Source: Pseudomonadota bacterium
GTDB lineage: Bacteria > Pseudomonadota > Alphaproteobacteria > Rhodobacterales > Rhodobacteraceae
Length of the DNA: 64,000 nt
Assembly: GCA_963205235.1 (NCBI GenBank)
Contig: CAUJIP010000073.1
Location: 1-64,000, forward strand
Reading direction: 5' to 3'
Of this stretch, positions 1-64,000 are shown in pieces. The number at the start of each line of letters is the position of its first letter. Position 1 is the first letter of the stretch. Under the pieces are notes generated by a model. That model did no database searches and was not told the DNA's origin. It saw only the letters and a program-made list of their open reading frames with translations. Made by a program: the position numbers and the translations under genes.

Positions 1-376
1 GACAGGCGCGGCTCGCTCCATCCCTTTTTGTCGGTTGACTGAACAATCGGCAGTTGTCCTGCCAAACTGTTGCGACCGTCGGATGCGGCGATCTGACATC
101 GGCAGACTGACGCCGAGGCGAAATCCCTGGTTTGCCTGAAAGCCGGGCATCGCCTATCGGTGCCAAGGGTTGCTTGAGCGGTTTCCGCGCAAGATTTCCG
201 GAAACTCGTTGCCATTTGCGACCATCGTGCCGCAAAGCGGGCATGAAATGAACGAAAATCGCGTCATAGTTGCGGACGCAATATGGGTTCGACCGCCGGT
301 GTCGGACTGAAATACAGTCGCTGCTTCGCAAGCGATCAGCCGCCCGCCAGATGCGATGGGCGAAGGAGGGAAGACT
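1..376. other. No gene recognised before the first CDS
   Basis: I see no convincing coding frame, RNA gene or repeat here. Short open frames run through the stretch but lack a ribosome binding site and family resemblance. It presumably carries the promoter of the lysozyme-like gene; no clear -35/-10 pair stands out. Confidence 0.4.
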
Positions 377-910
377 GTGCAATCGTTGAATGCGTTTCTT
401 GTCGCCCTGCGGATGATGGAATCCGGCGGCGACTATCAATCGGTGAACACGCTGAATTTTCTGGGGGCCTACCAGTTTGGCGAAGCGGCGCTGGTCGACC
501 TTGGCTATGTCCGCCAGGACAGCGACCCCTATGACAACAATTATTCGGGGGGCTGGAAGGGCAAGAACGGCATCGATTCGGCCAAGGAGTTTCTGGCCAG
601 CGAGTCGGCACAGGACAAGGCCGCTGAGGCCTGGGTCAAGTTGATGTGGCACTATATCGAGGCCGAGAACCTTGATCAGCACGCCTGGACCGAAGTTGGC
701 GGTGTCGAACTGACGCCCAGCGGCATGCTGGCGGCTTCGCATCTCATGGGAACCTATTCCCTGCAGGCCTTCATCGACTCGGACGGCAAGATCGACACCC
801 GCGACCCCTATGGCATGCCGGTTTCAACCTACATGATCCGCATGGCCAAGGTCGAAGTGCCCTTCGGCGTAAAGCCCGCTGACGCCGAGACTGGACCGGA
901 CGGGTACTGA
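377..910 (+). CDS. Lytic transglycosylase/lysozyme-fold protein
   Basis: A protein of about 177 residues that resembles the SLT/lysozyme fold. An early E-S-G-G motif (about residue 13) matches the catalytic Glu region of soluble transglycosylases, and a following G-A-Y-Q-F segment matches their G-x-x-Q motif. The likely role is cleaving peptidoglycan, but no signal peptide or transmembrane segment is visible, so the route to the periplasm is unclear. I chose the GTG at 377 because a strong AAGGAGGG lies 6 bases upstream; an in-frame ATG at 356 sits in front of that site and has none of its own. It converges on the glycosyltransferase gene with only 5 bases between stops. A phage-type endolysin is an alternative, but no phage genes are nearby. 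Fold: reasonable; substrate: inferred. Confidence 0.55.
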   Translation: MQSLNAFLVALRMMESGGDYQSVNTLNFLGAYQFGEAALVDLGYVRQDSDPYDNNYSGGWKGKNGIDSAKEFLASESAQDKAAEAWVKLMWHYIEAENLDQHAWTEVGGVELTPSGMLAASHLMGTYSLQAFIDSDGKIDTRDPYGMPVSTYMIRMAKVEVPFGVKPADAETGPDGY

Positions 911-915
911 TCGGT

Positions 916-3900
916 TCATTCAGAGGATTTGCGCCGTCCCGCCTGCAGTCGGGTGCCGATCCGGTCGATCTTGTACCACCCGGTCGGATGCCCGGTCAGG
1001 GCGCGGAACATCCCGCGGATGGCGGTGATATACAGCAGTTGCCGATAGCCAAAGCGCAGAAGCGGGATCAAGAGCAGCGTCTTCCATTCAAAGCGGCGCT
1101 CGAACCAGAAGGCGGTCAGGGTGCGCAGGACCTCGATCCCGGTCATGATGAAATAGCTGGTGAACAGAAGGATCGGCAACGCCCCGCCGGGCAGGGCCTC
1201 GCGCAGGATGATCGAATAGATCGCGGCGCCCAGAACCGAAACAAGCAGGATGTCATCCAGCAGCGCCAGCAGCAACGACACCGGGCCGAACCAGACTGAA
1301 TCGACGACGGAAAAGCCGACTGGTCGGCCCGAGGCCACCACGCCAAGGTGCTTCCAGCTGACCTGAAGCATGCCAAGCTGCCAGCGCAGCCTTTGCCGCA
1401 GAAAGGCGCGGGCGGTGACCGGGGCTTCGGTGATGGACCGGGCGCGTTCCTCGAACTTGACACGATAGCCCGCGCGATGGACAGCGACGGTCAGGTCGGC
1501 GTCCTCGGTGATCGTCTCGCCGGAGAAACCGCCACTTTCGCGCACGGCCTTGGTGCGCCAGGCCCCGACCGCGCCGGGGACGACCAGAATTCCGTCAAAG
1601 AATTCATGCGCCCGGCGCAGCACGTTCTGGGTCACCATGTATTCCTGATGCTGGAAATCGGTCAGGATGTTCACCCGGTTGCCCACCTCGACCAATCCGG
1701 CGACGGCACCAACCTTCTTGTCCCTGAAGGGCTGGACCAGCCAGCGGATCGTATCGGGCAAGAAGATCGAATCCGCATCGGCTACTACGAAGATCGGCGT
1801 GTCTATTTCCGACAGGGCCAAGTTCGCGGCATGCCATTTCCCGGCGTTTTCCTCGTGCAGCAGATGCAACCGGGGGTTTGTGGCGATCAGTTCGCGGATC
1901 ACCTCTGCGGTGCGGTCGGTCGAGCCGTCATCGACGATGTAGACGTTGAAATCCGGGTAGTCCGACTGCAGGACCGAAGCGACACAGGCGGCGATGACCT
2001 TCTCCTCGTTGAAGGCTGGGATCACGACGGCGACGGGCGGCGTAAAGCCGGGGTCGATCGCGCCATTGGGCCTCCGGATCAGCGAGAGCGCGATGTAAAG
2101 CAGCGAGAAGGCCGCCGAAATCACCAGCATCACAAAGAACAGGACCATCACCCCGTTCAAAAGGAAGTTCGCCACGGTAAAGGCGATGCTGTCACCGATA
2201 CGCTCGTCCGGCAGGCCGGTTGTGGTTGGGGGCGGCCCCTCTGTTCGGGTGGCAGCTGCGGGCGGCAGGAACTGGTATCCGTCTGTCAGAAGCCGTGTCA
2301 AAAGGTCCGGCAGGGCGGCAATCTGGTCATGTCCCGCATAGCGCAGGTCCAGGGCAATCACCTGGGTCTGGTCGAAATCGCCTTCACGCGCGATCCGGTC
2401 GGCAAAATCCTGCGTGTCGACCACCCCGAACGGGGCGTCGAAACTTGACCGAAGCGAGATCAGCCCAAGCTCCAGAAGCGCGATCTCGGCACGGAAGGCG
2501 TCATGGCTGAACTTTGGCGGCCCAGCGCCGGGGCGCAGCAGGATCAACCGCGCCGGGGTGCCGAAGTGCTGCACATGATAAAGCTGCACGAAATTCAGCT
2601 CCATCTGCGCGGTGATGCGGGATTCAGGTCGATCCGGCAGTGGCGGCAGTTGCCGCAGGCCAAGCAGATGCCCGGCAGCGACCAGCTTTTCCGCCGAACG
2701 ACTGCGTTCCAGCAGCACCGGCAGATCGGCAAAGAAGGCGGCAGTGACCTGATGCTGGGCCAGTGTCGCGATCAGGAGATCGACATCCTCGTCCAACGGC
2801 AGGCCGTCAAAGGCCAGCACAAGGCCGCCCGTCTGTTCGACCCCGCGACGCTCGGCCTGATTTGGCAGGGGCAGGGTGGCATAGCCCTCGGCCTGAATGA
2901 ACTTTCCCGCCGGGTCCAGTTTCACCCAGCGCTGGCCCATGACGGCGGGGGTAATTCCGCCAAGGGCCGGGCCGCCGGTTTCGGACAGGACCTGACCCGA
3001 AAGATCGACCGGCCCCGAAAGGCCCGAGTGATTGGGGCGACCCAGGGCATCGGGCTGCAAAAGCGACCAGACGGCAGGATCTTCATAGCCAAGCGGCCAG
3101 ATTGCTATGCCTTGGTCGGGGGGCAGGGTGGCAAGCTGGTTGTGCATCGAAGCCGCGTCCAGAAGCCAGATGTCATTGGTCTGTCGGTCGGTACCGATGA
3201 AATGCAGCAGTGTGGCCCCGGAAGCGGGGTCAAACCAGGGCGCGAGCCCGGCGCGATGGGCGCGGGCCAGCGCCTCACCATAGCTGATCCGCAGGCTTCG
3301 GCCTTTCCCGCTTTGCCAGGCTTGACCAAAGCTGCCCAGGGCCACGACAAGCTTTTTCGCCGGGATCAGGTCGCGGATGTCGCTTAGGGCAGGGTCCGCC
3401 CAATCCGGCGGTGTCGGTGCCACCAGAGGCGAAGCCGTTTCGCGGAACGCCTTGACCACGGCAATGTCCAGCCGACTGACCAGAACCGCATCGCGCCAGA
3501 ACCCGGCCTCGGGCCCCGCGATCAGGCAAAGCGTCGGAGGGGCGTGTCCGGGGCTTGTCGTCGCCCGCGCCAGCCGGGAGAAAGCCTCGCGCAGAACGGC
3601 GGGATCAAGGTCCGGATGCGCGCCAAGATCAAGGCAAAGCTCTGGTTGCGGTTGTTCCAGAAGCAGGGCCGCAAGCTGGCTGACCAGCTCGTCCAGCGCC
3701 GGACCGGGCGAAAGCAGAGCGGCCAACTCGTCCGTCCGGGTGGTCGTCGTGATCCGCGCTACCGGCAGGGCCGAACCGCCGGGCATGCCGATTTCGTTGG
3801 CAAGCTCTTGCAGCGCCAAGTTCCGTTTGGCCCAAAGTGGCACCACCGTTCCGTCCGGAGCGCCCAGCAGGAAGGCATCGGCAAGCACGCGGTCAAGCTG

Positions 3901-4242
3901 GTCGCAGCGGCTGCGCAATCCCGTCAATGCAGTGCTGTCAGCGGTGGGAAGATAGCCCAGCACCAGCCGCTTCCGCCCAGCACCCGCGAGGGGCGCGCGC
4001 TTGCAAGGCTCGGAGGCGTTTGATTGCAGGGTGACAAAGGCATCCTGCGGCCGCGCCGTGCTTTCGCTTGCCGGCGCAACCGCGGGCAGGGCCACATCGA
4101 TCAGCAGGCGGCGGCCAAGGTCCCAAAGCCAAAGCACGGTGGCAATTGCCAGCACGGCAAGCAGCACGACGACCACCTTGCCACGAATGCCGCTGCGGTC
4201 TTCGAAGACGTGGTCTGGTTCCTGTTCGGGGATCTGGCTCAC
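916..4242 (-). CDS. Membrane GT2 glycosyltransferase with degenerate GH18-like and NodB-like domains
   Basis: 1108 residues from a GTG start. Order: N-terminal membrane helix (about 23-43); a GH18-like region (about 90-440); a polysaccharide-deacetylase-like region (about 470-680); a membrane helix; a processive family-2 glycosyltransferase domain (from about 735) with D-D-G-S near 772, D-A-D near 817, T-E-D-A-D near 907 and Q-R-L-R-W near 950; then several membrane helices. This resembles trifunctional hydrolase-deacetylase-synthase proteins and PgaC/hyaluronan-synthase-like enzymes, so the predicted job is polymerising and extruding a polysaccharide. Oddly, the GH18 DxxDxDxE region reads L-D-L-G-A-H-P-D-L-D with no Glu, and the NodB T-F-D-D motif reads A-F-D-G with no His pair afterwards, so both N-terminal domains look catalytically dead. 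Last gene of a minus-strand cluster. The sugar is unknown. Confidence 0.8.
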   Translation of the reverse strand: MSQIPEQEPDHVFEDRSGIRGKVVVVLLAVLAIATVLWLWDLGRRLLIDVALPAVAPASESTARPQDAFVTLQSNASEPCKRAPLAGAGRKRLVLGYLPTADSTALTGLRSRCDQLDRVLADAFLLGAPDGTVVPLWAKRNLALQELANEIGMPGGSALPVARITTTTRTDELAALLSPGPALDELVSQLAALLLEQPQPELCLDLGAHPDLDPAVLREAFSRLARATTSPGHAPPTLCLIAGPEAGFWRDAVLVSRLDIAVVKAFRETASPLVAPTPPDWADPALSDIRDLIPAKKLVVALGSFGQAWQSGKGRSLRISYGEALARAHRAGLAPWFDPASGATLLHFIGTDRQTNDIWLLDAASMHNQLATLPPDQGIAIWPLGYEDPAVWSLLQPDALGRPNHSGLSGPVDLSGQVLSETGGPALGGITPAVMGQRWVKLDPAGKFIQAEGYATLPLPNQAERRGVEQTGGLVLAFDGLPLDEDVDLLIATLAQHQVTAAFFADLPVLLERSRSAEKLVAAGHLLGLRQLPPLPDRPESRITAQMELNFVQLYHVQHFGTPARLILLRPGAGPPKFSHDAFRAEIALLELGLISLRSSFDAPFGVVDTQDFADRIAREGDFDQTQVIALDLRYAGHDQIAALPDLLTRLLTDGYQFLPPAAATRTEGPPPTTTGLPDERIGDSIAFTVANFLLNGVMVLFFVMLVISAAFSLLYIALSLIRRPNGAIDPGFTPPVAVVIPAFNEEKVIAACVASVLQSDYPDFNVYIVDDGSTDRTAEVIRELIATNPRLHLLHEENAGKWHAANLALSEIDTPIFVVADADSIFLPDTIRWLVQPFRDKKVGAVAGLVEVGNRVNILTDFQHQEYMVTQNVLRRAHEFFDGILVVPGAVGAWRTKAVRESGGFSGETITEDADLTVAVHRAGYRVKFEERARSITEAPVTARAFLRQRLRWQLGMLQVSWKHLGVVASGRPVGFSVVDSVWFGPVSLLLALLDDILLVSVLGAAIYSIILREALPGGALPILLFTSYFIMTGIEVLRTLTAFWFERRFEWKTLLLIPLLRFGYRQLLYITAIRGMFRALTGHPTGWYKIDRIGTRLQAGRRKSSE

Positions 4243-4359
4243 GCGGGGTGGTTCTTTCCGGGATCTGGCAGGCGGATGCAGGGTGTTGGGTGGGCTGCCG
4301 ATGACAAGCTTAAGACTGCCCCGGACCGGGCGGCGACACGGGGTGCGCCAGGTTTCGCG

Positions 4360-6921
4360 TCAGCGCAGCGCATGGCCGATTGCCGTCAGGATGACGCCAT
4401 TTGTGTTCAGGTCGGTATAGTTCGGCATGGCCCGCATCGTGCTGGTGAATACCCCCACCGAAAAGCCCAGGCCCTCGATCCGGGTCTTTTCGCGGATCAC
4501 CTGCAAAAGCTGGCTGCACCAGGCATGCGACCGCAGGGCGGACCAAAGATAGGCGGACTTGGTGCTCAGAAGTTCGGCCTTCGCGCGAAACTCGGGCGTG
4601 TCATGTTCAGCCGCCCCGCCCAGACCGCGCACGACCCAAGCTGCCTCGCCCAAAGCGCCAAAGCGCAGACCCTGATAGGAAAACCACGGAGAGAAGTTCA
4701 GTGGCGCTTCGGACGCGCATTTCAGCTGCCCCGTCGTCTCGAACCAGTCAAGCTGCGCGTCAAACAGGACATCGGCGATCAGACCAGCAGACGGGTCCGG
4801 GCCAAGCTCGATCAGGTCCAGCAGGGCGGGTTCGACCCCGACCTGACCGATCCGGGCAACATCGTAAAGCTGGGCGATTTGCCGGTCGGTCTTGGTGCCC
4901 CCCTCCAGCCCGGCATAGGGAGAAAGCAGGCCATAGCCCCAAAGATCAAACCCGCGCCGGATATAGGGTGTGCAATGCGACAGTGTCGTGTCGGTCCAGC
5001 TGTCCTTCAGATGGCTGTGCGGGCGCCCCTCGGGCAGAGCCTGTGACAGATCCCAGACGGCGGGAACCATCTCGGCCGTGATGGAATCGACCAGCCCCGC
5101 AGTCACGACCGACCGCAGCGCGACAAGGAACCGGCCCACATCGCAAACGTCGAAACCCGGCGCGACTATGCTGCCGTCGTCGGTGCGAAACATGGCGGGC
5201 GGCAGGTGCAGGCCTTCGACATCGCCCAGCGGCAGGTTCTGCAGCAATAGAAGGACCCGGTCGCTGGCCTCGGACTTGTCGATGAAGGCCAGTTGATGGG
5301 CCACGCGAATGCCATGCAACTGGCTGGCCAGATCCCACATCGTCGCTTCGCGGTTGATGACCGTCGTTTGCCCGGTCTGCACCGTGCCCGCGCAAAGTCC
5401 GGTCTTGGCATCGGTGAACCGGTCGACATAGCGCCAGGCAAGCCTTGCGTCCCCGATCAGGCGGGCGCGTTCGTCCGTGTCGGGGGCCGGGGGCAGGAAG
5501 GGATCGGTCACCGCGCGCCGCCGCACCGACCAAAGCCGGGCAAGGACCGGCTCGGTTTCCACCAGGTGCCGCGCAAGCCCCGGAATGGTGTGAAAATAGG
5601 CGCGACCGGACAAGGCGGCCTCGACAAACCGGCGGATCAATTGCGCGCGGCGCACCGGTAGCAGCACATCTGCCGGGCGGATTGTGACCAGGTGATCTTC
5701 CAGCGGCGAGAGGTCCAGAACCGACTCGGGTCCGTCCGGAAGCTGGCGCAGGGCCAGGTGCAAAAGCCCATCGGGATCGACGCCCTGACGCGGCCAGACT
5801 GCCGCCGGTCCCACATGCACCGCGACCGACTGGCCCGACGGACCCACGCCGCCCCCGTTGTCGCGCAGACAATCGGGAAGCGGCAGGGGCACCGCACCGT
5901 CCCTTGCCGAAGGGGCGCAGAAGTGCACGGTTCCGGGCAACGCGCCAAAATGGTCCGCGCGCCCCGCCACCGTCAAGGGAACGCCCTGACTTGCCAATTC
6001 GCCAAGGAAGGCAAGCACGGCTGCATCCTCCTCCGGTCCCGTCCCCGGTTCGACCAGCAGCGCCACGTCAAGGGGAAGGCCCTCACCCGCGAAAAGCCGC
6101 AGCTGGGCGGGGCTGACCATGTGGATCCGGCCCGACGAAAAGGCCTGCCCCAGATGCGAGGCGATCCTTGCCGCATGCGCAGGCAGGGCCGACAGGCCCT
6201 CTGCCCCGATCCCGGCAAGCGACAGCGAAACAAGCAGATCCTCGCCCCGGTTCAAAGCCGCGAACAGGCGCTGCTCCAGATCAGGGGCGTCCATCCTGGT
6301 CCAAAGCCCGCCCTGCATGACCAACTCGCCCCGCCCTGCGACGCTCTGCAACAGGGGGCCAGTGCCCGCCCGCAAATGAGCCCGGAACCCCGCCCCGCGA
6401 AAGGCGGTGTGGTCGATGTTCGGATCCTCGCCCCGGTCGACCAGCGTGACCACCGGAAAGGACTGTTGCGCCGCCGGACCTGCGGCAAATGCCGCCAGGA
6501 CCGCCTGCCGCAACTCACCCGCCCGACGCAGCTGGAAATAGCGCTCGGGCCGGGGCAACTTGCCGATCAGCAGCGCCAGATCGAACAGCCCCGGATCGCG
6601 CAAGGCCAGCCTCGCCAGACGGTCGCAAAGCGGTTGATCTGCCGCCGCCCCCGTCAGGGCAAGAAGATCGGCTACACAGGTTACCGGCAAGCCTGCCGAC
6701 AGGAACGGCGCAATCACCGCTTCCAGCATCGCCGGATCAAGGCCGGGGCCAACCCCGTCGACCAGCAGCGTAACCTGCGTTGCATAGGCCTGCGCCGCCA
6801 CAGGCAAAGCCAGCACCCCGACCGAAACAGCCGCCGCCCCACCCCGCAACACCGCACGGCGGGTCATGCCGACCCTGTCGCCCGGATGTCCATGCCCCAA
6901 AGCGGTGCGGATCGGGGTCAT
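4360..6921 (-). CDS. Tat-exported DUF3131 protein
   Basis: 853 residues. The start at 6921 is set by a 4-base ATGA overlap with the upstream deacetylase gene; a second in-frame ATG at 6867 directly precedes a twin-arginine signal (T-R-R-A-V-L-R-G-G followed by a hydrophobic stretch ending A-Q-A), so either could be used. The C-terminal half matches DUF3131, a glycoamylase-like family found beside exopolysaccharide synthases (T-G-x-T-T-V-I-N-R-E-A-T-M-W-D-L region). The N-terminal half holds two stretches that look like eroded deacetylase folds (L-L-V-D-G-V-G-P and L-L-V-E-P-G-T-G-P) without the metal ligands. Probably a periplasmic factor that trims or binds the polymer made by the neighbouring glycosyltransferase. 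No enzymatic role is proven for DUF3131 that I know of. Confidence 0.7.
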   Translation of the reverse strand: MTPIRTALGHGHPGDRVGMTRRAVLRGGAAAVSVGVLALPVAAQAYATQVTLLVDGVGPGLDPAMLEAVIAPFLSAGLPVTCVADLLALTGAAADQPLCDRLARLALRDPGLFDLALLIGKLPRPERYFQLRRAGELRQAVLAAFAAGPAAQQSFPVVTLVDRGEDPNIDHTAFRGAGFRAHLRAGTGPLLQSVAGRGELVMQGGLWTRMDAPDLEQRLFAALNRGEDLLVSLSLAGIGAEGLSALPAHAARIASHLGQAFSSGRIHMVSPAQLRLFAGEGLPLDVALLVEPGTGPEEDAAVLAFLGELASQGVPLTVAGRADHFGALPGTVHFCAPSARDGAVPLPLPDCLRDNGGGVGPSGQSVAVHVGPAAVWPRQGVDPDGLLHLALRQLPDGPESVLDLSPLEDHLVTIRPADVLLPVRRAQLIRRFVEAALSGRAYFHTIPGLARHLVETEPVLARLWSVRRRAVTDPFLPPAPDTDERARLIGDARLAWRYVDRFTDAKTGLCAGTVQTGQTTVINREATMWDLASQLHGIRVAHQLAFIDKSEASDRVLLLLQNLPLGDVEGLHLPPAMFRTDDGSIVAPGFDVCDVGRFLVALRSVVTAGLVDSITAEMVPAVWDLSQALPEGRPHSHLKDSWTDTTLSHCTPYIRRGFDLWGYGLLSPYAGLEGGTKTDRQIAQLYDVARIGQVGVEPALLDLIELGPDPSAGLIADVLFDAQLDWFETTGQLKCASEAPLNFSPWFSYQGLRFGALGEAAWVVRGLGGAAEHDTPEFRAKAELLSTKSAYLWSALRSHAWCSQLLQVIREKTRIEGLGFSVGVFTSTMRAMPNYTDLNTNGVILTAIGHALR

Positions 6922-7679
6922 GGTGTGCCCCCGACCTCTGACAGTGCGTCGCGCACGGTTCTGACCTCTATGATCCCGCCCGCTTGCAGCAAGGCCGCGC
7001 AGCTGAAGATCGCCTCTGCCTTCGCGGCCGAGACTTCGTAATCCGACGGCTCGCCTTCGGTAATGCCGTGGAACAACAGCACCAGCCAGGTCCCGTCGCG
7101 GGCGCTTTCGACCATCTCGCCGCAAACTTCGGCCGAGGACATGCTTTCGATCACTTCCAGCCGCCCGACAAGGCGCGGGTCCAAGGCCGCACGCGGGTTA
7201 CGCCCGCCGTGGCCCTTCCAGGAAAGATGCGCCTGATAGACCCCCATGATCCGGTCCAGCGTCGCATCGGTGAAATCGCCGAAGGGCGACGAGAACGACA
7301 CCGGGGCCACACCCGTTTGCGCCAGAATGTCCGCCGCCGCGCCTTCGATCTCGTCCGCCAGGGCTGTCGGATCAAGGCCGGGCAGATGCATATGCGTCCG
7401 GCCATGCGCGCCGATTTCCCAGCCTGCGGCCTGAAAATCGCGGACCTCGTCCCAGGTCATCGTCCAGCCGCCGGGTGTCAGGCTTTCGGTTACAAGCTCG
7501 GTCGGCACGAACAGCGTTCCCGCCAGCCCATGCGCCTTGGCCAGACGAAGCCCAAAGTCGTATTGCGACCGCGAGGCATCGTCGAAAGTGATCGTGACCA
7601 GCCCCTTCGCGGTTTCGGCACAGACACCCGTCACCGCAAGGGCGAGGATCAGCGCGGCACGGCAGGCAACGGCGATCAT
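6918..7679 (-). CDS. Secreted polysaccharide deacetylase (NodB/CE4-like)
   Basis: 253 residues. The start at 7679 overlaps the stop of the OpgB-GDPD gene by ATGA and is followed by a signal peptide ending near C-A-E. The CE4 motif 1 is intact (T-I-T-F-D-D), motif 2 reads G-A-H-G-R-T-H, and an S-P-F-G-D-F segment matches motif 3. This is the only protein in the cluster with the complete acidic pair, so it is the best candidate for the active deacetylase acting on an N- or O-acetylated glycan in the periplasm. It is translationally coupled to both neighbours. Confidence 0.8.
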   Translation of the reverse strand: MIAVACRAALILALAVTGVCAETAKGLVTITFDDASRSQYDFGLRLAKAHGLAGTLFVPTELVTESLTPGGWTMTWDEVRDFQAAGWEIGAHGRTHMHLPGLDPTALADEIEGAAADILAQTGVAPVSFSSPFGDFTDATLDRIMGVYQAHLSWKGHGGRNPRAALDPRLVGRLEVIESMSSAEVCGEMVESARDGTWLVLLFHGITEGEPSDYEVSAAKAEAIFSCAALLQAGGIIEVRTVRDALSEVGGTP

Positions 7680-10600
7680 GGGGTCACCCCGACCGTCAGG
7701 CTTTGCCGCAATTGCGTGCCCTCGGGCCCGGTGAACTCGACCAGGCGCCCATCCGGCTGCACCAGACCGATGTAGGGCTGGCGAAAGCCGATGGCCGGGG
7801 CTTTGGTCAGCGGGGTTCCCGTAAAAAGCGGGTCCAGCGCGGTGCCGTCGCAAAGCGCGCTGTCATGCACGACCAGGGCCAAGGCCGTGCCATCGGACAG
7901 CGCCTGAACCAGTGCAGCGTGGAACGGCTGAGGATCGGGTGGCATGCCGCTATCCAGGGCGGCGCAGCCGTCGAATGCCGCCAGAAGGGCCGGCGGTTGG
8001 CCTGGCAGAAGCGCGATCAGGTTCAGGCCCCGGCCAAGGGTCAGGGGATCACCAACGGCACCGCGCAGGCTGCTTTCGCCCGATTCATATCCGGACGAGG
8101 TTGCCTCGAACCGGGCGACGGGGCCGGGCTTCAGATCATCGGTGAAGATCTCGGCCGCCCCGGCCTGCAGCGCGGCGGCAAGCTCGGCCTCGGTGTTCAG
8201 CGTATGCACCCAGCTTAGCACCCCGGTGGCATCGCGGGCCTTCCGGGCAAGCCCCGCGTCAAGCCGTTCGGGCGGCATGGCCAGCCCCAGGACATCCATC
8301 CGGTCGAGGGCTTTCAGCACGGCGTCCGCGTCACCCTGATACTGATACATCGACCAGATCACATCCGGAAAGCCCATGTCGCGGACGGGCCGGTACTCTT
8401 CGGGCTGATAGACCTGCGGCACGAAGCGGGGTCGCAGATCGGGATAGGTCCTGCCGATCCAGTCATAGGCATCCAGCGCGCCTGACTTCAGGTCCAGCAC
8501 GATCCGCACCTTCGTATGGTCGCGCATCCAGGCCGTCAGGGTCTCCAGCGTGCAGGGGGTGAAGCCTGCGCTTGTCGCCGCGCGGGACATGACATCGGCA
8601 AGCGGCAAGGGCCCGGCAGGGGCCACGCCGTCCAGCGCAAGGAAAGGGGCGTCCCAGTCGTGCAGGCAGACAAGCTGCCTGTCCGAGGTCCAGCTCAGGT
8701 CGATCTCGATCAGATCGAAACTGGCGGCATTGGCCTCCAGCGCCTCAAGCGAGTTGGTATAGGTCTGGTCCCCCAGGGCGCCGCCCGCATGGGCTATTCG
8801 CGGCAACCAGGCAAGCTGGCGCTGCGCGTCCCGGCGCAGGGGCCGCATGATGTTGGTCAGATCGACCCCAAGCGCGGACTGCCGTTCGCCAACGAATTCC
8901 TGTACTTCGCCGTTGCCCGCAATCAGCGCGACATAGGGCTCTTCATACCAAAGATCGCGCCATTTCGTCAGGCGCGTGCCCGCAAACAGCGGCTCTAGCC
9001 CCGGATCGACCTCATAGCAGACGACGCTGTTATGGGCGACGATGGCAAAGGCGCCATAGCCAAGGGCATGGGCGTCGATAGCCGCCTGAAAGTCGGTGAC
9101 CAGCGGCACGTTGTCGGGTTGCCGTCCGCCATAGCCGCAGGTGTCGACATGGCCAAGCTTGACCGGGGTCGCGTCGGGGTTCAGGCCCAGCAGGGTCAGC
9201 CCCCGCATCAGGCTGACCTTCTCGCCGGTTTCAGGGTTCAGCACCCAGCTTTCGCCGTTCATGTAGCCAGCCGATCGGACGGCGATCGACCCGGTCAGCC
9301 CGTTCGGCGGGGTGTACGAGACGATGTCCGACGTGGCGAACTGGCGGCGGCGGGTCAGCTCGGCCAAGAGTGTGTCCTGAAAGGCCAAGCCCCCGATCTC
9401 GCGCTGAAAAGGCGCGGCAACCGCTTCGGCGGAAAGGGGGGCACCTTCAGACAGGGCAAGCTGGCGCAGGTCCGGGCTGGAAAGGCTGCCGACAAGCGCA
9501 CAAAGCTCGGCCCCATCAGGGGCCGGGCCCGCGGCATAGATTTCGGTCTTCTGGCAGGCGTCCAGCCACAGAAACTTCTGGTCAAGGGGCAGGGTGGCGA
9601 CGATCTCGGCAAGCGTCAGATCGCTGTTCAGGTCAAAGTCGATGCCTGTAACCTCAAGCCCGTCATTCAACCGCAAGAGAAGCGGGTATTTCAACCGGCG
9701 GGAATCCAGAATGACCTCGCCTGCCGCCTGATCCACCGCGATCCCGCCGGTGATCTTGGGAAAGGACCACATCGCCGCCAGATAGCCGCGTCCGGCTGCG
9801 ATCCGGTCTTCCAGCCCCGGTTCTGCTGCGCGCAGACTTGCGGCATCGGCCAGAAGGTCGCGCCCGAAGCCAAGCGCCGGGGTCGGCGACCCGATCAGGC
9901 TTAGCAGTGTCGGTCCCAGATCCAGTGTCGTGCCGGGCTTGTCGACCAGGGCCGGGGGCAGGTCGGGGGCAAAGACCATCAGAAGATTGCGGCGTGGACC
10001 TGCGTTCAAAAGATCTTCGGCCAGGTTCGGCATGGCAAGGTGGTCCGAGGCGACGACCAGCACAGTATCCTTGAAGGCAGGGTCGCTCCGGACATGCCGG
10101 ATGAACTCGGCTGCCAGTCGGTCGGCACAGTGGACGGCGTTCAGGAACTGGTTCGTGCCATCGCCATAGGGCTGATCGGCGCAACTTTGCGACGGAAAGC
10201 CAAAGGGGTGATGGGTGTCCAGCGTCAGCATCACCAGACCGAAGGGCGCGTCCCCCTTGGCCAGCGCGTCAAGACGCTGGATCGCCTGCGGATAAAGGCT
10301 GTCATCGAACAGACCCCATTCGTTGACATAGGCCGGGTCCGTCAGCCGGGGCTCAAGCTGAGTCCGCCCTTCGACCAGATCGAAATGATGGCTGTCGTAG
10401 AAGGTGCCCTTGCCCGCAAAGCCCAGATCCGCGCCGCCGACATAGGCAAGATCATAGCCCTCGGCGTCCAGAAGGTCGCCAAGACAGGTGGCCCCCGGCA
10501 GAAACCGGTCGAACCCCGCACCCGATCCGATCAGCGGCATGCCGCACTGGCTGGCCACCATTCCCGCAATGGTCCAGCCCGCCTCTTCCACCTCGGTCAG

Positions 10601-11215
10601 GTCGGTAAAGCTGACAGCCTCGCCTTCCAGCGCCCGAAGGTTCGGCATCAGCCCCGGAAAGCGGGTTTCGTCCAGATAGCTCCGCTCGATCGACTCAAGG
10701 TACAGCAGCACGAAATTTCGCCGTGGCCCGGCGAATGCCGCGCTTTCGACCGGCACAAATCCTGCGGGCACCGGCCCCAGACTTGCCCCGGACTGGCTCA
10801 GGCCGCTTTCCACCAGCCGCCGCAGGTCGCCCACTGCCGGATTGACCGCCAGCGCCCCGGCAAGCAGGGCAATTCCCCCGAGAAGCCGCAGCCAGGCATA
10901 TCCGGCCAAAGGCGTGGCCCGGATCAGCCGATAGCTAAGAACTCCCGCCCCGACCGCCGCCAGCACCCCGACGCCCGCCGCTGCGCCAAGGCCGGAGAAT
11001 GCCCCGATCCCCGCGCCATCCAGACCGGATTGCAGATGATAGACGACCGAGGCATCGATCCCCGATCCGGTCAACCGGTCGATCGCTGCATAGGCGACCA
11101 GAAGCGCGAACTCGGTCGTCACGCACAGGGCCGCAAGCATTGCCCCCGAACGCTTGACCAGCACCCGGGACCAAAGCCCGACCGCCAGCACGCCCAAGAC
11201 CAGACTAGCCCACAT
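7676..11215 (-). CDS. OpgB-like phosphoglycerol transferase fused to a GDPD-like domain
   Basis: 1179 residues. The N-terminus has several membrane helices (to about residue 130), followed by an alkaline-phosphatase-superfamily domain like OpgB/MdoB and LtaS (L-L-Y-L-E-S-I-E-R, E-A-G-W-T-I-A-G-M-V-A-S-Q, D-T-H-H-P-F, A-S-D-H-L). Residues about 806-1037 resemble a glycerophosphodiester phosphodiesterase barrel (I-A-H-A-G-G, I-E-I-D, L-H-D), with the usual H-R replaced by H-A. Two clearly related domains of about 140 residues (about 646-790 and 1038-1179) flank it; their pattern recalls the ILEI/FAM3 domain. OpgB family members move phosphoglycerol from phosphatidylglycerol to periplasmic glucans; GDPD enzymes release glycerol 3-phosphate. 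One chain may thus add and remove, or recycle, phosphoglycerol on a glycan. The start has only a weak ribosome binding site, so the exact N-terminus is uncertain. Confidence 0.75.
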   Translation of the reverse strand: MWASLVLGVLAVGLWSRVLVKRSGAMLAALCVTTEFALLVAYAAIDRLTGSGIDASVVYHLQSGLDGAGIGAFSGLGAAAGVGVLAAVGAGVLSYRLIRATPLAGYAWLRLLGGIALLAGALAVNPAVGDLRRLVESGLSQSGASLGPVPAGFVPVESAAFAGPRRNFVLLYLESIERSYLDETRFPGLMPNLRALEGEAVSFTDLTEVEEAGWTIAGMVASQCGMPLIGSGAGFDRFLPGATCLGDLLDAEGYDLAYVGGADLGFAGKGTFYDSHHFDLVEGRTQLEPRLTDPAYVNEWGLFDDSLYPQAIQRLDALAKGDAPFGLVMLTLDTHHPFGFPSQSCADQPYGDGTNQFLNAVHCADRLAAEFIRHVRSDPAFKDTVLVVASDHLAMPNLAEDLLNAGPRRNLLMVFAPDLPPALVDKPGTTLDLGPTLLSLIGSPTPALGFGRDLLADAASLRAAEPGLEDRIAAGRGYLAAMWSFPKITGGIAVDQAAGEVILDSRRLKYPLLLRLNDGLEVTGIDFDLNSDLTLAEIVATLPLDQKFLWLDACQKTEIYAAGPAPDGAELCALVGSLSSPDLRQLALSEGAPLSAEAVAAPFQREIGGLAFQDTLLAELTRRRQFATSDIVSYTPPNGLTGSIAVRSAGYMNGESWVLNPETGEKVSLMRGLTLLGLNPDATPVKLGHVDTCGYGGRQPDNVPLVTDFQAAIDAHALGYGAFAIVAHNSVVCYEVDPGLEPLFAGTRLTKWRDLWYEEPYVALIAGNGEVQEFVGERQSALGVDLTNIMRPLRRDAQRQLAWLPRIAHAGGALGDQTYTNSLEALEANAASFDLIEIDLSWTSDRQLVCLHDWDAPFLALDGVAPAGPLPLADVMSRAATSAGFTPCTLETLTAWMRDHTKVRIVLDLKSGALDAYDWIGRTYPDLRPRFVPQVYQPEEYRPVRDMGFPDVIWSMYQYQGDADAVLKALDRMDVLGLAMPPERLDAGLARKARDATGVLSWVHTLNTEAELAAALQAGAAEIFTDDLKPGPVARFEATSSGYESGESSLRGAVGDPLTLGRGLNLIALLPGQPPALLAAFDGCAALDSGMPPDPQPFHAALVQALSDGTALALVVHDSALCDGTALDPLFTGTPLTKAPAIGFRQPYIGLVQPDGRLVEFTGPEGTQLRQSLTVGVTP

Positions 11216-11358
11216 TGCCAGCCCCGCTTGCGCTATTTTGCGCTTTCCCCGTCCTCATCCCCACAGGCCCACCCCGGCCCGAAAGTCCCGGTCCAAACGC
11301 CGGTATCTTGATCAAGACCTATGCCCTCCAAGGGGCCGGAACAAGCCTTTTGCCTGTG

Positions 11359-12147
11359 TCATCTTGGCGTATCCGGCACGACCTTCAGCGCGTCACGCGC
11401 CGTCATCAGCCGGATCACCCCCGCGTCCCGCAGGCTGTCAGCGCAGTCCAGCACCCCGTTGAACTGTTCGACCGAGTTTTCGTATTCATAGGTCGGCACA
11501 TCAACCACCCGGTGCCAGATATAGACCAGCCAATAACCCTCACGCCCCGCCCGTTCCATCTCGGCGCAGATATCGGCCACCGATTTCGTATTCGCCACCT
11601 GCTCGCGGTAGATCTGATAGTGGTCGGTCTGGTCGAACCGGTTGATCCCTTCGTTGCCCCAACCCCGGAAATGCGCCCTGTAATAGTACCGCACCCGGTC
11701 CAGCACCCGGTCGTCATAGTCGCCGTTTGGCGAGGCAAAGGTGACAGGAAACTCTCCGGTTTCCAGGTAGGCCTGGGCGGCAGGGACGCCAAGCTCCATT
11801 TCCAGAACTTCGTCGCTGGCCTGGCTAAGGGGATAGGCATGAGTATAGCCATGCGCGCCGAACTCCCAGCCATCCGCCGAAAGGCTGCGCACATCGTCCC
11901 AGCTCAGATCGCCCGATGCCTCCATGATCGGCTGGGTCTGGCCAAAAAGGGTGCCCGGAATGTCGCGTTCAAAGAAGGCGGGCATGGTGTGGACGAAGAA
12001 CTCTTTCGTCACGTTGTCGACGGTAAAGGTCACGATGCCCGGTTCGGTTTCGGCGGTGGCAGTCCCGGCCATCAAGGCAAGAACCAGCGCGGCCACCCCC
12101 GACCCGACCGGTCGTCTGCCCTGTTTCCCCGCGATCCCACCGGTCAT
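11359..12147 (-). CDS. Secreted polysaccharide deacetylase-like protein, altered metal site
   Basis: 262 residues with an N-terminal signal (hydrophobic stretch ending T-A-T-A). It aligns along its length with the deacetylase at 6918-7679: V-T-F-T-V-D-N against V-T-I-T-F-D-D, G-A-H-G-Y-T-H against G-A-H-G-R-T-H, and S-P-N-G-D-Y against S-P-F-G-D-F. The second Asp of motif 1, a metal ligand in CE4 enzymes, is Asn here, so activity may be lost or changed. A GGGGAG site precedes the ATG. It lies 15 bases after the stop of the ATPase gene, so they are probably co-transcribed. Confidence 0.7.
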   Translation of the reverse strand: MTGGIAGKQGRRPVGSGVAALVLALMAGTATAETEPGIVTFTVDNVTKEFFVHTMPAFFERDIPGTLFGQTQPIMEASGDLSWDDVRSLSADGWEFGAHGYTHAYPLSQASDEVLEMELGVPAAQAYLETGEFPVTFASPNGDYDDRVLDRVRYYYRAHFRGWGNEGINRFDQTDHYQIYREQVANTKSVADICAEMERAGREGYWLVYIWHRVVDVPTYEYENSVEQFNGVLDCADSLRDAGVIRLMTARDALKVVPDTPR

Positions 12148-12162
12148 CCCGTGTCTCCCCGA

Positions 12163-13161
12163 TTACCTGATGCGCTTGCCCTCGGCATCGAAGTAAAGCT
12201 CGCGCTTGCGGTCAAAGTCCATGAAGACAGCTTCGCCCGGCAAGAATTCCTGATGCCCGAACAGCCGGACCGTCACCGGCCCAAGATGGTCTGTCCGCAG
12301 GATCAGGTTGGTTTCGCTGCCCAGCGTCTCGACATGGTCGACCCAGCCCTGTACCTCGCCTGCCGTTCGGCCAAGGCCGATGTGTTCGGGTCGCGCCCCG
12401 ACGACATGCCCCGGACGGCCAAGCAAGGCCGACTTCAGGAAGTTCATCTTGGGCGACCCGATGAACCCCGCGACGAAGACATTCACCGGATCGTGGTAGA
12501 CATCCATCGGCGGTCCGCTTTGTTCGATCCGGCCTTCGTTCATCACGACGATATGGTCGGCCAGCGTCATCGCCTCGACCTGATCATGCGTGACATAGAT
12601 CGTCGTCGTGCCCAACCGGCGATGCAGGGCTGCCATCTCGATACGCATGTGGACGCGCAGCGCGGCATCAAGGTTCGACAGCGGCTCGTCAAACAAAAAC
12701 AGCTTCGGCTTGCGCGAGATTGCCCGGCCAATCGCCACCCGCTGCCGTTCACCACCCGAAAGCTCTTGCGGCAACCGGTTCAGAAGCGGCGTCAGCCCCA
12801 GAATTCCGGCAACCCGCTCGACCTCTCTGCGCGCCTCGGTCCGCGACTGTCCGGCTTGCCGCAACCCGATGCCAAGATTGCCCGCGACCGACAGATGCGG
12901 GTAAAGCGCATAGCTTTGAAACACCATGGCAATATCGCGGGCCGAGGGGGGAACTCCAGTCAGATCCCGCCCGCCCAGCTGGACCGTCCCGCTGTCCGGG
13001 GCCAGCAATCCGGCGATGATTCGGAGCAGCACCGACTTGCCACAGCCCGAAGGCCCGACGAGCGCCCAGAACTCTCCAGCGCCGACTGCAAGATCAATCC
13101 CATGCAGGACTTCATGCCCGTCGAAAGCCTTGGACACTGCGGTAATGTTCAGACTGTCCAT
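12163..13161 (-). CDS. Orphan UgpC/MalK-type ABC ATPase
   Basis: 332 residues: an ABC ATPase domain (Walker A G-P-S-G-C-G-K-S, signature L-S-G-G-E-R-Q-R, Walker B L-F-L-F-D-E-P, switch His in Y-V-T-H-D) followed by a TOBE-type regulatory domain. This is the CUT1 sugar/glycerol-3-phosphate importer class. No permease or binding-protein gene is adjacent; the next genes are glycan-modification enzymes. It could energise a CUT1 permease encoded elsewhere, perhaps recovering glycerol 3-phosphate released by the GDPD domain of its neighbour. That link is inference. First gene of the minus-strand cluster. Confidence 0.8.
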   Translation of the reverse strand: MDSLNITAVSKAFDGHEVLHGIDLAVGAGEFWALVGPSGCGKSVLLRIIAGLLAPDSGTVQLGGRDLTGVPPSARDIAMVFQSYALYPHLSVAGNLGIGLRQAGQSRTEARREVERVAGILGLTPLLNRLPQELSGGERQRVAIGRAISRKPKLFLFDEPLSNLDAALRVHMRIEMAALHRRLGTTTIYVTHDQVEAMTLADHIVVMNEGRIEQSGPPMDVYHDPVNVFVAGFIGSPKMNFLKSALLGRPGHVVGARPEHIGLGRTAGEVQGWVDHVETLGSETNLILRTDHLGPVTVRLFGHQEFLPGEAVFMDFDRKRELYFDAEGKRIR

Positions 13162-13328
13162 GGAACGGCTGCCCTACTTTTGTACTGCAGTTAAGGGGGG
13201 TCACATGCGCATTCAACATTCTTTCGACCTCAGCCGTGCGAAACTGCCCAGAAGGGCGAAGGGTCGCACCTGAAGCGGCAGGAAATCGGAGGGGAAATCG
13301 TTGGCCACATCGGCCGGAGAGTACAGAC

Positions 13329-13368
13329 GGGTACCGGAATGGAACCGGTCATCACGCAATTGCAATCC
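13329..13368 (-). repeat. Partial tRNA-Cys copy (putative attachment-site remnant)
   Basis: A 40-base segment matches bases 29944-29983 of the intact tRNA-Cys gene with only four mismatches, in the same orientation. It covers the 3' half of the anticodon region (including the GCA anticodon), variable loop, T arm and the start of the 3' acceptor strand. The D arm, the 5' half and the last bases of the acceptor are missing, so it cannot be a functional tRNA. Position and orientation fit a decayed attachment site left by an element that integrated at the 3' end of tRNA-Cys. Confidence 0.75.
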
Positions 13369-13430
13369 CGTCGCTTCCCGCGTCCGGTCAAGAGCTTGGG
13401 CGAAGAAACGCATCATGCCCATGCATGCGG

Positions 13431-13444
13431 TTGACGCAGGTCAA
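13431..13444 (+). promoter_or_regulatory. FNR/FixK-like box
   Basis: The perfect dyad TTGACGCAGGTCAA matches the TTGAY-N4-RTCAA recognition pattern of the Crp/FNR family (FnrL, FixK, Dnr). It lies about 60 bases upstream of the ATG at 13505, an activator-compatible distance, so oxygen- or nitrogen-oxide-responsive control of the small gene, LOG-FtsH and mgtA unit is likely. The actual regulator and start site are not visible. Confidence 0.6.
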
Positions 13445-13504
13445 CGTCAATCGCCGCAGCCTGATCATAAACATGGTAATACAGGTGAATTTGGAGATCC
13501 GCAG

Positions 13505-13783
13505 ATGGCGAAGATCAATCAGAACTCACCGGAAGATACTTCCCTCAATGATGCTGGACAGGAAATTGCCAAGGAACGGCAGGATTTCAGGGCCGTTCTC
13601 CCAGCGCTCGTTGGGTCCCTGCAGCGCTCCGGTTCAATTGGCGCCGAAGAGTTGACGGGTCGTGTGAAGGACATGGTCGACGCTCTGTGGCGGCACCTTC
13701 AGGCGAATGTGGGTACCCACCTTTCGGCTTGGCCGGTTGGCGCTCGTGCGACCGGCCAGCGGTCGGACGCGTCGGCCCGCTGA
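13505..13783 (+). CDS. Small protein of unknown function
   Basis: 92 residues from an ATG preceded by GGAG; an upstream extension of the same frame runs through the tRNA remnant and the FNR-like box and is not credible as coding. The product is polar with amphipathic helical stretches (about 20-70) and no signal peptide or membrane helix. I do not recognise a family. It is the first gene after the FNR-like box and lies 20 bases before the LOG-FtsH gene, suggesting one operon. Confidence 0.5.
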   Translation: MAKINQNSPEDTSLNDAGQEIAKERQDFRAVLPALVGSLQRSGSIGAEELTGRVKDMVDALWRHLQANVGTHLSAWPVGARATGQRSDASAR

Positions 13784-13803
13784 ACAGGAGGCTCGGGCAA
13801 GAG

Positions 13804-15576
13804 ATGACCCACAAACCTAGATCAAGGGCGGAAAAGCCCGATCCGGCACATCCGACCCGCAGGGACCAGCCCTTGCCCTGGACCGATCCGAAACCGGTCA
13901 ACGACGATCCAAGGTCCTCGGAGCTGGTGGCTGCGATCCTGAACAGCCCGGAATATCGCGAGGCGGACCGGGACACCGACTTTCTGGGCAGCGACGCGGC
14001 TCGCGGTATCCGGCTGCAGTTGGACTTCCAGAAATGCGAGTCGTTGCTTCAGGCGCATGGCATCCGGCATTCCATCGTCGTCTTCGGCAGCACGCGGGTG
14101 GTCGAACCCCGGGCCGCAGCGCGCGAGGTAGAGGCGCTGGAGGCCGCTGGCGCAAGCGCCGCTGACAACCCCGCCTTGGAACAGCGCCTGCGCATCGCCC
14201 GCCGCGTTCAGGAGAAAAGCCGCTTTTATACGATCGCCCGCGATTTCGGACGCCTCGTCGGCCGCGCCGACGCCCTTCCTGAACGACCGCGACCGTTATG
14301 GCCGCCTGGGTGCCCGCATCCCGAAGGGCATCCTGCTGGTCGGCCCCCCGGCACGGGCAAGACGCTTCTGGCCCGCGCCATCGCGGGTGAGGCGAAAGTG
14401 CCCTTCTTCTCGATCTCGGGGTCGGAATTCGTCGAGATGTTCGTCGGCGTCGGCGCCGCGCGGGTCCGCGATCTGTTCGAACAGGCCCGCAAGGCCGCGC
14501 CCTGCATCATCTTCATCGACGAGCTGGACGCGCTCGGCCGCGCCCGCACGGGCATTTCCGGCTTTGGCGGCAATGACGAGAAAGAGCAGACGCTGAACCA
14601 ACTGCTGGCCGAATTGGACGGATTCGACCCCGCCGTCGGCATCGTGCTGCTGGCCGCGACCAACCGGCCTGAAATCCTTGATCCCGCCCTTCTGCGGGCG
14701 GGCCGCTTCGACCGGCAGATCGTGGTGGACCGCCCCGACAAGAACGGGCGCGAACAGATCCTTCGCGTCCACATGCGCAAGATCAAGGCCGACCCCGACC
14801 TGCAACTGGACGAGATCGCGGGCCTGACCACGGGCTTTACCAAGGCAGATCTTGCCAACCTGGTGAACGAAGCGGCGATCGTCGCCACCCGCCGGGGGGC
14901 TGCCAGCGTTTCGGCGGCAGACTTCACCGCAGCCGTCGAACGCATCGTCGCGGGGGCCGAGCGCAAGACCCGGATCATGAACCCCGACGAACGCGCCCGT
15001 GTGGCGCATCACGAAATGGGCCACGCGCTTGCCGCCGCGTCCATTCCCGGGATGGACCCGGTGCAGAAGGTCACGATCATCCCGCGCTCGGTTGGGGCGC
15101 TTGGCTTCACCATGCAGCGCCCGACCGAGGATCGCTTCCTGATCACCCTTTCCGAACTGAAGGACCGGATGGTCGTCCTGCTGGCCGGTCGCGCCGCCGA
15201 GTCCATCGTCTTCGGCGAAGTCTCGACGGGTGCGTCCGACGATCTGGCCAAGGTGACGGACATCGCCCGGGAATGCGTGACGCGCTATGGAATGCCCGAC
15301 CCCATCGGCAATGTCGTCCTGGAAGAGCGGCAGTTGCGCTTTCTGCGCGACAGCCCCCTGCAGGGCCAGTCACGGGATTACTCGGAAGCCACCTTGCGCG
15401 AGGTCGATCTTGCCGTGCGCGCCCTGGTGGCCGAGGCCTATGACCGCGCCAAGGCGATCCTGGCCGCGCGCAGGGCCGACCTCGACGCCGGCGCTGCGCT
15501 GCTTTTGCAACGCGAAAGCCTGACACCGGATGATTTCGCGCCTCTGCGCCGGACGGACCGGAACCCCCATGGCTGA
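13804..15576 (+). CDS. LOG-family N-terminus fused to truncated FtsH-like AAA protease
   Basis: A continuous 590-codon frame joining two families. Residues 1 to about 150 match the N-terminus of LOG-type nucleotide-binding proteins ([16 protein letters not shown]), cut off before the usual G-G-G-P-G-I-M motif. From about residue 178 it is FtsH: P-P-G-T-G-K-T, Walker [10 protein letters not shown], and zinc site H-E-M-G-H. FtsH's membrane segments are missing. The joint is odd: bases 14276-14340 encode good FtsH sequence ([14 protein letters not shown]) in a different frame, and a run of only six C at 14344-14349 returns the reading to this frame, changing the first Gly of Walker A to Arg. A fusion by deletion plus a one-base loss, or a sequencing error, would explain this. 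ATG has AGGAGG upstream. Possibly a pseudogene. Confidence 0.65.
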
Positions 15577-18106
15577 GGTCCCGGAAGCCTGGTGGTCGCA
15601 ACCCGCGCCCACGCTTCTGACGGCCCTCAACTCGGGGCCGGTCGGGCTTGATGCGGCCGAGGCGGCCCGGCGGCTTGCCAAGGTCGGGCCCGGCCTGACC
15701 GCCGCGCACGATGCGTTTCGCTGGCCGGGGCTGCTGATGCGGCAGTATGAAAGCCCGCTGGTTCTGATCCTGATCCTGGCGGCGCTCGTGTCCCTGATCG
15801 TCCGGGAATGGACCGAGGCCGCCATCATCCTGGCCATCGTGGCCAGCAGCACGCTGTTGAGCTTCACGCAGGAATACCGCGCCGCCCGCGCCGTGCAGGC
15901 CCTTCAGGCCCGGCTGGCCCTGACCGTGACCCTGTTGCGCGGCGGGGTGACAACGGTGGTCCCGGCCGAAACGGTGGTGCCGGGCGACATCGTCCTCCTG
16001 GCCGCAGGCAACCTGATCCCGGCCGATGGGGTGGTGATCGAAGCCCGGGATTTCCTGGTCAGCCAGGCCGCACTGACCGGCGAATCCTTCCCGGTGGAAA
16101 AGCGCCCGGACCCGTCCCCGGCGGGGGCGCCGCTGGCCGGGCGGACCAACGCGGTCTTCCTGGGCACCTCGGTCCGCAGCGGCACGGCGCGCATGCTGGT
16201 CGTCTGCACCGGACGCGCCACGGAATACGGGGCGATTGCCGAACGAATGGGCGGGCGCGACCCCGAGACCGATTTCGAACTCGGGTTGCGTCGGTTCGGA
16301 GCCTTGCTGATGCGGGTCATGATGGTGATCGTGACCCTGGTGCTGATCGCGAACCTGCTCTTGGACCGTCCGGTGATCGACAGCCTCCTGTTCGCCGTGG
16401 CCCTGGCCGTGGGCCTGACGCCGGAACTTCTACCCGCCATCGTCAGCGTCACGATGGCGGCTGGCGCGCGGCGGATGGCGAAGGAAGGCGTGCTGGTCCG
16501 CCGCTCGGCCGCGATCGAGAACCTCGGGACCGCCGATATCCTGTGTACCGACAAGACCGGCACGCTGACCAGCGGGCAGATGGCGCTGTCGGCAGCGACC
16601 GACCCGGCCGGAGAGCGGTCTGAGGATGTCTTCCGGCTGGCCCTGATCAACGCGCATTTCGAGACCGGGATCGAGAACCCGCTGGACCAGGCCATCCTCG
16701 CCGCCGCCACTTCGCGCGGGACGGCGCTGCCCGTCCAGCCGAAGGTGGACGAGATCCCCTATGACTTCCGCCGCAAGCGGTTGACCATCGTTGTCGACCT
16801 GCCCGAGGAACAGGAGCATCTGGTGGTGACGAAGGGCGCCTTCGACACGGTGCTGGCGTGTTGCGATACCGTCGATACGCCCGACGGGCCGGTCCCGGTG
16901 GACGATGCCAAGCGGGCGCGGCTTGCCGCTGTGGTGGCGGAAAAGGGGGCCGAAGGCGTGCGCGTGCTGGGCATGGCCACCCGTCGCCTGCCGCCGAAAC
17001 CGCGCTATGACCTGGCCGACGAGGCGGGGATGACCTTCGCGGGGTTCCTGATGTTCATCGACCCGCTGAAACCGGGGATCGAACGGACCCTGGAGGCGCT
17101 GCAGGACCTGGGCATTTCGGTCAAGATCATCACCGGGGACAACCGGCATGTCGCCGAGCATGTCGCCCGCGCGGTGGGACTGACGCCCGTTGTCATCACC
17201 GGGGCCGAACTGGTGGCCACCCGGGACGAGGCGCTGTGGCATCTGGCAGAACAATGCAACGTTTTTGCCGAGGCCGACCCCCAGCAGAAGGAACGCATCG
17301 TGCGCGCCCTGCAGACGCGCGGCCATTCGGTGGCCTACCTAGGCGACGGCATCAACGACGCGCCCGCCCTGCGGCAGGCCGACGTGGGCATCTCGGTCGA
17401 GGATGCGGTGGACGTGGCCCGCGAAAGCGCGGACATCGTGCTTCTGGCACCGGACCTGGACATCCTGCGCCAGGGCATCGTCGATGGCCGCCGGACCTTT
17501 GCCAATACGCTGAAATACATCCAGATCACGACAAGCGCGAATTTCGGCAACATGATCAGCATGGCCGCGGGCACGCTGTTCCTGCCGTTTCTGCCGATGA
17601 CCGCCGCGCAGATCCTCTTGAACAACTTCCTGTCCGACATCCCCTCGCTTGCCGTGGCCGGCGACCGGGTAGATCCGGAATCGGTCGCGCGGGCCCCGCG
17701 CTGGAACATCCCCGTGATCCGCAGTTACATGGTGGTCTTCGGCCTGATCAGCACCGCCTTCGATCTTCTGACCTTCATCATCCTTGTCCGCGTCTTCCAG
17801 GCCGACAGGATGGAATTCCAGTCCACCTGGTTCGTCGTCTCGCTTCTGACCGAGCTTGCCGTTGTCATGGTCCTGCGGACGCGCCGTTCCTTCTGGTCCA
17901 GTCGTCCCGGACCGGTGTTGCTTGCCGCTACACTGACGGTCGCAGTGCTTGGCGTCGCGCTGCCTTTTCTGCCGCTCGTTGCCGAGGCCTTCGGCCTTGC
18001 ATCCCTGCAACCAAGGATGCTGGCGGCGGGTGGGGTCATTGTTGTCCTCTATCTGCTGACGACCGAGGCCATGAAGCGGGTGTTCTATCGTCCAAGGTCG
18101 TCTTGA
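15569..18106 (+). CDS. mgtA: P-type ATPase, MgtA-like magnesium transporter family
   Basis: 845 residues. The start at 15569 overlaps the upstream gene by 8 bases. Features: N-terminal cation-ATPase region, T-G-E-S-F-P-V-E-K actuator loop, the G-L-T-P-E-L-L-P membrane motif typical of MgtA-type (P3B) pumps, phosphorylation site D-K-T-G-T-L-T near residue 328, hinge G-D-G-I-N-D-A-P-A-L, and a C-terminal block of membrane helices. Length matches MgtA (about 850-900). The predicted role is ATP-driven Mg2+ uptake across the inner membrane; another divalent cation is possible. Likely co-regulated with LOG-FtsH from the FNR-like box. Confidence 0.8.
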   Translation: MAEVPEAWWSQPAPTLLTALNSGPVGLDAAEAARRLAKVGPGLTAAHDAFRWPGLLMRQYESPLVLILILAALVSLIVREWTEAAIILAIVASSTLLSFTQEYRAARAVQALQARLALTVTLLRGGVTTVVPAETVVPGDIVLLAAGNLIPADGVVIEARDFLVSQAALTGESFPVEKRPDPSPAGAPLAGRTNAVFLGTSVRSGTARMLVVCTGRATEYGAIAERMGGRDPETDFELGLRRFGALLMRVMMVIVTLVLIANLLLDRPVIDSLLFAVALAVGLTPELLPAIVSVTMAAGARRMAKEGVLVRRSAAIENLGTADILCTDKTGTLTSGQMALSAATDPAGERSEDVFRLALINAHFETGIENPLDQAILAAATSRGTALPVQPKVDEIPYDFRRKRLTIVVDLPEEQEHLVVTKGAFDTVLACCDTVDTPDGPVPVDDAKRARLAAVVAEKGAEGVRVLGMATRRLPPKPRYDLADEAGMTFAGFLMFIDPLKPGIERTLEALQDLGISVKIITGDNRHVAEHVARAVGLTPVVITGAELVATRDEALWHLAEQCNVFAEADPQQKERIVRALQTRGHSVAYLGDGINDAPALRQADVGISVEDAVDVARESADIVLLAPDLDILRQGIVDGRRTFANTLKYIQITTSANFGNMISMAAGTLFLPFLPMTAAQILLNNFLSDIPSLAVAGDRVDPESVARAPRWNIPVIRSYMVVFGLISTAFDLLTFIILVRVFQADRMEFQSTWFVVSLLTELAVVMVLRTRRSFWSSRPGPVLLAATLTVAVLGVALPFLPLVAEAFGLASLQPRMLAAGGVIVVLYLLTTEAMKRVFYRPRSS

Positions 18107-18453
18107 ACCTTGCCTCGCTGGCGCGCGGCCTTTTGGTGCGGTGCCAGGAGCGGCTGTTCTGGACGTTCGACCGTTCGGCGTCAGCTTTGGGCCGACCGTC
18201 ACAGAAGGGGGTGGTCGGCGGCATGGCTGAAGGTCGGTCCTCTCTAAGAGCGACAAGGCACCCTTCTTTGGTCACGCCGACCAAGGAGACAGCATCGGTC
18301 GCGGTCCATGGTCGTGGCATCGGGCGATAAGCGGACAGTTGCGGATGCTGACCGGGTTTCGCCAGCGTACCAACCGGACTTGACCCGATCCGCACAAGGA
18401 TTGGGTGCTGCGAGCCCGTCTTTGGGCCGAGCCAAGCCCATGGTTGAAGGCGT
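18107..18453. other. Gene-free stretch downstream of mgtA
   Basis: Between two convergent transcription units. Short frames exist on both strands but none has a ribosome binding site or family resemblance. An imperfect hairpin, TTTGGTC facing GACCAAGG, occurs near 18267-18285 and might help termination, although no T-run follows. It may hold decayed sequence; nothing more can be supported. Confidence 0.4.
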
Positions 18454-19506
<1,053 letters not shown>

Positions 19507-19509
19507 GGG

Positions 19510-20358
19510 TTATCCTTTGACCGCGCCCATGGTCATGCCTTTGATGAAGAAGCGCTGGAAGAAGAGAAAGACAAGAAGCGTGGGCAGGCTGGCGGCCAGC
19601 GACAGCGCGCCCTGCACGCCCCAGGCGACGGAATACTGGCCCTTGAGGTTGACGATGCCGATCATGATAGTCCGCTTGTCGTCGGACTGGGTGAAGATCA
19701 GCGGCCAGAGGAAGTCGTTCCAGATCCAGGTGAACTGAAGCGTGGCCAGCACTGCCAAAGCGGGCAGCGAAAGGGGCAGGACGACGCGGGTCAGCACCTG
19801 CCATTCGCTGGCACCCTCCATGATCGCGGCTTCGCGCAGCGCGTTCGGGACGGTGGCGAAGAAGTTGCGCATCATCAGGACGCAGATCGGGATGCCCAAA
19901 GCGGAGTGGACGATGATCACGGGCCAGAGCGTGTCGATCAGCCCCATGCCGTTGAAAAGACGGAAGAGCGGGACCAGGATCACCTGCGGCGGAAAGAACA
20001 TGCCCGCGACGATCACCAGGAACAGGGCGTTCGAGCCCCGGAACGGCAGTTTGGCGAAGACATAGCCGGCAAGGGCACCCAGCGTGATCGAGACAGCGGT
20101 AGCGGGCACAGTGACCAGCAGCGTGTTCAGGAAATATTGGTGGACGGCAGGGCTGCCCAGGACCTCGGCGAAGTTGCCAAGGTAGAGGCTCGCGGGAAGC
20201 GACCAGAGCTCTCCCATCGAAATCTCGCGCGTGGTCTTGATCGAGGAGAGGAGCACCCCGACCGTGGGCAGAAGGAACAGCACCGCCAGCACGCAGAGTA
20301 CGGTGAAGATCGTCGCGGACCAGGGGTTGAAGCGGGTGGCGGGCAAGGTGTCAGCCAT
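19510..20358 (-). CDS. CUT1 sugar ABC importer, MalG-type permease
   Basis: 282 residues with six predicted membrane helices. The EAA loop is recognisable (R-E-A-A-I-M-E-G-A-S-E-W-Q near the middle), where the ATPase docks. It overlaps the other permease gene by 8 bases and ends just before the ATPase gene. Second transmembrane half of the importer; substrate unknown. Confidence 0.9.
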   Translation of the reverse strand: MADTLPATRFNPWSATIFTVLCVLAVLFLLPTVGVLLSSIKTTREISMGELWSLPASLYLGNFAEVLGSPAVHQYFLNTLLVTVPATAVSITLGALAGYVFAKLPFRGSNALFLVIVAGMFFPPQVILVPLFRLFNGMGLIDTLWPVIIVHSALGIPICVLMMRNFFATVPNALREAAIMEGASEWQVLTRVVLPLSLPALAVLATLQFTWIWNDFLWPLIFTQSDDKRTIMIGIVNLKGQYSVAWGVQGALSLAASLPTLLVFLFFQRFFIKGMTMGAVKG

Positions 20359-21232
20359 AGATCCGGTCCACCTTGCGCAACTGGCGGAAGTAAAGCCCGA
20401 TGATCGCCAGCGCGATCAGGAACAGCACCACCGAGATCGCCGAACCGTAGCCCATCAGGTATTTCTTGAAGCTTTCGTTATACATGTGCATGGCCAGCGT
20501 ATCCGACGAATTGAACGGCCCGCCGCCGGTCATGATGTAAAGAATGTCGAACCCTTTCAGCGAGTTGATGACGGACAGAGCGATGACGACCACCGTCGAC
20601 GGCGCCAGAAGCGGCAGCACCACCCGGCGGAAGCGTTGCCAGGGTGAGGCACCTTCGATCTCGCAGACCTCCAGAAGGTCGCCGGGAATAGCGGTCAGGC
20701 CCGCGAGGTAGATCACCATCGACAGGCCCGTCTGTTGCCAGGACCAGGCGACGATCACCGACCAAAGCGCGCTGTCCGGCTTGGCAAGCCAGGCATATTT
20801 GAACTTTTCTCCCGAGACCTGGGCGATGATCGTGTTCAGCAGGCCCCAGTCCGGCTGGTAGATCCAGGTCCAGATCTGGCCGACGATCACCGCAGACAGG
20901 CAGATCGGCAGGTAGAAGATGCTTTTGAACACCCGCGCGCCGGTCACGCGGGAATCCAGCAGCAGCGCCAGCATCAGGCCAAGCGCCGTGGGCAGCACGA
21001 TGGCCGCGACCATCCAGATCGTCGTGTTGATCGCGGCCTGCAGGAACAGCCGGTCGGTGGCGATCTTGGCGAAGTTGTCGAAGCCGACGAAGCTGTAGTC
21101 CGGATCGAACCCGTTCCAGTTCGTGAAGCTGTAGTAGAACGAGCTGAACAGCGGCCAGACCACGAACAGCCCGAACACCGCCAGCGGCAGGGACAGAAGC
21201 GCTATGCGCCAGAAGCGGTTGTGCTGTTCCAT
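20351..21232 (-). CDS. CUT1 sugar ABC importer, MalF/UgpA-type permease
   Basis: 293 residues with six predicted membrane helices. The periplasmic region after helix 1 carries F-T-N-W-N-G-F as in UgpA-like permeases, and an EAA-type loop (C-E-I-E-G-A-S-P-W-Q-R-F) is present. First of two overlapping permease genes, 59 bases after the binding-protein stop. Confidence 0.9.
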   Translation of the reverse strand: MEQHNRFWRIALLSLPLAVFGLFVVWPLFSSFYYSFTNWNGFDPDYSFVGFDNFAKIATDRLFLQAAINTTIWMVAAIVLPTALGLMLALLLDSRVTGARVFKSIFYLPICLSAVIVGQIWTWIYQPDWGLLNTIIAQVSGEKFKYAWLAKPDSALWSVIVAWSWQQTGLSMVIYLAGLTAIPGDLLEVCEIEGASPWQRFRRVVLPLLAPSTVVVIALSVINSLKGFDILYIMTGGGPFNSSDTLAMHMYNESFKKYLMGYGSAISVVLFLIALAIIGLYFRQLRKVDRIYG

Positions 21233-21291
21233 CTGTCCTGCGTCCTGCGGTCAGCCCGGGCCGCCAAGATCAGGGCGGCCCGGAGCATGCG

Positions 21292-22563
21292 TCATTCCTT
21301 GAACGCGGCCTCGGCGTCCGTCGCCACCTGTGCCAGGATGGCCTCGGCTTGCGAAGGGTCGTCGATGAAGCGGGTGAACATTGACAAGCCCACTTCCGCC
21401 ACCGGAGGCGGCGTCGCGAGGTCATAATTGAAGGCGAAGGCCTCAGCAGCGGCTACGGTCGCGGCGGCCTTCTGCATGACCGCGTTGTAGCTGGCCGGGT
21501 CCACGTTGACGTTGGCCGACAAGGCACCTTGGGCATTCGCCCAGGCCGCCTGAACGCCCGCGTCCGAGACCATGAAGGACAGGAACTGCTCGGCCCCGGC
21601 CACGTTCGCGGCATTGGCGGCGATCACCAACCCATCGACCGGGCCAACGGCTGCGTTCGGCACGCCGTCCGTGACCTTCGGGAACTCGAAGAAGTCGTAG
21701 TCCTGACCGGGAACCAGCCCGTTGCCGTTCCAGTAGCCGGTGATCCAGGTGCCCATCAGCGTCATCGCCGCCTCGCCGCGCGCCACCTTGTCCGAGGCAT
21801 CGGTCCAGTCGTCTGCATTGGCGTTCTCGACGAAGTAGCCCTTGTCGAACAGGTCCTTCCACATCGCCAGCGCCGCCGCGACCTCGGCGTCGGAATACTT
21901 CGCCTCGCCCGACATCAGCTTGGCGCGGTAGTCCGGCCCGGCGGTGCGGAGCAGCAAGTAGTCGAACCAGAACTGCGCCGGCCAGCGGTTCTTGGACCCA
22001 AGCGTGATGGGGGCAATGCCCTTGCCTTTCAGCGTCTCGCAAAGTGCGAGGAACTCGTCCCAGGTCGCGGGTGGTGCGGTCATGCCCGCGTCGGCCAAGA
22101 CCTTCACGTTGTAGAACATGCCGGCGTAGTGATAGTTGAACGGCACCAGATAACGCTTGCCGTTGTACAGCGTGGCGCTGTCGGCCACGGGCTTGGCGAT
22201 CACCGCGTCAAGGCCGTTCGCGGCCCACATCTCGTCAATCGGATGCAGGGCGTTCGAATCGACGATGAACTGCACCCGCGCCCCGGCCCAATAGCTGAAC
22301 ACGTCGGGCAGGCTGTTGCCTGCAGCGCGGACCAGGATGTCGGTCTTGAAGTCCTCGTGCCCGACCGGGCTTTCCTTCATGGCGATTCCGGTCGCCTCGG
22401 TGAACTTCGCCACCTGCTCGTTGAAGGCCTTCAGGCCCAGTTCGCCGGTGAAATAGTGGCTGATCGTCACCTCGCCCGACTGCGCCCAGGCCATGCGGCC
22501 CATGCCCAGCATCGGGATCGCCAGCGACCCCATCAACACGCCGCGCCGACTGATCTCTGTCAT
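21292..22563 (-). CDS. ABC extracellular solute-binding protein (family 1, Tat signal)
   Basis: 423 residues. I chose ATG at 22563, which has a strong GGGAGGAAG ribosome binding site; upstream ATGs in the frame lack one. The N-terminus is a twin-arginine signal (S-R-R-G-V-L-M-G, then a hydrophobic stretch ending A-W-A-Q). The mature part resembles family-1 carbohydrate-binding proteins of the UgpB/MalE group. It should capture a sugar or polyol in the periplasm for the two permeases that follow. Divergent from the iclR-type gene across a palindromic operator. Confidence 0.88.
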   Translation of the reverse strand: MTEISRRGVLMGSLAIPMLGMGRMAWAQSGEVTISHYFTGELGLKAFNEQVAKFTEATGIAMKESPVGHEDFKTDILVRAAGNSLPDVFSYWAGARVQFIVDSNALHPIDEMWAANGLDAVIAKPVADSATLYNGKRYLVPFNYHYAGMFYNVKVLADAGMTAPPATWDEFLALCETLKGKGIAPITLGSKNRWPAQFWFDYLLLRTAGPDYRAKLMSGEAKYSDAEVAAALAMWKDLFDKGYFVENANADDWTDASDKVARGEAAMTLMGTWITGYWNGNGLVPGQDYDFFEFPKVTDGVPNAAVGPVDGLVIAANAANVAGAEQFLSFMVSDAGVQAAWANAQGALSANVNVDPASYNAVMQKAAATVAAAEAFAFNYDLATPPPVAEVGLSMFTRFIDDPSQAEAILAQVATDAEAAFKE

Positions 22564-22714
22564 CTCTTCCTCCCAAGAAGTTGTCATATGCGGCACTTTA
22601 TTCCGCCGTCTGCTCCGTTGATTGCGAAGAATTGCCGCCATGTCAACAAAAAGTGTTGCATAGCACGCCAGAATGCGAGAAATAGCGGTAACGGGAATGC
22701 GAAGCAGAGGAAAG

Positions 22715-22751
22715 TTGCGCTATGTCAAACTATCAGTTTAGCATAGCGCAA
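22715..22751. promoter_or_regulatory. 37-bp palindromic operator between divergent operons
   Basis: Outer arms TTGCGCTATG and CATAGCGCAA are perfect inverted copies, and inner arms AAACT/AGTTT continue the dyad, giving a nearly complete 37-bp palindrome. It lies between the importer operon and the IclR-type regulator, whose proposed ATG is 31 bases beyond it. IclR-family proteins bind palindromes of this kind next to their own gene, so this is probably the binding site controlling both operons. Confidence 0.75.
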
Positions 22752-22781
22752 ATTCAGCCCCACCCGATCGGAGCCCGCCCC

Positions 22782-23525
22782 ATGCGCCTGCTGCAATCCC
22801 TGTCCCGCGGCCTTGAGGCCCTGACCTACATGTCCGCCCAGCCCGGCCCCGTCCGGCTGACCGACGTGGCCGAGGCGCTGGGGGTCGACAAGTCGAACGC
22901 GGCGCATCTGCTCAAGACACTGGTGGCGATGGGCTATGCGGTCCAGGATGACAGCCGCCGCTATCGGCCCAGTGACAAGCTGGCGGCCCGCGCGCGGACT
23001 GAACACACCCTGGAAGAGATCGTCGCCGTCAAGGAAGCGTGGCGCGCCACGCTGGAGGCGCTGGTGGCCGAGACCGGCGAATGCGCCCACCTGGCGGTGC
23101 TGGTCGGCCCGCGGGTCTGGTATATCGACAAGGTCGACAGCCCCCTGCCGCTGAAGGTGGATCACCCGATCGGCGCGCTGTCGCCTTTGCATTGCACGGC
23201 TTTGGGCAAGGCCTTCCTGAGCTTCGGGGCGGCGCAATTGCCCGAGGAGCAACCGGCCTTCACGCCCCGCACGCTGACCACCCGACGGGCGCTGACCGAA
23301 GAGCTCGAACGGACGCGCGCCCGGGGCTATTCGATCGACGACGAGGAATTCGCCCCGGGCATCCGCTGTGTTGCCCGGCCGATCTATGACGCAGACGGGG
23401 CGATGATCGCCGCCATTGGCGTCTCGGGCCCCTCGGTCCGGGTCACCGACGCCCGCTTGCACGAACTTGGCCGCATCGTGGCCGCCGCCGGAGAGGGCGG
23501 CTTGCAGAAGGAACCACCCCAATGA
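22782..23525 (+). CDS. IclR-family transcriptional regulator
   Basis: 247 residues. An N-terminal winged helix-turn-helix (V-R-L-T-D-V-A-E-A-L-G-V-D-K-S-N-A-A-H-L) is followed by an IclR effector-binding domain (L-H-C-T-A-L-G-K-A-F-L, G-I-R-C-V-A-R-P-I-Y). I chose ATG 22782 because IclR proteins usually begin just before the HTH and the alternative ATG at 22722 lies inside the palindromic operator. It ends in an ATGA overlap with the oxidoreductase gene. Likely regulates its own operon and the divergent importer in response to the substrate or an intermediate. Confidence 0.88.
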   Translation: MRLLQSLSRGLEALTYMSAQPGPVRLTDVAEALGVDKSNAAHLLKTLVAMGYAVQDDSRRYRPSDKLAARARTEHTLEEIVAVKEAWRATLEALVAETGECAHLAVLVGPRVWYIDKVDSPLPLKVDHPIGALSPLHCTALGKAFLSFGAAQLPEEQPAFTPRTLTTRRALTEELERTRARGYSIDDEEFAPGIRCVARPIYDADGAMIAAIGVSGPSVRVTDARLHELGRIVAAAGEGGLQKEPPQ

Positions 23526-24592
23526 CCACCTCGCCGCTGCGTGTCGGACTGATCGGCACGGGCCGGATCTCGGACCTGCACGCCATCGAATATCTGCAGA
23601 ACCCCGACGCGCGGATAGTCGCGCTCTGCGACCGCGACACGGCCCAGGCCCGGGCGAAGGCGGCGGCCTGGTGCATCCCCGAGGTGGCGATTGACGACGA
23701 CATTGACGCCTTCCTCGCCCGTCCCGACCTTGACCTCGTGGAAATCCTCCTGCCGCACCACCTGCACCTGCCCGTGGCGCTCAAGGCCATGGCGGCGGGC
23801 AAGATCATAAGCCTGCAAAAGCCGATGTGCCTGAACCTGGACGAAGCCGACCAGCTGGTCGCGGCGGCAGAGGCGCATGACCGCCCGGTGAAGATCTTCG
23901 AGAACTTCATCTTCTACCCCCCGGTGATGAAGGCCCGCGCGCTGATCGACGCAGGCGCCATCGGCACGCCCTTGTCGATCCGCATTAAGTCGAACCCCGC
24001 CCGCAGCGCCACCGCCTGGGACGTGCCCGCCGCCGCCAACGCCTGGCGGCAGGAGAAGGGCCACGCTGGCGGCGGGCCGCTGGTCTTTGACGACGGCCAC
24101 CACAAGTTCGCGCTAGCCTGGCATTTCATGGGCAACCCCGAAGAGGTCCACGCCTTCATCGGCGATTGCGAAGGGCCCGGCGGCATCCGTTTCGACGCGC
24201 AGTCCATGGTGTCGTTCCGTTTCCCCGGCAACCGGGTCGGCAACCTGGAGATCGTCTATTCGCCCGAAATGGAGCTGATGACCCAGCACTATGCCCAGGA
24301 CGACCGGGTGGAAATCACCGGCACCGCAGGGGTGATCTTCATCAACGGCGGGCACGGGCGGCTGGGGGCGACGCCTCCGGTGACCCTCTATCGCGACGGG
24401 GCACTGACCACCTATGACGTGCCGAACGGCTGGGAACACAGCTTCATCCAGTCCACCCGCCACTACATCAACGCCCTGAAGACCGGGGGTGCCCCGGTCC
24501 TGACCGCCGCCGAGGGGCGGCAGGTCCTGCGTTTTGCCTTGGCCGCCGAACAGTCCGCCCGCGAAGGCCGGACGATCCGGCTGGACGGCTGA
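23522..24592 (+). CDS. Gfo/Idh/MocA-family oxidoreductase
   Basis: 356 residues. The N-terminal Rossmann fold shows G-L-I-G-T-G-R-I-S-D-L-H; the family's E-K-P motif reads Q-K-P here, keeping the Lys that contacts nicotinamide and substrate. The C-terminal alpha/beta domain includes G-G-G-P-L-V-F-D-D-G-H-H-K, with His residues where the family places its catalytic pair. Such enzymes oxidise or reduce sugars or inositols with NAD(P). In this operon it probably performs the first dehydrogenation of the imported compound. Confidence 0.85.
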   Translation: MTTSPLRVGLIGTGRISDLHAIEYLQNPDARIVALCDRDTAQARAKAAAWCIPEVAIDDDIDAFLARPDLDLVEILLPHHLHLPVALKAMAAGKIISLQKPMCLNLDEADQLVAAAEAHDRPVKIFENFIFYPPVMKARALIDAGAIGTPLSIRIKSNPARSATAWDVPAAANAWRQEKGHAGGGPLVFDDGHHKFALAWHFMGNPEEVHAFIGDCEGPGGIRFDAQSMVSFRFPGNRVGNLEIVYSPEMELMTQHYAQDDRVEITGTAGVIFINGGHGRLGATPPVTLYRDGALTTYDVPNGWEHSFIQSTRHYINALKTGGAPVLTAAEGRQVLRFALAAEQSAREGRTIRLDG

Positions 24593-24606
24593 CGGTGAGG
24601 CGGGAC

Positions 24607-26499
24607 ATGCAGGCTGCACCCAATCGCTTTGCCGACCTTGCCACCCCCGCCGACCGCGCGCGGTTTCTGGCACGGGCCGGCGGCTTGCAGGCCCTTCTGG
24701 CGGAGGAAGGCGGGGGAAGCCTCGTCACACTGCCCCTGGTCGAGGCGCTGGTCCTTGGCCTGATGCGGCAGGGCGTGACCAAGTATCTGGCGATCTTTGG
24801 CCACGGCTCCACCGCGCTGGCCGACGTGCTGCGGGTCTATGAGGCGGCGGGTTTGGTGCGCTGCTGGCAGTTCCGCAACGAGGTGGAAATGGCCCATGCC
24901 GCCACCGCGCTGTCCTGGGTCTACGGCGAGGTCCCGACGGTCGTCACCTCGATCGGGCCGGGTGCCTTGCAGGCGATGGCGGCCTCGCTGGCGGCAAGCT
25001 CGAACGGGGTCGGCGTCTATCACCTGTACGGCGACGAGACGACGCACGGCGAAGGCTACAACATGCAGCAAGTGCCGAAACCGGCACAGGGGGTCTTTTC
25101 CCAGATCACCTCGCTGATGGGGGCTGCCTATACGCTGCACAGCCCGGGCTCCTTACGCGATGGATTGCGGAAGGGTGCATCTTCCGTGTTCCATCCCTGG
25201 CGGCCCGGGCCCTTTTACCTGAACCTGCCGCTGAACACCCAGGAAGCGCCGGTCACGCTGCGGCTGGACGCCCTGCCAGAGCGTCCGTCATTCCCGACCC
25301 TTGCCCCCGCCGACGACAGCGCCTTGACCGAGGCGGCGCGGTTGATTGCCGGGGCCGGGCGGGTGGCGATCAAGGCGGGCGGCGGGTCACGCAATGCCGC
25401 TGATGCCGTCCGACGGCTGGCCGAAGCTTCGGGCGCGGCCGTGGTGCTGTCGCCCGGATCGGTTGGGGTCATGCCCGACGCCCATCCCCAGAACCTGCAT
25501 GTCGGCGGCTCGAAGGGGTCGATCAGCGGCAATTGGGCGATGGAGGAGGCCGAGCTTCTGGTGGTCATCGGCAGCCGCGCGGTTTGTCAGGCGGATTGTT
25601 CCGGCATCGGCTGGCCGAAGGTGCGGCAGGTGGTGAACCTGAACGCCGACCCGGTGGACGTGCAGCATTACAACGCGACCCTGGCCCTGCCGGGAGACGC
25701 GGCGGTGGTGGCAGACCGGTTGGCCGCCATCCTGGAGGGCATGGAGACCACCCCCGCGAAGGCCCGCTGGCTCGCGGCAGCGGCGGCAAAGAAGGGGGAA
25801 TGGCTGGCATTCCGGGCGGAGCGGGCTGCTGGTCCCACATTGGCCGACCCGTTCTGGCCGCGCCCGGTGATGACGCAGCCGCAGGCCATCGCTGCTGCCG
25901 ATTCCTGGTGTCGCCAGGCAGGTGTGCTGAAATTCTTCGATGCCGGTGACGTACAGGCCAACGGCTTCCAGCTGGTGCAGGACGACGCGCCCTTCCAGAC
26001 CTTCACCGAAAGCGGCGCCTCCTACATGGGCTTCGCCGTCTCGGCCTTGCTGTCGCAGGGGCTGGCGGAAAAGGGGCGCTACGGTGTGGCCTTCACCGGC
26101 GACGGGTCCTTCATGATGAACCCTCAGGTCCTGATCGACGCGGTGGCGCATGGTGTCCACGGCACGATCCTGCTGTTCGACAACCGCCGGATGGCTGCGA
26201 TCTCCAGCTTGCAAGAGGCGCAATACGGCGTGAACTGGCGCACCCATGACGGGGTGGAGGTCGACTACCTCTCCCTCGCCCGCGCGGTGAAAGGTGTTCA
26301 GGCCTTCGACGGCGGCACTTCGCCCGGCGAACTGACCGCCGCCTTGACACAAGCGCAGGCGCATCGGGGCCTGAGCCTTGTGCATGTCCCGGTCTACTTC
26401 GGCCCGGTCCCGGCTGGCGGGATGGGGGCCTACGGGCAGTGGAACGTGGGCAACTGGTGTCAGGCCGTTCAGGCCCGCTACGCCGAAACCCTGATCTGA
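24607..26499 (+). CDS. ThDP-dependent enzyme, IolD-like
   Basis: 630 residues with the three-domain layout of ThDP enzymes: a catalytic Glu in F-R-N-E-V-E-M-A-H near the N-terminus, a central domain, and the C-terminal cofactor motif G-D-G-S ending D-N. The size and the L-L-F-D-N-R-R-M and S-S-L-Q-E-A-Q-Y segments are closest to IolD, which hydrolytically opens the ring of trihydroxycyclohexanedione in inositol breakdown; acetolactate-synthase-like proteins are shorter. I chose ATG 24607 (GTGAGGCGGG before it) over the GTG at 24595. The substrate could be an oxidised cyclitol or a diketo sugar; that is inference. Confidence 0.75.
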   Translation: MQAAPNRFADLATPADRARFLARAGGLQALLAEEGGGSLVTLPLVEALVLGLMRQGVTKYLAIFGHGSTALADVLRVYEAAGLVRCWQFRNEVEMAHAATALSWVYGEVPTVVTSIGPGALQAMAASLAASSNGVGVYHLYGDETTHGEGYNMQQVPKPAQGVFSQITSLMGAAYTLHSPGSLRDGLRKGASSVFHPWRPGPFYLNLPLNTQEAPVTLRLDALPERPSFPTLAPADDSALTEAARLIAGAGRVAIKAGGGSRNAADAVRRLAEASGAAVVLSPGSVGVMPDAHPQNLHVGGSKGSISGNWAMEEAELLVVIGSRAVCQADCSGIGWPKVRQVVNLNADPVDVQHYNATLALPGDAAVVADRLAAILEGMETTPAKARWLAAAAAKKGEWLAFRAERAAGPTLADPFWPRPVMTQPQAIAAADSWCRQAGVLKFFDAGDVQANGFQLVQDDAPFQTFTESGASYMGFAVSALLSQGLAEKGRYGVAFTGDGSFMMNPQVLIDAVAHGVHGTILLFDNRRMAAISSLQEAQYGVNWRTHDGVEVDYLSLARAVKGVQAFDGGTSPGELTAALTQAQAHRGLSLVHVPVYFGPVPAGGMGAYGQWNVGNWCQAVQARYAETLI

Positions 26500-26510
26500 C
26501 GGAGCGCGAC

Positions 26511-27956
26511 ATGTATTCTGCACAGGGGCTTTTCATTGCGGGCGGGTGGCGCGCCGCCTCGGACGGCGCGACGATGCCGGTGCACAGCCCGGTGACCGAG
26601 GCGGTGATCGGCACGATCCCCGTCGCGACCGAGGCGGATCAGGACGCAGCCCTTGCCGCCGCAACGCACAGCTTTCCGACCTGGGCTGCCACGCCCGCCT
26701 GGGACCGCGCCACGATCCTTCGGCGCGCGGCGGACCACTTGCGCGCCCGGGCCGATACGCTGGCCCGCGTGATGTCGACCGAAATCGGCAAGCCTCTGGC
26801 CGAGGCGCGGGCCGAGGTGATGGCATCGGCCGACCAGTTCGAATGGCAGGGCGAGGAAGCCAAGCGGATCTACGGCCAGACCATTCCGGGCCGGAACCCG
26901 CACGAACGCCTGTCGGTCAGCTATCAGCCCATCGGCCCCTGCCTGGCCCTGTCGGCCTGGAACTTCCCGATGCTCCTGCCCGCCCGCAAGATCGCCGCCG
27001 CGCTGGCCGCCGGATGCAGCGTCATCGCCCGCCCCGCCAGCGAGGCCCCGGGCAGCTGCTTTGCGCTGGCCGACGCGCTGGTGGCTGCGGGTCTGCCCGC
27101 AGGCGTCCTGTCGATCCTGACCGGCCCCGCCGTGCCGATGGTGGAACGGCTGATCCGCTCGCCAGTCATCCGCAAAGTCTCGCTGACCGGGTCGGTGCCG
27201 GTGGGCAAACAAGTGCTGCAGATCTCGGCGGATGACGTTAAGAAAGTGACGATGGAGCTGGGCGGCCACGCGCCGGTGATCGTGCATGCCGACACTGATC
27301 CTGTGGCTGCGGCGCGGAAGCTGGCCGGGACCAAGTTCCGCAACTGCGGGCAGGTCTGCATCTCGCCATCGCGCTTTTATGTCCACCGCTCGATCCTTCC
27401 GGCCTTCGAGGCGGCCTTTGCCGAAGTCGCCCAAGCCATCCGTCCCGGCGACGGGCTGGACCCGGCCACGACGATGGGCCCGATGATCCGCGCCCGCGCG
27501 GTCAACGCCGCGCTGGACCTGATCGCCGACGGCCGGGACAAGGGCGCGCGTCTCCTGGCCGGAGGCAGCCGTCCGGCCCACCTGAACCGGGGTCACTTCC
27601 TGGAACCCACCGTCCTGGCGGATGTCCCCGACACCGCCCGGATCATGCGCGAGGAACCCTTCGCCCCCGTCGCCCCCATCGCTGCGTGGGACGACTTCGA
27701 CGACGTGATCGCCCGCGCCAACGCCACCGAGTTCGGCCTTGCTGCCTATGTCTTCACCGAAAACGCTGCCCTTGCCGCCCGCACCGCCGAGGCACTTGAG
27801 GCGGGGATGGTCGGCATCAACGAAACACTCCTGGCCACCGCCGAAGCCCCCTTCGGCGGCACCAAGCAATCCGGCTTCGGGCGCGAGGGGGGCAGCTTGG
27901 GGATCCTCGACTATCTGACTCCGAAATACACCCGCCACCGCCTGAGCCTTGCCTGA
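26511..27956 (+). CDS. NAD(P)-dependent aldehyde dehydrogenase (semialdehyde type)
   Basis: 481 residues from ATG 26511 with GGAG upstream. ALDH hallmarks: L-S-A-W-N-F-P with the catalytic Asn, T-G-S-V-P-V-G cofactor loop, M-E-L-G-G-H with the general-base Glu, and F-R-N-C-G-Q-V-C with the nucleophile Cys. It resembles succinate or 2-oxoglutarate semialdehyde dehydrogenases (GabD group). Sits 11 bases after the IolD-like gene, so it probably oxidises an aldehyde made in the same pathway. Confidence 0.85.
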   Translation: MYSAQGLFIAGGWRAASDGATMPVHSPVTEAVIGTIPVATEADQDAALAAATHSFPTWAATPAWDRATILRRAADHLRARADTLARVMSTEIGKPLAEARAEVMASADQFEWQGEEAKRIYGQTIPGRNPHERLSVSYQPIGPCLALSAWNFPMLLPARKIAAALAAGCSVIARPASEAPGSCFALADALVAAGLPAGVLSILTGPAVPMVERLIRSPVIRKVSLTGSVPVGKQVLQISADDVKKVTMELGGHAPVIVHADTDPVAAARKLAGTKFRNCGQVCISPSRFYVHRSILPAFEAAFAEVAQAIRPGDGLDPATTMGPMIRARAVNAALDLIADGRDKGARLLAGGSRPAHLNRGHFLEPTVLADVPDTARIMREEPFAPVAPIAAWDDFDDVIARANATEFGLAAYVFTENAALAARTAEALEAGMVGINETLLATAEAPFGGTKQSGFGREGGSLGILDYLTPKYTRHRLSLA

Positions 27957-27968
27957 AAGGACCGGACC

Positions 27969-29684
27969 ATGACCAAACCCAAGGGCCTTGAGAACGGGCT
28001 GACCAACTACGGCGACCGCGACTTCGCCCGCTACCTGCGCCGGTCCTTTGCCAAGTCGATGGGCTATACCGGGGCGGCGCTGGACAAGCCCATCGTCGGC
28101 ATCTGCACCTCCGAGTCGGGCTTCAACAACTGCCACCGCCACTTCCCCGAGATGATCGAGGCCGTAAAGCGCGGCGTGCTGGCTGCGGGCGCCCTGCCGG
28201 TCACCTTCCCGGTCATCAGCCTTGGCGAGGTTTTCCTGTCGCCGACCTCGCTGGTCTACCGCAACCTGATGGCCATGGCCGTGGAAGAGATGATCCGCGC
28301 CCAGCCGATGGATGCGGTCGTGCTGATGGGCGGTTGCGACAAGACCGTGCCCGCGATGCTGATGGGCGCGATTTCAGCCGACAAGCCCGCCGCGATGGTG
28401 GTCGCCGGGCCGATGATGACCGGACGCCACCGGGGCGAACGCTTGGGCGCCTGCACCGACTGCCGCCGCTTCTGGGGCAACTTCCGCGCGAGCAAGGTCT
28501 CTGCGGACGAGATCGACCAGGTCGAGGGGCGGCTGGCCGTCACCGCGGGCACCTGTGCGGTGATGGGCACGGCCTCGACCATGGCGCTGATGGCCGAGAC
28601 GATCGGGATGATGCTGCCGGGTTCCGCCGCCATTCCAGCGGTCCATGCCGACCGGCTGCGGAACTGCGAAGAGACGGGGGCGCTTGCCGCTCATATGGCG
28701 CTGACGGGCGGGCCTCGGCCGACCGAGGTCGTCACGCCGGCCGCGATCCGCAATGCTCAGCGCGTGCTGCTGGCGGTGTCGGGGTCGACCAATGCCGTGA
28801 TCCACATGGCTGCCGTGGCCGGACGGATCGGGATGAAACTGGACCTCGACGCGTTCAACCGCCTGTCGGACGAGACGCCGGTGCTGGTCGACCTGAAACC
28901 GGTCGGCGCAGGCTATATGGAAGATTTCCACTATGCCGGAGGTCTGGAGGGCGTCCTGCGTGAAATCGCACCGCAACTGGAAACCGGCACCTGCTTGATC
29001 ACTGGCCAGACCCTGGCCGACCGCCTCAGCCAGCCCCTGGCAGACCCCATCGACCGCGCCGTGATCCGCGAGGCCACCAGCCCGATTTCTCCAGTCGGCG
29101 GCCTGATCGCCCTGCGCGGCAGCCTTGCCCCTGACGGCGCCATCCTGAAACGGGCGGCGGCGACCGAGGCGCTGCTGGAGCACGAAGGCCGGGCGGTGGT
29201 ATTCACCTCGCTTGAAGATCTTGCCAACCGGATCGACGATCCCGATCTGGACGTGACCGCAGACGACATCCTGGTCCTGCAGAACGCAGGCCCCAAAAGC
29301 CCCAGCGGCATGCCCGAGGCGGGCTATCTGCCGATCCCGAAGAAACTGGCTCAGGCCGGGGTGAAGGACATGGTCCGCATCTCGGACGCACGCATGTCGG
29401 GGACGGCCTTCGGCACCATCGTGCTGCATGTCTCGCCCGAGGCGGCCTTGGGCGGCCCGCTGTCGCTGGTGCGCGACGGGGACCGGATCCGGCTCTCGGC
29501 ATCGGAAAAACGGATCGACCTTCTGCTCGACGCCGCGACATTGGCCCAACGCGCTGACGAGGCGACAGTGTCAAGCCCTGTGCCCGCGCGTGGCTACACA
29601 AGGCTTTATCATCAGCACGTCACCTCGGCGACGGACGGCTGTGACTTTGACTTTCTTGGATCGGCGCCCGGAATATCCGGCTGA
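27969..29684 (+). CDS. IlvD/Edd-family sugar-acid dehydratase
   Basis: 571 residues. All three cluster-ligand positions of the family are present: F-N-N-C-H, G-G-C-D-K-T and A-G-T-C. The sequence is closer to the sugar-acid dehydratases (arabinonate/xylonate type, [2Fe-2S]) than to IlvD, and the operon context is catabolic. These enzymes remove water from aldonic acids to give 2-keto-3-deoxy acids; with the downstream-type semialdehyde dehydrogenase this matches a Weimberg-like oxidative route. Start 12 bases after the ALDH stop with AAAGGA before ATG. Confidence 0.85.
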   Translation: MTKPKGLENGLTNYGDRDFARYLRRSFAKSMGYTGAALDKPIVGICTSESGFNNCHRHFPEMIEAVKRGVLAAGALPVTFPVISLGEVFLSPTSLVYRNLMAMAVEEMIRAQPMDAVVLMGGCDKTVPAMLMGAISADKPAAMVVAGPMMTGRHRGERLGACTDCRRFWGNFRASKVSADEIDQVEGRLAVTAGTCAVMGTASTMALMAETIGMMLPGSAAIPAVHADRLRNCEETGALAAHMALTGGPRPTEVVTPAAIRNAQRVLLAVSGSTNAVIHMAAVAGRIGMKLDLDAFNRLSDETPVLVDLKPVGAGYMEDFHYAGGLEGVLREIAPQLETGTCLITGQTLADRLSQPLADPIDRAVIREATSPISPVGGLIALRGSLAPDGAILKRAAATEALLEHEGRAVVFTSLEDLANRIDDPDLDVTADDILVLQNAGPKSPSGMPEAGYLPIPKKLAQAGVKDMVRISDARMSGTAFGTIVLHVSPEAALGGPLSLVRDGDRIRLSASEKRIDLLLDAATLAQRADEATVSSPVPARGYTRLYHQHVTSATDGCDFDFLGSAPGISG

Positions 29685-29693
29685 TAGTGCCAC

Positions 29694-29770
29694 GTGGAGC
29701 GGCTCTGCTGCACAAATCAGCTGACTGCCGGGCTGCCCTTTGCCCAGGACAGATCTATCCTGCAGCGGAC
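29694..29770. mobile_element. Possible insertion-sequence end fragment
   Basis: The stretch beginning GCGGCTCTGCTGCACAAATC resembles the terminal inverted repeat of IS5-type elements of alphaproteobacteria (GGCTCTGTTGCACAAA). No transposase frame accompanies it. It lies between the dehydratase gene and the 3' end of tRNA-Cys, where mobile-element debris would be expected. The match is from memory and short. Confidence 0.3.
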
Positions 29771-29936
29771 CCGCCACCACGACGATGATCGCCAAGGACG
29801 CGGGCGAGGCACGGCAGGGGATGAATGCCCGGCGGGCGCGACTCAAGCGCCAGCGAACAGCACAGGCACAGATCCGAAACCTGATACGGAGAGCCATACG
29901 ATCAAATGGGTCGACACGCCAACCCATTGAGAAATC

Positions 29937-30010
29937 TGGAGGCGGGTACCGGAATCGAACCGGTCTTCACGGATTTGCAATCCGCTGCGTAACCTCTCCG
30001 CCAACCCGCC
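29937..30010 (-). tRNA. tRNA-Cys (GCA)
   Basis: Read on the minus strand this 74-base gene folds as a full cloverleaf: acceptor GGCGGGT pairing with ACCCGCC, an anticodon loop TTGCAAA giving GCA, a T arm containing GGTTCGATTCC, discriminator T as expected for cysteine, and an encoded CCA. Its 3' end points to the catabolic region, and a partial copy lies 16.6 kb away at 13329-13368. Confidence 0.95.
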
Positions 30011-30073
30011 AGCCATGAGGTGGGCTTTGATTAGGCGATAAGCGGGGCGGGTGCAAGGGGCCGGATGGGCCTG

Positions 30074-31129
30074 TCAGTAGCCGGTCATTTCCAGATAGCC
30101 GCGCCCACTGTGGCTGCCGCTGATCGTGACCGGACCTTCCCAGTAGGGCACGGTCGTCGCCATCCAGGCATTGGGGTTCATCGCCTGCAACTCTACGTCC
30201 AGCCCGCGATCCGCCAGACGCAGCCGCCAACGGGTGGGAACCTTGCGTCCCGCCACATCCAACCGCTCCAGCGGCTCGGCAACCAAAGCGCCGGGGGGCA
30301 GGGCGGTGGCTGTCCCATCCGCCGCGATCCAGGTGCCCGAGACAAAGCCCGCACCCCCATCGCGCAGCACGAACCCCATCAGCTTTTCGCCCGTCTCAAA
30401 CGACAGCGAGAACCAGTCCCAGCCGGTCTGATCCGGCGCAAGCGGCTGCGATGACCATTCATGGTCAAGCCAGGCGTTACCCGTCACCGCAACCGCGCCC
30501 TCTGGCAGGTCAAGCGTTCCGGTCACGCGGAAGAAGGGCTGCGAATAATAATGGCTCGCCTGACCTTTGGCCGATTTGACCGAATAGCCGCCTGTCCCCT
30601 GCAGAACCAGCGGCCCTTCGGCCACCAGCGCCAGATCATAGCCGAAATCGCCGCCGCGCGCCGTCAGGGACATAGCGTCCAGCGCATCCGCCCCCGGCAA
30701 TCCCGCCACCTGCCAATCGTCGATCCAGGCGGCGAAGCCCGGGTCCAACACCACCCCTGCCTGCCCCGTTCCCCCGCGCGCCAGCGTTTCGGCCACGAAA
30801 TGCTTGTCGCGCGTGGTCAGCGCGGCATGGCCCATCCATAATTCCGGCTTCTGCCAGGGCAAAGCCTCACCACCACCCGGCGCAGTCTCGGTGCGAAACA
30901 GCGTCCATTGCACGCCATATTCGGCCCCATCCGCCCCGGTCAGCGTTGCCGTCACATACCACCATTCGATGCGAAAGCCCGGATGCGCGCCGTGATCGGC
31001 GGGAAACTCCAACACCCGGTCAGGGTCGGGCAGGGCAAAGCCATCCGCCGTCGCCCCAAGCCCCGCAAACCCCTGCGCCATCGCACCGGGGGCCAGAAAC
31101 AGCCACAAGAGGAAGGCCCTAACGTGCAC
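30074..31129 (-). CDS. AttH/CrtC-like lipocalin-fold protein
   Basis: 351 residues from a GTG that overlaps the permease stop by 11 bases. It begins with a signal peptide (R-A-F-L-L-W-L-F-L-A-P-G-A-M-A-Q). The mature part matches AttH/CrtC-like proteins, a double lipocalin-type barrel: H-P-G-F-R-I-E-W-W-Y-V, W-T-L-F-R-T, and W-L-D-H-E-W-S-S-Q. CrtC members hydrate carotenoids, but the pairing with a MacB-type exporter is typical of AttEFGH-like systems of poorly known function, possibly export or trafficking of a hydrophobic compound. Position: periplasmic or membrane-attached. Confidence 0.78.
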   Translation of the reverse strand: MHVRAFLLWLFLAPGAMAQGFAGLGATADGFALPDPDRVLEFPADHGAHPGFRIEWWYVTATLTGADGAEYGVQWTLFRTETAPGGGEALPWQKPELWMGHAALTTRDKHFVAETLARGGTGQAGVVLDPGFAAWIDDWQVAGLPGADALDAMSLTARGGDFGYDLALVAEGPLVLQGTGGYSVKSAKGQASHYYSQPFFRVTGTLDLPEGAVAVTGNAWLDHEWSSQPLAPDQTGWDWFSLSFETGEKLMGFVLRDGGAGFVSGTWIAADGTATALPPGALVAEPLERLDVAGRKVPTRWRLRLADRGLDVELQAMNPNAWMATTVPYWEGPVTISGSHSGRGYLEMTGY

Positions 31130-33500
31130 TGGCGAACACTCGCAAAAGATCGGTCGGGCGGCGACGGTAAAGCTGCACCGCGGGCCATGCCGCCGCCAGC
31201 GCCCCGGTCGCCAAAGCCATCCCGAACAGCCAGACAAGATCCATCGGAAAGACCTGCATCGGCAGCCGCCAGCCGAAAGCCTCGACATTGACCACCGCCA
31301 GCAGCACCCAGGCCAGCATCAGCCCCAAGGGCAAGGCAAGCACTGCCGTCAGCAGCGCCAGCACGACCGACCGTGCGAATTCCAGCCCCGCCAGCCGACC
31401 TTGCGTCACCCCCAAAGCCCAGACCGGTGCCAGACCGGGAAGCCGCAAGCCTGACAGGGTCAGAAGGCTTGCCAACAGCGCCACTGCCGCCACCGCAAGC
31501 GTCAGCACATTCAGCGCCCCGGTCACCGCAAAGGTCCGTTCGAACACCTGCAGCGAAAAGGCCTTGATCGTGGCCTGATCGCTGATCGCTTCGGGCGGCA
31601 GATCAAAGGTCCGCGTCAGATCAGCCGACAACCCCGCCACCGCTTCGGGCGGCAGACGCAGGGCAAAGCGCAGCGCCTTCGCCTCGGGGAACCGCGCCTG
31701 AAACGCCGCAATGCCCAGGATCGCCTGCGGCTCGGGGTTGCCATAGTCGGAATAGATGCCGATCACCGGCACCTCACCCCCCGGCAAGGCCAAAGGATCG
31801 CCAAGGGCCAGCCCCGACCGCCGCGCCGCCTGTTCGTTCACCAGCACGCCCTTGCCTTGATGCAACAGATCCCAGACCCCCGGCACCTGTTCCAGCATCG
31901 GCCAATGGTCGCGATAGGTGGCGTGATCGACCACACCGTAAATCCGGCCCGGCTGGCCCAGAAGATCCCGCTCGACCAAGGTTACCGGCAGCACGGCATC
32001 AACCCTTGGTGCCAACCAGTCCTGCATCCGCGCCGCCTGATCCTGGCTTTCGGCGTTCAGGTAAAGTTCGGCCGCCATGCGTTGATCCAGCCAGCCGGTA
32101 AAGGTGGCGCGGAAACTGCCGACCATGGTCCCGACCCCGACATTCGCCGCCAAGGCCAGCAAAAGCGCCATCAGCGCCAGCCGCAGTCCCGGAAGTTCAG
32201 CCCGCGCATCGGCCCAGAACCATTGCGCCAGACCGGGCCGCGCCCGCCGCGCGATAGACCGCAAGGTCCGCGCCAATACCCAGGGCAAGACCAGCGCCGC
32301 GCCCAGCAAAAGCCCCGCCAGCACGGCAAACCCGGCGTAAAGCCCATGCCCGACCAAAAGCGTCCCGCCCGCCACAGCCAGCAGCGCCAGACCCGCCCCA
32401 GCCTGTACCCGGTCCATCCGCGCCCGCGCCTTGGCCCAGGCCTGCGGGCGGGCGGTCTCCAAAGGCGGCAAATGCCAAACCTGCCAAAGCCCGCCACCCG
32501 CCGCGACCCCGGTTCCGACCACCGCCATACCCATGCCCGCCAACACCCAACCGGGCCGCAGGCTCAGGCTTCCCGGCACCGACGCGCCGTAAAGCCCGTC
32601 CAGTGTCGCCGCCACGTCCGGCAACAGCGCCCCGGCCACCAGGTAACCCAGACCCACCCCCAGCGCCCCGGCGATCAGGGCAAGGACCAGCATTTCGACC
32701 ATGACCAGCACCGCCAGCAGCCGGGACGAAAGCCCGATGGCCCGCAAGGTGCGAAACACCGGCCTGCGATGTTCAAAGGCAAGCCCCGCCGTGGCATGGA
32801 CGATGAAGATGCCAACGACAAAGGCCAGAAAGCCAAAGGCGGTCAGGTTCAGATGGAAACTGTCGGTCAACCGCGACAGCCCCAACTCTGCCCCGCCACG
32901 TTTCAGAACCATACCCGCCGGAATCGGCCCCGGCAGGTCTGCCACACTGTCCATCAACAGGGCCGAGATTTGCTGGTCCACCCCCAAAAGCTGCGCCCCA
33001 AGGCCGATATCAACCAGAACCAAACCGGGGGGCAGGTCGGGCAGGGGCTTCAGCACCACCCCAGGAACCGCCACCCCAACTGACTGGGGCGAGGCATAGC
33101 CCAGCTTCCCCGCCAGAAAGTCAGCAAGATCCCCGGCACCAACCCCCGGCATACCCGCAGGCACCGCCGTTTGCGGCAGCGTCAGCGGATCAACCCCTAG
33201 CACCCGCAGCCCAAGGGTTCGGTCGCGCCCCTCGATCACCGGCGAAGCCGGCCAGCCCGCCCGACGCAAACGCGCGAAATCCTGCATGGTCAGCGGGGCG
33301 GTGCTTGCCTCCAGCCGGTTCACCCCCTCGCCGCCCAGCACGGTCGCCGCCTTGTCATAGGCCGCCCGCGCCTCGGCATTGATCGCCTGCACCCCGGTCC
33401 AAAGCGCGGTGGCCAGCGCCAGACCAAGGATCATCAGGATCAGTTGCAACGGATGCCGCCGCCAGTGTGACATCAGCGCGGAAAGCGCGGTCCAGGTCAT
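31119..33500 (-). CDS. FtsX/MacB-type ABC permease
   Basis: 793 residues. One N-terminal membrane helix with a large periplasmic domain, then two FtsX-type blocks of three to four helices in a duplicated arrangement (near 260-420 and 660-790), which is the usual layout of the long permeases paired with LolD-like ATPases. It starts in an ATGA overlap with the ATPase stop. Probably works mechanically from the periplasmic face, with the lipocalin protein as partner. Confidence 0.85.
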   Translation of the reverse strand: MTWTALSALMSHWRRHPLQLILMILGLALATALWTGVQAINAEARAAYDKAATVLGGEGVNRLEASTAPLTMQDFARLRRAGWPASPVIEGRDRTLGLRVLGVDPLTLPQTAVPAGMPGVGAGDLADFLAGKLGYASPQSVGVAVPGVVLKPLPDLPPGLVLVDIGLGAQLLGVDQQISALLMDSVADLPGPIPAGMVLKRGGAELGLSRLTDSFHLNLTAFGFLAFVVGIFIVHATAGLAFEHRRPVFRTLRAIGLSSRLLAVLVMVEMLVLALIAGALGVGLGYLVAGALLPDVAATLDGLYGASVPGSLSLRPGWVLAGMGMAVVGTGVAAGGGLWQVWHLPPLETARPQAWAKARARMDRVQAGAGLALLAVAGGTLLVGHGLYAGFAVLAGLLLGAALVLPWVLARTLRSIARRARPGLAQWFWADARAELPGLRLALMALLLALAANVGVGTMVGSFRATFTGWLDQRMAAELYLNAESQDQAARMQDWLAPRVDAVLPVTLVERDLLGQPGRIYGVVDHATYRDHWPMLEQVPGVWDLLHQGKGVLVNEQAARRSGLALGDPLALPGGEVPVIGIYSDYGNPEPQAILGIAAFQARFPEAKALRFALRLPPEAVAGLSADLTRTFDLPPEAISDQATIKAFSLQVFERTFAVTGALNVLTLAVAAVALLASLLTLSGLRLPGLAPVWALGVTQGRLAGLEFARSVVLALLTAVLALPLGLMLAWVLLAVVNVEAFGWRLPMQVFPMDLVWLFGMALATGALAAAWPAVQLYRRRPTDLLRVFASAR

Positions 33501-34159
33501 CCGCTTACCCGCCCGGCGGAAAGATGCACCCGCCGGTCCAGCCGCCCGGCCAGCCGTTCCGAGTGGGTGACCATCAGAAGGCTTGCCCTCGTCTTCGCCA
33601 CCAGCCCCAGCATCAGCGCCATCACCCGGTCGGCAGCCGCCTCGTCCAGATTGCCCGTCGGCTCATCCGCCAGGATCAGCCCCGGCCGCGCCGCCAGTGC
33701 CCGCCCGATGGCCACCCGCTGCTGCTGCCCGCCCGACAGCGCCTCGGGATAGCGTTGCAAAAGCCCCGCGATATCCAGCGCTTCGGCCAACTCCCGCGTC
33801 CAATCCGGATCATGCCGCCCGCACAGCCGCGCCTGAAAGGCAAGGTTCGCGCCAACGTCCAGCGAGGGGATCAGGTTGAACTGCTGAAACACCAGCCCGA
33901 TCCGGTCACGACGCACCGCCGCCCGTCCGGCGTCCGACAGGCCTGACATCGCCACGCCATCCAGCCAGATTTCGCCCGCATCAAACCGGTCCAACCCGGC
34001 GACCAGATGCAGCAGCGTGCTTTTTCCGCTGCCCGATTCCCCCGTCAGCGCCAGACTTTCACCCTTGGCCAGCGCCAGACTGACCCCGCGCAGAACCTCG
34101 ACCCGGCCCTCGGCTGTGGCATAGGCCTTGCCCAACGCCTCGATCTTTAGCACATCCAT
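33497..34159 (-). CDS. LolD/MacB-type ABC ATPase
   Basis: 220 residues: Walker A G-E-S-G-S-G-K-S, signature L-S-G-G-Q-Q-Q-R, Walker B L-I-L-A-D-E-P, and the V-T-H-S switch. I chose ATG 34159 (M-D-V-L-K-I) because it starts right at the domain; two in-frame ATGs lie upstream. First gene of the three-gene exporter unit, divergent from tpa across the 34160-34320 region. Confidence 0.87.
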   Translation of the reverse strand: MDVLKIEALGKAYATAEGRVEVLRGVSLALAKGESLALTGESGSGKSTLLHLVAGLDRFDAGEIWLDGVAMSGLSDAGRAAVRRDRIGLVFQQFNLIPSLDVGANLAFQARLCGRHDPDWTRELAEALDIAGLLQRYPEALSGGQQQRVAIGRALAARPGLILADEPTGNLDEAAADRVMALMLGLVAKTRASLLMVTHSERLAGRLDRRVHLSAGRVSG

Positions 34160-34232
34160 CCCGCCCATCGCCCCAAGCTGGCCCAATCCTGCCGGGGCCA
34201 CAACCGAATTCGCCCTTTTCCGCCCAGTCCCC

Positions 34233-34268
34233 TCTGGCTATATGGGGTAAGTTGCTCTGGTCCTAAGG
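34233..34268 (+). promoter_or_regulatory. Putative TauR operator upstream of tpa
   Basis: Two direct repeats, TCTGGCTATA at 34233 and TCTGGTCCTAAGG at 34256, start 23 bases apart. The second is one base from the CTGGACYTAA repeat that I recall for TauR of Rhodobacter capsulatus. The same pair with the same 23-base offset occurs before xsc. A TATAC that could serve as -10 lies near 34290. Confidence 0.7.
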
Positions 34269-34320
34269 CAAGGGCCCATTATCCCCGATTATACGGGCTG
34301 ATCTAAGGAAAGGATGCCCC

Positions 34321-35700
34321 ATGGAAGGCTTCAGCGGAATGAACGACATCGGTGCCGTGGTCGAGGCTGACCGCGCCCATGTCTGGCACCACCTCTCGCA
34401 GCACAAGCAGTACGAAACCGTCGACCCCCGCGTCATCGTCGAAGGCAAGGGGATGCGCGTCTGGGATGCCAAGGGCAAGGAACACCTTGACGCGGTCTCG
34501 GGCGGGGTCTGGACCGTCAACGTCGGCTACGGCCGCGAATCCATCGCCAACGCCGTGCGCGACCAGCTGATCAAGCTGAACTACTTCGCCGGTTCCGCAG
34601 GCTCGATCCCCGGTGCGCTTTTCTCGAAAAAGCTGATCGAAAAGATGCCGGGCATGTCCCGCGTCTATTATTCGAACTCGGGGTCCGAGGCGAACGAGAA
34701 GGTCTACAAGATGGTGCGCCAGATCGCGCATCGTCACCACGGCGGGAAAAAGTGGAAGATCCTGTATCGTGAGCGTGACTATCACGGCACCACCATCGCC
34801 GCCCTTGCCTCTGCCGGTCAGGACCAGCGCGCCATGCAATATGGCCCGTTCCCGGATGGCTTCGTCCGCGTGCCGCATTGCCTTGAATACCGCGCCCAGT
34901 GGGACGTGGAAAACTACGGCCAGCGCGCCGCTGACGCCATCGAGGAAGTCATCCTCCGCGAAGGCCCCGATACCGTCGGCTGCCTGATCCTGGAACCCGT
35001 CACCGCTGGCGGCGGCGTCATCGTTCCGCCGCAGGGCTATTGGGAGCGGGTTCAGGAAATCTGCAAGAAGTACAACATCCTTCTCGCGATTGACGAGGTC
35101 GTCTGCGGCGTCGGCCGCACCGGCACCTGGTTCGGCTACCAGCACTACGGCATCCAGCCCGACTTTGTGACCATGGCCAAGGGCGTCGCCTCGGGCTATG
35201 CCGCGATTTCCTGCACCGTCACCACCGAAGCCGTGTTCAACATGTTCAAGGACACGCCGGATGACCCGATGAGCTATTTCCGCGACATCTCCACCTTCGG
35301 CGGCTGCACCAGCGGCCCGGCGGCGGCGCTGGAAAACATGCGCATCATCGAGGAAGAGGGTCTGCTCGCCAACACCCTTGCGATGGGCGACCGCTGCCTT
35401 TCGAACCTGAACGCGCTGATGGACAAGCACAAGGTCATCGGCAACGTCCGCGGCAAGGGCCTGTTCCTTGGGGCCGAACTGGTGTCGGACCGCGCGACCA
35501 AAGAGCCGATGGACGAAAAGAAAGTCGCCGCCGTCGTGGCCGACTGCATGGCGCAGGGCGTGATCATCGGGATGACCAACCGGTCGATCCCGGGGATGAA
35601 CAACACGCTCTGCCTCTCGCCCGCCCTGATCGCCACCCCGGATGATATCGACGAGATCACCGGAGCGATTGATGGGGCTCTGACGAAGGTGTTCGGGTAA
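34321..35700 (+). CDS. tpa: Taurine-pyruvate aminotransferase
   Basis: 459 residues, class-III PLP aminotransferase fold: N-S-G-S-E-A-N-E-K, D-Y-H-G-T-T, I-L-E-P-V, D-E-V-V-C-G-V-G-R-T-G, and the PLP Lys in M-A-K-G-V-A-S-G. The sequence style and the locus (tauR, xsc, tauE, soe) identify it as Tpa: taurine plus pyruvate gives sulfoacetaldehyde plus alanine in the cytoplasm. Start at 34321 has AAGGAAAGG upstream; an ATG at 34339 is the alternative. It is followed by a strong terminator, so it forms its own transcription unit under the operator at 34233-34268. Confidence 0.88.
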   Translation: MEGFSGMNDIGAVVEADRAHVWHHLSQHKQYETVDPRVIVEGKGMRVWDAKGKEHLDAVSGGVWTVNVGYGRESIANAVRDQLIKLNYFAGSAGSIPGALFSKKLIEKMPGMSRVYYSNSGSEANEKVYKMVRQIAHRHHGGKKWKILYRERDYHGTTIAALASAGQDQRAMQYGPFPDGFVRVPHCLEYRAQWDVENYGQRAADAIEEVILREGPDTVGCLILEPVTAGGGVIVPPQGYWERVQEICKKYNILLAIDEVVCGVGRTGTWFGYQHYGIQPDFVTMAKGVASGYAAISCTVTTEAVFNMFKDTPDDPMSYFRDISTFGGCTSGPAAALENMRIIEEEGLLANTLAMGDRCLSNLNALMDKHKVIGNVRGKGLFLGAELVSDRATKEPMDEKKVAAVVADCMAQGVIIGMTNRSIPGMNNTLCLSPALIATPDDIDEITGAIDGALTKVFG

Positions 35701-35723
35701 GGATTGCTCCCATCGGGGGCGAG

Positions 35724-35756
35724 AAGGGTGCCCACGCTGGGCACCCTTTTCTTTTT
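35724..35756 (+). terminator. Rho-independent terminator of tpa
   Basis: Stem AAGGGTGCCC/GGGCACCCTT with a 5-base loop, followed by TTCTTTTT, 23 bases after the tpa stop. Confidence 0.9.
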
Positions 35757-35836
35757 GAGAAGTTTCAATGGGTTGAGTTTGGGCGTTAAGGGTTTGGTAA
35801 GGGCTGGATCGAACCCAACCCAAGTTCACGCCAATA

Positions 35837-36283
35837 TTAGTATGATAGAACAAATATCCCGAAGGGGCCGTGCGCGTGGAAGCTGCACAGCGACAGCACA
35901 TCGCGACCGATCAAACCATCGATGCCCTGCGACCGCAGAGCTGTCTCCATAATCGGCATTGCGTCGATCACGAGGGGATTTGCGGCTGGGTTCCCGTTGG
36001 GGATTATCAATGAAACGTCATATTGGTGACAAACGTGCCCCGAACCGTTGGTGGACGGGGTCTGGATTGTTACCGACCCAGTTGGGATCAAACTGAGTGG
36101 GGCCACAAAGGCGGGATCGACGCATGTACCTGAGGCACCACTGTCTATAAGGAACGTTCCAGTTACAGGCACCGGAAGCGTTTTTCCCGCCTTCTGAAGC
36201 GCATCTCGATGCGGAACACTCAAGCCGATAACCACCTGAACAAGCGGTCCAGCTTGACCAAAGTTAAGGGCTATTGACGGCAT
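35837..36283 (-). CDS. Retropepsin-like aspartyl protease
   Basis: 148 residues. The F-L-I-D-S-G-A-S-G-T motif (about 43-52) is the catalytic D-S/T-G-A of retroviral-type aspartic proteases, and G-L-I-G-R-D-V-L near the C-terminus is the usual matching hydrophobic-G element. Such single-domain proteins act as dimers. No signal peptide. Base composition is visibly lower in GC than the neighbours, and it overlaps the small upstream gene by 13 bases. Substrate unknown; probably acquired together with that gene. Confidence 0.75.
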   Translation of the reverse strand: MPSIALNFGQAGPLVQVVIGLSVPHRDALQKAGKTLPVPVTGTFLIDSGASGTCVDPAFVAPLSLIPTGSVTIQTPSTNGSGHVCHQYDVSLIIPNGNPAANPLVIDAMPIMETALRSQGIDGLIGRDVLSLCSFHAHGPFGIFVLSY

Positions 36284-36510
36284 TCAAAGACAAGGTCCCG
36301 TGTGAAGAACGCCACTTGCTCAACGTGTGCGATACGCTTCACAAGAAACTGACCTTCCGGCGCAATAGCATACCCTGCGCGCAACGCATCTGCATACGCG
36401 TCGAAAAAGCCATCGACTGAGTCACCGTGAATCAGGACGAACTTGCCCGCATGCCCAAGTAGCTGGGGCAAGCTATCGTTGTAGGTCTGCAACTCACGTT
36501 CTAACGGCAT
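36271..36510 (-). CDS. Small protein paired with the aspartyl protease
   Basis: 79 residues from ATG 36510, which has AGGGAG upstream; a longer upstream extension is unlike coding sequence. The pattern G-K-F-V-L-I-H-G-D-S-V-D-G-F-F-D-A-Y-A-D-A-L, ending in V-A-F-F-T-R-D-L, resembles short proteins of the DUF5678 kind that I recall beside retropepsin-like genes. It overlaps the protease start, so the two are translated together. A substrate or regulator of the protease is possible but unproven. Confidence 0.65.
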   Translation of the reverse strand: MPLERELQTYNDSLPQLLGHAGKFVLIHGDSVDGFFDAYADALRAGYAIAPEGQFLVKRIAHVEQVAFFTRDLVFECRQ

Positions 36511-36773
36511 AGCGACGACTCCCTTTGGTTTCGGGCGAGATGGATGATCCGACAGTAGCACGTTTCTTCGTTCACAAATGACAAATAGAGCGCACGTTTT
36601 CGACGTAAACGCCCCTCTTCGCTGTTTCACACGTATGTGTAAGCATTTCAATGCGGCATTTTTGGGGAAGACTTCCTTTTGACGCAGATCGGAACGGCAA
36701 GTTGCTGATCGTCCAAGGCAAGTGCATGGATCCGATTCTCCCCCATGGTTAACACCCTCCCGCCCCCCTTCAG

Positions 36774-36812
36774 GCAAGACGAAAGGAAGACAAAAGCAAG
36801 ACGAAAGGAAGA
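36774..36812. repeat. 17-bp tandem-spaced direct repeat
   Basis: GCAAGACGAAAGGAAGA occurs at 36774-36790 and again at 36796-36812, separated by CAAAA. It lies between the desaturase terminator and the low-GC gene pair. It may be slippage debris or a protein-binding site. Confidence 0.7.
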
Positions 36813-36872
36813 AACCCTTCCACCTCGAAAACCCACCGGTAAACCCGGCGTTCTCAAGGGCTTATGACGGAA

Positions 36873-36898
36873 AAGGGGGGCGTTGCGGCCCCCCTTTG
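36873..36898. terminator. Bidirectional-type terminator hairpin
   Basis: A9-base stem AAAGGGGGG/CCCCCCTTT with an 8-base loop. On the minus strand it follows the desaturase stop by 61 bases. Confidence 0.75.
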
Positions 36899-36958
36899 CT
36901 TCAGCAGCTTAATCTTTCGGTAACCTGTCCAAACGGGGCCGAACCCGACCCACCGGCC

Positions 36959-37984
36959 TCAGGCCACGCCATACCGTTCGCGGGCGTCCTTGAAGCTGGT
37001 CAGCTTGCCTTCCACCGTGTCCCACAGGTTCAGCCGCACCGAGGCAAGGCTTTCGCGGATGGTCAGGCGCTGCGCCTCGGCCAGGGCGCGGTGGTCGCGG
37101 ATCACTTCGGGCAGGCGGTAGAACGGGATGCGGGAATACAGGTGATGGACGTGGTGAATGCCGATATTACCGGAAAGCCAGCGCAGGGGTTGCGGCAGGA
37201 TGTAATGCGAAGACCCCTCCAACGCGGCATCATGTAACTGCCAGTCTTCGCCCTTTGACCAGTGGGTTTGTTCAAACTGGTGCTGCACATAAAACAGCCA
37301 GACCCCGATGGTCGCCCCGACCACCAAGGTCGGCAGATAGATCAGCAGCACCGGCCAAATCCCGCCGAACCAAAGCAGAAGGCCCACGGTGAGGCCGATC
37401 ATCGCATTGGTGCCCATCGCACTTGCCCAATAGCGCCAGCCGGATTTCATCAGCCCAAGCGGCACCCGATTTTGCAGCAAAAACAAATAGCTGGGGCCAA
37501 GCACGAACAGAACGACCGGGTGACGATACAGACGGTACATCAGCCGCCCGAACCAGCCACGGGCACGGTATTCGTCGATTGTCAGAGTCATGACATCGCC
37601 AATCCCGCGCTGATCAAGGTCACCGTGGTGGGCGTGATGGATCGAATGCGTGCGCCGCCAGACGGCATAGGGGGTCAGGGTCAAAACGCCCAGCGTGCGA
37701 CCGATCCAGTCCTGCGCCGTGCGGTTCTGCAGGAACGCGCCATGGCCGCAATCATGCTGGATGATGAAGAGGCGGACCACGAAAGCCCCGTTCAGCGCGG
37801 CGATGCCAAGGGCTGCCCAGGGGCTGACCGACAGCGCCATCCAAGCCAGCACCCAAAGGGTGAGGAAGGGAACAAGGGTCGCGGCAAGCTCCCACAGGCT
37901 GCGGCGGGTCGAGGGTTCGCGGTAGCGCGCAAGAATCGAAAGCCAGTCGCGCGCGGCGGGTCGATTGGGGGGAAGGTCGGTCAT
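36959..37984 (-). CDS. Membrane fatty acid desaturase
   Basis: 341 residues with the three histidine boxes of acyl-lipid desaturases: H-D-C-G-H (about 77), H-S-I-H-H-A-H-H (about 113) and H-H-V-H-H (about 280), with membrane helices between them. A di-iron site and an inner-membrane location follow from the family. I chose ATG 37984; an in-frame ATG at 38041 would add 19 unconserved residues. It sits, apparently unrelated, between tpa and tauR. Confidence 0.85.
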   Translation of the reverse strand: MTDLPPNRPAARDWLSILARYREPSTRRSLWELAATLVPFLTLWVLAWMALSVSPWAALGIAALNGAFVVRLFIIQHDCGHGAFLQNRTAQDWIGRTLGVLTLTPYAVWRRTHSIHHAHHGDLDQRGIGDVMTLTIDEYRARGWFGRLMYRLYRHPVVLFVLGPSYLFLLQNRVPLGLMKSGWRYWASAMGTNAMIGLTVGLLLWFGGIWPVLLIYLPTLVVGATIGVWLFYVQHQFEQTHWSKGEDWQLHDAALEGSSHYILPQPLRWLSGNIGIHHVHHLYSRIPFYRLPEVIRDHRALAEAQRLTIRESLASVRLNLWDTVEGKLTSFKDARERYGVA

Positions 37985-38214
37985 CTTGGCCTTTGCAGCG
38001 CCACTGCGGGGCAGCGGTCTATGGTTGGCCTGACCCGACACCCCCGCCGGGCGACATCACAGGCCTTCCCGAAGTAGGCGGATGCGCCCACCAGATCAAC
38101 CGGTTTGATGCGGCATGGGCAATTTGTCCCGCCAACAGGGTGGAACGCTTGACATCTTGCAGGCACCGGCGGCCAATCAAGGCCCGTCCCCGCCGCGACT
38201 GATCCCGAAGCCCC

Positions 38215-39663
38215 ATGTCCATCCCCGTCGAAGCCTTCTACCTTTCGCCTGATGCTGCGGGCAGTCTGCAGCAGCAGATCCGCACGATGGTGACCCAAGG
38301 GATCCTGGCGGGGCGATTTCGGCCGGGTCAAAGGATGCCATCCTCACGTGGTTTGGCCGAGCATCTGGGGGTCAGCCGGATCACCGTGACGCTGGCCTAT
38401 GCCGATCTGGTTTCGTCGGATTATCTGACCTCGCAGGGGCGGTCGGGGTATTTCGTGTCGGAAAATGCCCCCCTGGCGCAAGAGTTTCCCGAAGGTCCTC
38501 CGCGTGCCGAAGCGGTGGATTTCCGGGCTTTGACCGGGGGGAGGTTCTCTCGGGTGCCACGGGTGGCGCGGCCGGATGACTGGGACCGCTATCCCTATCC
38601 CTTCATCTATGGTCAGGCCGATCCGACCCTGTTTGACCACCAGAACTGGCGGCAATGTGCGCTGCGGGCCTTGGGCAAGCGCGATTTTGCAGCGCTGACC
38701 AGCGACTATTACGAACGCGACGATCCGCTGTTGATCGAGCAACTCTTGCGCACCATCCTGCCCCGTCGTGGGATCGCGGCGCGCGAGGATGAGGTGCTTT
38801 TGACGCTTGGCGCGCAGAATGCGCTGTGGATCGCTGCGACGCTGCTGCTGGGGCCGGGACGAACGGCGGTGGTCGAGAATCCTGGCTATCCGGCCTGGCG
38901 ATCCGTGGTCGAGGCGGTCGGGGCCGAGGCGCGGCCCGTGGATGTGGATATGCTTGGTCTGCCGGTTGGTCGGCTTGGCGGGGCGGATGTCGTTTTCACG
39001 ACGCCATCGCACCAGTGCCCGACCAATGCCACCATGCCGGTCGAGCGGCGCAATGCGCTTCTGCAAGCGGCGCGGCGCGAGGGGTTCGTGATCGTCGAGG
39101 ATGATTACGAATTCGAGATGTCGTTTCTGAAACCGGTCGCCCCGGCGCTGAAAAGCCTGGATAGCGACGGGCGGGTGATCTATGCCGGGTCGTTCTCCAA
39201 GTCGGTCTTTCCGGGGCTGCGACTGGGCTATCTGGTTGGACCGCCTGGGTTTATTGCCGAGGCGCGCAGTTTGCGGGCGATGATGCTGAAACATCCGCCC
39301 GGCCATATCCAGCGGACCATGGCCTATTTCCTTGGCCTTGGGCATTACGACGCGCTGATCAACCGGATGAAGGGCGCCTTCCGTCGTCGTCGTCAGGTCA
39401 TGGCCGAGGCGATTGCCGCCGAAGGGCTGGAGATCGCAGGGCAGGGCGGCTTTGGCGGGTCAAGCTTCTGGATGCGCGCGCCGGACGGCGTGGATACCGA
39501 GGAACTTGCCCTGCGCCTGCGGTCCGATGGGGTACTGATCGAACCCGGTCGGGCGTTCTTTGCGGGCGAAGGCCCCCGGAATTACTATCGGCTCGCCTAT
39601 TCCTCGCTGGCGCCGCAGAAGATCGCAGAAGGGGTGGCGCGGATCGCCCGGGCGTTGCGCTAG
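38215..39663 (+). CDS. tauR: MocR-type regulator, TauR
   Basis: 482 residues: an N-terminal GntR winged helix (R-M-P-S-S-R-G-L-A-E-H-L-G-V-S-R) and a C-terminal aminotransferase-like domain with the PLP Lys in G-S-F-S-K-S-V-F-P. MocR proteins of this form next to tpa and xsc are TauR, activators of taurine catabolism that need PLP and taurine. Paired CTGG repeats upstream of tpa and xsc are its likely targets. No such pair is visible in front of tauR itself. Confidence 0.85.
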   Translation: MSIPVEAFYLSPDAAGSLQQQIRTMVTQGILAGRFRPGQRMPSSRGLAEHLGVSRITVTLAYADLVSSDYLTSQGRSGYFVSENAPLAQEFPEGPPRAEAVDFRALTGGRFSRVPRVARPDDWDRYPYPFIYGQADPTLFDHQNWRQCALRALGKRDFAALTSDYYERDDPLLIEQLLRTILPRRGIAAREDEVLLTLGAQNALWIAATLLLGPGRTAVVENPGYPAWRSVVEAVGAEARPVDVDMLGLPVGRLGGADVVFTTPSHQCPTNATMPVERRNALLQAARREGFVIVEDDYEFEMSFLKPVAPALKSLDSDGRVIYAGSFSKSVFPGLRLGYLVGPPGFIAEARSLRAMMLKHPPGHIQRTMAYFLGLGHYDALINRMKGAFRRRRQVMAEAIAAEGLEIAGQGGFGGSSFWMRAPDGVDTEELALRLRSDGVLIEPGRAFFAGEGPRNYYRLAYSSLAPQKIAEGVARIARALR

Positions 39664-39711
39664 CCTCTGCGGCGGCCTGAGGAGTTGGGCCAAGTGGAAG
39701 ACCTGGTCGCT

Positions 39712-39747
39712 TCTGGCTATACCCGGCGGGTGGGTCTGGCCCTAAGG
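39712..39747 (+). promoter_or_regulatory. Putative TauR operator upstream of xsc
   Basis: Direct repeats TCTGGCTATA at 39712 and TCTGGCCCTAAGG at 39735, again 23 bases apart, mirror those upstream of tpa. The intervening bases differ between the two sites, so the repeats are what is conserved. Confidence 0.7.
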
Positions 39748-39818
39748 CCGGGTCTCGAGCTTCGCTAGGGTGCCGGGCAAGGGGCTTTCGCAGCCCGCAT
39801 CGGATATGGAGAAACGCG

Positions 39819-41594
39819 ATGAAGATGACCACCGAAGAAGCCTTTGTGAAAGTGTTGCAGATGCATGGCATCGAGCATGCATTCGGGATCATCGGGTCGG
39901 CCTTCATGCCGATTTCCGATATTTTCCCGAAGGCAGGCATTACGTTCTGGGACTGCGCGCATGAAGGCTCGGGCGGGATGATGGCCGACGGGTTCACCCG
40001 CGCCTCGGGCAAGATGTCGATGATGATCGCCCAGAACGGGCCGGGGATCACCAACTTCGTCACGGCAGTCAAGACGGCCTACTGGAACCACACGCCGCTG
40101 TTGCTGGTGACCCCACAGGCGGCGAACAAGACCATCGGTCAGGGCGGTTTCCAGGAAGTGGAACAGATGGCCCTTTTCAAGGACATGGTCTGCTATCAGG
40201 AAGAGGTGCGCGACCCGTCGCGGATGGCCGAAGTGCTGAACCGGGTGATCTGCCAGGCCCGTCGCCAGTCGGCCCCGGCGCAGATCAACGTGCCGCGCGA
40301 TTATTTCACGCAAGTCATCGACATCAACATGCCCGCAATTGTCGAGTTCGAACGTCCCTCGGGCGGGGATGAGGCGTTGGCGCAGGCGGCGCAGCTGCTT
40401 TCCAGCGCGAAGTTCCCGGTGATCCTGAACGGCGCAGGCGTGGTGATTGGCGGGGCAATCCCGGCCTCGATGGCGCTGGCGGAGCGCCTATCGGCCCCGG
40501 TTTGCGTCGGCTATCAGCACAACGACGCCTTCCCCGGATCGCATCCTTTGTTCGCGGGGCCGTTGGGTTACAACGGGTCGAAAGCGGGGATGGAGCTGAT
40601 CCAGATGGCCGATGTCGTCCTGTGCCTTGGCACCCGGTTGAACCCGTTCTCGACCCTGCCGGGCTATGGGCTGGATTACTGGCCGAAAGAGGCAAAGATC
40701 ATTCAGGTCGACATCAACCCGAACCGGATTGGCCTGACCAAGCCGGTGGCGGTGGGCATCGTCGGGGATGCGAAGAAGGTGGCCGAGGGCATCCTTGCGC
40801 GCCTGTCGAAAATGGCGGGCGATGCTGGCCGGGCTGAACGCAAGGCGCTGATCGCGCAGAAGAAATCGGCTTGGGCGCAGCAGCTGTCTTCGATGGACCA
40901 CGAACAGGACGATCCCGGCACCAGCTGGAACGAACGTGCCCGCGCTGACAAACCTGAGTGGATGAGCCCCCGGATGGCCTGGCGCGCGATTGCAGCGGCG
41001 CTGCCGAAAGAGGCGATCATTTCCTCGGACATCGGCAACAACTGCGCGATCGGCAACGCCTATCCGTCGTTCGAGGCAGGCCGGAAATATCTGGCGCCGG
41101 GCCTGTTCGGGCCTTGCGGCTATGGCCTGCCCTCGGTCGTGGGCGCCAAGATCGGCTGCCCGGACACGCCGGTCGTGGGCTTTTCGGGTGACGGGGCCTT
41201 TGGCATTGCCGTGACCGAACTGACGGCGATTGGCCGCGAGGAATGGCCGGCGATCACGCAGGTCGTCTTCCGCAACTATCAGTGGGGCGCGGAAAAGCGG
41301 AACTCCACCCTGTGGTATGACGACAACTTCGTCGGCACTGAACTTGATACGCAGGTCAGCTATGCCGGGATTGCCAAGGCTTGCGGGTTGCAAGGCGTTG
41401 TGGCGCGGACGATGGACGAGTTGACCGAAGCCCTGCGCAAGGCGATTGATGACCAGATGAACCATGGCAAGACCACGCTGATCGAGGCGATGATCAACCA
41501 GGAACTGGGAGAACCCTTCCGCCGCGACGCGATGAAAAAGCCGGTGGAGGTTGCGGGAATCTCCAAGTCCGACATGCGGCCACAAAAGGTATGA
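39819..41594 (+). CDS. xsc: Sulfoacetaldehyde acetyltransferase
   Basis: 591 residues, ThDP enzyme. The N-terminal cofactor Glu lies in A-H-E-G-S-G-G-M; the C-terminal motif is G-D-G-A-F-G-I. The opening M-T-T-E-E-A-F-V-K-V-L-Q and overall sequence match Xsc closely. It converts sulfoacetaldehyde plus phosphate to acetyl phosphate and sulfite in the cytoplasm. ATG has GGAGAAA upstream. First gene of a tightly overlapping operon (tauE starts in an ATGA overlap), controlled by the operator at 39712-39747. Confidence 0.95.
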   Translation: MKMTTEEAFVKVLQMHGIEHAFGIIGSAFMPISDIFPKAGITFWDCAHEGSGGMMADGFTRASGKMSMMIAQNGPGITNFVTAVKTAYWNHTPLLLVTPQAANKTIGQGGFQEVEQMALFKDMVCYQEEVRDPSRMAEVLNRVICQARRQSAPAQINVPRDYFTQVIDINMPAIVEFERPSGGDEALAQAAQLLSSAKFPVILNGAGVVIGGAIPASMALAERLSAPVCVGYQHNDAFPGSHPLFAGPLGYNGSKAGMELIQMADVVLCLGTRLNPFSTLPGYGLDYWPKEAKIIQVDINPNRIGLTKPVAVGIVGDAKKVAEGILARLSKMAGDAGRAERKALIAQKKSAWAQQLSSMDHEQDDPGTSWNERARADKPEWMSPRMAWRAIAAALPKEAIISSDIGNNCAIGNAYPSFEAGRKYLAPGLFGPCGYGLPSVVGAKIGCPDTPVVGFSGDGAFGIAVTELTAIGREEWPAITQVVFRNYQWGAEKRNSTLWYDDNFVGTELDTQVSYAGIAKACGLQGVVARTMDELTEALRKAIDDQMNHGKTTLIEAMINQELGEPFRRDAMKKPVEVAGISKSDMRPQKV

Positions 41595-42334
41595 TCCCTT
41601 TTGACCTTGGGCTGGGGGCGCTGGCTTGGCTGGCTGTCTCCTGTCTGGTCGCGGGTTTTGTCCGTGGTTATTCCGGCTTTGGTTTCTCGGCGCTGCTGAT
41701 CGCGGCGTCGAGCTTGGTCACAAACCCGCTGAACTTTGTTGCGGTCGTGGTGATCCTTGAAACGGCGATGTCGTTGCATGCCGCCAAGGGCGCCGGGCCG
41801 GATATCGACTGGCGCCGTGTTGGCTGGCTGATGGCTGGGGCGGCGATTGGCCTGCCCTTGGGCCTGTGGGTTCTGACCGGGGTCAGCGAGGATACGGCGC
41901 GGGCGGTCATCTCCGGCTATGTGCTGGTCATGTGCGGGATCCTGCTGGCCGGTTGGCGGCTGAGCCGTGAGGTTTCGGGCCTGCCGAATGGCGTGGCAGG
42001 GGTGATCTCGGGTCTGGCCAACGCGCCGGGGATGGGGGGCTTGCCGATTGCCGCCTTTTTCGCCGCGCAGCCGATGCCTGCGGCAGTGTTTCGGGCGACG
42101 TTGATCGCCTATTTCCCGCTGCTCGACCTCTATTCTGCGCCGCTTTACTGGTATTCCGGGCTTGTCACCTGGGATACGCTTTGGGCCGGGCTGATCGCGC
42201 TGCCGGTGACTTTGCTGGGTAACTGGCTGGGCGGGCGGCATTTCTTTGACACCGATCCGCAGGACTTTCGCCGCTTTGCCATCGTGCTTTTGGGCGGGCT
42301 GGCGCTTCTGGGCCTTGGGAAGGCGCTGATCTGA
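41591..42334 (+). CDS. tauE: TauE/SafE-family sulfite exporter
   Basis: 247 residues with about eight hydrophobic helices and the TauE/SafE pattern of two related halves (G-F-V-R-G-Y-S-G-F-G near the N-terminus). Members export sulfite, sulfoacetate or other C2-sulfur anions. Position directly after xsc indicates removal of sulfite or sulfate produced by the pathway. Overlaps xsc by 4 bases and ackA by 1. Confidence 0.88.
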   Translation: MIPFDLGLGALAWLAVSCLVAGFVRGYSGFGFSALLIAASSLVTNPLNFVAVVVILETAMSLHAAKGAGPDIDWRRVGWLMAGAAIGLPLGLWVLTGVSEDTARAVISGYVLVMCGILLAGWRLSREVSGLPNGVAGVISGLANAPGMGGLPIAAFFAAQPMPAAVFRATLIAYFPLLDLYSAPLYWYSGLVTWDTLWAGLIALPVTLLGNWLGGRHFFDTDPQDFRRFAIVLLGGLALLGLGKALI

Positions 42335-43410
42335 TGCTGCTGATTGTGAATGCTGGTTCATCATCATTGAAGCTGAAGATGTTTGACGGCGCGGATGAGG
42401 TTGCGCAGGCCTCGCTTTCCGAAATCGGGACGGACGGGCATCGAATTGCTTTGGAGCAGGGGTTGGCAAAGGCCGGGGTGCCGCTGTCGCGCTTGTCCGG
42501 TGCGGCGCATCGTGTGGTGCATGGCGGAGCTGACTTGACGGCGACCTGCCGGGTGACGCCCGAGGTGATCGCCCGGATCACGGCCTGCGTGCCGCTTGCG
42601 CCTTTGCACAATCCGGCAAATCTGGTGGGAATTCAGGCCTTTGCGGCACTGGCCCCGGACCTGCCGCAGTTCGCTTGTTTTGACACTGCCTTTCACGCTA
42701 CGAACCCCGATGTGGCGACGACCTATGCCCTGCCGCAAGCTGCGCGCGACCTTGGGCTGCGCCGCTATGGCTTTCACGGAACAAGTTATGCTGCGCTGGT
42801 TCGCGTCCTGTCTGCGCGCGATCAGTTGCCCAAGCGGCTTTTGGCCTGTCATCTGGGCAACGGTGCCTCGCTTTGTGCAATTGTGAACGGACGTTCGGTT
42901 GCGACAACCATGGGCTATTCACCCTTGGATGGCCTGACAATGGGCACGCGGACGGGTGGGATTGACGGGAATGCAGTCCTCCGGCTGGCCGAGTTGCATG
43001 GGGTGCAGCGGGCCGGAGAAATCCTGAACCGGGAAAGCGGGCTGCTGGGTCTGGGCGGGTCGAACGACCTGCGGGCGCTGCACCTTGCCGGGACGCCAGA
43101 AGCCGCATTTGCGCTGCAGCATTTCACCTATTGGGCCGTCCGTCATGCCGGGTCGATGGTGGCAGCGATGGGGGGGCTGGATGCCGTGGTCTTTACCGGT
43201 GGCATCGGCGAGAACGATTCCGGTATCAGGAAGGAAATCCTGTCCGGCCTTGCCTTCTTGGGAGTTTCTTCCGACGCAGCCCGCAATGATCGGAACGAAA
43301 GCGTGCTGCATGATCCGACATCGCGTGTCGCGATATGGATTGTGCCCGCCGAAGAAGAACGCCAGATTGCCCTTGAGGCACAGGCCTTGCTGGCCGGGGA
43401 GGGCGTGTGA
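42334..43410 (+). CDS. ackA: Acetate kinase
   Basis: 358 residues, somewhat shorter than the usual 400 or so. Motifs: N-A-G-S-S-S-L-K, F-D-T-A-F-H, R-Y-G-F-H-G-T-S, H-L-G-N-G-A-S and F-T-G-G-I-G-E-N. The catalytic His in F-H-G-T-S is kept, but the next position, usually His in G-T-S-H, is Tyr. It would convert acetyl phosphate from Xsc to acetate while making ATP, where many taurine loci carry pta instead. Overlaps tauE by 1 base and soeA by 4 (GTGA). Confidence 0.9.
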   Translation: MLLIVNAGSSSLKLKMFDGADEVAQASLSEIGTDGHRIALEQGLAKAGVPLSRLSGAAHRVVHGGADLTATCRVTPEVIARITACVPLAPLHNPANLVGIQAFAALAPDLPQFACFDTAFHATNPDVATTYALPQAARDLGLRRYGFHGTSYAALVRVLSARDQLPKRLLACHLGNGASLCAIVNGRSVATTMGYSPLDGLTMGTRTGGIDGNAVLRLAELHGVQRAGEILNRESGLLGLGGSNDLRALHLAGTPEAAFALQHFTYWAVRHAGSMVAAMGGLDAVVFTGGIGENDSGIRKEILSGLAFLGVSSDAARNDRNESVLHDPTSRVAIWIVPAEEERQIALEAQALLAGEGV

Positions 43411-46199
43411 ACCAACCGATTTTTCAGATGTCGCCCAAGGTCTCGGACGAGATCCGCCAGACCACCTGTTACATGTGCGCCTGCCGCTGCGGGATCAACG
43501 TACATCTAAAGGATGGCAAGGTGTCCTATATCGAGGGCAACCGGGATCACCCGATCAACAAGGGGGTCCTCTGCGCCAAAGGGGCCAGTGGGATCATGCA
43601 GGTCACCGCGCCCTCACGCCTGAAGGCTCCGCTGCGGCGGGTTGGGCCAAGGGGCTCGGGCGCGTTCGAGGAGATCAGTTGGGAAGAGGCTTTGTCGACG
43701 GCGGTGTCGTGGATGAAGCCGTTGCGAGAGACCGCGCCCGAGAAGCTGGCGTTTTTCACCGGGCGCGATCAGTCGCAGTCCCTGACCGGTTGGTGGGCGC
43801 AGAATTTCGGCACCCCGAACTATGCCGCGCATGGTGGGTTCTGTTCGGTGAACATGGCCGCCGGGGGCATCTACACCATCGGGGGCGCGTTCTGGGAATT
43901 CGGCCAGCCGGATTGGGAGCGCACCAAGCTGTTCGTCATGTTCGGCGTGGCCGAAGACCATGACAGCAACCCGATCAAGATCGGCATCGGCAAGCTCAAG
44001 GCACGCGGCGCGCGGATCATCAGCGTGAACCCGATCCGCACCGGTTATTCGGCGGTGGCGGATGACTGGATCGGGATTACCCCCGGAACGGACGGGCTGT
44101 TGATCCTGTCGCTGATCCATTGCCTGCTGGAGGCGGGGAAGGTTGACCTCGAATACCTCGCGCAATGGACCAACGCTTCGTTGCTGATCAACGAGGCTGA
44201 GGGGGCCGAGAAGGGCCTCTTCGTCCGCAACGCCGAAAGCCAGCCTTTCGTGATCGACAAGACGTCAGGCCACCCAGCGCCCTGGGATGGCAAGGGGGTT
44301 CAGCCTGACCTTGGCGCGGAATGGCAGGGGAACCGCACGGTTTTTCGCCATATGGTCGAGGAATATCTCAAGCCGGACTATGCACCCGAAGCGGTGGCCG
44401 GGCGCTGTGGGGTGACGGCGACCCGCATCCGGCAGCTTGCGGCGGAACTGGCCGAGGTCGCGTTCAATCAGGCAATCACGCTGGACCAGCCCTGGACGGA
44501 TTTCCGGGGTAACGCGCATGCCAACATGCCGGGCCGTCCGGTCAGCTTCCACGCGATGCGGGGGATTTCGGCGCATTCCAACGGCTTCCAGACAGCCCGC
44601 GCGCTGCATCTTTTGCAGATCATCCTTGGGTCGCTGGAAACTCCCGGCGGATACCGGCTGAAGCCGCCTTACCCGAAGCCCATCGAAGCGCACCCGACGC
44701 CGCATTTCGTGACCACGCCCGGCAAGCCGTTGACGGGGCCGCATCTTGGCTATGTCCGCTCACCCGACGATCTGGCGCTGTTGGCGGATGGGTCGCCCGC
44801 GCGGATCGACAAGGCTTTCAGTTGGGAAAACCCGTTTTCGGCGCATGGCTTGATGCATATGCTGATCCCGAACGCGCATGCGGGCGACCCCTACCGGATC
44901 GACACCCTTTTCCTCTATATGGCGAACATGTCGTGGAATTCGTCGATGAATTCCGCCGCCGTTATGGAAATGCTGACCGACAAGGGCGTTGACGGGGAAT
45001 ATGTCATCCCCCGGATCATCTATTCCGACGCCTATGCGTCAGAGATGGTGGCTTATGCCGACCTGATCCTGCCCGACACCACCTATCTGGAACGACACGA
45101 CTGCATTTCGCTGCTGGACCGCCCGATTTCGGAACCGGACGCGGCGGGGGATGCGATCCGCTGGCCGGTCATTGAACCCGACCGGGATGTGCGCTGTTTC
45201 CAGTCGGTGCTTCTGGACCTTGGCGCGCGGCTTGGCCTGCCGGGGATGGTGAATGAGGATGGGACGGCGAAGTTCAAGGACTATGCCGACTATATCGTGA
45301 ACCACCAGCGCCGCCCCGGTGTGGGGCCGCTGATGGGTTTTCGCGGCGATGGCACGGGCGAAGGGCGGGGCGCGCCGAACCCGGACCAGATGGCCCGCTA
45401 TATCGAAAACGGGGCCTTCTATCAGGCGCATGTGCCGGAAGAAGGCAGTTTCTACAAACCCTGGAACAAGGCCTATCAAGACTGGGCGGTGAAGATCGGG
45501 CTATATGAGACGCCGCAGCCGTACCTCTTCAACATCTGGTCCGAACCGATGCGCCGGTTCCAGCTTGCGGCCGAAGGCTTTGGCCCCCGCCAGCCGCCCG
45601 ACCATCTGCGCGCGCGGTTGAAACAGGCGATGCATCCCCTGCCGATCTGGTATGCCCCCTTTGGTGATGAGGACGCGGCCTTTGGCTATACGGTCCATGC
45701 GCTGACGCAGCGACCGATGGATATGTATCACAGCTGGGGCAGCCAGAACGCATGGCTGCGGCAGATCAAGGGGCGGAACTCGCTGTATCTGCCGACGAAG
45801 ATCTGGCAGGCGCAGGGGTTTGAAGACGGCGACTGGGCGCGGGTCTCCAGTCGGGCTGGAGTGATCGTGGTGCCGGTCGCGCATATGGCGGCGTTGAACG
45901 AAAACACCGTCTGGACCTGGAATGCGATCGGCAAGCGCAAGGGGACATGGGGTCTGGATGCCGAGGCGCCAGAGGCGACGACGGGATTTCTGCTGAACCA
46001 TCTGATATCCGAATTGTTGCCGGACAAGGGCGTCAGGCTTTCGAACTCGGACCCGGTGACCGGGCAGGCGGCCTGGTTTGACCAGCGGGTGCGGGTGGAA
46101 CGGGTTTCGGCGGAAGACCACCGCCGGGGCCTGTCGGAGCCGACCTTCGACAAGCTGCCCGATCCGCCGCGCGCGGGCGGGGGGAGGGGTGTGAAATGA
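43407..46199 (+). CDS. soeA: Molybdopterin oxidoreductase, SoeA-type sulfite dehydrogenase subunit
   Basis: 930 residues from GTG. The N-terminus has an Fe4S4 site (C-Y-M-C-A-C-R-C then C-A-K-G) followed by the large Mo-bisMGD domains; no twin-arginine signal, so the enzyme stays in the cytoplasm. The set SoeA, SoeB, SoeC with no Tat signal, placed right after xsc, fits the sulfite-oxidising SoeABC complex rather than formate dehydrogenase or polysulfide reductase. It would oxidise the sulfite released by Xsc and pass electrons to SoeB. Confidence 0.82.
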   Translation: MNQPIFQMSPKVSDEIRQTTCYMCACRCGINVHLKDGKVSYIEGNRDHPINKGVLCAKGASGIMQVTAPSRLKAPLRRVGPRGSGAFEEISWEEALSTAVSWMKPLRETAPEKLAFFTGRDQSQSLTGWWAQNFGTPNYAAHGGFCSVNMAAGGIYTIGGAFWEFGQPDWERTKLFVMFGVAEDHDSNPIKIGIGKLKARGARIISVNPIRTGYSAVADDWIGITPGTDGLLILSLIHCLLEAGKVDLEYLAQWTNASLLINEAEGAEKGLFVRNAESQPFVIDKTSGHPAPWDGKGVQPDLGAEWQGNRTVFRHMVEEYLKPDYAPEAVAGRCGVTATRIRQLAAELAEVAFNQAITLDQPWTDFRGNAHANMPGRPVSFHAMRGISAHSNGFQTARALHLLQIILGSLETPGGYRLKPPYPKPIEAHPTPHFVTTPGKPLTGPHLGYVRSPDDLALLADGSPARIDKAFSWENPFSAHGLMHMLIPNAHAGDPYRIDTLFLYMANMSWNSSMNSAAVMEMLTDKGVDGEYVIPRIIYSDAYASEMVAYADLILPDTTYLERHDCISLLDRPISEPDAAGDAIRWPVIEPDRDVRCFQSVLLDLGARLGLPGMVNEDGTAKFKDYADYIVNHQRRPGVGPLMGFRGDGTGEGRGAPNPDQMARYIENGAFYQAHVPEEGSFYKPWNKAYQDWAVKIGLYETPQPYLFNIWSEPMRRFQLAAEGFGPRQPPDHLRARLKQAMHPLPIWYAPFGDEDAAFGYTVHALTQRPMDMYHSWGSQNAWLRQIKGRNSLYLPTKIWQAQGFEDGDWARVSSRAGVIVVPVAHMAALNENTVWTWNAIGKRKGTWGLDAEAPEATTGFLLNHLISELLPDKGVRLSNSDPVTGQAAWFDQRVRVERVSAEDHRRGLSEPTFDKLPDPPRAGGGRGVK

Positions 46200-46924
46200 C
46201 CGCCTTGCCGCAAGCGACCGCAAAGAAACTGGGGCTGGTGATTGACCTTGACACCTGCGTCGGCTGTCAGGCCTGCGTCACCGCCTGCAAGGGCTGGAAC
46301 GATCAAGGGCAGGGGCTTTCCGATCAGGACGCCTATGGCGCGAACCCGTCGGGTACCTTCCTGAACCGGGTGCATTCCTATCAGGTCGCGGTGCCGGACG
46401 CGCCCGCGCAGATCGTGACCTTTCCCCGGTCCTGCCTCCACTGCGAGAACGCGCCTTGCGTGACGGTTTGCCCCACGGGTGCCAGCTACAAGCGGGCCGA
46501 GGACGGGATCGTTCTGGTGAACCCCGATAGCTGCATCGGCTGTGGCCTTTGCGCCTGGGCCTGCCCCTATGGCGCGCGGGAGCTGGATGCCGATCAGGGG
46601 GTGATGAAGAAATGCACCCTTTGCGTCGACCGGATCGAGAATGAGCATTTGCCCGAGGAAGATCGCGAACCGGCCTGTGTGCGGACCTGCCCGACCAATG
46701 CCCGGCATTTCGGCGATTTCGCGGACCCCGAAAGCAAGGTCTCAAGGCTGGTGGCGGAACGCGGGGGCTATGACCTGATGCCGGACATGGGGACGAAGCC
46801 CACCAACAAATACCTGGCACCAAGGAAGAAGGGGCCGGGCGAGGCAAGCCCTCTTGCGCCGCTGTTGGACATCAAGGCCAAGGGGATTGCCGGGTGGCTG
46901 GACAAGATGCTGGGGAAGATCTGA
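46196..46924 (+). CDS. soeB: Four-cluster ferredoxin subunit, SoeB
   Basis: 242 residues with four Cys groups: C-V-G-C-Q-A-C-V-T-A-C, C-L-H-C-E-N-A-P-C, C-I-G-C-G-L-C-A-W-A-C and C-T-L-C with C-V-R-T-C-P. This is the DmsB/NrfC layout of four [4Fe-4S] clusters. Links SoeA to the membrane subunit. ATGA overlap with soeA. Confidence 0.88.
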   Translation: MTALPQATAKKLGLVIDLDTCVGCQACVTACKGWNDQGQGLSDQDAYGANPSGTFLNRVHSYQVAVPDAPAQIVTFPRSCLHCENAPCVTVCPTGASYKRAEDGIVLVNPDSCIGCGLCAWACPYGARELDADQGVMKKCTLCVDRIENEHLPEEDREPACVRTCPTNARHFGDFADPESKVSRLVAERGGYDLMPDMGTKPTNKYLAPRKKGPGEASPLAPLLDIKAKGIAGWLDKMLGKI

Positions 46925-46925
46925 G

Positions 46926-47798
46926 ATGCATCCGGCACCGTCTGTCATTCTGTTTTCCACCCTCTCGGGGCTGGGTTTCGGCTTCTTGGCCTTCCTTGGC
47001 TGGGGGGCGCTGGCCCCGTCCGGCTGGGCGGCGTTCTTCCTGTGGGGGCTGGGCTATGGCCTTGCGGTCGCGGGGCTGATGGCCTCGACCTTCCACCTTG
47101 GCAACCCGAAGAATGCGCTGAAGGCCTTTACCCAGTGGCGCACAAGCTGGCTTTCGCGCGAAGCATGGGCCTCGGTCGCGACGTTAATGATCCTCGCACC
47201 AATGGCGCTTTCGGACTGGCTGGGGCTGGGTTTGCCCCGGATCATCGGGCAGGTGGGGGGAGCCTTGGCGCTGGTCACCGTGCTGACGACGGCGATGATC
47301 TATACGCAGATCAAGGCGGTGCCGCGCTGGCACCAGCCGCTGACACCGGTGATGTTCCTGTCTTTCGCGGTGGCAGGCGGCGCGTCCCTGTCGGGTCAGG
47401 TCTGGGCCCCCGTGGCGCTGCTGGTCGTGGGGGTCGTTCTGGTGGCCCTCTGGCGGGTCGGGGATCAGGCCTTTGCCAAGGCGGGCCAGACCCTGGGCAC
47501 GGCAACCGGGCTTGACCGGCTGGGCACGCCCACGGTCTTTGAACCGGCCCATACCGCGCAGAACTACCTTCTGCGCGAGATGATCCATGTCGTCGGTCGC
47601 AAGCACGCGCAGAAGCTGCGGTTGATCGCCTTGGTGCTGGCAGCGGGTCTTCCGGCACTGATCCTGATCCTGCCGCTGGGTTGGCCCGGGATTGCGCTGG
47701 CCGGGGTGCTGCATCTGGCAGGGGCCCTGGCCGCCCGTTGGCTGTTCTTTGCCGAGGCCGAGCCTGTTGTCGGGCTGTTCTACGGCATGCGCGGCTGA
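46926..47798 (+). CDS. soeC: DmsC/NrfD-type membrane anchor, SoeC
   Basis: 290 residues with about eight membrane helices and the DmsC-like N-terminus (P-S-V-I-L-F-S-T-L-S-G-L-G-F-G). Start chosen at 46926, one base after the soeB stop codon; longer readings of the frame overlap soeB. Anchors the complex and hands electrons to quinone. Confidence 0.85.
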   Translation: MHPAPSVILFSTLSGLGFGFLAFLGWGALAPSGWAAFFLWGLGYGLAVAGLMASTFHLGNPKNALKAFTQWRTSWLSREAWASVATLMILAPMALSDWLGLGLPRIIGQVGGALALVTVLTTAMIYTQIKAVPRWHQPLTPVMFLSFAVAGGASLSGQVWAPVALLVVGVVLVALWRVGDQAFAKAGQTLGTATGLDRLGTPTVFEPAHTAQNYLLREMIHVVGRKHAQKLRLIALVLAAGLPALILILPLGWPGIALAGVLHLAGALAARWLFFAEAEPVVGLFYGMRG

Positions 47799-47804
47799 AA
47801 CGCG

Positions 47805-48839
47805 GTGCCTGATCTGGTAAAGATCATTACCGGACTGACCTTGGGGTCGCTGGGCGGAGCGCTGTTTTATTGGCTGTCCTTGCCGTTGCCCTGGATGTTG
47901 GGGGCCTTGTTCGTGACGATGGTCGCTTCGATCTCGGGCGCGGCGATCCGGGGGCCGATGCGCCTGCGACCGGCAATTGTGGCGGTGATCGGGGTTCTGC
48001 TTGGCTCGCGCTTTACGCCGGACGTGCTGGATCAGGTGGGGCAGACGCTGGTGACGCTGTCGATACTGGTGGTCTATCTGGCCGCTGTCGGCGCGGTGGT
48101 CGTGCCCTATTACCGGGTTGTCGGGCGGCAGGACTGGATCACGGCCTATTTCGCCGGCATGCCGGGCGGGCTGTCGGAAATGATCGAGCTGGGCGAGGCG
48201 AAAGGGGCGGATGTCCCGGCAATCGTGCTGGCGCATTCGTTGCGGATCGTGCTGACCATCGGCTTGATCCTGATCGTGTTCCGGGTGGTCCTTGCCCACG
48301 AGCTTGGCGGGCGGGGCGTTGCGGTTGCAAGGCAGGGAATTGGGGCCACGGATGCCATGCTTCTTGCAGGTTGCGCCGTTCTGGGGGCGCTTGCAGCCAT
48401 GCGGTTGCGCTTGCCCGCGCCTACTTTCCTTGGCCCGCTGATCCTTTCGGCGGTGGTCCATCTGACCGGGCTGACCACCAGCCTGCCGCCTTCGGCATTG
48501 GTAATCGCCGCGCAGGTGGCGTTGGGAACCATCCTTGGCTGCCGGTTTCAGGGCATTCCGCTGGCAAGCCTTGCCCGAGCGGGCGTGCTTAGCCTTGGCG
48601 CAACGGTCCTGACACTGGTTCTGGCAACAGGGGCGGGGCTTGCAATGCAGGCGACGGTCGGGGTCGGGCTGGATCAGGCGCTTTTGGCGCTTGCTCCGGG
48701 AGGGTTGACGGAAATGGGGCTGATGGCGCTGGCAATCCATGCCGATGTCGCCTTTGTCGCCCTGCATCATATCGCGCGGATCCTGATCGTTATCGTCGGC
48801 GCGCCTGTGGTCCTGCGCTGGTTCGGGCGGGGGACCTAG
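47805..48839 (+). CDS. AbrB-family membrane protein
   Basis: 344 residues from GTG, 6 bases after soeC. It is highly hydrophobic, about ten helices, in two related halves, each with a G-x-x-L-G-S-x-F or G-T-I-L-G-C-R-F element (about 67 and 240), as in the AbrB duplication family of putative transporters. Its closeness to soeC suggests the same transcript; an export or regulatory role in sulfonate metabolism is possible but not shown. Confidence 0.75.
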   Translation: MPDLVKIITGLTLGSLGGALFYWLSLPLPWMLGALFVTMVASISGAAIRGPMRLRPAIVAVIGVLLGSRFTPDVLDQVGQTLVTLSILVVYLAAVGAVVVPYYRVVGRQDWITAYFAGMPGGLSEMIELGEAKGADVPAIVLAHSLRIVLTIGLILIVFRVVLAHELGGRGVAVARQGIGATDAMLLAGCAVLGALAAMRLRLPAPTFLGPLILSAVVHLTGLTTSLPPSALVIAAQVALGTILGCRFQGIPLASLARAGVLSLGATVLTLVLATGAGLAMQATVGVGLDQALLALAPGGLTEMGLMALAIHADVAFVALHHIARILIVIVGAPVVLRWFGRGT

Positions 48840-48926
48840 GGGCTGCAGCTGTGTCCCGAATCTGCCGGGCTTGATTTTCAGCGGTGAGCGGCACAGACTT
48901 CCCTGACGACCCGGGGGGGGTGTGGA

Positions 48927-49895
48927 ATGCGGAATGTCAGCCTTGCGAAGGCTTTTTCGCTGTTTGCGCAGACAAGGACCTTTGTGCCATGGCGGCTGGG
49001 ACTGGCCCTTGCCGGAACAGTCGCGCTGGCGCTGTCGATCATGATCGGAACATCGGTCGAAAGCTACCTCTTCGGCCCCGAGGCAACAGTCGGGATCAAG
49101 GGGATGCCCGGCGTCCTGCTTGGGCTTCTGCTTTGGGTGGGCTTGATCGCGGCCTTGCGCGGGCAGGTTCTGGCCCGGATCCGGGTGCCGCATTTCGCCG
49201 CCATGGCGGCGGCGATGTCGGGTGGCATAGGTCAGATCGCGCTGCCCGAAGCGCGGGGCATGGTCGCGGCCCAGCTTGGGCGGGCAGGGGCCCTGGCAAA
49301 GCTTGACCGGTTGCTGCGCGCTGTCGTGCGCGGGATCGCCCGGCTGGTCGACGAAGGTGTGCCGACTGACGAAACGGGCATGACCGGCGCGCGTGCGTTC
49401 GGGATGCGGCTTTATCGGGGCATTGCCGCCGGGCCGCTGGCCGAGGTGATCCTTGGCCATGCCGCGCAGGACCGCAACGAAGACGGCTGGGATCTGGTGC
49501 ATGACGGATCGGTGCTGCTGGCGCAGAACAACGCGCAGATCCTTGGAACGGCCGGGCGGCTGGTGTTGGCGGGGTGGCTTTTGTCGCTGCTTGTCTTCCT
49601 GGGTCTGCTGGAACCCCTGATCTGGGCGGCTCAGGCCCTTGTGGGGGCTGACGCGGGATGGGGCCTTGCCCTTGCCGTCGCGCTTGGTCTGTCCTGGGGC
49701 ACCAAGGCCGCAGTGATCGACCCGGTGACCTTTGGCTGCCTTTTGCAGCTGTTCCGGTCCTCGACTGCGGATCAGATGCCGAATGCCGAATGGCGCGGGC
49801 TTATGGCCCATGCACTGCCCGCCTTTCGCAAGCTTGGCGAAGGGGCAGATTCGTGGGGCCCCAAGCGCGCAACGGTGGCGACGGGCGATGTGTGA
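48927..49895 (+). CDS. Membrane protein of unknown function
   Basis: 322 residues. Two hydrophobic helices near the N-terminus (about 22-45 and 60-80), a soluble middle region (about 90-205), and a long hydrophobic region (about 210-270). I do not recognise a family. Lies 87 bases after the AbrB-type gene; it may belong to the end of the taurine operon or to its own unit. Confidence 0.6.
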   Translation: MRNVSLAKAFSLFAQTRTFVPWRLGLALAGTVALALSIMIGTSVESYLFGPEATVGIKGMPGVLLGLLLWVGLIAALRGQVLARIRVPHFAAMAAAMSGGIGQIALPEARGMVAAQLGRAGALAKLDRLLRAVVRGIARLVDEGVPTDETGMTGARAFGMRLYRGIAAGPLAEVILGHAAQDRNEDGWDLVHDGSVLLAQNNAQILGTAGRLVLAGWLLSLLVFLGLLEPLIWAAQALVGADAGWGLALAVALGLSWGTKAAVIDPVTFGCLLQLFRSSTADQMPNAEWRGLMAHALPAFRKLGEGADSWGPKRATVATGDV

Positions 49896-50064
49896 CGCGA
49901 CCAGACCGACGCTTTGATGGCCCCGGCTTTGCAGTGCTTGTCAGCTTGTGCTGAAACCACGCGACAATTCGGCCTAAAGCGCGGCGAAGTGCGGATCGCC
50001 GGTTGCGACGCCCCCGGTTCTGTGGCAAGACCATGAAACAGGAAATCAGACCGATGAGTTCAGA

Positions 50065-50718
50065 ATGAGCGAATTCGCCAGCCGCCGGGTGATGATGGTG
50101 GATACGCAGGTCCGCCCCTCGGATGTTACAAAGTTCCCGATCATCGATGCGATGCTGACGGTTCCGCGCGAACTTTACGTTCCCGTGGCCCGGCGCGAAG
50201 CAGCCTATGTCGGCGAGAACCTTGACATCGGCGGCGGTCGGGTCGTGCTTGAGGCGCGGACCTTGGCCAAGCTGTTGGACGCGCTGGATATTCAGCCCGA
50301 TGAGCTGGTGCTGGATCTTGGTTCAGGCCTTGGCTATTCGGCGGCGGTTATAGCGCGGCTGGCAGGAACTGTGGTGGCCGTGGAAGAGGATGAAAGCCTT
50401 GCCGCCGAAGCCGGACGGCTTTTGTCGGAAGAAGGCGTGGACAATGCGATTGTCTTGACCCAGGCGCTGACGGCGGGGGCGGCCAAACACGCACCCTATG
50501 ACGTGATCATCATTGAAGGCGGGGTCGAGATCCTGCCGGACGCGATCATGCAGTCGCTGCGCGATGGCGGGCGGATCGGCGCGATCTTCATGGATGGTGC
50601 TGTCGGGACGGCCAAGCTTGGCACCAAGCGTCAGGGCAAGATCAGCTGGCGGTCGGTCTTCAACGCTACGGCACCGGTGCTGAACGGATTTCGCAAGGTC
50701 GAGGGCTTTCGCCTTTGA
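50065..50718 (+). CDS. Pcm-like methyltransferase
   Basis: 217 residues, the fold of protein-L-isoaspartate O-methyltransferases. The SAM motif is clear (V-L-D-L-G-S-G-L-G-Y-S-A). The family's G-Q-T-I-S motif, which forms the isoaspartyl site, is replaced by G-G-R-V-V-L-E-A, so it probably does not repair isoaspartate. Just upstream of tolC with a 73-base gap. Substrate unknown. Confidence 0.75.
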   Translation: MSEFASRRVMMVDTQVRPSDVTKFPIIDAMLTVPRELYVPVARREAAYVGENLDIGGGRVVLEARTLAKLLDALDIQPDELVLDLGSGLGYSAAVIARLAGTVVAVEEDESLAAEAGRLLSEEGVDNAIVLTQALTAGAAKHAPYDVIIIEGGVEILPDAIMQSLRDGGRIGAIFMDGAVGTAKLGTKRQGKISWRSVFNATAPVLNGFRKVEGFRL

Positions 50719-50791
50719 TTCTGCGGCTGGGGTGATCCCCGAAATGCTGACGACCCGCCAGACCGGACGGGCGATTAAAGGATAACAGGCG

Positions 50792-52165
50792 ATGCGAAGC
50801 TGGGTTCGGGCTGGGATGGTTGCGATGGCCGGGGTGCTGGCTGCGCCGCAGGCGATGGCTGAAACGCTGGCCGATGCGATGATCTCGGCCTATCGAAATT
50901 CCTCGCTTCTGGATCAGAACCAGGCCGTGCTGCGCGCGGCGGATGAAGACGTTGCCACGGCCATGTCAACGCTGCGCCCGGTTCTTGCCTACAGCGCCAC
51001 GGCAGGCTGGCAGCGGGCCGATATCGACACGCTGCTTGGACCCGATGTGGCCGAGGGTCTGGCCGCCTCGGTGGCGCTGAGTGCGGAACTGGTGCTTTAC
51101 GATTTCGGCCGCAGCAAGCTTGGGATCGAGATTGCCAAGGAAAGCGTCAAGGCAACGCGCCAGTCGCTGATTCAGGTCGAACAGCAAGTGTTGCTTGCGG
51201 CAGTGACGGCCTATGTCGACGTGCGCTTTGCCCAGGAAGTGGTTGCCCTGCGGCAAAGCAACTTTCGGCTGATCACCCAGGAACTGCGCGCCGCCGAGGC
51301 CCGGTTCGAAGTGGGCGAAACGACCAAGACCGACGTGGCCTTTGCCCAGGCGCGGCTTGCCGGATCGCGGGCGGCCCTTGCTGCGGCAGAGGGCCAGCTT
51401 CTGGTCGCGCGTGAGGCTTACAAGGCCGCCACTGGCGACTATCCCGGCGATCTGGCACCGCTGCCCGCGCTTCCCGAGTTGCCCGCCGGATTGGACGCGG
51501 CGCAAGAGGTTGCCCGGTCAACCCATCCGCTGATTCATCAGGCGCAGCATCTGCTGGCAATCGCCGAATTGCAGGTCAGCCTTGCGGAAGCGGCAATGAA
51601 GCCGACGCTGGGGGCTTCGGCCACGGTCAGCGTTGCCGATGATGGCGATCAGACTCAGGCGCTTGGCCTGTCACTGAACCAGACGCTGTATGCGGGCGGG
51701 CGGCTGGCGTCGGCCTTACGCAAGGCGATTGCGGGCAAGGATGGGGCGCGGGCCGGGTTGCATCAGACGGCGGTCGGTATCAGCGAATCAGTCGGCGTGG
51801 CTTGGGCCAATCTGGCGGTCGCAACCGCCTCGATCGAGGCGTCTGATCAGCAGATCCGTGCCGCACAGACCGCCTTTGACGGCGTGCGCGAACAGGCTGA
51901 TGCCGGGGCCAAGACGACACTTGATGTTCTGGACGCCGAGCAAGAGCTTCTGGATGCCCGCAATGCCCGGCTGGAGGCCGAAGCGCAGCGCTATGTCGGG
52001 GTCTATCGCGTGCTGGCACAGATGGGGCTTCTGACCGTCGAGCATCTGCAGCTTGGCATCGCGACCTATGATCCAGAAGCCTACTACGATGCGGTTGAAA
52101 AGGCTCCGGCCCATTCGGCACAGGGCAAGGCGCTGGACCGGATACTGGACAAGATCGCAAACTGA
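50792..52165 (+). CDS. tolC: TolC-family outer membrane channel
   Basis: 457 residues with a signal peptide ending A-M-A-E (about 23) and two outer-membrane-efflux repeats of about 200 residues (T-L-A-D-A-M-I-S-A-Y and the V-S-L-A-E-A-A-M-K-P half), rich in long helices. Forms the trimeric exit duct for type I secretion and efflux pumps. ATG preceded by an AAAGGA-type site. Confidence 0.88.
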   Translation: MRSWVRAGMVAMAGVLAAPQAMAETLADAMISAYRNSSLLDQNQAVLRAADEDVATAMSTLRPVLAYSATAGWQRADIDTLLGPDVAEGLAASVALSAELVLYDFGRSKLGIEIAKESVKATRQSLIQVEQQVLLAAVTAYVDVRFAQEVVALRQSNFRLITQELRAAEARFEVGETTKTDVAFAQARLAGSRAALAAAEGQLLVAREAYKAATGDYPGDLAPLPALPELPAGLDAAQEVARSTHPLIHQAQHLLAIAELQVSLAEAAMKPTLGASATVSVADDGDQTQALGLSLNQTLYAGGRLASALRKAIAGKDGARAGLHQTAVGISESVGVAWANLAVATASIEASDQQIRAAQTAFDGVREQADAGAKTTLDVLDAEQELLDARNARLEAEAQRYVGVYRVLAQMGLLTVEHLQLGIATYDPEAYYDAVEKAPAHSAQGKALDRILDKIAN

Positions 52166-52261
52166 CCAGCCGACCGCAGGGCAGGGCAATATATCCGTTG
52201 CCTGCCTTGGGTTTGGCGCGTTATTCTCGCTTGGTATTTTGCAGGATCGGGCGGGGCCAGA

Positions 52262-53380
52262 ATGTCGGAACCACTTAGCACGAATGAGATCGAGGATGTG
52301 GTTTCCTCGGTTCGTCGTCTTGTCTCACCCGAAGCCCGGCCGCGCACCCTGTCGCGTGACCTGGGCATGGATCGCCTGATCCTGACCCCGTCGCTGCGCA
52401 TCGTGGCCGAACAGCCTGGGTCGGGGCCGACTGTGGTCAAGCTTGAAACCGTGGCCAAGAAGTCGCGGGCGGGCGCACGCAAGGCAAAGGCCGCCAAGAC
52501 GCCGGTGGCGGATGTCGGTGATTCGGCAGACACCGGCGCGGTCTGGAACCCGCCGGTGCCCAGCCTTGCCGAAATGGCGCTGCGGGCCGAAGAGGCCGAA
52601 CTGATCATCGGCGACGATAAGGTGGCACCGGTGCCGCCAAAGACGGCAGACCGCAAGGCAAAGTCGGGAACCGGGTCGATCGGCAAGGCCACTGCGGATA
52701 CCAAACCGAAGAAAGAGGGTGCTGTGGTCGCCAGTGCCAAGGCCGTGAAGAAGACCACGGCAAAGACAGGTGCGCCCGTCGCAGAAGCTGTCGTCGAAGA
52801 ACCCGAAGCTTCGCCAGTTGCCGAAATCCCCGCGGTTCCAAAGGCGGTGCGGTCCAAGGCTGCCAAGGTCAAGCCGGACGAAACCAGGCCGACCAGTGCC
52901 AAGCCTGCTGCGACCACCACCGCGTCCCCGGCTTTGGTCGAGGCGAAGCTTGTGGACGCGAAGCCTACTCGAAAGCCGGTCGCTGCGAAGCTTGTCCCCG
53001 ATCTGGCGGTTGCTGAGGCCGCCGCCGACCCGGCCCTGCCGGTTCTGGACCTGGTGGAACCTGTCGCCGTGCGGGCCGAGCCGGAGGTGGCGTTCCTTCC
53101 GGTGGACGTTCCAGCGATCGAACCTGCCGAAGGGACGTTGGCCGAAGCGGCGGCCAAGCCTGCGGAGGCAGATCCGCTGGCGGGCGAGGCTGGGTCTTTC
53201 CTGACCGATGGTGAGGGCAACCCGATCAGCATCCTTGATGAAGACGAGTTGATGCAAATCCTGCGCCGGGTGATCCGGGAAGAGCTGCAGGGTGTCTTGG
53301 GCGAAAAGATCACCCGCAATGTCCGCAAGCTGGTACGGGCCGAAATCGCCCGGGCCTTGACGGCGCAGACGCTGGACTGA
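52262..53380 (+). CDS. PopZ-like pole-organising protein
   Basis: 372 residues. A short N-terminal helix (about 7-26, S-T-N-E-I-E-D-V-V-S-S-V-R-R-L), a long low-complexity Ala/Pro/Lys linker (about 70-310), and a C-terminal helical block (about 320-372, E-D-E-L-M-Q-I-L-R-R-V-I-R-E-E-L) with several R/E heptads. This resembles PopZ, which self-assembles through a C-terminal block and binds clients through an N-terminal helix. Name is by architecture; exact homology is not certain. Confidence 0.55.
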   Translation: MSEPLSTNEIEDVVSSVRRLVSPEARPRTLSRDLGMDRLILTPSLRIVAEQPGSGPTVVKLETVAKKSRAGARKAKAAKTPVADVGDSADTGAVWNPPVPSLAEMALRAEEAELIIGDDKVAPVPPKTADRKAKSGTGSIGKATADTKPKKEGAVVASAKAVKKTTAKTGAPVAEAVVEEPEASPVAEIPAVPKAVRSKAAKVKPDETRPTSAKPAATTTASPALVEAKLVDAKPTRKPVAAKLVPDLAVAEAAADPALPVLDLVEPVAVRAEPEVAFLPVDVPAIEPAEGTLAEAAAKPAEADPLAGEAGSFLTDGEGNPISILDEDELMQILRRVIREELQGVLGEKITRNVRKLVRAEIARALTAQTLD

Positions 53381-53403
53381 CCAAAACCGCAGGACGAAAA
53401 GAA

Positions 53404-53436
53404 AACGCGCCCGAATTCGGGCGCGTTGGCGTTTTG
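53404..53436 (-). terminator. Terminator between PopZ-like gene and DUF6280 gene
   Basis: Perfect 24-base palindrome at 53404-53427 (AACGCGCCCGAA/TTCGGGCGCGTT). On the minus strand it is followed by a T-rich run (TTTTCTTTT), so it mainly ends the 53452-53778 gene; the plus side has a weaker T stretch. Confidence 0.85.
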
Positions 53437-53451
53437 GTTGGAAGGCAGCGA

Positions 53452-53778
53452 TCAGGCGGCTTCGGCCTGGTCGGATTCCAAAGCGTGACGACGTTCCGAC
53501 TCTTCACGGCTTAGCGCGACCGAGGTGCGCACGCCCTTTGCGACAAAGTCCATCAGCCCCTTCACAACCCGTTCGTTCGGGTCGATGCCCGAGCAGGACA
53601 GCACTTCGCGACCGTCGCGCGAACGGGCCCAGCGGGCGATCTGATCAGGGCCGTTGCCGTATTTCTTGTCATCGGCGATGGCATCATCAAGCGCAGCCAG
53701 AACAACGGCGGCAAACAGTTTGCGCGCACGCTGGCCTTGTTCAAAGTTGAAGGCGGTGCTGTCGATGGAGTCCAGCAT
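53452..53778 (-). CDS. DUF6280-family small protein
   Basis: 108 residues from ATG 53778 (AAGGAACC upstream). The sequence with F-N-F-E-Q-G-Q-R-A-R-K-L-F and G-K-G... style helices matches a family conserved in Rhodobacteraceae that I know as DUF6280. All-helical, soluble, function unknown. Single gene with its own terminator. About 260 bases upstream, up to the ygfZ stop, hold its promoter and nothing else I can support. Confidence 0.7.
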   Translation of the reverse strand: MLDSIDSTAFNFEQGQRARKLFAAVVLAALDDAIADDKKYGNGPDQIARWARSRDGREVLSCSGIDPNERVVKGLMDFVAKGVRTSVALSREESERRHALESDQAEAA

Positions 53779-54039
53779 CGGGTGGTTCCTTGTTATTGCT
53801 CTTGCATGTCGTGGTGTCGTGTCTTGTAACGATTTGGTCACGATTCGGGGGCCCCGCTTTGGAATGGCTGCCATGCAAGTCGCGCATGGCTTGGGCGTGG
53901 ACCACAGAATCTGGTTGCTTTCGCCGACCCGACCGCAGGAACATGGGGGCAGGGGGGAAAGCTTTCAAGTCTGTCGCCGCCAAGGAAAGGGTCGTTTGCG
54001 ACCTTTGCTGTGTCGGAGCCGGACTTTGGAAACTTTGGA

Positions 54040-54804
54040 TCAGGGTGGCGTTACCGTGGCGGGACCTGCGGACATCGTCCCGGACATCTGATCCAACCGC
54101 ATCAGCGCCAGCGCGCGGCCCTGCGCCTGGGTGAAGATACGGCCCGCAACCTTGCCCTCGGCCAGAACCTCGGTCCCGACCGGCACCGGCCTGTCCAGCG
54201 CCAGCCGTACCAACCCGCGGCGCAGGTCGGTCTTGTGCTTCATGCGGGCGGTAACCTCTTGCCCGACATAGCAGCCTTTGCGGAAATCGACGCCATGCAG
54301 ACGTTCAAACCCGGCCTCAAGAATATAGCTGTCGTCGGGGCGAAGCTCGATCCCGCTTTCAGGGATCAGATGGTCAACGCGGATCGCGTCCCAGTCGATG
54401 GACGGGGTCGCCCCGGGGGTTTCGGACCAAAGCCGATACCCCAGCGCCGGGTGGCGGGGATCGGGCATCGCGCCGACAGGTGCCGGACCCAACCCGCGCA
54501 GAACCTTCAGGCTTGATGGCATCATCCGGACATCGGCGCGCAGCCGGTAAAGTGTCAGGCGGCGCAAGGTGTCGGCAGCAAGCGGGGCGGCGATATCGAT
54601 CAGAAGCTTGCCGTCCTGCAAGCGGACCACGAAGAAATCGGCCAGGTACTTGCCCTGCGGCGACAAAAGCGCACACCAGACAATGCCGGGACCAGCTTCC
54701 AGCGGGCGGAGGTCGTTGGACACGATGCCTTGCAGGAACCCAAGGGCATCCTTGCCCGAAAGGTCCCAGACAATGCGGTCAGCGGCGGTTTCGGCGTGGG
54801 TCAT
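54040..54804 (-). CDS. ygfZ: YgfZ/GcvT-like folate-binding protein
   Basis: 254 residues. The hallmark K-G-C-Y-V-G-Q-E motif (about 177) is intact, and the N-terminal half has the GcvT-like L-Q-G-I-V-S-N-D-L. YgfZ supports iron-sulfur cluster assembly or repair of some enzymes in a tetrahydrofolate-dependent way. Downstream of the ABC exporter gene, with which it may be co-transcribed (38-base gap). Confidence 0.85.
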   Translation of the reverse strand: MTHAETAADRIVWDLSGKDALGFLQGIVSNDLRPLEAGPGIVWCALLSPQGKYLADFFVVRLQDGKLLIDIAAPLAADTLRRLTLYRLRADVRMMPSSLKVLRGLGPAPVGAMPDPRHPALGYRLWSETPGATPSIDWDAIRVDHLIPESGIELRPDDSYILEAGFERLHGVDFRKGCYVGQEVTARMKHKTDLRRGLVRLALDRPVPVGTEVLAEGKVAGRIFTQAQGRALALMRLDQMSGTMSAGPATVTPP

Positions 54805-54842
54805 GGCGTCAATCCAGGCAGGATGGGACCTTGGGAAAAGGG

Positions 54843-56594
54843 TCAGTCGCGCAGTTGCGCCTGTTGCAGTTGGGCATAAAGCCCGCCTTGGGCAACAAGC
54901 TCGGCATGGGTGCCTTCCTCGATCAGGCGGCCATGGTCGAGGACGATGATCTTGTCGGCACCCTTCACCGTCGAAAGCCGGTGCGCGATGACCAGCGTTG
55001 TCCGGCCCTGATGCGCCCGCGAAAGCGCTTTGGAGACAGCGGCTTCGGTGCGGGTATCCAGGGCCGAGGTGGCTTCGTCAAGCAGCAGGATCGGGGCATC
55101 GGCCAACAGGGCGCGGGCAATGGCGATCCGCTGCCGCTGACCACCCGACAGGGCCGATCCGCGCGGTCCTGCAGGGGTATCAAGGCCCTTGGGCAGGGTG
55201 GCGGCAAAGCCGGTAACCTCGGCATCGGCAAGGGCTGCGGCAAGCCGGGCCTCGGGCACGTCATGGCGTCCCAGAATCAGGTTTTCGCGCAGGGTTTCGT
55301 CAAAGAGGGCGGCATCCTGCGACACCGAGGCCAGAAGCGCGCGCTGATCCTGCAAACTCATCTGTTGCACATCGATGCCTCCGAACAAGATACGACCCTC
55401 CTGCGGTTCGACAAGGGCGGCGATAAGCTGGAAGATCGTCGATTTCCCAGCACCTGAGGCACCTACAAGGGCGGTGACCTTCCCGGCTTCTGCGGTAAAG
55501 CTTAGCCCATCCAGAACCGGGCGGTCAGGATAGCCAAAACGAACGCCTTCAAAGCGGATCTCGGGCGAACCGGGGGCTGGCAGGGCAAGGCTGGTCACCG
55601 GGCGCGTGCCTGCGGGGCGGGTGTCAAAAAGGGCATAGATCCGGGCAAGGCTGGTTTCGGCGACCTGCCATTGCCCTGCCAGATCGGCCAGTCGCCGGAT
55701 CGGCTGGAAGGTCAGGGCCATGGCTGTGAAGAACGACATGAATTCGCCCGTGGTCCGTTCGCCTGCGGCCACTTCGCTGCCGCCCAGCATCAGGACCGCA
55801 AAGAAGCCGATTCCGGTGATCACGTCGACAAGTGCGGGCATGGCGGCGCGACCGACAGCGGTCTTGACCTCGGCCCGCTTGATCGTGTCGACGATGCGCC
55901 GGAAGCGATCGGATTGATAGGCTTCCATGCGGTTCAGCTTGACGGCCTGGATGCCGTGGAAGATTTCGTCCAGCCGGGTTGCGCGCAGGCCGGCCTGTTC
56001 GCGGGTCAGTTCGGCCTTGCGGCTTAGATAGCGACGCAGGATCACGGCAGGAAGCAACAGAAGCGGTGCCCCGATCAGCGCCGACGCGGTCCAAAGCGGG
56101 TCGATCATCACGGCGACAATGAAGAGTCCGATCAGCGCCACCAGATCGCGGCCGACCCCGCCGATCACGACCAAGGCTGCGCCCTGTGCTGCATAACTGT
56201 CGCCCTGCACCCGTTCGATCAGCTTTCCGGGGGAATGGGTCTGATAGAACTCGGCATCCAGCGACAAGAGATGCCGGACCAGATCGGCCTGCATCGTCCC
56301 CGTCGCGGCCTGATTGACCCGCGCCAGAAGCCAGCGCCCGACGACCGAGGTGACCGCGCGGACGACAAACAGAGCAAGGATCGCCCCGCCCACCCAGATC
56401 AGCACCCCCGACCCACCTGGGGCAAAGACCTGATCGAAAAGCGGCTCAAGCATCCAGGACAAGAGCCCCAGGGTCGAGCCTTCGATCATCATGACCAGAA
56501 AGGCCAGAACCATCACACCCAGATGCGGGCGCAGATAATCCTGCCAGAACCGGCCAAAAAGCGCGCGTGAGCTTTGGGGACTGGGGGGCTGCAA
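54843..56594 (-). CDS. MsbA-like ABC exporter
   Basis: 583 residues, fused design: six membrane helices in the first 320 residues and a C-terminal ATPase with Walker A G-A-S-G-A-G-K-S, signature L-S-G-G-Q-R-Q-R, Walker B I-L-L-L-D-E-A and switch His in A-H-R-L-S. Typical of lipid A flippases and multidrug exporters; substrate not decidable. Divergent from the aminotransferase gene. Confidence 0.85.
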   Translation of the reverse strand: MQPPSPQSSRALFGRFWQDYLRPHLGVMVLAFLVMMIEGSTLGLLSWMLEPLFDQVFAPGGSGVLIWVGGAILALFVVRAVTSVVGRWLLARVNQAATGTMQADLVRHLLSLDAEFYQTHSPGKLIERVQGDSYAAQGAALVVIGGVGRDLVALIGLFIVAVMIDPLWTASALIGAPLLLLPAVILRRYLSRKAELTREQAGLRATRLDEIFHGIQAVKLNRMEAYQSDRFRRIVDTIKRAEVKTAVGRAAMPALVDVITGIGFFAVLMLGGSEVAAGERTTGEFMSFFTAMALTFQPIRRLADLAGQWQVAETSLARIYALFDTRPAGTRPVTSLALPAPGSPEIRFEGVRFGYPDRPVLDGLSFTAEAGKVTALVGASGAGKSTIFQLIAALVEPQEGRILFGGIDVQQMSLQDQRALLASVSQDAALFDETLRENLILGRHDVPEARLAAALADAEVTGFAATLPKGLDTPAGPRGSALSGGQRQRIAIARALLADAPILLLDEATSALDTRTEAAVSKALSRAHQGRTTLVIAHRLSTVKGADKIIVLDHGRLIEEGTHAELVAQGGLYAQLQQAQLRD

Positions 56595-56718
56595 CGGGCC
56601 TGTGCCTTTTGTTCCGACCGTAGGGGTTTAACGGGAAAGCCCGCCCGCCTCAAGCGGGGGTGCATTGACGCTGACGCGCAGCGGGCCTAGCCATGGCAGA
56701 GCAGCGCAGGAGAGAAGC

Positions 56719-57924
56719 ATGAGCCTTGCAAATGGTCGCCCGTATCTGGCCATTCCCGGACCTTCGGTCATCCCTGACCGGGTGTTGCAGGCGATGCACC
56801 AAGGCTCGCCCAACATCTATGAAGGGCCGCTTATTGCCATGGTCGAAACCCTGTGGCCCGACTTGCGCCGGGTGGCGGGGACGGTGGGCCATGTGGCGAT
56901 GTATATCGGCAATGGTCATGCCGGGTGGGAAGCCGCCAACGCCAACATGTTTTCGCGCGGGGAAAAGGCCCTGGTGCTGGCAACCGGCCAGTTCGGCATT
57001 TCATGGGCGAATTCGGCCCGCGCCATGGGGATCGAGGTCGATGTGCTGGATTTCGGCAAGTCCACGCCCGCCGATTTCGCACAGGTCGAGGCAGTGTTGC
57101 GTGCGGACCGTGCGCACAAGATCAAGGCGGTTTTGACGACGCAGGTCGATACGGCCTCGTCCATCCGCACCGACATTGCCGGATTGCGTCGGGCGATCGA
57201 TGCGGCGGGGCATCCGGCACTTCTGGCGGTGGACTGCATCGCCTCGCTTGGCTGTGACGAATTCCGGATGGATGACTGGGGCGTCGATGTGATGGTCGCG
57301 GCCTGCCAGAAGGGTCTGATGACCCCGCCTGGCCTGGCCTTTGTCTGGTTCTCCGAAGCCGCGCGGATGCGGTGCGGGCGCGGCGATCTGGCCTCGCCCT
57401 ACTGGGCCTGGGGGCCACGGATCGATGCGCCGGATTTCTGGCAGTACTGGGATGGCACGGCACCGACCTCGCATCTCTTCGGCCTGCGGGCGGCGCTGGA
57501 CATGATCCACGAGGAAGGCATGCCGCAGGTCTGGCACCGGCATCGGGTGCTGGCGGGGGCGGTCTGGGCCGCGTTCGACTGCTGGTCGGCGGGCAATCCG
57601 GCGATTGCGATGAATGTTGCCAACCCACTGGACCGCGCGCATTCGGTTACGGCGGCCCGCTTTGGGGCCCCGCATGCGACAAGGCTGCGCGAGTGGTGCG
57701 AAAAGAAGGCCGGGGTCACCCTGGGGATCGGGCTTGGCATGGCCGCCTCGACCGAACCGGCTTATCACGGCTTTCTGCGCGTCGGGCATATGGGCCACGT
57801 CAACGCCCACATGACTCTGGGCGCGCTTGCGGTGATGGAGGCCGGACTGGTCGCGCTGGATATCCCACATGGTCCGGGCGCGCTGGCGGCGGCGGCAAAG
57901 GTTGTCGCGGCGGGTGCGCTCTAA
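56719..57924 (+). CDS. sgaA: Serine-glyoxylate aminotransferase family enzyme
   Basis: 401 residues from ATG 56719 (GGAGAGAAGC upstream). Class-V PLP enzyme: opening I-P-G-P-S-V-I-P-D-R-V-L, and the PLP Lys in A-C-Q-K-G-L-M-T-P-P-G. Family members move the amino group from serine or alanine to glyoxylate. The serine cycle genes are not in the window; role in glyoxylate or alanine metabolism is inferred. Confidence 0.82.
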   Translation: MSLANGRPYLAIPGPSVIPDRVLQAMHQGSPNIYEGPLIAMVETLWPDLRRVAGTVGHVAMYIGNGHAGWEAANANMFSRGEKALVLATGQFGISWANSARAMGIEVDVLDFGKSTPADFAQVEAVLRADRAHKIKAVLTTQVDTASSIRTDIAGLRRAIDAAGHPALLAVDCIASLGCDEFRMDDWGVDVMVAACQKGLMTPPGLAFVWFSEAARMRCGRGDLASPYWAWGPRIDAPDFWQYWDGTAPTSHLFGLRAALDMIHEEGMPQVWHRHRVLAGAVWAAFDCWSAGNPAIAMNVANPLDRAHSVTAARFGAPHATRLREWCEKKAGVTLGIGLGMAASTEPAYHGFLRVGHMGHVNAHMTLGALAVMEAGLVALDIPHGPGALAAAAKVVAAGAL

Positions 57925-57929
57925 CGCCC

Positions 57930-58805
57930 TCAGGCCTTGGCCCGGCGCTCCCGCACCGAAATATAGATCGCCGAGCCGATCAGGATCGTGACGCCAAGCA
58001 CGGTCCAGCGGTCGGGCAGGTCGCCAAAGAACGCCCAGCCAAGAATGGTGGCCATGATGATCTCGGTAAAGGCCAAGGGCGCCAGAAGCGAGGCTTCGGC
58101 CTGCTCATAGGCCTTGGCGATCAGGAAATGGCCAAGGGTCGCGATCACGCCAAGGCTGGCCAGCATCGCCCATTGCACCGGGGTCGGGTCAAGCCACAGG
58201 AAGGGCAGCGCAAGTGTCATCAGCGCCGCCCCGATGGCCGAGGTCTGAAAGGTCAGCACCATGGCATCAGCCGCCCCTGCAATCGCGCGGGTCATCACGA
58301 AATAGGACCCCAGCGCCACGCCAGCCCCAAGGGCAAAAAGCGTGCCGGGGTTGATCTCGACAAAGCCCGGTCGAATGATGATCAGCGTGCCGACAAAGCC
58401 CACGGCAACGGCTGCCCACCGGCGCGGCCCGACCTTTTCGCGCAGCACAAGCGCGGACAGGATCACGATGGCCAGCGGATTGACGAAGAAGATTGCCAAG
58501 GCATCGGCGATGGGCAGATATTTCAAGGCGTTGAAGAACATGAACGTCGCGCCGAACAGAAGCAAGGCCCGCAACAGGTGATGCAGCGGTTGCGCCGGAA
58601 GAAAGGCCCGCGCGCCTTCGGACTTCAGCGCGAAGGGCAGTGTCATCAACCCGCCGAACAAGGCCCGCGCCCAGACGATGGTCAGGATCGGCATGCCTTG
58701 CTGGCCCAGAAATTTGGCAAAGACATCAATGCTGGGCAGGATCGCCATGGCCGCCAGCATGAAGCCGATACCAAGAAGCGGGTGTGGCGACGAAGTCGGG
58801 GGCAT
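57930..58805 (-). CDS. EamA/DMT-family transporter
   Basis: 291 residues with about ten helices in two EamA repeats. ATG at 58805 has AAGGAAA upstream. Drug/metabolite transporter superfamily; substrate unknown. Its stop lies 5 bases from that of the aminotransferase, so the two converge. Confidence 0.85.
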   Translation of the reverse strand: MPPTSSPHPLLGIGFMLAAMAILPSIDVFAKFLGQQGMPILTIVWARALFGGLMTLPFALKSEGARAFLPAQPLHHLLRALLLFGATFMFFNALKYLPIADALAIFFVNPLAIVILSALVLREKVGPRRWAAVAVGFVGTLIIIRPGFVEINPGTLFALGAGVALGSYFVMTRAIAGAADAMVLTFQTSAIGAALMTLALPFLWLDPTPVQWAMLASLGVIATLGHFLIAKAYEQAEASLLAPLAFTEIIMATILGWAFFGDLPDRWTVLGVTILIGSAIYISVRERRAKA

Positions 58806-58894
58806 GGAGTTTCCTTGACTGACGTGCCACGCTAGGGGGCGGCGCGGCGTCTCGCCCGTCCGATAGCGACATGGTTTGCATCAGGGGAATGGCG

Positions 58895-59599
58895 ATGTGG
58901 TACGTGACACGCAGGCTTGCGCCGGGGGTATACGCCACGCTGGAGCCTGCGGTGAATTCGATGTTCCGCGCGGCGATGGTCACGGTGATCGGGCGCGACC
59001 GCGATTTGCAGTTCGATTTCGGCTGCGGGGTGCTGCCGCTTCGGTCTGCGCTGCCCTTGTCGGGCAAACCCGTTCTGGCCGTCGCCAGCCATGCCCATGT
59101 TGACCATATCGGTGGCTTTCATAAGTTCGCCGAGCGTCTTGGCCATGCCAGCGAAGCTGCCGGTTTCGCGGGCCAGCCGGGGGTGGAGACCTTTGCCGAG
59201 GAATTCCGCACCTGGCCCAACGTCGCGGACCCTTTGCCTGCGCCCGGTTGGACAACTGCCGACTGGACGCTTCGCCCCGCGCCCCTGACCGGCACTTTGG
59301 CCGAGGGCGACAGCGTCGATCTTGGAGACCGTGTCTTCACTGTCCTGCATTTGCCCGGTCATTCCCCCGGCGGGATCGGGCTGCTTGACGAAAGGAACGG
59401 GCTCTTCCTGACTGGCGACGCCATCTATGACGACGAGATTCTGGATGACCTGTCCGGCGCTTCAGTCACTGACTATCTTGTGACGATGGACCGCCTGCGC
59501 CGGATAGATTGCCAATTGGCCATCGGCGGCCATGGGCCAGAGATGACCTGCGCCCGCATGGTCGAGATTGCCGAGGATTATCTGCGCCGCAGAGGTTAG
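58895..59599 (+). CDS. MBL-fold metallohydrolase
   Basis: 234 residues. Zinc motif H-A-H-V-D-H-I-G-G (about 68), later L-P-G-H-S-P-G-G and G-D-A-I-Y-D-D, all as in metallo-beta-lactamase-fold hydrolases. I chose ATG 58895, 8 bases after AGGGG; ATGs at 58871 and 58889 are too early or too close. Substrate class (thioester, lactone, other) not decidable. Confidence 0.82.
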   Translation: MWYVTRRLAPGVYATLEPAVNSMFRAAMVTVIGRDRDLQFDFGCGVLPLRSALPLSGKPVLAVASHAHVDHIGGFHKFAERLGHASEAAGFAGQPGVETFAEEFRTWPNVADPLPAPGWTTADWTLRPAPLTGTLAEGDSVDLGDRVFTVLHLPGHSPGGIGLLDERNGLFLTGDAIYDDEILDDLSGASVTDYLVTMDRLRRIDCQLAIGGHGPEMTCARMVEIAEDYLRRRG

Positions 59600-59729
59600 G
59601 GGCGAGGCAGGGCCTTCGTGCCTGTGGTGTGCGGATGCGCCCCTTGCTGTGCGAAAACGGGCGCAAAGCGGGACTTTCCGAAGTCTGGTCATGTGCCTAT
59701 GATTGGGATCTAGGGGCAATAAAAGCGCG

Positions 59730-60524
59730 GTGCTGCAAGTGCGGGGCAGGGGAAAGCGACCGGTCGTCGGGATCATCGGCAACAGCCATGTGATCAACGC
59801 CGATTTTCACGTTCATGCCGGAGCCAAGATCAATACCGAAGCGGTGGCCGAGGTTGCGGGCTGTCTGCCCTTGATCCTGCCGACCGACCCGCGCTTCGTC
59901 TCGGTCGACGAACTGCTGGACCTTTGTGACGGGTTCCTGTTGACGGGTGGCCGCCCGAACGTTCACCCCAATGAATATGGTGAGGATGAAACCCCCGCCC
60001 ACGGCACGTTTGATCGCTGCCGCGATGCAATTACGCTGCCTTTGGTGCGCGCCTGCGTTGAACGCGGCCAACCTTTCCTTGGCATCTGCCGGGGATTTCA
60101 GGAAGTGAACGTCGCGATGGGGGGGACGCTTCACCCCGAAATCCGCGATTTGCCGGGGCGGATGAACCACCGCATGCCGCCGGATGGCACGCTGGAAGAG
60201 GTTTTCGCACTGCGCCATTCCGTAAGTTTCACCGACGGCGGGCCGTTCCACCGGCTTTTGGGTGCGCGTGAAGTGATGACGAACACCCTGCACGGTCAGG
60301 GCATCGCACGGGCCGCGCCGCGTGTTGTGGTGGATGGTCTGGCGCCCGATGGCACGCCCGAAGCGATCTATGTCAAGGACGCGCCGGGGTTCACGCTTTC
60401 GGTGCAATGGCATCCCGAGTGGAACGCGGCCTCCGACCCAGTGTCGCGCCCGCTGTTTCAGGCCTTTGGTCGGGCGGCGGCGGATTGGGCCGAGGCCCGT
60501 GCCGGGTATCAAAAGTCAGCCTGA
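59730..60524 (+). CDS. Gamma-glutamyl-GABA hydrolase-like (peptidase C26)
   Basis: About 264 residues, class-I glutamine-amidotransferase fold: catalytic Cys in G-I-C-R-G-F-Q-E, and His/Glu in W-H-P-E-W near the C-terminus. PuuD-like enzymes release GABA or a polyamine-derived acid from a gamma-glutamyl conjugate. The start is uncertain: the frame opens with TTG at 59703, and GTGs at 59730 and 59739 precede the first conserved strand (K-R-P-V-V-G-I-I-G); I use 59730. Overlaps xerD by 9 bases at the 3' ends. Confidence 0.8.
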   Translation: MLQVRGRGKRPVVGIIGNSHVINADFHVHAGAKINTEAVAEVAGCLPLILPTDPRFVSVDELLDLCDGFLLTGGRPNVHPNEYGEDETPAHGTFDRCRDAITLPLVRACVERGQPFLGICRGFQEVNVAMGGTLHPEIRDLPGRMNHRMPPDGTLEEVFALRHSVSFTDGGPFHRLLGAREVMTNTLHGQGIARAAPRVVVDGLAPDGTPEAIYVKDAPGFTLSVQWHPEWNAASDPVSRPLFQAFGRAAADWAEARAGYQKSA

Positions 60525-61478
60525 CTTGGATGTCTTTCGGGCCAGCGGGTGCTTGGTCAGGACCAGATCGCGCAAGTGGTCTTCCAGCACATGGGTATAT
60601 ATCTCGGTCGTGGCCAGATCGGCATGGCCAAGCAGGGTCTGGATCACCCGCAGATCGGCACCATGCGCCAGAAGATGCGTGGCAAAGGCATGGCGCAAGA
60701 CATGCGGCGTGACCCGCGACGGGGAAATCCCGGCCAGCACGGCCACATCCTTGACCAGCGAGTGGAAATATTGCCGGGTCAGGTGGCCATCCTTGCCATC
60801 GCCCGGAAACAGGAACCGCGATGAGGCATGGCCAGCCTTGCGTCGGGCCTCGTCCTCGGCATCGCGGTGTTGAAGCCAGTCGGCAACCGCCGCTCGGGCC
60901 GGAGTTGACAGCGGCACCAGCCGTTCCTTGTCGCCCTTGCCCCGGACCAGCACCATCCTTGGATCGCCGCGCACTGCCGACACCGGCAAACTGACAAGTT
61001 CGCTGACCCGAAAACCCGTGGCGTACAGCAGCTCGAAAAGGGCCGTATCGCGCAGCTGGTCCACCGGATTGCGGCCTCGCTGCCTTGCAGCCTCGATCAG
61101 GCGTGTCACTTCGGCTTCCGTCAGGGTCTTGGGCAGGCTTTGCGCGCGCCCTGGTCCGGTCAGCCGCTGGGCCGGGTTGTCCTGCCGCCAGCCCTCTTCG
61201 AAGGCAAAGCGGTAAAGTTGACGGATCGACGACAACCTGCGCGCACGGGTGGCACGGGACAGGCCCTGCGCATCGCAGTGAACCAGATAATCCTCGACCG
61301 CCTGCCGGTCAGCCCCGGCCAGATCCTTGCCCCGGCGAGCCAGCCAGTCGGCGAAATCCAGAAGGTCGCGTCCATAGGCAAGCTGCGTATTGCGCGATGT
61401 TCCATGTTCGGCGGCGGTCGCATCAAGGAAAGTCGCGATCCAGCGCCCGGCCTCGCTGTCCGGCTTTGCCGCCGACAT
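60516..61478 (-). CDS. xerD: Tyrosine recombinase XerD
   Basis: 320 residues with a SAM-like N-terminal DNA-binding domain and the catalytic set: Arg in G-F-R-V-S-E-L, Lys in G-K-G-D-K-E-R, H-x-L-R in P-H-V-L-R-H, His in G-H-A-D-L and Tyr in E-I-Y-T-H. Length and the neighbourhood with aroK/aroB are those of the chromosomal XerD that resolves dimers at dif with XerC, not of an island integrase. Confidence 0.88.
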   Translation of the reverse strand: MSAAKPDSEAGRWIATFLDATAAEHGTSRNTQLAYGRDLLDFADWLARRGKDLAGADRQAVEDYLVHCDAQGLSRATRARRLSSIRQLYRFAFEEGWRQDNPAQRLTGPGRAQSLPKTLTEAEVTRLIEAARQRGRNPVDQLRDTALFELLYATGFRVSELVSLPVSAVRGDPRMVLVRGKGDKERLVPLSTPARAAVADWLQHRDAEDEARRKAGHASSRFLFPGDGKDGHLTRQYFHSLVKDVAVLAGISPSRVTPHVLRHAFATHLLAHGADLRVIQTLLGHADLATTEIYTHVLEDHLRDLVLTKHPLARKTSKSG

Positions 61479-61482
61479 GGGC

Positions 61483-63042
61483 CTAGCCCCGCCGTTCCAG
61501 AAGCATCAATTCCAGCGCGGTACGCTGCGCCATTTCGTCCAGACCGACCAACCGCAACAGTGACAGGCCTTCGGTCACGCCTTGCAAGTCGCCCTCGACC
61601 CCGCGACCGATGTTGTCGATGGCGACAAGAATCGCTTCGCCCTTGCGCCCGCCGTCCAGCAGCGCCTGAGCCTCGGCCGACGCTGTGGGCGCGGAAAATG
61701 CGGCGGCAACGGCCCGGCCAAGGCTGTTCGGGGCGACGCTGCCCGCAAGGTCGCCCTTGGCAAGACCGGCAAGGAATGTCGCCGTGACATCACCGTGCAG
61801 ATCATGCTTGGCGACCTCGGTGCGGTAGGGCGACAAAAGCCCGACATCCACCGCGATCCGGGCGGCATCGCCTTGCAACGGCAGGTCAATCAGGGCCTTG
61901 CCGAACAGCATGGCAAAAGGCACCTCAAGCTCGGCCTCCTGCATTCGGGCCCAGGCGGCGGGCAGGGTCTGGCTTATCCGGTCAAGATCCCCCGATTGCA
62001 TCGCCGCGTCAAAATCCTGAAACGCTTCGACCCGGTCCCAGACCCCGCCCGAGGCGGCAGGCTGGCGTTCGGTATAAAGCCCAAGGATCACGTTCGGCGG
62101 AATGGTTCCCGCGCGCGTCAACCGCTCGGCCGCCTCGACCTGGGCTTTCCAGCCGGCACGCGGGCCGATTTCGGCATAGGAAAAGGCGATGGGCAGGCCT
62201 TCGGTCGACAAAGGCTCGCCAATGGCTTCGTAGATCTTCCAGTCCAGCGGAGTGACTGGGCTGGGTGGGGCGGGCGGCGGCTCGCCCTCTGACAGGGCTG
62301 GATCAAGGAAGCGACCCAGCAATTCCGCCTGATCCGCGTCAAGGTCGCCAAGCGCCTCGGCATTGTGCAGGGTCAGGGCCGCGGTGTCCCAGTCGCCGGA
62401 GCGCGCCAGACAGAAGATCCGCGCCGGAATCGTCGGGGCCAGATCGGGCGTCTTGGCCATGGTATCGCAGGCACGATCCTCGGCCCCGGTCAAAAGTGCC
62501 ACGTCAAAGGCGCGGCGGAACATGTCGGGCGCATTGGCGCCGGCAGCCTCGATCAGGGCGGCGGCCTGCTCCAGCGCCCCCAGCGCCAGAAGCTTGTCGA
62601 TGCGGACCTGCAAGAGCGCCCCGCTTGCATCGGCGTCAAAGGGCGGGTCCGCCTCGGCCAGAAGGATGGTCAGGAACAGCTGGCGCAGAGCCGGAAGTTC
62701 GCCCGCGCGCGACAGGGTCAGCTTTTCGGCAATGTCCTTGGTCAGCCCCATGCCCCACAGATCGTGCGGCAAGCCCGAGATCGACGGCGGGATCAGCCCC
62801 GCAGAATCGGGCGAGGGGGCGTCAAGCGCCGTGGTCAGCACCGGTTCGGGCAAGGCGTCGCCGGGGCCGGTGACCGGGGGCTCGTCGATGGCAACGGTAA
62901 GGCCGCCGCTGTCTTCGGCTGCGGGCACTGCAACTGATTGTGACAACCAGTCGATGGCCGAAAGCGGACCCTGGCCTTCCTGCCCAAGTGCAGGCCCTGT
63001 CGCGATGATCAGGGCCGAAACCCAGGCCGTGCTAGTCTGCAT
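61483..63042 (-). CDS. Secreted repeat-like protein of unknown function
   Basis: 519 residues with a signal peptide ending L-G-Q-E (about 22). The rest is a chain of amphipathic helices (about 130-510, rich in Leu and Ala) that suggests a TPR-like or alpha-solenoid fold. A low-complexity acidic/Pro region precedes it. Sits between the 44-residue protein and xerD in the order typical of the family. No named function. Confidence 0.65.
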   Translation of the reverse strand: MQTSTAWVSALIIATGPALGQEGQGPLSAIDWLSQSVAVPAAEDSGGLTVAIDEPPVTGPGDALPEPVLTTALDAPSPDSAGLIPPSISGLPHDLWGMGLTKDIAEKLTLSRAGELPALRQLFLTILLAEADPPFDADASGALLQVRIDKLLALGALEQAAALIEAAGANAPDMFRRAFDVALLTGAEDRACDTMAKTPDLAPTIPARIFCLARSGDWDTAALTLHNAEALGDLDADQAELLGRFLDPALSEGEPPPAPPSPVTPLDWKIYEAIGEPLSTEGLPIAFSYAEIGPRAGWKAQVEAAERLTRAGTIPPNVILGLYTERQPAASGGVWDRVEAFQDFDAAMQSGDLDRISQTLPAAWARMQEAELEVPFAMLFGKALIDLPLQGDAARIAVDVGLLSPYRTEVAKHDLHGDVTATFLAGLAKGDLAGSVAPNSLGRAVAAAFSAPTASAEAQALLDGGRKGEAILVAIDNIGRGVEGDLQGVTEGLSLLRLVGLDEMAQRTALELMLLERRG

Positions 63043-63166
63043 TCAGCACCACTGATTTTGTCACGTCAGTCTGGGTGGGCGAAAGATCCCCAACATAGGC
63101 ATAGATCGATATTCCGATGAATCCAACAAGTATCAGAAAAATCAGTGCCTTGATGATCCGGCCCAT
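63032..63166 (-). CDS. 44-residue membrane peptide
   Basis: A short protein with one hydrophobic helix (about 6-28) and a short polar tail. It overlaps the start of the 519-residue gene by 11 bases, so it is probably translated with it; M-G-R-I-I-K is the likely start. Similar small genes occur at this locus in relatives by recollection. Function unknown. Confidence 0.55.
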   Translation of the reverse strand: MGRIIKALIFLILVGFIGISIYAYVGDLSPTQTDVTKSVVLNAD

Positions 63167-63359
63167 GGGCGCGCCCTTCCTCGTGGTCTTGGCCGCCGGT
63201 AGGATCCGGACAGCGATTGTTGCCGCGCCTTCCGGCATAATGCTTTGGGCTGCGGGTTTATGTCAGAATCTGTATAGCATTCCGCAAGACGACACGCCAT
63301 TGAAGGGGGACGAATTCCACTGACATGCGCGGTGATCGGGGCAGGGACGGACAGGGCGG

Positions 63360-63899
63360 ATGACACGGCTGGCCAAGACAGTTGTCATGGTGGGAATGAT
63401 GGGTGCGGGCAAGACTGCCGTCGGCACCGCCGTTGCCCGTCTGCTTGGGGTCGAGTTTCGCGATTCCGACGAAGAAATCGTGCTGGCGGCGAACCGATCC
63501 ATCGCGGAAATCTTCGAACGCGACGGCGAACCGTTTTTCCGGGCCCGCGAGACCGAAGTCATCGCCCGCCTTTTGCGCGGCACGCCTTGCGTATTGTCGA
63601 CCGGTGGCGGGGCCTTCCTGTCGGAAAAGAACCGCCAGTTGATCCATGATGTCGGCGTTTCGGTCTGGCTGCGGGCCGACCTTGACCTTCTGTGGCAGCG
63701 CGTGCGGCACAAGACGACGCGACCGCTGCTGCGCACGCCTGATCCGCGCGAAACCCTGCGGGCCCTTTACGAGGCGCGTCTGCCCTTTTATTCGCAGGCG
63801 GATCTGGTGGTTGATAGCCATCATGATCTGAGCGTAGAGGCGATGGCGGGTCGGGTTGTAGAGGCCCTGACGGGCCGTCCCGATGTCCTGGAGGCTTGA
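63360..63899 (+). CDS. aroK: Shikimate kinase
   Basis: 179 residues. P-loop G-M-M-G-A-G-K-T (about 12), substrate-contact segment D-S-D-E-E-I, and G-G-G-A-F-L. Phosphorylates shikimate on the way to chorismate. Followed after 4 bases by aroB. Confidence 0.92.
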   Translation: MTRLAKTVVMVGMMGAGKTAVGTAVARLLGVEFRDSDEEIVLAANRSIAEIFERDGEPFFRARETEVIARLLRGTPCVLSTGGGAFLSEKNRQLIHDVGVSVWLRADLDLLWQRVRHKTTRPLLRTPDPRETLRALYEARLPFYSQADLVVDSHHDLSVEAMAGRVVEALTGRPDVLEA

Positions 63900-63903
63900 G
63901 ACT

Positions 63904-64000
63904 GTGAACCAAGTAAGGGTGGAACTGGGCGCGCGGTCCTATGACGTGCAGATCGGCGCGGGTCTGGTTGCCGGTGCGGGCAAGGCCCTTGCCCCGATGC
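63904..64000 (+). CDS. aroB: 3-Dehydroquinate synthase (partial, runs off the end)
   Basis: Begins GTG at 63904; the first 32 codons match the AroB N-terminus (V-R-V-E-L-G-A-R-S-Y-D-V-Q-I-G-A-G-L). The rest lies outside the window. Same operon as aroK. Confidence 0.85.
   Translation, partial: MNQVRVELGARSYDVQIGAGLVAGAGKALAPM

Follow-up and report, generated by a model that had tools for sequence, protein, structure and literature searches.

What does a bacterium make with a group of genes that brings together a glycosyltransferase, two deacetylases and a phosphoglycerol transferase fused to a GDPD domain? The question is raised by positions 916-13161 of the window (the whole stretch of 64,000 nucleotides that was analysed), in which the open reading frames confirm six genes, all on the minus strand, as the first-pass annotation had described them. 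We regard as evenly poised the reading that the six genes produce and modify a beta-glycan, secreted to the periplasm or the cell surface, in the role of an osmoregulated periplasmic glucan (OPG). In its best form, a GT2/DUF3131 pair would build the glycan and recruited OPG enzymes would decorate it, both the sugar and the acceptor being predicted, the latter from gene linkage.

Organization of the cluster

The gene furthest upstream encodes an ABC ATPase (12163..13161) that is UgpC/MalK-like according to Pfam and NCBIfam, with a TOBE_2 domain and a short C-terminus. It is followed after 15 bases by NodB-1 (11359..12147), a CE4 protein with a signal-like N-terminus in which D-N replaces the D-D metal pair and HxxxH is kept, and after a further 143 bases by OpgB-GDPD (7676..11215), a protein of 1179 aa with four hydrophobic segments and an OpgB phosphoglycerol transferase core at residues ~1-570. 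This gene overlaps by ATGA that of NodB-2 (6918..7679), also a CE4 protein with a signal-like N-terminus, whose D-D pair and HxxxH are intact. The DUF3131 protein (4360..6921) carries a Tat-like signal, and its domain (4363..5457) is recognized by Pfam with an E value of 9.8e-44; its junction with NodB-2 is another ATGA overlap if translation starts at 6921, or a gap of 50 bases with the alternative Tat-like start at 6867. After 117 bases comes the synthase (916..4242), in which a dead GH18 domain (~4065-2878) and a dead CE4 domain (~2877-2158) precede a processive-type GT2 (~2157-919). A transglycosylase-like protein (377..910, plus strand), supported in Pfam only at E 0.015, is convergent to it.

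The three tight junctions of the earlier description thus stand at 15 bases, ATGA and ATGA, the last only with the start at 6921. Its domain names were also recovered, since Pfam and NCBIfam return OpgB, GDPD (weakly), CE4, DUF3131, GT2 and a UgpC/MalK-like ATPase, and the predicted fold backs the GDPD.

Conservation of the cluster in Tabrizicola

Of 32 genomes of the water bacterium Tabrizicola, six, counting the window's, encode full-length OpgB-GDPD, each time inside the cluster. Some match was obtained in 14 of the 32, eight of them partial (OpgB-core or GDPD) and left out, and loci on the same contigs were counted once (L063=L070, L064=L069, L061/L062=L068, L066=L071, L065=L072). Outside the cluster, the full-length protein was not detected in these 32 genomes or in a twin-domain search (described below) of 390 genomes of the order. 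The six genomes keep the gene order, with domain identities of 54-87%, and dN/dS in one close pair is 0.10-0.43, which indicates purifying selection on those genes and domains that were compared (NodB-1b included, NodB-1 left out).

UgpC-like ATPases and CE4 proteins are common, PF01522 occurs at four places in the window's genome, and one cluster has no ATPase, all of which would suit a chance grouping of genes. This explanation is contradicted by the conservation of the cluster, in its order, its domain identities and the selection on the parts tested, and is extremely improbable. Co-occurrence across genomes, the test fixed beforehand, gave a divided answer: full-length OpgB-GDPD is confined to the cluster and the core described below is widespread, but Tabrizicola is the only genus in which the full gene set was found. 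The proposal of one co-conserved system is borne out, and GT2, deacetylases, phosphoglycerol transferase and GDPD share a conserved cluster in six genomes. OpgB-GDPD itself looks like a late addition within one Tabrizicola lineage.

The OpgB-GDPD protein and its possible acceptors

The OpgB core contains a sulfatase/LtaS-type catalytic domain (Pfam Sulfatase, E 2.2e-23) and matches VP1736 (E 7.9e-29) as well as LtaS-family structures. Its score against PRK03776, 334 bits, lies below the NCBIfam OpgB equivalog cut-off of 574, and the protein could have another acceptor.

The GDPD domain (residues ~805-1031; 8123..8803) scores 23.6 in Pfam, exactly the cut-off, and its fold was recovered by Foldseek (E 5e-7) from a structure model with a mean pLDDT of 64. 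A His pair and E/D metal ligands (H809, E837, D839, H852), with presumed catalytic roles, are invariant in all six OpgB-GDPD proteins, and the GDPD reaction is a predicted one. On either side of the GDPD lies one copy of an undescribed domain (residues 642-792, 8840..9292; residues 1032-1179, 7679..8122); the copies are 36% identical to each other (E 2e-19). Pfam and PDB profile searches gave no convincing relative of this twin domain, and a resemblance to the ILEI/FAM3 fold, judged by eye, found no support in them; Foldseek on the entire C-terminal model returned mostly GDPDs among the best 50 matches.

Could the true acceptor be a lipid, a protein or a chain of glycerol phosphate rather than a glycan, with the gene placed among glycan genes for shared regulation only? 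The sub-threshold score and the LtaS-family matches are compatible with this, as is the finding, in the search of the 390 genomes, of two genomes (G517 and G447) that contain the GT2-DUF3131 core and, unlinked to it, an OpgB that has a single twin domain and lacks the GDPD. Against it stands the linkage: in all six genomes OpgB-GDPD is flanked by NodB-1 and NodB-2, in four of them (the window, L063, L064 and L065; the starts in L061 and L066 are ambiguous) it overlaps NodB-2 by 4 bases, and the eight genomes found with the twin domain all carry long DUF3131 too. We consider another acceptor unlikely.

The synthase and DUF3131 as a conserved core

The GH18 and CE4 domains at the N-terminus of the synthase were found by PDB profile search and were not detected by Pfam on the single protein. 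The GT2 part shows DxD, ED and QxxRW, motif names that we take as marks of processive GT2s; a GT2 that could make a polymer, as had been proposed, is present in the conserved cluster.

At all 22 loci with long DUF3131 that were read, the neighbour of DUF3131 is a GH18-CE4-GT2 synthase. The combination occurs in 11 of the 149 genomes sampled from the family, and a glycosyltransferase-DUF3131 pair was seen on all three plasmids opened, out of 23 with a match. Short-type proteins (frames of ~435-715 aa), a broken copy in G123 and partial matches in frames of ~1,600-3,000 aa (mostly ~2,800) were not counted as long DUF3131. GT2 plus DUF3131 is a conserved core, older and wider than the OpgB-GDPD cluster, and the literature searched assigns no product to it.

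The best PDB profile match of DUF3131 is a weak one (8wy1, E 0.0015), the nearest solved structures are glucan enzymes, and there is partial overlap with PF10091-bearing proteins of 2,800 aa; perhaps the domain is distantly related to the GH189/GH144 (alpha/alpha)6 group. The structure model of the protein is poor (mean pLDDT 51.6, below 50 at residues 650-835), and Foldseek gave weak matches to ArnD first (E 6.6e-4), two more deacetylases, many KDO8P synthases and others, which weakly suggests, as a lead, a degenerate deacetylase in the N-terminal half.

These proteins also invite comparison with the PNAG system. PgaB combines CE4 with a glycoside hydrolase, so that GH18 plus CE4 recall it, and PgaC_IcaA is the best NCBIfam match of the GT2. 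The product might then be an ordinary PNAG-like biofilm exopolysaccharide, with phosphoglycerol as a minor tuning of charge. The match reaches only 171 bits, far under the PgaC cut-off of 422, however, and the GT2 shares one chain with two extra domains that are both dead. No PgaA-like outer-membrane protein is found among the six cluster genes, the constant partner DUF3131 is (weakly) nearer to glucan enzymes, and to our knowledge neither DUF3131 nor OpgB is part of the PNAG system. A PNAG-like product is rather improbable.

A possible transfer of deacetylation to separate NodB proteins

The first-pass annotation had called two domains of the GT2 protein dead. For the window this is upheld, catalytic residues being missing from both GH18 and CE4 as judged by the usual motif definitions. 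It does not extend to all synthases: 13 of 22 keep an intact CE4, and those with a dead CE4 form a single clade (100/99) of nine loci. Seven of these nine loci have a separate NodB gene nearby, against one of the 13 with intact CE4; the counts cover all 22 loci read. No NodB was found near the dead-CE4 loci L043 and L135, nor anywhere in the genome of G129, and L104 combines an intact CE4 with a NodB. As the dead-CE4 clade has one origin, the proposed hand-over of deacetylation counts as one event. The transglycosylase-like neighbour (377..910 in the window) adjoins the synthase at 9 of 9 dead-CE4 loci; for the 13 loci with intact CE4, tblastn on the stretches read gave no match to it.

The altered metal site claimed for one NodB protein is confirmed: NodB-1 has D-N at the metal pair in seven of seven cases (six Tabrizicola and L038), and NodB-2 has D-D. 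NodB-1 (47 bits) is above the Pfam CE4 cut-off and is a predicted deacetylase with an altered metal pair; NodB-2 reaches 66 bits against that cut-off of 23.1 but only 58.6 against the NCBIfam cut-off of 400 for the holdfast deacetylase HfsH. Three of the six OpgB-GDPD clusters contain an extra NodB.

Classical OPG enzymes in the same genomes

The known substrate of OpgB is OPG, and OpgB-GDPD might simply decorate a classical OPG made by OpgG/OpgH or a cyclic glucan synthase encoded elsewhere. One genome, G161, would allow it, having OpgG, OpgC and the full cluster together. In the six OpgB-GDPD genomes, nevertheless, OpgG (PF04349) was not found in five, among them the window's (an assembly 97.6% complete), OpgC was not found in five, and PF10091, the cyclic-glucan-synthase domain, was found in none. 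A known OPG backbone enzyme is thus missing in most of them; this explanation is already contradicted for five of the six genomes and is very unlikely overall.

The broader idea that the core and classical OPG are mutually exclusive was discarded, OpgG being present in 6 of 11 core-bearing genomes of the family sample vs 69 of 149 overall; the argument is kept only for the OpgB-bearing subset (one of six). Among 21 chosen genomes searched for OpgC, an OPG succinyltransferase, six of the seven genes lie near OpgG, and the other, a second OpgC, adjoins the GT2-DUF3131 core in G121, which belongs to another genus of the family and has OpgG too.

The ABC ATPase

The ATPase scores 396 bits, below the NCBIfam UgpC cut-off of 432. 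It is present in five of the six OpgB-GDPD clusters (L066 lacks it), and in four of the five other clusters the copies are 77-79% identical and in the same place. No CUT1 permease or binding-protein gene is evident by eye beside it in the window. ABC matches near other cores (L037, L102 and L104) are different UgpC-like ATPases and were excluded from this count; permease-like genes were seen by eye close to those of L037 and L102.

A part in recovering glycerol 3-phosphate had been suggested for this protein. Phosphoglycerol that originates in phosphatidylglycerol has the sn-1 configuration, and GDPDs of the GlpQ type have a strict sn-3 specificity (PMC7086022). This mismatch, together with the lack of an evident transport partner and of the ATPase in one cluster of six, leaves the recycling role unsupported.

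Relation to known systems and proposed mechanism

Among known systems, the OPG pathway of Escherichia coli and rhodobacters (OpgG/OpgH with OpgB/OpgC) resembles the cluster in its OpgB-type transferase and membrane GT2, in the OpgC beside the core of G121 and in a Tat-type signal, carried there by OpgD and here by DUF3131. It differs in that the GT2 of the cluster resembles PgaC/NodC and is preceded by GH18-CE4, DUF3131 occupies the place of OpgG (itself mostly not found), CE4 deacetylases are present and a GDPD is fused to OpgB. Cyclic beta-1,2-glucans can also bear phosphoglycerol, and DUF3131 may be distant kin (weakly) of the GH189 domain of their synthase (NdvB/CGS); the architecture of NdvB/CGS includes GT84 and GH94, whereas the cluster has separate, shorter proteins without either, plus deacetylases.

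The claim that no described pathway unites phosphoglycerol transfer, its removal and de-N-acetylation holds only in part. In group A Streptococcus, GacH adds glycerol phosphate to a glycan whose linkage unit is de-N-acetylated by PplD, which joins two of the three activities on one secreted glycan; that carbohydrate has a rhamnose backbone and is Gram-positive and wall-anchored, and no fused GDPD was seen there (PMC8807736).

Returning to the OPG-like glycan, the membrane GT2 would polymerize and export a chain, probably with an N-acetylated sugar, which the DUF3131 protein would trim or transglycosylate. The NodB proteins would de-N-acetylate this glycan, replacing the lost CE4 activity of the synthase, OpgB would transfer phosphoglycerol onto it from phosphatidylglycerol, and the tethered GDPD would remove or remodel that group, perhaps while the twin domains hold the glycan. 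More tentatively, and less likely than not, Alphaproteobacteria may make OPG-like glycans by a second, separate route, in which GH18-CE4-GT2 and DUF3131 (GH189-related) make the backbone, decorators were recruited at least two times (OpgB-GDPD by Tabrizicola and OpgC by another genus of the family), deacetylation moved to free NodB proteins in one clade, and OpgB gained a tethered GDPD eraser framed by a duplicated domain.

If this holds, a phosphoglycerol writer and its eraser in a single protein would be a new way of tuning envelope charge. The linkage to OPG substituent enzymes gives DUF3131 and its synthase a testable product, and it may tell what replaces OPG in the rhodobacters without opgG.

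Organization and conservation of the cluster

All six minus-strand genes reported by the first-pass annotation (916-13161) were found at the positions given there, in a Tabrizicola genome of 3.79 Mb (97.6% complete); they encode an ABC ATPase, the deacetylase NodB-1, an OpgB-GDPD fusion, the deacetylase NodB-2, a DUF3131 protein and a GH18-CE4-GT2 synthase. The junctions are as tight as described, with ATGA overlaps at two and 15 bases at a third, and the domain names are backed by Pfam and NCBIfam, except for the synthase's two N-terminal domains. A 15-sequence profile against the PDB matched one of these to CE4 enzymes that deacetylate chitin and peptidoglycan (best E 3.8e-46) and the other to GH18 enzymes of the spore cortex-lytic type (best E 1.2e-23). 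Upstream, on the divergent plus strand, an FtsH-like AAA protease (13687-15576) and a P-type cation ATPase (15530-18106) were identified by eye.

A search for the cluster in other genomes, proposed earlier as a check, found the same gene order in all six genomes with a full-length OpgB-GDPD: ATPase, NodB-1, (NodB-1b), OpgB-GDPD, NodB-2, DUF3131, synthase and a convergent transglycosylase-like gene. The ATPase is present in five of the six clusters and the extra NodB-1b in three; no ATPase was found in the approximately 15 kb upstream of the T. soli cluster (L066, L108). Among 32 genomes of the genus, 14 have some OpgB-GDPD match and six a full-length one (65–69% identity, window's own copy excluded). 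The long form of DUF3131 occurs in nine, including all six of the latter, an overlap with a hypergeometric probability of 9e-5, although relatives are not independent. In one pair of clusters (L063/L064), the GT2 domain has a dN/dS of 0.10; the remaining genes and domains in the test, a set without NodB-1, range from 0.11 to 0.43, with values of 0.27 for the dead CE4, 0.31 for the dead GH18 and 0.24 for GDPD.

The DUF3131-synthase core

DUF3131 matches occur in 34 of 149 family genomes, 11 of which, the window's included, hold the long form, at 12 loci (G126 has two). With those from five OpgB genomes, three further genus genomes and two later genomes, 22 loci were read, and a GH18-CE4-GT2 synthase adjoins the long DUF3131 gene at every one. 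DUF3131 matches were also found on 23 plasmids; in the three opened (Sulfitobacter, Limimaricola and Mesorhizobium) an annotated glycosyltransferase is adjacent, with a 4-base overlap in two, at the level of annotation rather than of domains. Short-type DUF3131 proteins are often encoded by two copies separated by about 5 kb (family genomes, e.g. G127:C6, G015:C12, G007:C34, G097:C11).

A regular-expression scan detected a twin-arginine signal in 18 of the 22 DUF3131 proteins. The nearest PDB match of DUF3131 itself, a weak one, is 8wy1 (labelled 'Glycosyltransferase 36', E 0.0015), which we take to be a cyclic glucan synthase's GH189 domain; weaker still, at E 0.25 and E 0.37 respectively, are the matches to a putative glucoamylase and to NdvB/cyclic glucan synthase. 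In six genus genomes a single frame of approximately 2,800 aa matches part of DUF3131 together with PF10091, as a cyclic glucan synthase would. GH189, GH144 and GH162 are placed in a single superfamily with (alpha/alpha)6 folds in a review (PMC11842490).

A proposed hand-over of deacetylation

Judged by its CE4 motifs, this domain is intact in 13 of the 22 synthases and lost in nine, which form one clade (support 100/99, GT2-domain tree, 22 rows). The transglycosylase-like gene lies beside the synthase at 9/9 dead-CE4 loci and gave no tblastn match in the stretches read around the 13 intact-CE4 loci. Relatives of NodB-1 or NodB-2 lie near 7/9 dead-CE4 loci vs 1/13 intact-CE4 loci (L104, NodB-2 type only). 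The two dead-CE4 loci with no NodB nearby are L043 (G129) and L135 (G447); among the 19 genomes searched, a set outside which G447 falls, none was found in G129. Since the dead-CE4 synthases are a single clade, these counts represent at most one hand-over to NodB and not repeated evidence. At L038, NodB-1 and NodB-2 are a single fused protein of 522 aa, so the Tabrizicola OpgB-GDPD sits between counterparts of one L038 gene. The GH18 catalytic motif is absent in 20/20 aligned synthases (L134 and L135 not among them), and, judged by sequence, this domain therefore looks like a pseudoenzyme. G126 holds both core versions, intact-CE4 and dead-CE4 (L037, L038), and three Tabrizicola genomes without OpgB-GDPD hold the intact one, which suggests horizontal exchange.

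At five intact-CE4 loci an approximately 200-aa protein that looks secreted is encoded near the core (L102 6125-6763, L103 1639-2235, L040 10772-11149, L041 15429-16052, L042 2711-3313), where the dead-CE4 clade has the transglycosylase-like gene instead. Its motif, YxTGYxxWDNTPPGSAxIAxPV..., resembles by eye a 3D/double-psi barrel; the three tested gave no Pfam match. In G447 the synthase (L135 4400-7761) is split over two frames beside a whole DUF3131 gene, and the OpgB frame (L123 273-2669) has an apparent in-frame stop; either decay or sequencing error would account for these broken frames.

The OpgB-GDPD fusion

The OpgB core scores 334 bits against an NCBIfam cut-off of 574 and, by its sequence, is real but diverged. 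The GDPD part has a GDPD fold in a predicted model (mean pLDDT 64), and its His pair and E/D residues, presumably catalytic, are invariant in 6/6 proteins. It is flanked by two copies of a domain (domain X; 36% identical, E 2e-19) with no convincing match in Pfam or the PDB, which occurs in five of 390 genomes of the order, three of them Tabrizicola. The remaining two, G517 and G447, both hold the core and encode away from it an OpgB with one copy and without GDPD. The history was likely OpgB joined to domain X, followed by duplication of that domain with GDPD between the copies. The C-terminal half has no match in 72,556 plasmids, and in GTDB species contigs a pattern scan, which reaches close relatives only, found five loci, those of the other five Tabrizicola genomes. 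A second and more distant OpgB/LtaS-like protein of the window's genome (L067 3705-5321, G000:C123; about 30% identity) lies between unrelated-looking genes.

Acceptor and proposed mechanism

OpgG was not found in five of the six OpgB-GDPD genomes, nor PF10091 in any, so most are without a known backbone enzyme of osmoregulated periplasmic glucans (OPG), as judged by OpgG and PF10091 searches (OpgH not searched alone). Classical OpgG is present in the sixth, G161, and in G121, from another genus within the family. G121 has two OpgC genes: the first lies 2 kb from OpgG, and the second (L042 3521-4756, PF10129, E 1e-86) is divergent from the core-pair synthase, about 0.2 kb away. The other five OpgC genes in the 21 genomes searched are within approximately 2 kb of OpgG. 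Two separate lineages thus each supply one case of an OPG-decorating enzyme adjoining the core, a further clue to the acceptor; the classical OpgG of G121 and G161 speaks against it. The idea that the core replaces OpgG was rejected, as OpgG occurs in 6/11 core-bearing family genomes vs 69/149 overall.

No described system of this make-up was found in the open-licence papers searched. The nearest combination of glycerol phosphate transfer and de-N-acetylation found among them is GacH with PplD of group A Streptococcus (PMC8807736).

The CE4 partners speak for an N-acetylated sugar, and OpgB, OpgC and the possible GH189 relationship for a glucan; the product may be a glucan, a polymer of hexosamine or a chain of both kinds. 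Phosphoglycerol derived from phosphatidylglycerol is the sn-1 form. GlpQ-type enzymes cut sn-3 phosphodiesters and no others (PMC7086022). The fused GDPD must therefore have a different stereochemistry, hydrolyse the other ester or have another target. The earlier proposal that the ATPase helps to regain glycerol 3-phosphate does not follow. In the proposed mechanism, GT2 would polymerise and export the chain, DUF3131 would trim or transglycosylate it, the NodB proteins would deacetylate it, OpgB would put phosphoglycerol on it and GDPD would edit that phosphoglycerol.
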